Virus record (IMG/VR): IMGVR_UViG_3300035698_013344
Location: 1 to 29,857 of that record
Source of the DNA: a virus
Direction: 5' to 3' (one strand)
DNA length: 29,857 bases
Both the position numbers and the translations under genes were made by a program. Shown one piece after another: positions 1 to 29,857 of this stretch; the first letter of the stretch is position 1, and each line of letters begins with the position of its first letter. A model generated the notes under the pieces. The model had not been told where the DNA came from and searched no databases. It saw nothing but the letters and a program-made list of their open reading frames with translations.

Positions 1-123
1 GTGGCGTGGGCTGCGGCGGGGGATGCGGCGAGGGATGCGGCGGGGGATGTGGAAATGCAGTGGCAATCGGAGAGAGTCCGCGCCATCCTCAACCGCGCCG
101 AGCCAGAGAAAAAGGAGGGGTGA
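1..123 (+). CDS. Ala-rich protein, C-terminal end only (5' truncated by window edge)
   Basis: Reading from base 1 there is an open frame ending at TGA 121-123. The visible part is about 40 residues: an Ala/Gly/Asp/Arg-rich stretch (AAGDAARDAAGD) followed by a more ordinary tail (QWQSERVRAILNRAEPEKKEG, shortened here to its core). The Ala-rich part is encoded by three 12-base direct repeats. Small phage proteins with Trp-Ala-rich repeats followed by a Gln-Trp-Gln segment are common and mostly of unknown function; the resemblance is from memory and no function is assigned. The TGA overlaps the ATG of the next gene (TGATG), the junction type used throughout this window, which supports this frame. 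The start lies outside the window. Confidence 0.65.
   Translation: MAWAAAGDAARDAAGDVEMQWQSERVRAILNRAEPEKKEG
13..48 (+). repeat. Three tandem 12-bp GC-rich repeats
   Basis: GCGGCGGGGGAT occurs at 13-24 and 37-48, with a one-base variant (GCGGCGAGGGAT) at 25-36. In the frame that stops at 123 it encodes Ala-Ala-Gly/Arg-Asp units. In the frame of the next gene it would give Gly/Cys-rich nonsense. Confidence 0.8.
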
Positions 124-668
124 TGGACGCGACGTATGAATGGTGGGTGCGAGTATTATTCTTTCTTGGTGGTGTAGTCATCGGCAGCATGATGGCGGGC
201 CTGGCCTCGGTGCTCAGATTAAGACGGCAGAAAAGGCGTTATCTCGAAATGTTCGATGACGAGCCCGAGAAAGAGGTGGAATGCTTTGACCCCCAACGTT
301 GCTCCAATTGTGGCAAGGATGTTGACGAGGCACCGCACCGGATAACGGGGGGTCATGCCGATCCAGACGAATGGTTCTGTTCATCGTATTGTTACGATGA
401 ACACGGAGAACTCGGCTGTCCGTTTGAAACGGGAGATCGGTACAGGGATGGACCGCCGCCAATTGAGCCAGAGAAGACTATTGATGGTCTGACCGAGGCC
501 GACCTGTTGGAAATACTGAGATTAGCAAAAATGGCACCATTGTCTGAAGCATCAGAAGAGGGCTGTCGCCGGTTCCAAGAGTTGCTAGATGTCACGATAC
601 CAACTGCCGATGATTACAATCAAAGGCTTTGTCTCGGGCCGCTCAAGCCAAAGAAAGGGTTGAATTGA
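123..668 (+). CDS. Membrane-anchored protein with a zinc-ribbon-like Cys cluster
   Basis: This is a 181-aa protein. The ATG at 123 is preceded by a strong AAGGAGGGG and overlaps the upstream stop, so it is preferred over a longer in-frame extension to base 6 that would read Gly/Cys-rich repeat. Residues about 8-31 form one hydrophobic segment (FFLGGVVIGSMMAGL), followed by a basic stop-transfer stretch (RLRRQKRR), suggesting an N-out single-pass anchor with a cytoplasmic domain. That domain has CSNC and WFCSSYC, a C-x2-C plus C-x3-C arrangement expected to bind zinc. The C-terminal third is charged and probably helical. No family was recognised, and the function is unknown. Confidence 0.75.
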   Translation: MDATYEWWVRVLFFLGGVVIGSMMAGLASVLRLRRQKRRYLEMFDDEPEKEVECFDPQRCSNCGKDVDEAPHRITGGHADPDEWFCSSYCYDEHGELGCPFETGDRYRDGPPPIEPEKTIDGLTEADLLEILRLAKMAPLSEASEEGCRRFQELLDVTIPTADDYNQRLCLGPLKPKKGLN

Positions 669-844
669 TGCCAATAATCACAAGGGTAGGTTTGTTTCTG
701 TCCGGGGTGGTAGTGGCCATCAATCTGACTCGGCTCATAGAGGTAGATCGGAACTATGAGGCGGCGTGGTGGAAGGTCGGGGCAGCGGGTGCTATCGCAG
801 TGTTCTGCCTTGTGCTGTCGATGGGGAAGAGAAAAGCTAGATAA
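668..844 (+). CDS. Small two-helix membrane protein
   Basis: This is a 58-aa protein starting at ATG 668, which overlaps the TGA of the preceding gene (TGATG) behind AAAGGG. A longer start at 629 exists but lies deep inside the upstream gene and has a polar leader. Two hydrophobic segments are visible: residues about 6-20 (VGLFLSGVVVAI) and about 37-52 (AAGAIAVFCLVLSM), with a short polar loop and a basic C-terminus (GKRKAR). Size and topology fit a holin-like or accessory membrane peptide, but no lysin gene is beside it and no family motif was seen. It is called only a small membrane protein. Confidence 0.6.
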   Translation: MPIITRVGLFLSGVVVAINLTRLIEVDRNYEAAWWKVGAAGAIAVFCLVLSMGKRKAR

Positions 845-922
845 CCGAGTTCTAAGTTTTCTTTTGGCAACAAATAGTGTCAAAATGGCGGGGTCCAGAG
901 ACTAATAGAACACCCCCTTTGT

Positions 923-1087
923 ATGTATGCTGAAAATCGCGGAGGAGTAGAGAGTAACAGGACTGTGGTAGGAGTGAGGGTATTGGTGAACTCAGTTGTA
1001 TCGTATGTGATAGATGCTGCGCTTGATTGCATAATTGTTTTTCCAATGCCCCGTTTTTCAAGATTTGAAAAAAAAAGAAAGCGATAG
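923..1087 (+). CDS. Possible 54-aa small protein (weak)
   Basis: The open frame from ATG 923 to TAG 1085-1087 encodes 54 residues with a hydrophobic middle (VVSYVIDAALDCIIVF) and a very basic end (FEKKRKR). The ATG at 923 has no Shine-Dalgarno. A GTG at 986 does have a good one (AGGAGTGAGGG) and would give about 33 residues. Composition is protein-like but the evidence is thin. It could equally be chance in the intergenic region. Confidence 0.25.
   Translation: MYAENRGGVESNRTVVGVRVLVNSVVSYVIDAALDCIIVFPMPRFSRFEKKRKR
1054..1072. repeat. AT-rich inverted repeat (8-bp arms)
   Basis: TTTTTCAA at 1054-1061 and TTGAAAAA at 1065-1072 are perfect inverted copies around a 3-base loop. The structure is T-rich on one side and A-rich on the other, and could end transcription weakly in either direction. 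Confidence 0.45.
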
Positions 1088-1099
1088 TTTGTTCATGAG

Positions 1100-1126
1100 C
1101 GGGCCGTGGCGAGTAGCTGTGGCCCG
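1100..1126. repeat. GC-rich inverted repeat (6-bp arms, 15-base loop)
   Basis: CGGGCC at 1100-1105 pairs with GGCCCG at 1121-1126. No T-run follows on the + strand, so it is not a standard intrinsic terminator. Confidence 0.4.
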
Positions 1127-1151
1127 GAAACATGCTAGGTATAAGGGTTTG

Positions 1152-1164
1152 ACAGCAGTGCTGT
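1152..1164. promoter_or_regulatory. Palindrome ACAGCA-G-TGCTGT, operator-like
   Basis: This is a perfect palindrome with 6-bp arms around one base, about 37 bases upstream of the TATAAT box. Its A-rich right flank rules out a + strand terminator. Position and symmetry suit a dimeric regulator site, which is inference only. Confidence 0.35.
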
Positions 1165-1179
1165 GAAAAAAACAAAACC

Positions 1180-1206
1180 TTGAAAATTTCGAGAAATCAC
1201 TATAAT
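1180..1206 (+). promoter_or_regulatory. Candidate sigma70-like promoter upstream of the 1241 gene
   Basis: TTGAAA at 1180-1185 and a perfect TATAAT at 1201-1206 are separated by 15 bases, slightly shorter than the preferred 16-18. The site is 35 bases before the ATG at 1241, in the only large intergenic gap of the window. No T4-type late promoter (TATAAATA) was seen here. Confidence 0.45.
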
Positions 1207-1240
1207 GGGGTATGTATATCATGTCGAAAGGTAGTCACTA

Positions 1241-2374
1241 ATGCTGGGTAACGTTGTAAGACAGGCATCGCTTTTTGATGACGATTCTGCCAGCAGTTCT
1301 TTAAGAAGGAAGAAGGAACCCTGGCAGGGAATGTACATCGAGGCATCCGTGGATGGACCACGGCATTTTGTGTCTGGAGAGACTGGCAAACTGAGATGTA
1401 GCTGTGGGAAGTCCGAGTGTGTGCATACGGAGATTGGTGAGGATATTCTGTTTGGGGACGGCACCGTCTTTGGTGCGAGATTCATCTGCAAATCTGGCAT
1501 GCACAAGGAGCTTAGGCTTGAGAACGCCAAGGAGGCCATCTGTTGGTCTGCTTGGTTCAGGAGGTTTTGGGGGAACAAGGCTCCGCTGAACTACATGAGA
1601 AAGATCTGGTCTGAGGAGACTTGCAATCTGGATCTCATGGTCATGCTCGACAAGGTTGAAGATCCCGAGATGGGCATTCGAATGTTTTGTGCCTCGCGCA
1701 AGAGGTGGGAGTTCGAACAGTCCAAGAAGGCGTTCATCGCGTTCGGTAAGGGCATGGAGCAAGCCAAGAGGGGAATATCGGATAAGACTGCCGGTGACAC
1801 CGAAAGGCTGAGAAAGCTTTTCTTCCGAGATATGATTACGATGGCGGCACTTTCCTGGGCACTTGAGGAAGGTGATAGTGAGGAGCATGACCTTGATGCG
1901 ATTTTGGGGGCGTTGCAGGTAGAGCTTGTCCATAGATTGCAAGATGCGCACAAGCTAAGTGATGATCAATCCAGGGTGATGTTGAAACGTCTTCGTGGAC
2001 CCCATGAGGATGAGGAGACGATCCTGGCGATGTTGTACTTCGACACGTTCTCATCAGAAATGAATGAGTTCAGGGATAAGAGCATCGAGTCGGTTGCTGA
2101 CGTGTATCTTCCCTTCCCAAAATCGTATGTGATGGATTATCACACTGCCAGGGGGAAGGCTGTTTATCGAAAGTGGCTCAAGAACGGGAACAGGATAGTT
2201 CTCGAACAAGATCTCGGCCCAATCGATGTCAGATACTCTGGTGGCGGCATGGCCACGTACTGGAGATATTGTGCGTGGGAGAAGTATGGAACGATACTCA
2301 TGTCGTGGAAGGATGTGATTCCGACAAAAGAGATGAGAGCAGATGCTCGTGGGGCGAAATGGTGGGATGAATGA
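1241..2374 (+). CDS. Unknown protein with SWIM-like CxCx4CxH cluster
   Basis: This is a 377-aa protein. ATG 1241 is preceded by GAAAGG, and the stop overlaps the next start (ATGA). Around residues 52-62 it has CSCGKSECVH, a C-x-C-x4-C-x-H pattern following a beta-like stretch (GPRHFVSGETGKLRC). This resembles SWIM zinc fingers, although the spacing is shorter than the usual six or more residues. The middle is helical and charged. The C-terminal 110 residues contain FPKSYVMDYHTARGK and a Gly-rich YSGGGMATYWRYC segment. The D-x-H-T-x-x-G pattern vaguely recalls some replication-associated protein tails, but no ATPase is present and little weight is given to that. It may be cotranscribed with the glycan cassette, but its role is unknown. 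Confidence 0.75.
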   Translation: MLGNVVRQASLFDDDSASSSLRRKKEPWQGMYIEASVDGPRHFVSGETGKLRCSCGKSECVHTEIGEDILFGDGTVFGARFICKSGMHKELRLENAKEAICWSAWFRRFWGNKAPLNYMRKIWSEETCNLDLMVMLDKVEDPEMGIRMFCASRKRWEFEQSKKAFIAFGKGMEQAKRGISDKTAGDTERLRKLFFRDMITMAALSWALEEGDSEEHDLDAILGALQVELVHRLQDAHKLSDDQSRVMLKRLRGPHEDEETILAMLYFDTFSSEMNEFRDKSIESVADVYLPFPKSYVMDYHTARGKAVYRKWLKNGNRIVLEQDLGPIDVRYSGGGMATYWRYCAWEKYGTILMSWKDVIPTKEMRADARGAKWWDE

Positions 2375-3807
2375 AATACAGAATCGCCTATATTCCAGAG
2401 TTCTACACCAGCAACGATCTGTCAGGCATTTCAGTCATATCGTACATCATCGATCTCATGAGTGGATTGCAATCGATTGCGCCGTCATTCTGCGACGTGA
2501 TAGTCCCGCCCCACAAATCGGTCATACACTGGGAGGATGACCTTTTCCCATCGGCATATTTCGCTGAGAGGCCATTCAACCACAGCTACATCGCGAATGT
2601 CATCCACCCGCCGATCACCGTCCAGACGATGGAATTTCTCAAGCAGAACTGGTGCTATGACTTCGTTCTCAACAACAAGTACGAGCACACTGCCAGCATA
2701 CCGACTGCGATGATCTCCGCTCCAGGTAGATTCCAAATAGTGCTAGAGCACCCGGTGGTGACTCTCCAGGGTGAGACGTGTGTTGATAGCAGGTTGCCTC
2801 ACCTGTCGTGTGATGCTGGCAAGGCCATGACACTCAGTTCCCTAATGACCGGTCCCGTGATCGTTCTCACCGAACAGGATAGAAAGGCTGTCGTGGATGG
2901 TGCCAGTGTTCTTTCCCCGGTTCTCAGAGCGAAGATGAAAGAGCGCGTACACATCTTGCCACCTCCAGTTGATTACGGTTTGATCGATTCCCGTGCAGAA
3001 CACTATGCCACGCACAGGAAGCGGAGGAGTGATGTCGGTTCAGTAAACGTCTTCCATGGCGGGTCGCTTGAGGGCAAGAGGCATCTGGGCGATATGGTCA
3101 AAGCGGTGTCGAAGGTCAACACAATACTGCCCACATCGGTCAAGTTCGTAATAACCACTCAAAAGGATTCTGGCGGGCGTTCGCCGTACAATGACCCGGT
3201 GGTTGAATATAGGGACCGGATTGGACGGGACAGCTTCCTCAACGCGCTCAAAGATGGTGACATTCTTTGGTGTGGTTCTGACTACGAAGGGACAGGGCTG
3301 GCGTACATGGAAGCTATCAGAAGCGGGATGATCCCCATCTTCATAGATGCCCCGTGGATCAGGGAACGGATCCCTGCCGACTACCCATACGTGGTCAAGA
3401 ACCTGGATAACCTGGCAAAAGTGCTGATGCACGTGATCAAAAACATGGATGAGGCTCGGGTTGTTGCCGAATCGTTGCGAGAGTACCAGGGAGAAGACTG
3501 GTCGGCGGCTAATTCGGCGCGGTGCTTCGATAGGGTCATGGGTCCGTACACGCAAGCGTGGAGGGAGAAGAACTTCGACATCATAAGGGGCCAGTTCTGG
3601 GTGGAACTCTTGCGGAATGGTTTGGATAGAAACAGCCAACCCAAATCTGTCAGTTTGGCTGATGCTCACAAATTCATGGCGAAGGAGAGTAACAAGGGCG
3701 AGAAGCTATCTTTCGTGAAGGACTACGCTTTGAGAACTGCGATGTTGGGCCTGGGGTACGAGGATACATGTGACTCGATAGTACCGACATTTGAACGGGT
3801 GAACTAA
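2371..3807 (+). CDS. GT-B fold glycosyltransferase (GT4-like), first copy
   Basis: This is a 478-aa protein starting at ATG 2371, overlapping the previous stop (ATGA). The C-terminal Rossmann half is clear: a beta-strand and loop at 227-238 (VFHGGSLEGKRHL), then the family signature at 302-322 (GSDYEGTGLAYMEAIRSGM), where Glu and the E-A-x-x-S-G-x-x-P pattern bind the nucleotide-sugar in GT4-type enzymes. The N-terminal acceptor half is divergent. After the GT domain there is an extension of about 90 residues whose end (LGYEDTCDSIVPTFERV) is mirrored in the neighbouring GT-B protein. It is probably a cytoplasmic enzyme moving a sugar from an activated donor to a phage- or host-derived acceptor. 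Donor and acceptor cannot be read from the sequence. Confidence 0.8.
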   Translation: MKYRIAYIPEFYTSNDLSGISVISYIIDLMSGLQSIAPSFCDVIVPPHKSVIHWEDDLFPSAYFAERPFNHSYIANVIHPPITVQTMEFLKQNWCYDFVLNNKYEHTASIPTAMISAPGRFQIVLEHPVVTLQGETCVDSRLPHLSCDAGKAMTLSSLMTGPVIVLTEQDRKAVVDGASVLSPVLRAKMKERVHILPPPVDYGLIDSRAEHYATHRKRRSDVGSVNVFHGGSLEGKRHLGDMVKAVSKVNTILPTSVKFVITTQKDSGGRSPYNDPVVEYRDRIGRDSFLNALKDGDILWCGSDYEGTGLAYMEAIRSGMIPIFIDAPWIRERIPADYPYVVKNLDNLAKVLMHVIKNMDEARVVAESLREYQGEDWSAANSARCFDRVMGPYTQAWREKNFDIIRGQFWVELLRNGLDRNSQPKSVSLADAHKFMAKESNKGEKLSFVKDYALRTAMLGLGYEDTCDSIVPTFERVN

Positions 3808-3854
3808 AAAAAATTTCCCGAGATAAAACGAAGTCTTGGTTCTGAAAGCTGAAA

Positions 3855-5297
3855 ATGAGACTATTACTAATACCGCGAATCAGTGAGGTGACGAAGGGTC
3901 AGTCAACGACAATACAGACTGTGGCGTTTGTGCGAAGTGTTATCGAGTGTGACCCACATGCCCGTGTTGACATTGTGATGAGCGAGAAGTTTGCTGGAGA
4001 GAAGTGGATACATCGCTACTTGCCACCAGATTGGCCTCATCACGACCGGGTAGGTTTCATACACCTGGACCTTGGATATACGGAAGCCAGGAAGATGGGG
4101 TTCACGGCGGGCTTTGAATTGTACAAGTTCATGAAACCCACTGGCGGTGACAGATTCTTCTATGACGCGGTGATAAGCACGGCATTCGCCTCGCATCCAC
4201 AAATCCGATCCTTCCTCCAGCGTGACTGGTCCAAGGCCATGAAGCGAACCGTTCCGCTCATAGGATGGTCGCTTTGGACTGCGACTGAAGATTCGCGCAA
4301 CATGTGGAAAATATTTACGAGCAGCAAGTACGATGTGCTGTCCGAGGTCATGGGGTCGATGGTGAGTGACTTGCTGGTGTTCGAGTCAGAGATAGTGAAG
4401 AAGGAGCACCTAACCACGTACCGCAAGTATCTGAAGCCCACGGTCATTGGCGAGATCATGGATAGATCGATAGTCGCAAGCAACGGTGCCCAGACAGACC
4501 GAATACCCGTCAAGACCGAGTACAGGGATCCCCCAAGAGCCTTGTTCTCTGGATACTACAATGAACATGGGGAATGTGTGGCCAAGGCCATGCTGGATGC
4601 CTATCGTGCTGGTAAGATCTCGTCGATGACCTTCAACTTCTTTGGTCATGAGCGCAAGGAGCAACCACCAGAATGGCTCATCAATGAGGCTGCTTCGAAT
4701 CCGAACGTGACGATCACTGGCAATATTCCATTCAGTGAGTATTTGGAAATGTTAGGCGATCACGAAATATTCGGCAGCATGACATACGACGGGACGTATG
4801 GAATTCGGTTTGCAGAGGCAATGGCCGCAGGACTTCTGCCCGTGGTGCATAGCACGTTGAAGGAAACATTCTTGCCCAGCGACTATCCATTTCACACGGA
4901 TTCGCCATCGAAGTTCAGGGAAGTGTTCTTTGCCGCTCTAGCAGAGCTGTTGTCGGGTCCAGATATGGCAATTGCCGTGGCGAAGCGTATAAGAGAACTG
5001 CACGACACCAGCACGAACATGGCGTCCATGTACAAGGCCATAGGTGACGTGGTTCTCGGTAAACGGTCTGAGATGACCTACAAACCGTATTGGGAGGCGG
5101 TTAAGGAGGCCATGGCCGATGCGCCGGATGAGATTGGGCACGATGATGCCTGTAAAAGAATTGCAGTTTTGACTCGAAACAAATTGCAACTAAGCAAGAA
5201 CGCCATGTTTCCCCCTGGCTGTATAAGATGGGCGATTCTGGATTGTGGCTTTGAAGATGTGGGCGGCGACACACCTGTCTACAGGAGGATACGATGA
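3855..5297 (+). CDS. GT-B fold glycosyltransferase (GT4-like), second copy
   Basis: This is a 480-aa protein starting at ATG 3855 after the only sizeable gap (47 bases) in the cassette; its ribosome-binding site is weak. Residues about 226-330 hold the C-terminal GT-B half: RALFSGYYNEHGE, a strand/loop VTITGNIPFSEYLEML, then DGTYGIRFAEAMAAGLLPVV at 312-331, the E-A-x-x-x-G-x-x-P signature. The N-terminal half has a beta-alpha start (LLLIPRISEVTKGQST). The tail (LDCGFEDVGGDTPVYRRI) parallels the tail of the 2371 protein, so the two are likely divergent paralogs with a shared accessory C-terminal domain. The stop overlaps the deacetylase start (ATGA), coupling it to the rest of the cassette. 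Confidence 0.78.
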   Translation: MRLLLIPRISEVTKGQSTTIQTVAFVRSVIECDPHARVDIVMSEKFAGEKWIHRYLPPDWPHHDRVGFIHLDLGYTEARKMGFTAGFELYKFMKPTGGDRFFYDAVISTAFASHPQIRSFLQRDWSKAMKRTVPLIGWSLWTATEDSRNMWKIFTSSKYDVLSEVMGSMVSDLLVFESEIVKKEHLTTYRKYLKPTVIGEIMDRSIVASNGAQTDRIPVKTEYRDPPRALFSGYYNEHGECVAKAMLDAYRAGKISSMTFNFFGHERKEQPPEWLINEAASNPNVTITGNIPFSEYLEMLGDHEIFGSMTYDGTYGIRFAEAMAAGLLPVVHSTLKETFLPSDYPFHTDSPSKFREVFFAALAELLSGPDMAIAVAKRIRELHDTSTNMASMYKAIGDVVLGKRSEMTYKPYWEAVKEAMADAPDEIGHDDACKRIAVLTRNKLQLSKNAMFPPGCIRWAILDCGFEDVGGDTPVYRRIR

Positions 5298-5956
5298 GTA
5301 GGCGTATTTTATTGGTAGCACCCCATGCTGACGACGAATTGTTTGGGGCTGGAGGGACACTGCTGCGAATGAAAGCGCAGGGGCACGTTATCAAATTGGT
5401 GCTAGTTGCCTGTTCGGATATTTTGCTAAACCATCTGGACAGAAAGGTTGCTGGCGATACAAGACGGCGTGAGTTCGAGGAGTCGGCACGTATCCTATCC
5501 ACCGAGGAGTCGATAATTTATTTTATGAAGGACTCGGAATTGGACGCGCAACCGATTGCACAGCTAGTCTCGCACCTGGATCGCGACATTGATGAGTTCA
5601 AGCCGGATGTGATCTTTATTCCAGAGCCAAGCTATCACCAGGATCACCAACATGTGCATCGGGCATGTGTGGCAGCGCTCAGGCCGACAAAAGAACGGTT
5701 GCCATCAAGAATCTTGGCATACGAGGTGCCGACATCCACCGGCATCCAAGATAGGTTTGTGCCAAACGTTTACGTGGATGTATCTGATTTCGTTGAAGAA
5801 AAGAAAAGCGTGCTCAAGGATGTGTACGCGTCTCAATACAGTGCCGAGCGCGGGAAGCTGACCATAGATGGGATGGTGAGGCATGGGAGTTATCGTGGTA
5901 TCGAGGCCGGTCTTGAACACGCGGAAGCATTTCAACTGTTGAGGGAAGTGACATGA
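5294..5956 (+). CDS. PIG-L/LmbE-family zinc-dependent N-deacetylase
   Basis: This is a 220-aa protein. ATG 5294 overlaps the upstream stop and sits behind AGGAGG. The hallmark PHADDE motif is at residues 10-15 (H11, D14 and E15 as in the family P/A-H-P-D-D-E), and the second metal/catalytic motif H115-x-D117-H118-x3-H122 follows in SYHQDHQHVHRA. Length is normal for the family. Known members remove acetyl from N-acetylglucosamine in GPI precursors, mycothiol/bacillithiol precursors, diacetylchitobiose or glycopeptide antibiotics. All recognisable metal ligands are present, so activity is plausible. Beside five glycosyltransferase-type genes it probably frees an amine on an N-acetyl sugar. The substrate is inferred, not shown. 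Confidence 0.88.
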   Translation: MSRRILLVAPHADDELFGAGGTLLRMKAQGHVIKLVLVACSDILLNHLDRKVAGDTRRREFEESARILSTEESIIYFMKDSELDAQPIAQLVSHLDRDIDEFKPDVIFIPEPSYHQDHQHVHRACVAALRPTKERLPSRILAYEVPTSTGIQDRFVPNVYVDVSDFVEEKKSVLKDVYASQYSAERGKLTIDGMVRHGSYRGIEAGLEHAEAFQLLREVT

Positions 5957-6846
5957 AAATTGCCCTGCACGATGAGCATCGATTGCTGGATAGGTTCGAG
6001 TTCTCCAAGCACGTCGAGCTTTCTACCCTGAAGGATGCGGATTGCTTGGTCGCCGTCAATGAGGATCTTGGGTTCGACAAGGGGAAGACAGTGCTGCTCA
6101 TGATGGAGCCCTACGGTGTTGATGGCTCAGAGGAGTATTTCGACCGCTCAGAAGAATACTTGATGTTCGCTACCTATGACCGCTCAAGATGCCGGGAACT
6201 GTTCTTTTGCAAGGATGCGTCTGTTTGGCCCATGGAGCCTGTTCATAGGCTGAGACAGAACACGATGGGATCCCTGAGTGATCGATCTGTCTACTTTGCC
6301 GGTCAAACATTTGGGTCAAAGAGTGATGGGAAAACAATTTATCACCTCAGAAAGAGAATTGTGTCCGGGTTGGAGAAGCGCGGGCTTCATGTCTTTGCCG
6401 TTGGAAGAGGGTTCTCCGGTCAGACGGCGAACAACTTCTCTCGTATCGTGACAGTCAGGGTAGCCAAGATGAGGGAGATTGTTTCCACTGGCACGGCGTT
6501 CGTCCTTTGCATGGAGAACACGATTACGCCCGGTTATGTCAGCGAGAAGTTTCACGACGGCATTTTGTCAAGAAGGGTGCCGTTGTACCTGGGCTGTCCA
6601 AATATCGAAGACTATGTTCCCACGGATATGTTCGTTGATTTGAGAGACTTTTATGACGGGGACACGGTTGATATAGATGGCGTGTTCGACAGATTGATGA
6701 CCATGACGGAAGATGAGTACGGGTCTATTCTCGCCGCTGGAGAATCATGGCTGAACACGTTTGACAATGGTGCGTTCGCGGTGTGGCAGAAACGGATGTG
6801 CCGCCGAATACTGAAATTACTGGGAGTAGAAGGGGTGTCTGAGTGA
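5953..6846 (+). CDS. GT10 fucosyltransferase-like glycosyltransferase, first copy
   Basis: This is a 297-aa protein whose ATG overlaps the deacetylase stop (ATGA). The alpha-1,3-fucosyltransferase C-terminal signature spans residues 183-223: FVLCMENTITPGYVSEKFHD followed by a V-P-L-Y-L-G-x-P-N-I core and YVP. In GT10 enzymes this E-N...GY-x-(S/T)-E-K region binds GDP-fucose or a related GDP-sugar. The N-terminal half (MEPYGVDG at about 51-58) fits the variable acceptor domain. It is shorter than eukaryotic enzymes but near the size of compact bacterial ones, and no transmembrane segment is seen. No GDP-fucose synthesis genes are in the window, so donor supply must come from the host or elsewhere in the genome. 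A paralog lies at 9355. Confidence 0.85.
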   Translation: MKIALHDEHRLLDRFEFSKHVELSTLKDADCLVAVNEDLGFDKGKTVLLMMEPYGVDGSEEYFDRSEEYLMFATYDRSRCRELFFCKDASVWPMEPVHRLRQNTMGSLSDRSVYFAGQTFGSKSDGKTIYHLRKRIVSGLEKRGLHVFAVGRGFSGQTANNFSRIVTVRVAKMREIVSTGTAFVLCMENTITPGYVSEKFHDGILSRRVPLYLGCPNIEDYVPTDMFVDLRDFYDGDTVDIDGVFDRLMTMTEDEYGSILAAGESWLNTFDNGAFAVWQKRMCRRILKLLGVEGVSE

Positions 6847-7730
6847 GAACATATATCATACCAGAGGCGGGTGGAGATGCTGGAGTTGGTGCCCTTCGAA
6901 TGTTGGCCGACTGTGAACCAGATGCCCATGTGGTGTTGGTTGATGCAAGGTTTCCAAACCCATCGAATGGATTATGGCCAGAGGACAGAACGACGCACAT
7001 CCAGGTTCCGATTGTTGAGGGGAACCCCACTGGGGCAAAGGCCGCGTTCTTTGAGCAGTTTGATCCGCTTGGTATTGATGACTTCGAATTGCTCCCTACA
7101 GGAGAATTCTTCCCAGAAGTTGTGTTTATGATTGACGATGAGAGGTATTGCCATTTCATGCCCAGCGAGGATGGGTGGAAGCTGTCTCGCGACAAGAAAT
7201 CGCTTTCACGCGAAATATCATGCTTCGCAAACGCAAAGGATGCATGGACAAATCGCACGCCGTTAATCAAACCAAGATATGGATGCGGATCGCGTGGAGT
7301 GTTCATCATCCATACCGAAGAGGAGGCGATGGCAATACGGATGTCTCCGCTAGAGAGCATCTTCACGGAGTACATCCTGGGAGACGACTATTTGGTAGAT
7401 GTCGTGAATGGGAATGCCTGGACACGCAGAATCACTCGGCAGCGAGGGGGCGGTGACGTTGAGATGGAGTTCATTCATCGTCCCGACCTTGAGTCGCTGG
7501 CGCTGACTGCTGCTCAGAAGCTATTCGCCCCTGTTCTCAACGCACAATTTCGAATTCCCGAATTCGGTGGTCCCGTTATGATTGATGTAGGCACCCGGCT
7601 ATCTGGGGCGGCTGTGGCAGCTTTGCAATTGGGTCTTAACCCCTTGGCCCTGGCATTGGGGTTGTGCCCGTTCACGAGGCCCATGGGGGCCGTCATGCGA
7701 AGGTGGGAGGAAGTCAGATGCTCTGGTTGA
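6843..7730 (+). CDS. ATP-grasp family ligase
   Basis: This is a 295-aa protein starting at GTG 6843 that overlaps the previous stop (GTGA). ATP-grasp features appear in order: a Lys-bearing strand and Gly-rich loop LIKPRYGCGSRGVFII at residues 141-156 (K143 for ATP phosphates), the hinge acid in TEYILGDDYLVDVV at 175-188 (E176), and the metal-binding end IDVGTRLSGA at 247-256 (D248, R252), the usual place of E-x-N-x-R. The order matches carbamoyl-phosphate-synthase-like ATP-grasp ligases, which join a carboxylate to an amine or thiol through an acyl-phosphate. Asp replacing the usual Glu in the last motif is mildly unusual. In this context it may acylate an amino-sugar or a similar amine. That reaction is inference. 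Confidence 0.8.
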   Translation: MRTYIIPEAGGDAGVGALRMLADCEPDAHVVLVDARFPNPSNGLWPEDRTTHIQVPIVEGNPTGAKAAFFEQFDPLGIDDFELLPTGEFFPEVVFMIDDERYCHFMPSEDGWKLSRDKKSLSREISCFANAKDAWTNRTPLIKPRYGCGSRGVFIIHTEEEAMAIRMSPLESIFTEYILGDDYLVDVVNGNAWTRRITRQRGGGDVEMEFIHRPDLESLALTAAQKLFAPVLNAQFRIPEFGGPVMIDVGTRLSGAAVAALQLGLNPLALALGLCPFTRPMGAVMRRWEEVRCSG

Positions 7731-8401
7731 TGATAGGGCTGGTTGTGCTCATGGTTGCACAGCAATGGTATCTGAGAGGGGCATTCTTCGGTCGAAAGGT
7801 TCCGAGGATGCCTTGCGGGTACAAGGATTTTCTCGTGCCAGTTGACAGCTATGTGGTGTACTGCAAGGAGCTTGAGCCGGGGCCGATCTACGGTTCCAAG
7901 AAGGGTGATGGGCACTATATCGGAGATGTTGGCTCACCCTCCGTTCTTATTGGGTTCTATATGACTGTATTGGATCGGCATTTTGCCGTAGCGCCGTGTG
8001 ACGTGACATTGGTGGACATCGAGCGGTGGGATGCTGGAGTAAATCTGCCGATGCTCGACTTGCTTGAATACACCAGGGTTATGTGGTTGCACAAATTTGA
8101 TCGATGGATGGAGAAGCACCTCGACGGTTGGCTGACTCAGAACGAGCGTGTGGTGTTGACCTTCGAGACTGGGCACGGATGGCAATTCAAGATGGTGCTG
8201 ATTGGTGACAAGTACGTGAACAAAATAGACGTGTTCGGGTCCGTGGGGGACAAGATGTTGGGCGGCACTACCGTCGCCTACATACACAGGGGATCACAGG
8301 TTGATTTGTTGGTGCCGCGCAATCGACTGCACCTGAAGCAGCACAACAATGTCAACAAGGGATTCAGGGCTGGCGATTCGTCGCTTATGGGAGAGAAGTG
8401 A
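7718..8401 (+). CDS. Membrane-anchored phosphatidylserine-decarboxylase-like protein
   Basis: This is a 227-aa protein. ATG 7718 follows GGGAGGAAG and overlaps the ATP-grasp gene by 13 bases; a longer in-frame start at 7664 lies within that gene and is not favoured. Residues 2-19 form one membrane helix. The PSD-type core follows: PVDS at 41-44 (D43, as in PVDG), a strand then DRHFAVAP at 86-93 (H88, matching the family V-H-V-N-R-x-P), and HRGSQVDLLVP at 190-200 with Gly-Ser (S193) where PSD proenzymes self-cleave to make the pyruvoyl group. All three residues of the Asp-His-Ser self-cleavage triad appear present. Known members decarboxylate phosphatidylserine or archaetidylserine at the membrane. 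The substrate here is unknown. Confidence 0.72.
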   Translation: MLWLMIGLVVLMVAQQWYLRGAFFGRKVPRMPCGYKDFLVPVDSYVVYCKELEPGPIYGSKKGDGHYIGDVGSPSVLIGFYMTVLDRHFAVAPCDVTLVDIERWDAGVNLPMLDLLEYTRVMWLHKFDRWMEKHLDGWLTQNERVVLTFETGHGWQFKMVLIGDKYVNKIDVFGSVGDKMLGGTTVAYIHRGSQVDLLVPRNRLHLKQHNNVNKGFRAGDSSLMGEK

Positions 8402-8550
8402 TGTTGAATTGGATTTTTGTTGCAGGAATGGTCCTCGGCGTGGGAGCCAGATTCTATGATGGCAAGATCATCTCGCTGACTGCTGGTCTGGCGGCTGGAG
8501 TTGTGTTGGTCGAGGTGGGCAAGCACGTCATGTGGTACCTGAGCAAATGA
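8401..8550 (+). CDS. Small membrane protein (49 aa)
   Basis: ATG 8401 shares its A with the TGA of the PSD-like gene (TGATG) behind GGGAGAGAAG, and the stop TGA 8548-8550 overlaps the next ATG (ATGA). The product has two hydrophobic stretches, WIFVAGMVLGVGA (about 4-16) and LTAGLAAGVVLVEVG (about 26-40), with little loop between them. The perfect coupling on both sides is strong evidence for a real gene. It may help anchor the adjacent membrane enzyme or be an independent membrane peptide. No family was recognised. Confidence 0.65.
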   Translation: MLNWIFVAGMVLGVGARFYDGKIISLTAGLAAGVVLVEVGKHVMWYLSK

Positions 8551-9344
8551 CTGTAGCTGTACTCATGCGGACCTTCAATGATGATCCGCGATTGATGCGC
8601 TATTCTGTGGAGTCGGTACTCCGACAGACGCATAAGGATTTACGCCTCTACATCCACAATGACGGGGGTGAGTATCCGGCATGGGTGAAGGAGCGATATG
8701 CCGACGATGACCGGATCGTTATAAGCGACAGCCATAAAAACTGTGGCCGGAGTACTGCTGGGAATGCCCTACTGGCTCGCATGGACGAAGACATCGACTG
8801 GTTCACATGGCTGGATGCTGACGGAGATCAATTCGGGCCGTCGTACCTGGAGTCGTTCCAACGAATGATTCCAGCATTGTCTGGTTGTGACTTTTGGTGG
8901 GCTAGGCCCGCTCTCATCGCGGGCATAAGTGTCACTACAGAGTGCAGCATCGTAAAAAGAATCACGGCAGCACAAACCTTTTTCGACGGTAATTTTGTGA
9001 ATGACAAGAGATTTTGGATCGACAGATTCTCGACCCCACCGTCTTTTGATGGAGGATTGGACCTTTGCCTGCCCATAAGTGCCAGAGGGGTTCTCTTCGA
9101 TGAGCGTGCAGATTTCGATGAAGACAGTGGCTGGGGTATCGACGTTGGGTTGTGGGCTGCTGATAGGTTTGACGTTTTCAAGAGCACGAAATGTGTCGGG
9201 CTGTCTGTCATGAGCAGTTACGATGGATTGCCTTTCTACATTAGAACGCTGGATACTAAAAACAAGTACAAGGGTGGCGTGTCCTTCAACGATGTGAATA
9301 GTAAAAAGAATGTGACCATGAACCAGCGATCAATAACTGGGTGA
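8547..9344 (+). CDS. GT2-like (GT-A fold) glycosyltransferase, first copy
   Basis: This is a 265-aa protein. ATG 8547 overlaps the stop of the small membrane gene; an in-frame GTG at 8532 would add five residues but is less well placed. GT-A features are clear: a start strand VAVLMRTFNDDP, then SVESVLRQTHKDLRLYIHND (the classic S-x-x-x-Q-T-x-x-x-x-x-x-x-x-x-D-D/G layout), NDGG at 38-41, and the metal-binding DxD within WLDADGDQFGP at 88-98. The C-terminal half carries a W-G-I-D segment typical of the acceptor-side acid. It is probably a soluble inverting transferase using a nucleotide sugar with Mn or Mg. A clear paralog follows at 10293. Confidence 0.83.
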   Translation: MTVAVLMRTFNDDPRLMRYSVESVLRQTHKDLRLYIHNDGGEYPAWVKERYADDDRIVISDSHKNCGRSTAGNALLARMDEDIDWFTWLDADGDQFGPSYLESFQRMIPALSGCDFWWARPALIAGISVTTECSIVKRITAAQTFFDGNFVNDKRFWIDRFSTPPSFDGGLDLCLPISARGVLFDERADFDEDSGWGIDVGLWAADRFDVFKSTKCVGLSVMSSYDGLPFYIRTLDTKNKYKGGVSFNDVNSKKNVTMNQRSITG

Positions 9345-9354
9345 CAGGCTAAGG

Positions 9355-10293
9355 ATGAAGATTTATCTCAAGCAAGATTGGTATACGTACCTGGACGTCG
9401 AGGCCATCGCCAACCGGGTGGAGCTTGTTGGATCTGCGGATGAAGCTGATTTCGTGATTAGTTGTTGCGAGTTCTTGGATGCCCCTCCCGAGAAGACAAT
9501 TATGGTGGCATCTGAACCACCTGTTTTCCCTGGCGGCGACTTGGCAAGGATTCACGACACCGCTGACAGATACCACGCATTCTTTTACTGGAATGCCGAC
9601 GATCACCCCAACGCCACGCCATTTCCAGTGAATGTGCTGAGTTGGCCGTATGACAATATGCTCTCAAGCCGTGAGGTGCGCGATGATACGACAATCACTG
9701 AGCGCAGGGTGTATTTCGCGGGAAGACGTGCCGAGCGTGAGAAGTCGGTCTACCCCGGACGTATCAGCCTGTACAAGACGAGACGCAAGATTGCCGAAGA
9801 ATTGCCTGGGCGGGGGATCCCTGTCACGGCTGTGGGGAGAGGATGGGACGTTGTTAGTCGCAGTGGTGAAGATCTTGATGTCAACATGTACATGAGCCGG
9901 ATGGATAAGCTCTTGGAGGTCAGCGAGTGTAGGGCAGACTTCATCCTGTGCGTCGAAAACAGCTATATGAGCGGTTACGTGACCGAGAAGATACATGATG
10001 GCTTTCGATCCGATAGGGTAGTGCTGTATCTGGGCACAAGTGACATCGAGAAGTACATCCCGACGACTTGCTTTTTGGACCTGAGAAAGTGGTACGACGC
10101 CGGGAGTGGGGCTTTTTACGTGCCTGGATTGGTGAAGTATCTCAAGAAAATGGGTCAGGGCGAGTATGATGATATTGTTGGTTCAGCACGTGCGTGGGTA
10201 AAGTCCTTGCTCGGTGGCGCTGACTACAAGGACCATAGCGAAAGCAAAAAATTGATGAGTGAGGCTATTCTCTCTTGCCTGGGAGTTGTGTGA
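9355..10293 (+). CDS. GT10 fucosyltransferase-like glycosyltransferase, second copy
   Basis: This is a 312-aa protein starting at ATG 9355, 10 bases after the GT2 stop, behind CTAAGG. The GT10 signature at residues 195-236 reads FILCVENSYMSGYVTEKIHD, then a V-V-L-Y-L-G core and IEKYIP, close to the canonical F-E-N-S...G-Y-V-T-E-K. MVASEPP at 50-56 and VYFAGRR at 119-125 also align with the first copy (MMEPYG, VYFAGQT), so the two are paralogs. This copy has a longer central loop. Its TGA overlaps the next GT2 start (TGATG). The likely donor is a GDP-sugar and the acceptor is unknown. Confidence 0.86.
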   Translation: MKIYLKQDWYTYLDVEAIANRVELVGSADEADFVISCCEFLDAPPEKTIMVASEPPVFPGGDLARIHDTADRYHAFFYWNADDHPNATPFPVNVLSWPYDNMLSSREVRDDTTITERRVYFAGRRAEREKSVYPGRISLYKTRRKIAEELPGRGIPVTAVGRGWDVVSRSGEDLDVNMYMSRMDKLLEVSECRADFILCVENSYMSGYVTEKIHDGFRSDRVVLYLGTSDIEKYIPTTCFLDLRKWYDAGSGAFYVPGLVKYLKKMGQGEYDDIVGSARAWVKSLLGGADYKDHSESKKLMSEAILSCLGVV

Positions 10294-11237
10294 TGTCGAA
10301 CGATGATGTGAAGGTTGCCGTGTTGATGAGAATGTACAATGTGCCGCCCGTTCTTGCCAAATTCTCCGTGAGAAGCATTTTGTCACAGACCCACAGGAAT
10401 CTGCGCCTCTATGTCTACAACGATGGGGGCAAGGATCCGGGCGACTGGCTTGATGCCTTCGACGACGACAGAATCGTGCTCTCCGGGTCTGACAAGAATG
10501 GTGGAAGAGGATGGGCGGCGAACGCCTTGCTCGACATGGTGGATGACGACGTAGATTGCATGACTTTTTGCGATGCTGACGGGGACCAGTTTGGGCCGTC
10601 GCTCATAGAGGAGTCACTGCGCTACGTGGATTTGCTTGCTGACAGAGATTTCTGGTGGGTGCGACCAATCAGGAGTTACGGTTCTCGCCAGACAACCAAT
10701 AATATGAGCATGGCATTGGTGGCCGATGGCTTCTCAATGGGAGATCATCTGGATGAGAATAGCAAAACGTTCGATAAATTCTTCATGTGCCGAGTGGACA
10801 TGTTTGACAACGCATTGATAGGATGCATATCCCCGTTGTTCCTGCCAGCACATGCAAGGTGTGTAAGATTCGATGACTTTCTGGACGCTGGGGAGGACGT
10901 GGGCTGGACTAGGAACCTTCACGTGTGGGCGCTGGAGAATCATGGTCTGTGGAGAGGCGGCAATTGTTCCGGGTCATCGTTCTATGGCGGGCCTCTAGCC
11001 TCTGACTTTTATTTCGCGCCGGTTCACACGAAGAAGTACGCTGGCAAACTGTCGGCATCCAAGGTGTACGGAAGCCCCATCTATCCGTTCGCAGAAAAGC
11101 TCGATGCTCACATTCCGACGAAAGCTGTTGTCAAAAAGTTTTGCGAAACCCATTTTGAAAAACGGCAAACCATGATAGAGGTGTTGGCAGAGCTTGACGC
11201 ACACGTAGCTGCTGGTGATTCCGCAAAGGGAGATTGA
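10293..11237 (+). CDS. GT2-like (GT-A fold) glycosyltransferase, second copy
   Basis: This is a 314-aa protein. ATG 10293 overlaps the upstream TGA behind GGGAG; an upstream in-frame start at 10275 inside the GT10 gene is less likely. It has the strand VAVLMRMYN, the SVRSILSQTHRNLRLYVYND block, NDGG at 43-46, and FCDADGDQFGP at 92-102 with the same DADGD as the 8547 protein. DFWWVRP is also shared (DFWWARP there), showing recent common origin. The second half has GEDVGWTRNLHVWA, matching GWGIDVGLWA in the first copy. The extra 50 residues are mostly C-terminal. It closes the glycan cassette and is followed two bases later by the Cys-cluster gene. Confidence 0.84.
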   Translation: MSNDDVKVAVLMRMYNVPPVLAKFSVRSILSQTHRNLRLYVYNDGGKDPGDWLDAFDDDRIVLSGSDKNGGRGWAANALLDMVDDDVDCMTFCDADGDQFGPSLIEESLRYVDLLADRDFWWVRPIRSYGSRQTTNNMSMALVADGFSMGDHLDENSKTFDKFFMCRVDMFDNALIGCISPLFLPAHARCVRFDDFLDAGEDVGWTRNLHVWALENHGLWRGGNCSGSSFYGGPLASDFYFAPVHTKKYAGKLSASKVYGSPIYPFAEKLDAHIPTKAVVKKFCETHFEKRQTMIEVLAELDAHVAAGDSAKGD

Positions 11238-11238
11238 T

Positions 11239-11706
11239 GTGTTGAATATTCCTTGCTTAGAAATGGGTTGTTTTCGCTGTTGTATGCCAAAGTCACCAAG
11301 GGCTGGAGGCATGTTCTCGGAAAAGGATGTCAAGGCCGGTCTTCTGGGCACGCCGTATGATCAGCTTGAAGACAGAAGGGTTGTGGCGCATGAAAAAGCT
11401 GAGAACCATGATAAAACTGTGTGTTCGCAGTTGACATCTGGAGGGTGTGCTATATGCGCCCACCGGCCAGACGTGTGCAGATATTACCCGTTCATGTTGT
11501 ATTACGGAGAGCTGACTGTCAGCCTCTCATGTCCATGGGTCGTTCAAAAGTTCCTTCCTATGCTGTCAGAATCTATTGCGAACTTTCCTGCTGCGGATCT
11601 CATATGGCTTAAATCGAAGATGTTCAGTGAAATACCACAAGAAATATTGGATTTGTGGGACAAGGATCAGGACGACAACCGGGTTGTTATAAAACTCAAC
11701 GTATAG
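11239..11706 (+). CDS. YkgJ-like (UPF0153-type) cysteine-cluster protein
   Basis: This is a 155-aa protein. GTG 11239 is chosen because AAAGGGAG lies at the right distance and it begins just after the upstream stop; an ATG at 11215 would add eight residues but has no good site. The Cys pattern is C6, C11-x2-C14-C15, C62, C70-x2-C73 and C80, with the context GCFRCC and HRPDVCRYYPF. The family signature is an N-terminal C-x-x-C-C plus R-P-x-x-C-R-x-[FY]-P, seen in proteins thought to bind zinc or iron; their biochemical role is poorly defined. The protein is soluble, with no membrane segment. The neighbours are the glycan cassette before and ParB-like after, so context does not settle function. 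Confidence 0.7.
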   Translation: MLNIPCLEMGCFRCCMPKSPRAGGMFSEKDVKAGLLGTPYDQLEDRRVVAHEKAENHDKTVCSQLTSGGCAICAHRPDVCRYYPFMLYYGELTVSLSCPWVVQKFLPMLSESIANFPAADLIWLKSKMFSEIPQEILDLWDKDQDDNRVVIKLNV

Positions 11707-11717
11707 GAGAAATTGTT

Positions 11718-12560
11718 ATGGCTGAAATTGGTGCAATGGTAGTTGAACAAATTGACATCGATAAGATTGTCAACAACGAGTGGAATCCGAACGTCATGGA
11801 TGACGAGACGTTCAACCGGCTTGCGGAGGAGATCGAAGAAGTTGGTTTCGTGGATCCCATCCAGGTGGTTCCCATGACAGATGGAACCTACAAGATCCTT
11901 GGTGGTGAACACCGCTGGAGAGCACTCAGAATCCTGGGTTACACAGAAGTGCCATGCGTAGTTCTGGGCGATGAGAAATGGCAGGATGAGGATCTCCAGA
12001 AATTCGTCACGATGCGGCTCAACGCCATTCGGGGTAAGATCAACCCCGAAAAGTTCATGGAGTTGTACAACGACCTCGCGGATCGTCATGAGGAAGACGT
12101 GCTCCAGGCGTTGATGGGCGTCACGGACGATGATGCCTGGAAGCAAATGACCAAGGATGTTCGAAAGGGGCTGAAGGACGCTGGTGCGCCGAAGGAGGTG
12201 CTTAAAAAGTTCGACGAATCCACCAAGGAACTCAAAACCGTCGATGACTTGAGCACGATCATCAACAAATGCTTCACCGAATTCGGGGACACGCTGGAGA
12301 AGAACTTCATGTGGTTCTCGTTCGGTGGGAAGAATCACCTGTACGTCCAGTGTGAGAAGGCGACGTGGGGAGTTGTCCGCAAAATGATGAAAACGGTCAA
12401 GGACAACGATCTCGATGCCAGCAAAGTATTTGGTGCGGTCTTGAAAAACTGGAAAAACTATGTAGACTTGAAGGCAGGACAGGTGATGGGTGATGATGGA
12501 CAGGCCGAGAAAGCGACGGAAGAGAATAAGTCCGAAGATAACGCCGAAACGACAGGCTAG
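11718..12560 (+). CDS. ParB-like (ParB/Srx fold) protein
   Basis: This is a 280-aa protein. ATG 11718 follows AGGAG and begins outside the upstream gene, unlike the longer in-frame start at 11655. The N-terminal 85 residues are the ParB/Srx domain: IVNNEWNPN, then ETFNRLAEEIEEVGFVDPIQ, the signature GGEHRWRAL at 62-70, and a YTEVPCVVL strand. The rest is helical with a charged tail rich in Glu and Asp. It lacks a clear helix-turn-helix of chromosomal ParB. ParB-like proteins are frequent beside phage terminase genes, where they may bind or nick DNA or bind CTP; a partner ParA is absent. Partitioning is therefore not claimed, and a packaging-linked DNA role is more likely. Confidence 0.85.
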   Translation: MAEIGAMVVEQIDIDKIVNNEWNPNVMDDETFNRLAEEIEEVGFVDPIQVVPMTDGTYKILGGEHRWRALRILGYTEVPCVVLGDEKWQDEDLQKFVTMRLNAIRGKINPEKFMELYNDLADRHEEDVLQALMGVTDDDAWKQMTKDVRKGLKDAGAPKEVLKKFDESTKELKTVDDLSTIINKCFTEFGDTLEKNFMWFSFGGKNHLYVQCEKATWGVVRKMMKTVKDNDLDASKVFGAVLKNWKNYVDLKAGQVMGDDGQAEKATEENKSEDNAETTG

Positions 12561-13155
12561 GTATCTAAAGATAAAGAATCTCAAGTGTTTCCAAGAGGTC
12601 AAGGATAGGCTCGGACAGGGTTTCTCGTTGACCGAGGTGGCGAAGTACATCCACGAGGATCAGGGCGAATACCTTGAACTCGAACGCACAAGTCTCGTTT
12701 CCGTTCTCTCATCCTATCGTAAAGAGGAGATCTCACCCGCGCAATTGGTTGCACCCGTGCGCCCCAAGACTGTTATCGATGCGTTCAATAAGTTCGAGGA
12801 TGGAACTCTTGAGTTGAGCCAGCTCGAAGAATTGTACGATATACAAAAGAAACGCATCGAGATGGCCTTGGAGATGGAGAGCAGGTTCCCCGTCCTCAAC
12901 TCACGCCTAGAGACTGCGATTAATACCCTGGCTGGTCTGATAGAACAGAAGCACTCGGTCAAAATGGATCTTGGATTCAGTGGCGGGCGTCAAATCGGTA
13001 CGGTTACTATCAGGCCAGAGGCGATAGAGTCAGCAAGGCGGCAGTATGGTGAAAAGACTGCCGAGGCGCTCATGCGACCTGAGTCAAGAGGCAAGGTGCT
13101 GGATGTTCTCACACAGATTCGTGCGCTCCGCGAAAAAAATGAGGATGCTCCATGA
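12493..13155 (+). CDS. Possible terminase small subunit or DNA-binding protein
   Basis: This is a 220-aa protein. Three adjacent starts (GTG 12490, ATG 12493, ATG 12496) follow AGGTGATGGG; 12493 is chosen, and the gene overlaps the ParB-like gene by 68 bases. The N-terminus is strongly basic (RPRKRRKRISPK). It is followed by FSLTEVAKYIHEDQ, which could be a helix-turn-helix, a long helical middle (LEELYDIQKKRIEMALEME) and a C-terminal segment (RRQYGEKTAEALMRPE). It lies immediately upstream of, and overlaps, the large terminase (ATGA), the usual place for TerS. The assignment rests on position, size and basic/helical character, as no TerS family motif was recognised. Confidence 0.5.
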   Translation: MMDRPRKRRKRISPKITPKRQARYLKIKNLKCFQEVKDRLGQGFSLTEVAKYIHEDQGEYLELERTSLVSVLSSYRKEEISPAQLVAPVRPKTVIDAFNKFEDGTLELSQLEELYDIQKKRIEMALEMESRFPVLNSRLETAINTLAGLIEQKHSVKMDLGFSGGRQIGTVTIRPEAIESARRQYGEKTAEALMRPESRGKVLDVLTQIRALREKNEDAP

Positions 13156-16100
13156 TACGCAAAGACGGTGAGGGACGAATTCAAACTATCCGCACGAGAG
13201 GGGAGAGTGATCTTCGAATCGAAGAATCGTTGGGAAACCTGTTGCCGGATGAGATCGAGTTGTTGGAATCGTGCCTAAGCGATGAAGATAAGGTGGTTGA
13301 GCTTCTCGATCTACTTGGCGAATCTCGGTACAGAGAAATCCCAGTCCCCATGGAGCAGTTCCTGACTGACCCATATTACATGGGTGATTCGTGCAAGACG
13401 TTGTACCCAAGATTGCTTGAGGATCTGTGCGAATTGTTTGCACCTGGGGCTGGGTACAGGGAGGTTATTCTCACCGGATCAGTCGGGTGGGGGAAATGTG
13501 TGGATGGAAGCACCGAGGTGTACGACACGTCCACCGGGAGCAGAAGGCGCGTTGATGATCTGGGTAGTTATGACGTTGCTTCTTGTGATGATGGCAAGAT
13601 TGTTGCTGCTCCATCTGTCGCAATGAAATCTGGCGTCAAGGAATGCGTTTCGGTTGAACTGGCGGGCGGTCAGAGCGTTGTCGTCAGCAATGACCACAAA
13701 ATCCTTACTGCAAATGGTTGGACAGAAGCGGCGGCTGTGCATGTTGGTGATTTGGTTGCCACTCCAAGACGGTTGCCTCGCCCAGAGTCCCCGTTGCGCG
13801 TGAGTGACGATGAGGTGACGTATGTTGCTTATTTGTGCGCAGATGGGGGATGTACTGCTGGCGTAAGCTTCACTAATGCAGATGATGTGCTCTTGAACGA
13901 TTTCAAGCGGATTTCTCACGACATGTGGAGAGAGCGTAGTTCGGGAAGTAAGAATCGAACACCTGGGTGCGATGAGGTGTTTGGCAATTCGGGTAAAGCC
14001 ACGGACTTGAAACCTCGCGGGGTCAAATGGGTGGTTGAAAAATATGATTTGGCGCATCGAGCACCACAGAAGCGGGTACCGGCAGAGTTCTATGGCCTGC
14101 CGGATGAACAGGTGGCGCTTTTCCTGAATCGTTTTTGGGCGTGCGATGGGTCGCTGTATACGGGAAGTCCACGAAAGATAGAGTGTGGTTTGGCGTCGTA
14201 TGGAATGATTGTCGATCTTCGGCATCTCTTGCTAAGGCTCGGCATTCCCTCAAGTGTGTCAAAGCTCAAGAAAAGCTATGTGTATAATGGTGAGAGGCGG
14301 TGGCGTGATGCTTGGCGTATCCAGATTACAGAGGCTGAGTATATTGCATTGTTCTTTGAAAAAATTGGCCCGATTCTAAGCAAAGAAGAATCCAGTAGAA
14401 AGCTCATGCATGACGTTGCTAAGATTCCGTCAAACACGAACACGGATATAGTTCCAATCGGTACCAAAGAATTGACTGAAATAAGGGTTGAGCTTGGGAA
14501 TGGTGGAGTAGGGTTAGCCTCAAGATTTGGCAGTCCACGCAGCCAATTGCTTGGAAGACGCCGCTTTCAAAGATTGTGTGACGAGTATGGATATGCTGGC
14601 AAGTATGCGTGGCTGGCGACATCGGATATTTTCTGGGGTAGAGTGAAGAGCGTGTGCTCTGTCGGGCGCAAAGATGTGTACGATTTGTCTGTCCCAGAGA
14701 CGAAATCATTTGTTGGCGATGGAATAGTTCTGCATAATACATTCTTCGCTGCGTTGGCGTTAGCTCGCATGACCTATGAGCTTTCGTGTCTCATCAACCC
14801 ACAGATCTCATACGGGATGTCACCCGGCTCAGAGATGGCGTTCATCCTCGTGTCCAAGAACCTTGTGCTGGCGAGACAGGTGTTGAAGTCGGCGGTAGAT
14901 GACAAGATCAAAATCTCGCCATATTTCATGGAGAATTTTCACGGGAAATTGGGCAAAGAAAGCACACAATTCCCCAATAACATACAGATGAACATCGCGT
15001 CTTATGGTTCAGAGCGTATCCTGGGCATTAACGTGTTCGGGGGTGCGATGGATGAAACAAACTTCGCGATGTCGAGCAAAGAGGTGATCACCACTGGTAT
15101 CGGCCAAAGAAGGACAGTGGCTCATTATGATCATGCCGAGCGTGTGTACACGTCGCTTGTCCGTCGTATCAAGTCGCGATTCCAGCGAGCTGGCGGTGAT
15201 CTTCCAGGGATGATGATTCTCATATCCTCGGCAACGACTGTAGGCTCGTTTCTGGATAGACGCATTCTTGAGAACAAGGATGACCCATCGTTATTCATCA
15301 GGGACTACGCCACCTGGGATGTTAAGCCAAAGGGTAACTTCAGTGGCGTGACGTTCAAGGTGCTGTGTGGGGGTTCTTCCCTGCGATCCCGTGTGCTGCT
15401 TGAAGGTGAGCAGCCGCGTGCGTCAGAGTTGGAAGAAAACGATGCGCGTGTCATCTCTGTTCCAGAAGAATACCGTGATGACTTTGAACGCGATTTAGAG
15501 AATGCAATTCGTGACATTGCCGGTATATCGACCACGGCAATTTCGGCCTTTATCCAGCGGCCTGAACGTGTTGACGAGTGTATTATCGATGCGCCCCATC
15601 CGTTCTCTGAAAACTCGTGGAGATATGGTGATCCTGGGTATTTCGTGTGGGACAGACTCTCGGTGGTAAAGAAGCGACGGTTGCCCGGTGGGTTCGAGGA
15701 AGAGTTTTGGGTGCCAAGGCGTAATCCTACCAAGCTAAGGTACGTTCACATCGATACGTCGTTGAGTGGGGACGCGACGGGAATTGCGATGGGTCATATA
15801 GATCGATGGGTTGAGGTCGTGCGCGTGGCACCGGATGGTGAGCATTTTACGGACACAGTGCCGTACTACATCATCGATCTTATGCTTCAAGTCCGGCCAC
15901 CTCTGGGCGAGCAGATATACCTGCCTGAAATTCGACGATTGGTTTATGAGTTGATGGCACATGGGTTCAAGCTGATCGGATTTTCATGTGACCAGTATCA
16001 AAGCGCCGAAACCTTGCAGCAGATGAAGCGACGTGGCATTGCTTCGGATGTGCTGAGCGTTGACAGGACAGAAGAGCCGTACAACGCTCTAAGGTCAGCG

Positions 16101-16424
16101 ATCTACGAACGTCGTATTGAGTATTACGACTACAAGCCGTTCATTACAGAGGTAAAAGCCCTAGAGCATGATCGGGTCCGGGGAAAGGTTGATCACCCGC
16201 TCGCTGGCTCGAAGGATGTTTCAGATGCTGTCGCGGGCGTTGTGTTCGGGATCGCACAAAAACTTTCCAGAATGCCAATGGGTATGTTAAAAGAGGAAGG
16301 TGCTGATGATTCTGTTGACAATAGATGGGTGATGCGAAAGAATCCTGCTAATGGTGATGGTGGCAAGGATAAGAAGTTGCCAAGCGTTGGAAGACCTAGA
16401 ATGCCGTTTCTTATGGGTGACTAA
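13152..16424 (+). CDS. Terminase large subunit, interrupted by an intein
   Basis: This is a 1090-aa precursor; after splicing TerL would be 676 residues. ATG 13152 overlaps the upstream stop. The N-extein ends at TGSVGWGK (108-115) and the C-extein begins with Thr530, rebuilding a Walker A motif G-S-V-G-W-G-K-T. Walker B is FGGAMDE, with D634 and E635. The C-terminal RNase H-like nuclease carries D868 (YVHIDTSLSGD), D947 (FSCDQYQS) and D1025 (DVSDAVAG). TerL pumps DNA into the prohead through the portal using ATP and cuts the concatemer. Activity should require intein removal, because the intein separates the P-loop Lys from Thr. The gene is followed by the portal with a one-base overlap (TAATG). 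Confidence 0.93.
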   Translation: MIRKDGEGRIQTIRTRGESDLRIEESLGNLLPDEIELLESCLSDEDKVVELLDLLGESRYREIPVPMEQFLTDPYYMGDSCKTLYPRLLEDLCELFAPGAGYREVILTGSVGWGKCVDGSTEVYDTSTGSRRRVDDLGSYDVASCDDGKIVAAPSVAMKSGVKECVSVELAGGQSVVVSNDHKILTANGWTEAAAVHVGDLVATPRRLPRPESPLRVSDDEVTYVAYLCADGGCTAGVSFTNADDVLLNDFKRISHDMWRERSSGSKNRTPGCDEVFGNSGKATDLKPRGVKWVVEKYDLAHRAPQKRVPAEFYGLPDEQVALFLNRFWACDGSLYTGSPRKIECGLASYGMIVDLRHLLLRLGIPSSVSKLKKSYVYNGERRWRDAWRIQITEAEYIALFFEKIGPILSKEESSRKLMHDVAKIPSNTNTDIVPIGTKELTEIRVELGNGGVGLASRFGSPRSQLLGRRRFQRLCDEYGYAGKYAWLATSDIFWGRVKSVCSVGRKDVYDLSVPETKSFVGDGIVLHNTFFAALALARMTYELSCLINPQISYGMSPGSEMAFILVSKNLVLARQVLKSAVDDKIKISPYFMENFHGKLGKESTQFPNNIQMNIASYGSERILGINVFGGAMDETNFAMSSKEVITTGIGQRRTVAHYDHAERVYTSLVRRIKSRFQRAGGDLPGMMILISSATTVGSFLDRRILENKDDPSLFIRDYATWDVKPKGNFSGVTFKVLCGGSSLRSRVLLEGEQPRASELEENDARVISVPEEYRDDFERDLENAIRDIAGISTTAISAFIQRPERVDECIIDAPHPFSENSWRYGDPGYFVWDRLSVVKKRRLPGGFEEEFWVPRRNPTKLRYVHIDTSLSGDATGIAMGHIDRWVEVVRVAPDGEHFTDTVPYYIIDLMLQVRPPLGEQIYLPEIRRLVYELMAHGFKLIGFSCDQYQSAETLQQMKRRGIASDVLSVDRTEEPYNALRSAIYERRIEYYDYKPFITEVKALEHDRVRGKVDHPLAGSKDVSDAVAGVVFGIAQKLSRMPMGMLKEEGADDSVDNRWVMRKNPANGDGGKDKKLPSVGRPRMPFLMGD
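13497..14738 (+). mobile_element. LAGLIDADG intein in the TerL P-loop
   Basis: This is an in-frame 414-residue insertion covering TerL precursor residues 116-529. It starts with Cys1 (block A, CVDGSTEVYD). Block B is SNDHKIL, with Ser in place of the usual Thr of T-x-x-H, and VGDLVATPR. The block F/G end is KDVYDLSVPETKSFVGDG, then V-L-H-N with the penultimate His and terminal Asn, followed by Thr +1. The central part has two LAGLIDADG-type motifs, YVAYLCADGG (acid at D231) and FLNRFWACDGS (acid at D332), so a homing endonuclease is probably intact. All residues needed for standard class 1 splicing are visible except the block F His, which is Lys here. Confidence 0.93.
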
Positions 16425-18130
16425 TGCCTCAAATTCGTGACTGGCTCAAGAGTGTTCGATACTGGTGGACTGGCGACAAAGAGTCGCATACCGCAGAGTT
16501 GGCGCGAGGAGTATCTGTCGCAGGTAGCGGTAGCAACAAGAACAGTATGCTTGGCTCTCAATGGGGCACCCTGTCAAACGATTCAGGCTACAGTGATCTC
16601 CAAAAATCTCTTCTCTTAGATCCAAGGCTCATGAATCGGTTTCGGGACTATGAGGAGATGGATGACTACGCGGAGTTGTCATCGGCCCTGGACATATACG
16701 CCGACGACTCGACCATACCAGACAGCGTACATCAGAAATCCATTTGGTCTGTTTGCCAGGACAAGATAGTTCGAGACATCATTGATGACATGCTGGTCAG
16801 ACGTCTTCGCATCGAGGATGACATTCATGGCCTGTCTCGCGCCTTGTGCAAATACGGCAATGCCTATGCAGAGGTGGTCGTCAATGAGACTGGTGTGCTG
16901 GGGCTGAACTATTTGTCACCGCCAACAATGAGGCGGATACAAGATGATAAGGGTGCGCTCCTTGCGTTCATTCAGTGCCCAAAGGGGCAGTTTGATGTTA
17001 ATGGCGAGGAGCTTGAAAAAGCGATAAAGGAACCAAAGCACTCAAGAAAACCGATCAACGGAAGTATCGTTTTCGAGCCGTGGGAAATTGTCCACTGGAG
17101 GTTGCGCACAAAGGATATGCGATCTCCTTATGGGTACTCAGTACTTGATTCTGCGCGTTGGATTTGGCGTAGGCTTATGATGATGGAGGATACTGCGCTG
17201 GTCTACAAGTTGACCCGCTCTCCAGCACGATATGCTTTCTACATCGATACTGGCGACCTTCCGCCCGATGAGGCCATAGCTTACGTGCGGCAAGTACAAC
17301 GCCAGTACCAGAAGAAGAAGATGCTCAACCCGACAACTGGGCATCTTGACTTCAGGTATAACCCATTGAGCCCATCGGAGGATTTCTGGGTTCCGACGCA
17401 TGGCGGCAAGGATTCCACGCGCATAGAAGTGCTTGCTGGTCCCGACTATCAGGCCATGGAAGATGTTGAGTACTTCCGATCCAAAATGCTCGCGGCCATC
17501 AAGGTTCCGCGCCGGTATCTTGGGCTTGAGGAGGGTGCCAACCGGTCGCTCTCACAGGAAGATGTGCGGTTTGCACGTACTGAAATGCGTGTTCAAAGAG
17601 AAATACGGAATGGGTTGCAAAACGTTGCGAGGCTTCATCTGGCGGCATTGGGCATTGACCCAGACTTAGTTGAGCATCACATGGAAATGACGCAGCCGTC
17701 CTACATCTTCGAATTGGCCCAAATTGAGGTGAGAAGCTCTCAGGCGCAGCTTGCGTTCAGTCTTGAGCAGTATTTCCCGAAGGATTGGATCATCGAACAC
17801 GTCTTCGGGTTCTCCAAGGGCGATGCCGATATTATCACAAAGTCGAAAGGTGGAGAGATGCACAGCGATGCGCTGCGAAATGCTTCCACCGAAGCACAGG
17901 TGATCAGGGAATACCCAGAGATCACGGGCATGGCACCAGGAGGGGCAACACCTCCGGGGGCGGAAATGTCACCTGAAGGTCACCCAAAGCAAGAGAGTCT
18001 TGACCATCGCATAAGAAGGCTAGTACAAGTAGTTGAGGAGAATGGTGTGATTACTCGGGATACAGCGATGCAGATTAGAAAAGTGGTTCCGTCAATACGG
18101 AAACTGCACACCAGAAAGCTAACGGGGTAA
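16424..18130 (+). CDS. Portal protein (T4 gp20-like)
   Basis: This is a 568-aa protein starting at ATG 16424, which shares a base with the TerL stop. The sequence order is that of T4-type portals: an N-terminal linker, then YAELSSALDIYADDST at about residues 82-98, KYGNAYAEVVVNE in the wing, PWEIVHWRLRT, and SVLDSARWIWRRLMMMEDT leading into the stem and crown. VPRRYLGLEEGANRSLSQEDVRFAR matches the conserved late segment. The portal is a dodecameric ring at one capsid vertex, the docking point for TerL, and nucleates the core and shell. Length is close to T4 gp20 (524 aa). The C-terminal 60 residues are basic and variable. Confidence 0.9.
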   Translation: MPQIRDWLKSVRYWWTGDKESHTAELARGVSVAGSGSNKNSMLGSQWGTLSNDSGYSDLQKSLLLDPRLMNRFRDYEEMDDYAELSSALDIYADDSTIPDSVHQKSIWSVCQDKIVRDIIDDMLVRRLRIEDDIHGLSRALCKYGNAYAEVVVNETGVLGLNYLSPPTMRRIQDDKGALLAFIQCPKGQFDVNGEELEKAIKEPKHSRKPINGSIVFEPWEIVHWRLRTKDMRSPYGYSVLDSARWIWRRLMMMEDTALVYKLTRSPARYAFYIDTGDLPPDEAIAYVRQVQRQYQKKKMLNPTTGHLDFRYNPLSPSEDFWVPTHGGKDSTRIEVLAGPDYQAMEDVEYFRSKMLAAIKVPRRYLGLEEGANRSLSQEDVRFARTEMRVQREIRNGLQNVARLHLAALGIDPDLVEHHMEMTQPSYIFELAQIEVRSSQAQLAFSLEQYFPKDWIIEHVFGFSKGDADIITKSKGGEMHSDALRNASTEAQVIREYPEITGMAPGGATPPGAEMSPEGHPKQESLDHRIRRLVQVVEENGVITRDTAMQIRKVVPSIRKLHTRKLTG

Positions 18131-18133
18131 AGT

Positions 18134-18979
18134 ATGCCGTTTATTACGAAAGAAGTGTTGGAAGAGATGAGGGCCGGTAGCTTTGAGGATCGTATCTTCA
18201 TGGCAGAGGATGTGGCCAGCCAACTGTTGGGCAAAGATGTGACGGTACTTTCCACTATGAGCGATCATGCAATCGTCGTGGATGAGGATGAGGAATTTCA
18301 TCGCATCAACTACGTCGAGAAGGATGGCGAGTTGACCGATGTTGTCCTGGTCGAAGTCGATGTGCCGTTGGTTGACGACATCAGTAAGTACGTTGCCGAG
18401 CAGATCAATTCCATCGTCAGCGGTGTGCTAGACGATCAGAAGGACGTAGATGCGCGAAATCGATTGCGCGAGTTGTCGCGTATCGTAAAGAAAGACGAAG
18501 ATTATTTCGTGTCCCAAATTACGCCGAAGTTAGAAGAGGGTATGGACAGCAAGTGGAGTGACTTCTACGATCAGGACACAACTTCTATCCGTGCGAAATT
18601 GCGGGGTAAAATACGTGAAAGCGAAGGCCGGATTCCGCGTACAAAATACGCTGAATTGGGGTCGCACAAGTTGACACAGGTTGAGGAGCAGTTGCACTCT
18701 TCTCTCAAGGTTTTGTCAGAGCTTATGTTAGAGATGGTTGACTCTTGTGGTAAACTTGTGTTTGATAAAGAGGATGAACTGGAAGCCATCAGGGATTCGT
18801 TGAGCGGTGAAGCAAAGACCATTGGTGGTCTTGTAGCCCAAGCCGAACGGTTGATGTTGTCAAGAGATTTGCTGACGATGGCCGAGGCGCATGACATGCT
18901 CGCACAGCGGGCTAAAACCATGGTGATTGTTTCCGAGTTTTTAGCTCGGGGCACCAACGATGAGGAGATGGCCAAATGA
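18134..18979 (+). CDS. Head-region protein of unknown function, possibly prohead core
   Basis: This is a 281-aa protein starting three bases after the portal stop and overlapping the next gene (ATGA). It is acidic and largely helical. The N-terminal 75 residues contain beta-like stretches (VTVLSTMSDHAIVVDEDEE), and the rest looks like long helices (QLHSSLKVLSELMLEMVDS, AQAERLMLSRDLLTMAEA), suggesting a rod-like or coiled-coil structural protein. Its place between portal and protease is where T4 has the small core genes 67 and 68. No homology to those could be recognised, so the core role is positional inference. No membrane segment or catalytic motif is visible. Confidence 0.65.
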   Translation: MPFITKEVLEEMRAGSFEDRIFMAEDVASQLLGKDVTVLSTMSDHAIVVDEDEEFHRINYVEKDGELTDVVLVEVDVPLVDDISKYVAEQINSIVSGVLDDQKDVDARNRLRELSRIVKKDEDYFVSQITPKLEEGMDSKWSDFYDQDTTSIRAKLRGKIRESEGRIPRTKYAELGSHKLTQVEEQLHSSLKVLSELMLEMVDSCGKLVFDKEDELEAIRDSLSGEAKTIGGLVAQAERLMLSRDLLTMAEAHDMLAQRAKTMVIVSEFLARGTNDEEMAK

Positions 18980-19935
18980 CAGTTAAAAAAGTAGTAAGTT
19001 CGACGCTGCAAGAGGATCTGGATGCAATCGGCATCAAAGCATCAGTCAAAGATCAGGTGCTGATGGCTGGACAGGATGCAACGGATCTGACCGAAGATGC
19101 GGATGATTCTGTCGCAGCGGGCGGTGACGTTGATCCAATTGATGGGGAGTTGGTAACCATGGAGTTGCTCACTCGCATCACGGAGCTTCCTCTCACCGAG
19201 ATGGACATGGATGCTTACGACGAACTCCTGGCAGAGCTTCAGGAGAAGATCGTGCCAGAGGGTGACGAAGCTCTGGAAGAGGCCGCGAAGGAAGTCCTGG
19301 CCGTGCTCGTTGCCAACAAGAAGGCCATCGAGATGGACGAGGCGTTCCGCTGGGCATTCAAGCCCGGTTCCATGAAGCGCATGAAGCAGAAGATCAAGAC
19401 CGGTGCCGCCAAGATCATAGCCCGTCTCAAGGGCAAGAAGACCTACAAGCGCGGTCGTTCCAAGATCCTCAAGGGCGCAAAGCGTCGTAGGAAGAAGTCT
19501 TCCGTGAAGCGCATGGCAAGGATGCGACGTAAAAAGCTCGCTGCATCCGCCGACTTCGCCATAGAGTTGCAGGGTCTGCTCGATGAGAGTCGCCATGCCA
19601 CGCAGGGTCCAAGGGCCGAGTGTGTGGATCGTCTGGTCAGCATCTTCGAGTTGCTCAACGAGGCGTATGGCGATGGCGACGTGACTTCCGTTCTTGAGAG
19701 TGCCATGGAGCCACTCATCGAGAAGGAGAATGTCGGCGCTCTCCACGAGGATTCGATGGATGATGAAACATTCGTCGCAACCTTGTCCCCGTGTCTCAGT
19801 CTTGTCACCCGTTCACTGGAAGCCATCGAGGGCGGACAGATCAAATTCGAATATCTCGAAGATGTGGACGATGACGACAATGGCGATGGCGACGACGACG
19901 AGGACTTGGCGGGAAACTTGCGAGAGCTGGCCTAA
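18976..19935 (+). CDS. Prohead-core-like protein with basic centre and acidic end (zero-frame product)
   Basis: This is a 319-aa protein whose ATG overlaps the previous stop. Residues about 1-110 are acidic and helical. Residues about 130-190 are extremely basic (KGKKTYKRGRSKILKGAKRR and RMARMRRKK), followed by a helical region and a Asp-rich end (DVDDDDNGDGDDDED) before GNLRELA. The charge blocks recall the paired acidic/basic core proteins gp67 and gp68 of T4, and the location between portal and protease fits a core component. Near the 3' end lies a slippery heptamer with downstream hairpin, which may direct some ribosomes into the -1 frame and append 72 residues. Core function is inference from position and charge. 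Confidence 0.7.
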   Translation: MTVKKVVSSTLQEDLDAIGIKASVKDQVLMAGQDATDLTEDADDSVAAGGDVDPIDGELVTMELLTRITELPLTEMDMDAYDELLAELQEKIVPEGDEALEEAAKEVLAVLVANKKAIEMDEAFRWAFKPGSMKRMKQKIKTGAAKIIARLKGKKTYKRGRSKILKGAKRRRKKSSVKRMARMRRKKLAASADFAIELQGLLDESRHATQGPRAECVDRLVSIFELLNEAYGDGDVTSVLESAMEPLIEKENVGALHEDSMDDETFVATLSPCLSLVTRSLEAIEGGQIKFEYLEDVDDDDNGDGDDDEDLAGNLRELA

Positions 19936-19947
19936 TAGAAGGTCGGC
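19911..19947 (+). promoter_or_regulatory. Candidate programmed -1 ribosomal frameshift signal
   Basis: The heptamer GGGAAAC at 19911-19917 sits in the frame X-XXY-YYZ relative to the 18976 gene (zero-frame codons GGA-AAC). After an 8-base spacer, GCTGGCC (19926-19932) can pair with GGTCGGC (19941-19947), giving 7 pairs including two G-U, around an 8-base loop that holds the zero-frame TAA. A CGAGGA at 19899-19904 just upstream could act as an internal Shine-Dalgarno-like stimulator, as in dnaX. Lambda G/GT uses the nearly identical GGGAAAG. A final AAC codon is usually less slippery in bacteria than AAG, so efficiency may be low. Confidence 0.6.
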
Positions 19948-20135
19948 GTAAGCGAGAAAAGTTAGGCACGCTCACGCGGAGCGGTAGACGGAAGTTATTG
20001 GGGATTGCAGATGTCGAGAAAATACGCTTTGGCCCAACTGGTGCGAAAAAAACGACGAGAAAAGTCTCGTTCGGTGCCAAAGCCCGCATGCAAATGCGTA
20101 GAGCTACTGGAATCCCATTCCCACCAAGGAGATGA
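19917..20135 (+). CDS. Basic C-terminal extension read in the -1 frame (transframe tail of the 18976 gene)
   Basis: From 19917 the -1 frame stays open for 72 codons to TGA 20133-20135, five bases before the protease ATG. The tail is strongly basic with short, ordered-looking segments: GLIEGRRKREKLGTL, RSGRRKLLGIADVEK, IRFGPTGAKKTTRKVSF, then a M-Q-M-R-R segment ending IPFPPRR. It has no ATG start in its first 57 codons; the first usable start is TTG 19998, which would give a separate 45-aa peptide. The spacing to the next gene is typical of a true gene end here. With frameshifting, the fused protein would be about 386 residues. The alternative is an independent small gene or chance openness. 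Confidence 0.5.
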   Translation, partial: LARAGLIEGRRKREKLGTLTRSGRRKLLGIADVEKIRFGPTGAKKTTRKVSFGAKARMQMRRATGIPFPPRR

Positions 20136-20139
20136 ACCC

Positions 20140-21747
20140 ATGAGCGGAAAGCTGCTGCTTGATAATATGCCGATAAGACTCGTTCTGGATGAAGCCAAAG
20201 ATGGAAAAATCATGGCTCGCGGTGAGTTCGCTCGGTATGACGTGCCTACGAAAAACAAACGCCTCTACAGTAAGAAGATCTACGGGCGTGAGATCGATAG
20301 GCTTCAGGAAGACATCAACAGCAGCCGTCTGCTGGGTGAACTCGATCATCCCGCCGATGGAAAGACCAAGTTACAACGGTCAAGCCACATCATCAGGGAA
20401 CTGAGGATGGACGAAAACGGTTGTGTCATGGGCGCGGCTGAAATCCTTCCAACACCCAATGGGAAGACCCTGGCGGCATTGCTAAAGGCTGGCGTTGAAA
20501 TCGGCGTGTCATCCCGTGGATTCGGTTCCGTGACCCCTATGGAGGGCGGTGGCGATGCCGTGGGTGAGGATTTTGTCTTGAAGACGTTCGACTTTGTTGC
20601 CGATCCCGCCGTGAGAACCGCGTACCCCGACATCTTCTCCGAGGATGTGGATTCCGATTTCGACATTGATGCAATCAAAGAAGAGATGCCGGAAGTATAC
20701 GCCCACATCGAAGAGGGGTTGATGGATCGCGCTGAAAAACAAGCGAAGGACAAGCTTGACAAGTCTCAGTCGAATCTAATTTCCTCGACCGAGAAGCGTG
20801 TACGTAGCGAAGAGCGAGAAAAGTTCGAACGGGATCTCGTGAGCCAACTGGCAGAGATTCGATCTGAAATCGTGACAGAGGTTCGTGAAGAGTTTTCATC
20901 TGACCCGAATATTGGCGCATCAAAAGCTGTTTTGGCACAGATTGCCGAGATGGTATTGCCTTTCAGTTCTGAGCCAGATGAGAACTCTGTTTCCGATGCA
21001 TTGCGTGAGCGTGACGGTAATATCGTAAAGCTCAAAGAAGAGCTGGACGAGTACATGCGCATTGCCAAGAAGTCTGGATTTCGTCTACATATCGAGCAGA
21101 AAATATCGGATCATCCGGCAAAGGCGTCTATCAGAGCGTTGATGTCGGAATCCCATGACCTTGAGAGTCTTGCGGATGTAGATGAACGGTTGGCGGCAGT
21201 AATGGATGATTTGTCTGACTTTGTTCCGCCCGAAGAGGGCACGGTCAATGAAGAGATTGAATCACTTCTTGAATCCAATGCTGTGCTGAGTCGCAAGCTC
21301 AAGGAAAAAGAACGAAGGAACATCGACCTTGATCGTAAGCTGGGTAGAGCTGTTGAAATTGGTGAAAAGTTGAACTCGAAGTTGGAAACGTCAAAGAAGG
21401 GTGCGAAGAAGCTGGAAGAAGATCTTCGCGTGGCCACTCTGGACATCCACAAAGCGAGAAGTGTTGTTGGGCTGACAAATGGACGTGCGTTGATAAAGTT
21501 GCTTGAGAGCGTTGATTCGCTCGAAGAGGTTGATCTGATGGTTGAGAAGCGAGGGCGGACTACGATGTCTGATCCGGTGCTGGAGAAAATGCGTGGAGGC
21601 ATCCAGCGGGGTTTGGTTGAAAATCCGACATCGCTTCAAGAGGATGGTCAAGGCGGTAATGGTACCGGTGAAACCGTTCTCGAAGACTTGGCCGATCTTG
21701 GCCTGGATCTAGAAGAGCAACAAAAGTTGGCTGGTGAAGGCGTATAG
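20140..21747 (+). CDS. Prohead protease (T4 gp21-like) fused to a long scaffold-like coiled-coil region
   Basis: This is a 535-aa protein. ATG 20140 is chosen because AAGGAGA lies at ideal distance; an upstream in-frame start at 20005 would extend into the preceding coding tail. Residues 1-170 are the protease: LGELDHPADG with H70, SHIIREL, LPTPNGKTL, the GVSSRGFGS motif at 122-130 with the nucleophilic Ser at 124 or 125, and FDFVADPA at 151-158. This is the herpes-assemblin-like fold of gp21, which trims scaffold and capsid after assembly. Residues about 180-535 are acidic/basic helix with heptads (EKQAKDKLDKSQSNL, SRKLKEKERRNIDLDRKL), as expected of a scaffold such as gp22. No separate scaffold gene lies before the capsid gene. 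Confidence 0.85.
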   Translation: MSGKLLLDNMPIRLVLDEAKDGKIMARGEFARYDVPTKNKRLYSKKIYGREIDRLQEDINSSRLLGELDHPADGKTKLQRSSHIIRELRMDENGCVMGAAEILPTPNGKTLAALLKAGVEIGVSSRGFGSVTPMEGGGDAVGEDFVLKTFDFVADPAVRTAYPDIFSEDVDSDFDIDAIKEEMPEVYAHIEEGLMDRAEKQAKDKLDKSQSNLISSTEKRVRSEEREKFERDLVSQLAEIRSEIVTEVREEFSSDPNIGASKAVLAQIAEMVLPFSSEPDENSVSDALRERDGNIVKLKEELDEYMRIAKKSGFRLHIEQKISDHPAKASIRALMSESHDLESLADVDERLAAVMDDLSDFVPPEEGTVNEEIESLLESNAVLSRKLKEKERRNIDLDRKLGRAVEIGEKLNSKLETSKKGAKKLEEDLRVATLDIHKARSVVGLTNGRALIKLLESVDSLEEVDLMVEKRGRTTMSDPVLEKMRGGIQRGLVENPTSLQEDGQGGNGTGETVLEDLADLGLDLEEQQKLAGEGV

Positions 21748-21778
21748 CCATCAGTCACAGCACACGGGAGATTGAAAA

Positions 21779-23380
21779 ATGTCAGCAAGAAAACTGCTCC
21801 AAGAGCAGCGAAAAGGGATTGCGGACGGTGATTACGTAAACGCACTGGTAGGCAAGTGGGGTCCGATGATTGGCAAGCAGCCGATGTCGGATTACGGAAG
21901 GGGTATCACCGCCCTGTTGATGGAGAATCAGTCCGAGCATCTTCAGCAGCTCAAGGAAGACGCTACCCTCTCCACCAACGTCGGTTCTTTCACCAAGTAC
22001 ATCTTCCCCGTCCTTCGGAGGGTGTTCCCGAACCTGATTGCCAATCAGATCGTGTCGGTTCAGCCGATGAATGCTCCGGTTGGCGCGGTATTCAATTACG
22101 AGTACCGTTACGGTGGACGCAAGGGTTCGGCGGTTCCACAGGCCGGTATCTCCAACAACCCATGGGATCCAACCTATGACGGACAGTTGGAAGCTGGCGA
22201 CGACATGATCAAGAACTTCGGAATGTACTATTCCTCGGAGTACAACGATTATGATCAGTGCTGCACCAATACCGCCGCAGCCGCTGGTGCTCTGACTCAG
22301 GCATCTGCCAACTGTCGTACCCCCGAGTGGGGTCCGATCCGCGCCCCCGGCACGAGCGGACAGCGCACGTTCTACGTCAAGGCATGGTATCGCGCACTCG
22401 ACACGAGCGGAACCGGTCTGGACGCAACAGTCGTGGCAACCCTCGATGCTACCGGATCAACCACGAACCTCGTAGACAACTACGGAAACATCGTCGGCAC
22501 GTTCGACGTGGCAACCGGCAACTGGAGTATCAATGCGGCGGACAGTGCTGCGGCGAACACCACGTTCACGGCTGGCACTGTGATTTACTTCCAGTATTTC
22601 ACGAACTCGGAGCTGATCGGATCTTCGACCACAGGCGCAAAGATTCCAGACGTAAGCTTGCACCTCCAGATGAACACCATCACCGCAGAGCCACGGAAGC
22701 TGAAGGCGTCCTGGTCTGTGGAGGCGGCAGAGGATCTGAAGCGGATGCACGGTCTGAACGCCGAGTCCGAGTTGGTCGCTGGCATCTCGAACGAGATCGC
22801 CATGGAGATCGACAGGGGCATCCTGGGCGAGATCTACGCGGCTGTTGCTCACGTAGCAACCTATGCGTATGCTCCCGGCGTCCCCGGCGAGCTGGAGAGC
22901 ATCAGGCGACTGATCACCCAGATCGATGCTGTGAGTGCCGCCATTCACAAGAGCACCCTCCGTGCGCCCGGTAACTTCATCGTGACGAGCCCAGCGGTCT
23001 GTGCATTGCTGGGACAGCTCACCTCACACGGTGACTACCAGAAGGCGGTTTCCCAGGTCACGCCGCCCTCCTACGGACCGATGACCAGTAACTTCGGAAT
23101 CCAGCTCGTTGGAACCCTGATGAACAAGTACACCGTTTATCAGGATCCCTACCAGACCACGAACGACGTGATTGTCGGGCTGCGTGGATCGAGCTACCTC
23201 GATGCGGGCTTCGTGTTCGCTCCGTACATACCGCTGCAAGCTACCCCAACGTTCCAGGATCCCGATACCCTGGAGAACAAGAAGGGTCTGTGGTCCCGGT
23301 ATGCGACGAAGCTCCTGCGTCCCGAGTACTACGGAAAGGTAACCGTGAGTAACCTGCCGACAGTGGTCACGACCCTGTAG
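21779..23380 (+). CDS. Major capsid protein (T4 gp23-like, HK97 fold)
   Basis: This is a 533-aa protein starting at ATG 21779 behind CGGGAGATTG. The gp23 family signature lies at residues about 66-105: VGSFTKYIFPVLRRVFPNLI, then ANQIVSVQPMNAPVGAVF. Later segments include PRKLKASWSVEAAEDLKRMH and GLNAESELVAGISNEIAMEI, also characteristic. Length is close to T4 gp23 (521 aa). Residues about 160-290, Thr/Ala/Gly-rich, look like an inserted surface domain. LKE at 58-60 resembles the gp21 cleavage consensus (I/L-x-E) at about the position where T4 gp23 is cut. Codons are notably C/G-ending compared with neighbours, fitting a highly expressed gene, and a terminator follows directly. Confidence 0.93.
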   Translation: MSARKLLQEQRKGIADGDYVNALVGKWGPMIGKQPMSDYGRGITALLMENQSEHLQQLKEDATLSTNVGSFTKYIFPVLRRVFPNLIANQIVSVQPMNAPVGAVFNYEYRYGGRKGSAVPQAGISNNPWDPTYDGQLEAGDDMIKNFGMYYSSEYNDYDQCCTNTAAAAGALTQASANCRTPEWGPIRAPGTSGQRTFYVKAWYRALDTSGTGLDATVVATLDATGSTTNLVDNYGNIVGTFDVATGNWSINAADSAAANTTFTAGTVIYFQYFTNSELIGSSTTGAKIPDVSLHLQMNTITAEPRKLKASWSVEAAEDLKRMHGLNAESELVAGISNEIAMEIDRGILGEIYAAVAHVATYAYAPGVPGELESIRRLITQIDAVSAAIHKSTLRAPGNFIVTSPAVCALLGQLTSHGDYQKAVSQVTPPSYGPMTSNFGIQLVGTLMNKYTVYQDPYQTTNDVIVGLRGSSYLDAGFVFAPYIPLQATPTFQDPDTLENKKGLWSRYATKLLRPEYYGKVTVSNLPTVVTTL

Positions 23381-23418
23381 TAACTAGAATGGTGCGGGTA
23401 GTTCCCGCTGATGAGTAT

Positions 23419-23461
23419 CAAGGGCCGTGTCGGGCTTAACTCGGCTCGGCCCTTGTTTTTT
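23419..23461 (+). terminator. Intrinsic terminator after the major capsid gene
   Basis: CAAGGGCCG (23419-23427) pairs perfectly with CGGCCCTTG (23447-23455), a 9-bp GC-rich stem, followed immediately by six T residues (23456-23461). It lies 38 bases after the capsid stop and upstream of the AAAGGAG of the next gene, so it can isolate high-level capsid transcription from the tail block. Confidence 0.9.
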
Positions 23462-23476
23462 CGAAAGGAGTTTTCA

Positions 23477-23956
23477 ATGACAAAATATACATTAGGACAT
23501 GGACAGAACAAGCCGATCCCTCTCTGCGGTACAAGGATGCTAAAGCGGCCTAGAAATCTGTCGCCAATCTGCGATTTTGTCGAGTTGGTATTCGTTCCGG
23601 GGAAGATCGTCGAAACGGACCTTGATATGTCGTCTTGGGTCGCAGAACGTGTTATTGTCGAAGTGAAAGAGAGAGCGCCTGAAGAGGCTGTTGAGATTGC
23701 GGTCGATGACAAAGACGATGACAAAGACGATGACGACGATGATGGCGATGACGGCAAAGTCGATAAGGATGATGACGACGATGGCGACAAGAAGGAAGAA
23801 ATCGACGACACCGAGAAAAAGGTTGATGACACAGAGAAAAGCGCCGATGCTGAAGATGTTGAGGTCAAGCCGTTGCCAGTTGTCAGGAATGTAGTGAAGA
23901 CGACCATGGCAACAAAAAAGGCAAGACCAAGGAAGAAGAGAACCAAAAAGGATTGA
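23477..23956 (+). CDS. Acidic low-complexity protein with basic tail
   Basis: This is a 159-aa protein. ATG 23477 follows AAAGGAG; an in-frame ATG at 23411 lies inside the terminator region and is rejected. Residues 1-75 look folded (LCGTRMLKRPRNLSPICDFVE, shortened here, and VIVEVKERAPEEA). About 78-125 is Asp/Lys repeat (DDKDDDKDDDDDD), and the end is very basic (TKKARPRKKRTKKD). The Asp stretch comes from short DNA repeats of GACAAAGACGAT type. First in the post-capsid block, it could be a minor head or decoration protein. No family was recognised. Confidence 0.6.
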   Translation: MTKYTLGHGQNKPIPLCGTRMLKRPRNLSPICDFVELVFVPGKIVETDLDMSSWVAERVIVEVKERAPEEAVEIAVDDKDDDKDDDDDDGDDGKVDKDDDDDGDKKEEIDDTEKKVDDTEKSADAEDVEVKPLPVVRNVVKTTMATKKARPRKKRTKKD

Positions 23957-23959
23957 GCC

Positions 23960-24745
23960 ATGCTGAATGAGGATGTGTTGGATGGGGTTGTTGATGCTGG
24001 TCACATAGGCGTCAATGAAAAGATTGGGGTTTTCACCCGTATGGGCAACCCCGTAACGCAGGGCATTGTTTTGTCCACGTCTCCTCAAGGATTGGTTGTT
24101 AAAGAGGATGATGGAAGCCGATTCTTCCGTAGTAACCTCCACATGTTTGTGCCGCTCGATGATGAGAACGCGCCATTCGAGCCGTTGCTCCCCATCATGC
24201 AACCAGTCATGGGGGTTGATCCTGACTTCGAGGTTGACATGAAGTTGGGTGAGGCAACTGGTCTGGCGGATAAGATGAAGACCGCTGCTGCCAGTGCGCG
24301 GGCTGGTGTCAAAAGCGGTGCATTCGGAAAAAAGAAGAAAAAGCCGAAACCACTTTTCCCCAAAAAGTCCAAAGACACGGATGATGGTGATGATGGGGAA
24401 GAGAAGTCCAAGGGCAAAAATGGTGACGACAAGAAGGCACCACCATTCGGTAAAAAACCTACCAAGAAGGGTGATGAAGAACCTGAAGGTGACGAGATGT
24501 CGGGTGGTGAGGAAGAAGAGGGTTCCGTCGATGTCGCAACGTTGCCGCAGGATATTCAGCAGCACGTCACCACGACAAAGGAACTGAATGACGAGCAAGT
24601 CAACCGGGTTATCTCCGACATGGGAGATGCTGGTTTGACATCGCTGAAGCGTGTGAAGATTGCCGAGTCAGAGATCTATGGGTTGGTGGATGAGATGCAG
24701 AAGGCCATCACCCAGGTTCTCAATAAGTTCAAGGGTACGCCATGA
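23960..24745 (+). CDS. Charged structural-type protein of unknown function
   Basis: This is a 261-aa protein starting at ATG 23960 behind AAGGATTG, three bases after the previous stop. Residues 1-90 look like a small beta-rich domain (GVNEKIGVFTRMGNPVTQG, VLSTSPQGLVVKEDDGSRFF). Residues about 118-185 are Lys/Pro/Asp/Glu low complexity (KKKKKPKPLFPKKSK, DDGDDGEEKSKGKNGDD), and residues 190-261 form helices (DEQVNRVISDMGDAG). It resembles its upstream neighbour in having a folded head and a charged linker, though no sequence homology was seen. It overlaps the next gene (ATGA). It is probably a virion or assembly protein, by position only. Confidence 0.6.
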   Translation: MLNEDVLDGVVDAGHIGVNEKIGVFTRMGNPVTQGIVLSTSPQGLVVKEDDGSRFFRSNLHMFVPLDDENAPFEPLLPIMQPVMGVDPDFEVDMKLGEATGLADKMKTAAASARAGVKSGAFGKKKKKPKPLFPKKSKDTDDGDDGEEKSKGKNGDDKKAPPFGKKPTKKGDEEPEGDEMSGGEEEEGSVDVATLPQDIQQHVTTTKELNDEQVNRVISDMGDAGLTSLKRVKIAESEIYGLVDEMQKAITQVLNKFKGTP

Positions 24746-25482
24746 CAACCCCCGGTTCCGACAAAGACGACATAAAAGATTACGTCATGCGGCGTTTGGG
24801 CGAAGGCACGGTCTGTGTTGAGTTGACCGGTGACCACATGGATGATTGTGTGCTTCGGGCCGAAGAGTGGTGGTCGCAATTCTTTGGTACGAGAAAGTAT
24901 GCCTTGATGGTTTCGACTGGTACCGCTGAGTACGATGTGCCCGATGATTGCGATGCTGTTACAGAAGTGATTTTTGAATCGATTGGTAATTCTCTGGCAG
25001 ATGTTTTTGACTGGGCTGGTGTAAGCCTTGGGGTCTGGGATTTGGTTGGGTCAAGATTTGGTACCGGTGGCTCTGGAATGGGTGGCGGGTATTCGGATCT
25101 TGTTCAACAGCTTCAGTATCTGGAGCAAGCCAAGCAAATTGTGAGCGCGATACGTGACTGGGATTACGACCGAGTACGTAGAAAGTTGACGATACATCCC
25201 ACCCCGGCATCTGGCGAAAAGATGGCGATGTACTACCTCTCTTCGGCGGTTGAGACTTCTTACATGAAGCGATACGAGCTGATGATATTCAGGGACTTGG
25301 TGTACGCCTACGCTATGCAGACGTTGGGAAACATTCGATCAAAGTATCAAGATTTGCCATCGGCCAGTGGTACAATGACGTTGAATGGTGACACCCTGCT
25401 CACCAACTCGGAACAGTTGCTGGTCATATTGGAAGAGAAGGCACGAAAACTAACAAAACCAGTAGGCTTCTGGGCTGGTTGA
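24742..25482 (+). CDS. Probable head-completion/neck (connector) protein
   Basis: This is a 246-aa protein whose ATG overlaps the previous stop. It has a pattern seen in many phage connector-type structural proteins: an N-terminal helix region starting IKDYVMRRLGEGTV, then LTGDHMDDCVLRAEEWWSQF, then TAEYDVPDDCDAVTEVIFE, a Gly-rich loop (GTGGSGMGGGYSD), and a C-terminal segment LTIHPTPASGEKMAMYYLSS followed by RDLVYAYAMQTLG. The middle Y-D-V-P-D-D strand and late helical region match that architecture from memory. Position after capsid and before tail genes agrees. The exact T4 equivalent (such as gp13) is not claimed. Confidence 0.6.
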   Translation: MTTPGSDKDDIKDYVMRRLGEGTVCVELTGDHMDDCVLRAEEWWSQFFGTRKYALMVSTGTAEYDVPDDCDAVTEVIFESIGNSLADVFDWAGVSLGVWDLVGSRFGTGGSGMGGGYSDLVQQLQYLEQAKQIVSAIRDWDYDRVRRKLTIHPTPASGEKMAMYYLSSAVETSYMKRYELMIFRDLVYAYAMQTLGNIRSKYQDLPSASGTMTLNGDTLLTNSEQLLVILEEKARKLTKPVGFWAG

Positions 25483-25509
25483 TGCAACCGATTGCGCGAG
25501 GAGATAGCG

Positions 25510-25941
25510 ATGACATCTGGAATCCATGAAGGAATCAACTGGGCCGAAGAGATGCGAGACTGCGAGAAGAACTTGCCGCCCGACGTGCGCAAGGCGTTAC
25601 TTCCCGACGAGAAGCCGCAAAAGCATGCTTCGGAAGAGATCCTTGAGCAGTTCATTGGGGACACTCAGAACCAAACGGGTGACACTGCGGTCGTTCAGAA
25701 TAAGCCGATGCCGAATCTCCACGGCAAGTGGTCTGACGACGAGTTGGTGATAAACCTCCCGTCTCCGGTCGAGGCAAGGATCATGTATGAGTATGCTACG
25801 ACGATGCTGCTGCCTGGGGAGGTGAACCTGAACCTCGACTACGAGGCGAATCAATTCACGGTGCATCTCATGCCGATGGTAGCTGCCTACAAGCCAGATG
25901 TGGTAACGGCACTTCTGGACGAACTGATTTACAAGGAGTAG
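25510..25941 (+). CDS. Small structural-region protein of unknown function
   Basis: This is a 143-aa protein. ATG 25510 follows GAGGAGA; an in-frame TTG at 25492 is less likely. The N-terminal half is acidic and polar (EEMRDCEKNLPPDVRKALLP). Residues about 75-140 look like a compact alpha/beta unit: WSDDELVINLPSPVEARIM, then MLLPGEVNLNLDYEANQFTV and a final helix (DVVTALLDELIYKE). No family was recognised. It lies between two probable connector proteins in the same orientation, so a minor virion or assembly role is plausible. Confidence 0.6.
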   Translation: MTSGIHEGINWAEEMRDCEKNLPPDVRKALLPDEKPQKHASEEILEQFIGDTQNQTGDTAVVQNKPMPNLHGKWSDDELVINLPSPVEARIMYEYATTMLLPGEVNLNLDYEANQFTVHLMPMVAAYKPDVVTALLDELIYKE

Positions 25942-25948
25942 TCATAGA

Positions 25949-26482
25949 ATGGTGGCGCGTCCGGTATCATGCTGGAAGGGTTGTGATTCTGGCTATATGC
26001 AGAGTTTGGAAGATGAGCGCAACATTCTCGTTGGCCCAACCGCCCAGTATTATTCTCTCAATCGCGGTGGCAACGTTGATCCGCTTTACAACGAGCCGAC
26101 CAATGTCGATGACGATGATGTGCTCTACCAGACTGCTCCTCCGGCCAATGGTGGCGAGTCAGTATGGCGATGGTTCCCGCCAGTAGACATCACATGTGTC
26201 GTAGAATTCCAAGAATTCGAAAATCGCGACCCATCAACACAGGACGAGGGTAAAACCGTTGAGTGGGATGCGACCATGCGGATTGCTGTAAATGAGTGGG
26301 CTCGAAAAGTTACAAACGGGCAAATCCCAAAGGAGGGAGATGTCGTTTTCGTATTCGATCAGTGGTTTGATGTGATTAAGCAAGGTGGGATGGGGAATAT
26401 TAACGACACGACGCTGATTGTTGGATACAGTTTCTCGCTGAAGAAGCGAGGCAAGTTTACACCAGATCGGAAAATTACATAA
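25949..26482 (+). CDS. Probable head-tail connector/neck protein
   Basis: This is a 177-aa protein starting at ATG 25949, 12 bases after AAGGAG. Residues about 72-90 read RWFPPVDITCVVEFQEFEN. About 100-117 is KTVEWDATMRIAVNEWAR, then PKEGDVVFVFDQWFDVIKQG, and the C-terminus is LIVGYSFSLKKRGKFTPDRK. The all-beta look with an E-G-D-V-V-x-V-F strand and a final basic hairpin recalls small phage head-closure or neck proteins, but this is resemblance from memory, not a match. A Cys pair near the start (CWKGC) is unexplained. Its location after two other structural genes fits the head-tail interface. Confidence 0.55.
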   Translation: MVARPVSCWKGCDSGYMQSLEDERNILVGPTAQYYSLNRGGNVDPLYNEPTNVDDDDVLYQTAPPANGGESVWRWFPPVDITCVVEFQEFENRDPSTQDEGKTVEWDATMRIAVNEWARKVTNGQIPKEGDVVFVFDQWFDVIKQGGMGNINDTTLIVGYSFSLKKRGKFTPDRKIT

Positions 26483-26523
26483 TGCGTACTCGCTATGCTG
26501 GTTGATATTCTTATTAGGTGGTG

Positions 26524-26667
26524 ATGCCTCTTGATCATTGGTATCATCGGATTGAAGATGGAAATGAATTACAAGTTGCAAAATTCAATCTGATTTACAG
26601 GAGGCGGGTATGGTGCGTGGAAGCAGTTCGGATCCTCCGGGAGCTAAAACTTCGAGTCTGGATTTGA
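26524..26667 (+). CDS. Possible 47-aa small protein overlapping the next gene (weak)
   Basis: ATG 26524 follows AGGTGG and reads MPLDHWYHRIEDGNELQVAK and on to TGA 26665-26667, overlapping the start of the 26610 gene by 58 bases out of frame. It would fill most of the 127-base gap after the neck-like gene. Composition is acceptable (a helix-like centre and a Trp/Arg-rich end), but the last third is constrained by the other frame and no homology was recognised. Confidence 0.25.
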   Translation: MPLDHWYHRIEDGNELQVAKFNLIYRRRVWCVEAVRILRELKLRVWI

Positions 26668-27089
26668 AGCGAGAGTTGAGGAAGAAAAAAGAAGCCCTAT
26701 TAGACGCCCGTCTCAAACCAATTGAGGACAAGGCAGAGGAAGCAAAGGAGATTGCATTGAGCGCAAAAAAAGAGGCGGGAGCCTATAAGAATGTAAAGTT
26801 CGTTGCCGTAATCACGTTTCTTGTTTTTGCGGTTGGCGCTATTGGGGCGTATTTTACTTTGCGGGTCACAGTTTGCGAGAATGAGAAAGCTGTCACCGTG
26901 TACAAGGCCGATATGACTGAGGTCAAGGCGGACATCTCTGAGGTGAGAGATGACATTCAAGATGTCAAAGTCATGGTCGGAGAGAACAAGAAGCAGGCCG
27001 AGGTGAAGAATGAAAAGCATCTTGAGCGGATCGAATTGGTGATTACCAAGGCTTTCGCAACGCAAAAAGCAAAACCGCGTAGACGGTAG
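26610..27089 (+). CDS. Single-pass membrane protein with flanking coiled coils
   Basis: This is a 159-aa protein. ATG 26610 has a consensus AGGAGG. Residues 15-58 are charged helix (LKRELRKKKEALLDARLKP), residues about 64-84 form one hydrophobic segment (FVAVITFLVFAVGAIGAYF), and residues 90-150 form a second coiled coil with a repeating pattern (ADMTEVKADISEVRDDIQDV). It ends with a basic stretch (QKAKPRRR). A positive N-terminal half suggests N-in topology. Similar small membrane coiled-coil proteins occur in phage structural or lysis regions (spanin- or holin-like), but no lipobox or lysin neighbour is present, so the function is open. Confidence 0.65.
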   Translation: MVRGSSSDPPGAKTSSLDLKRELRKKKEALLDARLKPIEDKAEEAKEIALSAKKEAGAYKNVKFVAVITFLVFAVGAIGAYFTLRVTVCENEKAVTVYKADMTEVKADISEVRDDIQDVKVMVGENKKQAEVKNEKHLERIELVITKAFATQKAKPRRR

Positions 27090-27130
27090 ATGCAATGTCT
27101 GTTCGCAAGGCAATATGATGGAGTTGGTGG

Positions 27131-27550
27131 ATGTCGTTAATTGGAAAATTTGGAGCCAGTCCAGCGAGATCCGATGTCAATGTGGCGTGCTTGTCAACGG
27201 ATAATGTAAGTGAGGTTATGTACATACGGGATGTGCCCACCGTAACGGGCAGATGGAGGGTGTCGAAGGCGCAGCCAATTGATCCCTTAATGATGCCTGG
27301 AGTTGGCGTATTAATTAGTAAGACGACACCAACTGCTGGTATAGTAAGATTGACTGGTGATGTGGAAGGGATTTTTAGTGGGCTTGACGTTTCAAAAAAA
27401 TATTTCGTTGGCGATGACGGAGCGCTGGTTAATCCGGCCCCAGAGCCATTGCCGCTTAGTAGTGTTCTAGTGCAACGAATTGGTTTTCCTGTTGCAAGTG
27501 ATATTTTGAGGTTGACCGGTGAACAGTGGATGGTGATGCGTAAAGCGTAA
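27131..27550 (+). CDS. Small beta-rich virion-type protein
   Basis: This is a 139-aa protein starting at ATG 27131 after GGAGTTGGTGG. It is Val/Gly/Thr-rich with alternating beta pattern (VRLTGDVEGIFSGLDVSKKY). The C-terminal 55 residues, IFSGLDVSKKYFVGDDGALV then a Pro-rich stretch and VQRIGFPVASDILRL, line up with the end of the 27975 protein (LSGLTALTPYYLGTAGALV, VRVGFAASTTALDV). They therefore appear to share a small domain common near the ends of phage fibre or surface proteins. It is likely an exposed virion protein, either decoration or fibre-associated. The 41-base gap before it holds nothing else visible. Confidence 0.6.
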   Translation: MSLIGKFGASPARSDVNVACLSTDNVSEVMYIRDVPTVTGRWRVSKAQPIDPLMMPGVGVLISKTTPTAGIVRLTGDVEGIFSGLDVSKKYFVGDDGALVNPAPEPLPLSSVLVQRIGFPVASDILRLTGEQWMVMRKA

Positions 27551-27561
27551 AGGAGAAAACG

Positions 27562-27960
27562 ATGGCTGGTAAAAAGTTGGGAAGTTTGAAGAAGGTTAGC
27601 AAAAGGGCCAAGAAGAAGGTTAAGACGGTCGAAAAGGCTGGTCCCCCGATGGGGATAAAGCTTGATCCGATTGATCTCAAATCTTTGGATCTGTTCGAGG
27701 CAAGGATAACAACGCAGGGTGTGGTGCTTGAAAATCTTCGTCTGAAGCAGGAGGCGATCACGGCTGAGTACAGGGGCCAAATGGCCGCAATGAAGGCTCA
27801 GTCGAGATCAACGAAAGAAAGCATGGATCGAATCAAGGCCGAGTACAATGGATTCATCTCGGAGCTTGAGATAAGGTTTGGAATAGTGATGAAGGATTAC
27901 GCCATAGAGCCGGATGGTGGGCTTAGGTTTAATCCATTGCCCGACAAAGAAGTCGATTAA
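27562..27960 (+). CDS. Basic/coiled-coil protein of unknown function
   Basis: This is a 132-aa protein. ATG 27562 follows AAAGGAG. The N-terminus is highly basic (GKKLGSLKKVSKRAKKKVK), then LDPIDLKSLDLFEARI, then a long helix with coiled-coil character from about residue 50 to 105 (LKQEAITAEYRGQMAAMKAQ), ending in a short beta-like tail (YAIEPDGGLRFNPLPD). The charge pattern could bind DNA or an acidic partner. It sits between two fibre-type genes with good ribosome-binding sites on both sides, so it is likely expressed with them as a minor structural or chaperone protein. No family was recognised. Confidence 0.6.
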   Translation: MAGKKLGSLKKVSKRAKKKVKTVEKAGPPMGIKLDPIDLKSLDLFEARITTQGVVLENLRLKQEAITAEYRGQMAAMKAQSRSTKESMDRIKAEYNGFISELEIRFGIVMKDYAIEPDGGLRFNPLPDKEVD

Positions 27961-27974
27961 AAAGGAGTAAAACA

Positions 27975-29405
27975 ATGACCGAAAGACGTGCGCTTTATAT
28001 GGATGCTAGCTTCTCTTACCCGGAGCAGCAGGATCTATCATCGGATACTTTTACTTTTTACGGCCTGACAATAGGCGCGGGTCTTTTGGCGATGGCAAGC
28101 AATCGGATCACCGGGGTTCCCGATGTCCCGACTGCGGGTACAGATGCTGTCAACCAGAACTACGTTGACAACGTTGCAGCCGGGATTCGTTGGAAAGAGC
28201 CTGTGACGGTCAGCGGACTCGTTGGTAACTTGGCTTTCGCTGCAATCAACAGTCTGTCACCGGCAGCGGCTGATGCCTACGTGCTGACGGATGCAGGTAC
28301 GCTGACGGCAGGTACGCTCGCGGTCGTAGCCGGTGATTTGGTAGAGTTCGACGGCACGGTCTGGGTTTTGATCCTTGCCATGTCTGGAGGATTCGTTCCG
28401 ATAGATACCCGTGCCATTCTGTCCACGGCTACCGCGCTTGTCGCTCCCTATACAGATGCCACGGACGACGGCAAGATCGTGGACTTCAGTGGTAGTTCGT
28501 TGACTGGTCTTGATACCGGAGATGCCGTTGATGGCAACGGTGTTCTGGTCAGCGGAGAAGATGCCTACTGGGAGAACGATGGGTTCGTGTTCGACGGAGC
28601 GGTCCCCACAGGCGTCTGGGTCCAGTTCTCTGGCGCGGGAAACATCACCGCTGGCGCAGGACTGCTCAAGGTAGCGAACACACTGTCAGTGAACTTCGGT
28701 GACGGTATCATCGAGGCGTCGGATTACGTGGCCATTGATCTCGCGGCGTCCGATCCAGGTCTTGAACTAACAGGAGCCGCTAACGCGAAGAAACTCGGAG
28801 TTTTGACTGACGGAGCGCATGGTGTCATCACAGGCGCATCGGGTGTTGAGATTGAACTCGACGACACACCAGATACCCTGGATGTGGATTCCGATGGCCT
28901 CAAGGTCGTCGGCTTGCCGAGTCTGTTCAAGGTTAACGACGTTGCGGTTGGTGCTACCGTCACCGCAGCCAACCTGGACACCATCACGGATGGATCCAAC
29001 GCTGACGCGATGCACGTCCACGCGGATGCTCCGGCAACAGAAGCTCCGAAGGTCGAGGATACGCATACCTGCGTGACTGGAGTGACCAAGGGGAACGCTG
29101 TGGTGTGGAGTTCGACGGCTGACAAAATCGAGCATGCCGACAACGGCACGGACGTACTGTCTCAGGTCATTGGTGTGGCCCGTACCACCGCGATAGCAGA
29201 TGCTGACGCCGAAATCGTCAAGCTCGGTCTATGCACGGGGTTGTCAGGACTCACAGCTCTGACACCTTACTACCTCGGAACTGCCGGTGCTCTCGTGGCT
29301 CACGCTTCTGTTCCAGTCCCAGGAAGGGTTGTCCGAGTTGGATTTGCGGCAAGTACGACTGCGCTCGACGTGCAGATGATGGACTTTGGTCGCCGCGTAG
29401 CATAG
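27975..29405 (+). CDS. Fibre-like virion structural protein
   Basis: This is a 476-aa protein. ATG 27975 has AAGGAG at good spacing. Composition is low in Cys, rich in Ala, Gly, Thr, Val and Asp, with repeated short beta strands, as in trimeric phage fibres. Recognisable fibre-type segments are NYVDNVAAGIRWKEPVTVSG (about 55-74), and GAGNITAGAGLLKVANTLSV (about 215-235), a G-x-G-L-x-x-x-G/A-x-T-L-x-V motif. NADAMHVHADAP is also common near receptor-binding or baseplate-associated surface proteins. The last 55 residues share a domain with the 27131 protein. It probably forms an exposed, possibly host-recognising structure. Whether it is tail fibre or head fibre is not decided by the sequence. 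Confidence 0.68.
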   Translation: MTERRALYMDASFSYPEQQDLSSDTFTFYGLTIGAGLLAMASNRITGVPDVPTAGTDAVNQNYVDNVAAGIRWKEPVTVSGLVGNLAFAAINSLSPAAADAYVLTDAGTLTAGTLAVVAGDLVEFDGTVWVLILAMSGGFVPIDTRAILSTATALVAPYTDATDDGKIVDFSGSSLTGLDTGDAVDGNGVLVSGEDAYWENDGFVFDGAVPTGVWVQFSGAGNITAGAGLLKVANTLSVNFGDGIIEASDYVAIDLAASDPGLELTGAANAKKLGVLTDGAHGVITGASGVEIELDDTPDTLDVDSDGLKVVGLPSLFKVNDVAVGATVTAANLDTITDGSNADAMHVHADAPATEAPKVEDTHTCVTGVTKGNAVVWSSTADKIEHADNGTDVLSQVIGVARTTAIADADAEIVKLGLCTGLSGLTALTPYYLGTAGALVAHASVPVPGRVVRVGFAASTTALDVQMMDFGRRVA

Positions 29406-29408
29406 TAG

Positions 29409-29857
<449 letters not shown>

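Follow-up and report, generated by a model that had tools for sequence, protein, structure and literature searches.

Tail chaperones and coat proteins are the phage products for which frameshifts have been described (PMC5009743; PMC10885494). Frameshifted major head proteins include gene 10B of T7/T3 and those of Lactobacillus phage A2 and Listeria phages, and the coat-protein extensions of T3 and A2 are Ig-like (PMC5009743). Among slippery sites, G_GGA_AAG shifts readily in E. coli, and G_GGA_AAC is prominent in mammalian work, the latter heptamer being also reported for the archaeal virus HCTV-1 (PMC5009743). In T4, the prohead protease gp21 cleaves after L/I-x-E (PMC9026906). Within the parts of the open-access literature covered, no programmed frameshift was found in a T4-type prohead core, scaffold or internal-protein gene; the original prediction likewise named no head-core counterpart of lambda G/GT.

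The window analysed here, a metagenomic IMG/VR fragment of 29,857 bases, carries a T4-type head module. Its gene order is a gene in terminase position (13152-16424), followed on the plus strand by a gp20-type portal (16424-18130), a gene encoding 281 aa (18134-18979), a core gene (18976-19935), a gp21-type prohead protease (20140-21747) and a gp23-type major capsid protein (21779-23380). Relatives have a gene of similar size in the interval between portal and core gene. The protease (Peptidase_S77), whose Shine-Dalgarno sequence AAGGAG lies at 20126-20131, has a long C-terminal extension and is probably a gp21/gp22-like fusion. The capsid protein contains an [L/F/I]xE motif near residue 60, which in relatives is kept at the likely propeptide end (40 loci). 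The terminase-position gene matched Intein_splicing and LAGLIDADG, and it is apparently a large terminase gene carrying an intein.

The zero-frame product of the core gene is a protein of 319 aa with homologues in relatives, a basic middle and an acidic C-terminus. It had been called a core-like head protein, a designation that comes from its context and its position between a T4-type portal and protease, where T4 has gp67 and gp68; the combination of acidic and basic character is also shared with these proteins. No homology was detected: comparison of core or tail profiles with gp67/gp68 gave hhalign probabilities below 1%. In the sources covered no frameshift is described for gp67/gp68. At E<=0.001 the core protein could be placed in no family of PHROGs or Pfam, and neither core nor tail matched PHROGs at the limits used; the two are protein families without a PHROGs or Pfam match. 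Many of the relatives' core proteins contain a conserved mid-protein CPxGxR...C motif with a Lys/Arg-rich block; in the window protein the basic block is present and the cysteines are absent.

Inspection of the 3' end of the core gene located a slippery heptamer, GGGAAAC, at 19911-19917 (+), in the exact X_XXY_YYZ phase of the gene (G_GGA_AAC), as had been predicted. The codons GAG GAC TTG GCG precede GGA AAC, and TTG CGA GAG CTG GCC follow it up to the tandem stops TAA TAG (19933-19938, +), so that the zero-frame stop is 15 nt past the heptamer. The expected spacer of 8 nt (TTGCGAGA, 19918-19925, +) leads to a putative stimulatory hairpin at 19926-19947 (+), whose arms GCTGGCCT (19926-19933) and AGGTCGGC (19940-19947) enclose the loop AATAGA; it coincides with the peak of helix starts in relatives. 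The 55-nt fold at this site has a predicted energy of -20.4 kcal/mol, with a z of -4.03 against dinucleotide shuffles. The hairpin is thus where it was proposed, with 8 bp instead of 7 bp, and the zero-frame UAA is only partly in the loop, beginning on the final base of the 5' arm. An Rfam search found no element. Transcriptional slippage is unlikely, given that GGGAAAC includes no long homopolymer. Frameshift efficiency in the host of the window is uncertain, because G_GGA_AAC is prominent in mammalian work and the ready shifting in E. coli is that of G_GGA_AAG; the original prediction had raised the same doubt about the AAC codon.

The -1 frame is open from 19917 for the predicted 72 codons, up to a TGA at 20133-20135 (+), and it shows third-position substitution bias and homology to a tail in relatives. 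The full transframe product would have ~386 aa. The tail stop is four bases, not five, from the protease ATG at 20140. The anticipated opposition of charges was also observed, the tail having a net charge of +19 and the final 60 residues of the zero-frame product one of -16. A predicted prohead-protease site, L-I-E, is encoded in the -1 frame at 19932-19940 (+), ending 8 residues into the tail and agreeing with the L/I-X-E specificity of gp21 (PMC9026906). Cleavage there would release a basic peptide of 64 aa (GRRKREK...PFPPRR; 19941-20132, +). The AlphaFold model of the tail was of low confidence (pLDDT 62.6), and no known homologue of the tail was found beyond the clade described below.

Scans for close relatives with the protease, tail and capsid protein of the window gave no matches, and the clade was reached through a two-sequence protease alignment (window and L009) and then a 12-member one. 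About 90 uncultivated relatives were collected, with protease identities of ~33-46%, and three more were found in MAG contigs; the tails of L203 and L236 look by eye most like that of the window. Among isolate phages (a 50,697-record collection) the core-tail gene pair is absent, and neither family had a match at the limits used, apart from one chance match. This was a seemingly syntenic Yersinia phage, the sole match to the tail in the phage collection (E=10), which was attributed to chance because its head protein belongs to a different family (phrog_240). The corresponding position is also occupied by genes in Microcystis phage Mel-JY01 and in Flavobacterium immuto phages, with no evident similarity by eye. 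In some relatives, including L236 (3546-6389), the protease gene seems to hold an intein directly after the ELDHP motif, at what is presumably the active-site histidine.

Conservation of heptamer, hairpin and tail among related phages, proposed as a check of the original prediction, was found. An in-phase slippery heptamer is present in 65 of the 69 records with a homologous tail in the -1 frame, which served as denominator (the set of 65 being defined by tail and heptamer together); the remaining four belong to a sister group and have their own starts. Removal of near-copies left 45 non-redundant loci, with the heptamers GGGAAAC (39), AAAAAAC (2), AAACCCT (1), GGGAAAT (1), GGGAAAA (1) and CCCTTTG (1), the last (L204/L205) being an unusual site. 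Inspection added eight records that have both GGGAAAC and a tail, the tail being divergent, of the L203 type, in six. In 39/45 loci the stop comes 0 or 3 nt after the heptamer. Inside related core genes, in-phase X_XXY_YYZ sequences occur at 0.23% of codons (32/14,116) and GGGAAAC at none (0/14,116); chance is excluded because a heptamer never seen in 14,116 core-gene codons recurs at the core-gene end in 39/45 loci. Glycine is encoded by GGA in 16% of cases in core genes and in 41/41 of the GGGAAA sites; because the loci are related to each other, multiplied probabilities exaggerate the significance of this contrast. The signal is conserved across diverged relatives beyond what codon usage would give.

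A 3' structure stands 5-9 nt downstream of the heptamer, with some loci weak. The helix starts 6-9 nt past the heptamer in most loci (6-8 nt in 29/45), with a clustering of starts at 7-9 nt, and a strong helix at offset 8 was found in 58% of loci versus ~1% elsewhere; a few loci (L178, L193 and L252) lack a clear hairpin close to the heptamer. Double base-pair changes affect 6/21 and 1/9 pairs in two subgroups, some of them compensatory, a modest signal, as this DNA is under constraint from the tail protein too. Judged by these sequence comparisons, a frameshift near the core-gene stop is well supported, and the signal, its conservation, the coding of the tail in the -1 frame and the LxE enrichment described below are supported. 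Upstream, AGGA, GGAG or GAGG at about -13 to -4 of the heptamer is about fourfold enriched in relatives (27-33% vs 7%), which could reflect stimulation by an internal Shine-Dalgarno sequence or simply the presence of acidic codons.

Not all relatives use this arrangement. In the sister group (L181-L184, L251, L254, L255, L263, L260 and L265) the tail is a stand-alone gene with ATG or GTG and a leader of about 10-12 residues that ends in LxE. In a protease tree made by a quick method, with several forks open, the frameshift arrangement was present in 38/38 main-clade members with a readable core gene (the truncated L202 was left out), and the separate-gene form made up a sister clade that includes one frameshift member, L267, with the frameshift members L243, L257 and L261 nearby. 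A distant lineage (L009/L186/L188) is without the tail. The first reading of the window is largely borne out; the free-standing gene form, the protease-site motif and the clade-wide spread are additions to it.

We consider it very probable that a hairpin-stimulated programmed -1 frameshift yields an acidic-ended core protein and a minor basic-tailed fusion, and that the tail is freed by the protease. That frameshifting takes place, in what stoichiometry, that cleavage follows, and what becomes of the peptide and what it does are matters we infer from sequence. With the hairpin 8 nt downstream as stimulator, ribosomes would slip by -1 at G_GGA_AAC, and the core gene would give two products, the normal acidic-ended protein and the minor fusion with the basic tail. 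The core part would probably carry the fusion into the prohead core, where the gp21-type protease would probably cut after L-x-E at the start of the tail and degrade the core part. The head would retain a basic peptide of 55-65 residues (64 in the window) that lacks further sites and could serve to neutralise DNA or could be ejected, and how many tails each head receives would be set by the efficiency of frameshifting.

The distribution of the cleavage motif bears on the release step. Within the first 25 tail residues, [LIV]xE is present in 41/45 loci, compared with 9.7 in shuffles (maximum 18), and absent in 4/45. Nearly all tails have [L/I/V]xE just ahead of the basic block and none past it: 40 LxE motifs were counted in tail residues 1-14, and past position 14 there was no [LI]xE in 2666 residues versus 11 expected. 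The core protein has 3.4 LxE per 100 aa versus 1.6 expected. If the frameshift is real and the fusion instead acts whole in core assembly or size control, as lambda GT does, with no release of a peptide, the opposite C-terminal charges could tune core assembly, and lambda G and GT are both absent from the mature virion (PMC5009743); the enrichment of LxE at one place, its absence later and the short LxE leader of the stand-alone tail gene make this alternative unlikely.

A mainly regulatory frameshift, coupling translation of the protease to the core gene with the tail peptide as a by-product, would account for the proximity of tail stop and protease start in most loci, and for the window TGA located directly after the protease Shine-Dalgarno sequence. 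Against it, close pairs of -1 frame tails differ by 1705 synonymous and 553 non-synonymous codon changes, and the same differences read in the zero frame are 287 and 2023, counts that give the direction and not the number of events since the pairs overlap. By this measure the tail is evolving as a protein in the -1 frame, with purifying selection on its residues. The tail is moreover conserved across distantly related phages of the clade and kept by the sister group as a stand-alone gene, and coupling as the main function is accordingly quite improbable; it may be an added role of the frameshift.

The stand-alone ATG or GTG gene of the sister group also raises the prospect that the tail in the window is encoded by a small gene of its own, translated from TTG 19998, the alternative named in the original prediction, or by re-initiation past the core stop. 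A start at TTG 19998 would drop the conserved LIE and SGRR, 36/45 frameshift loci contain no ATG, GTG or TTG in the tail frame ahead of the LxE motif, and nothing would explain why a heptamer and, at a fixed distance from it, a hairpin are conserved, all of which makes a separate gene very hard to credit. An assembly or sequencing indel or gene decay, conceivable for a metagenomic fragment, is refuted by the relatives, dozens of independent contigs (MAG contigs included) having the same frame relation and heptamer, and its probability is negligible.

As in lambda G/GT, an assembly gene of a tailed phage would have a -1 shift close to its 3' end, at a similar heptamer, and so give a minor, C-terminally extended product. 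Unlike G/GT, which precedes the tape-measure gene, the window gene encodes a head-core-like protein of a different family, shows no G/GT homology in PHROGs at the limits used and lies between the gp20-type portal and the gp21-type protease; its extension has a predicted head-protease site and is a free gene in the sister group. As in the frameshifted major head proteins, the shift would determine how much of a head protein is made in a minor, extended form; in this case the protein is an internal core protein and not a coat protein, and it would gain a basic, probably releasable tail.

The predicted fate of the tail is like that of T4 IPI-IPIII, which reach the core through targeting and are released there by gp21 cleavage after L/I-x-E, and an L/I-x-E between targeting and mature parts is present here as a sequence motif. 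The short leader of the sister group resembles the T4 capsid targeting sequence (10 residues in IPIII). In contrast to the N-terminal leaders and separate genes of IPI-IPIII, to which no homology was shown, the whole core protein would be the carrier. We favour, with some reserve, a reading in which a T4-type head is loaded with a basic internal peptide that is dosed by frameshifting and released by the protease, with the core protein as carrier and a short leader on a separate gene used by the sister lineage. If true, this would explain how the proportion of bare and cargo-carrying scaffold molecules is fixed in a phage, and it would be a second way in which proteins are packed into T4-type heads. 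In this uncultivated clade the tail would probably escape automated gene callers.

Outside the head module, the window contains an upstream run of large ORFs resembling glycosyltransferases or sugar-modifying genes (2371-10293), and at 29424-29855 an ORF with collagen-like G-x-T repeats that continues past the contig end.
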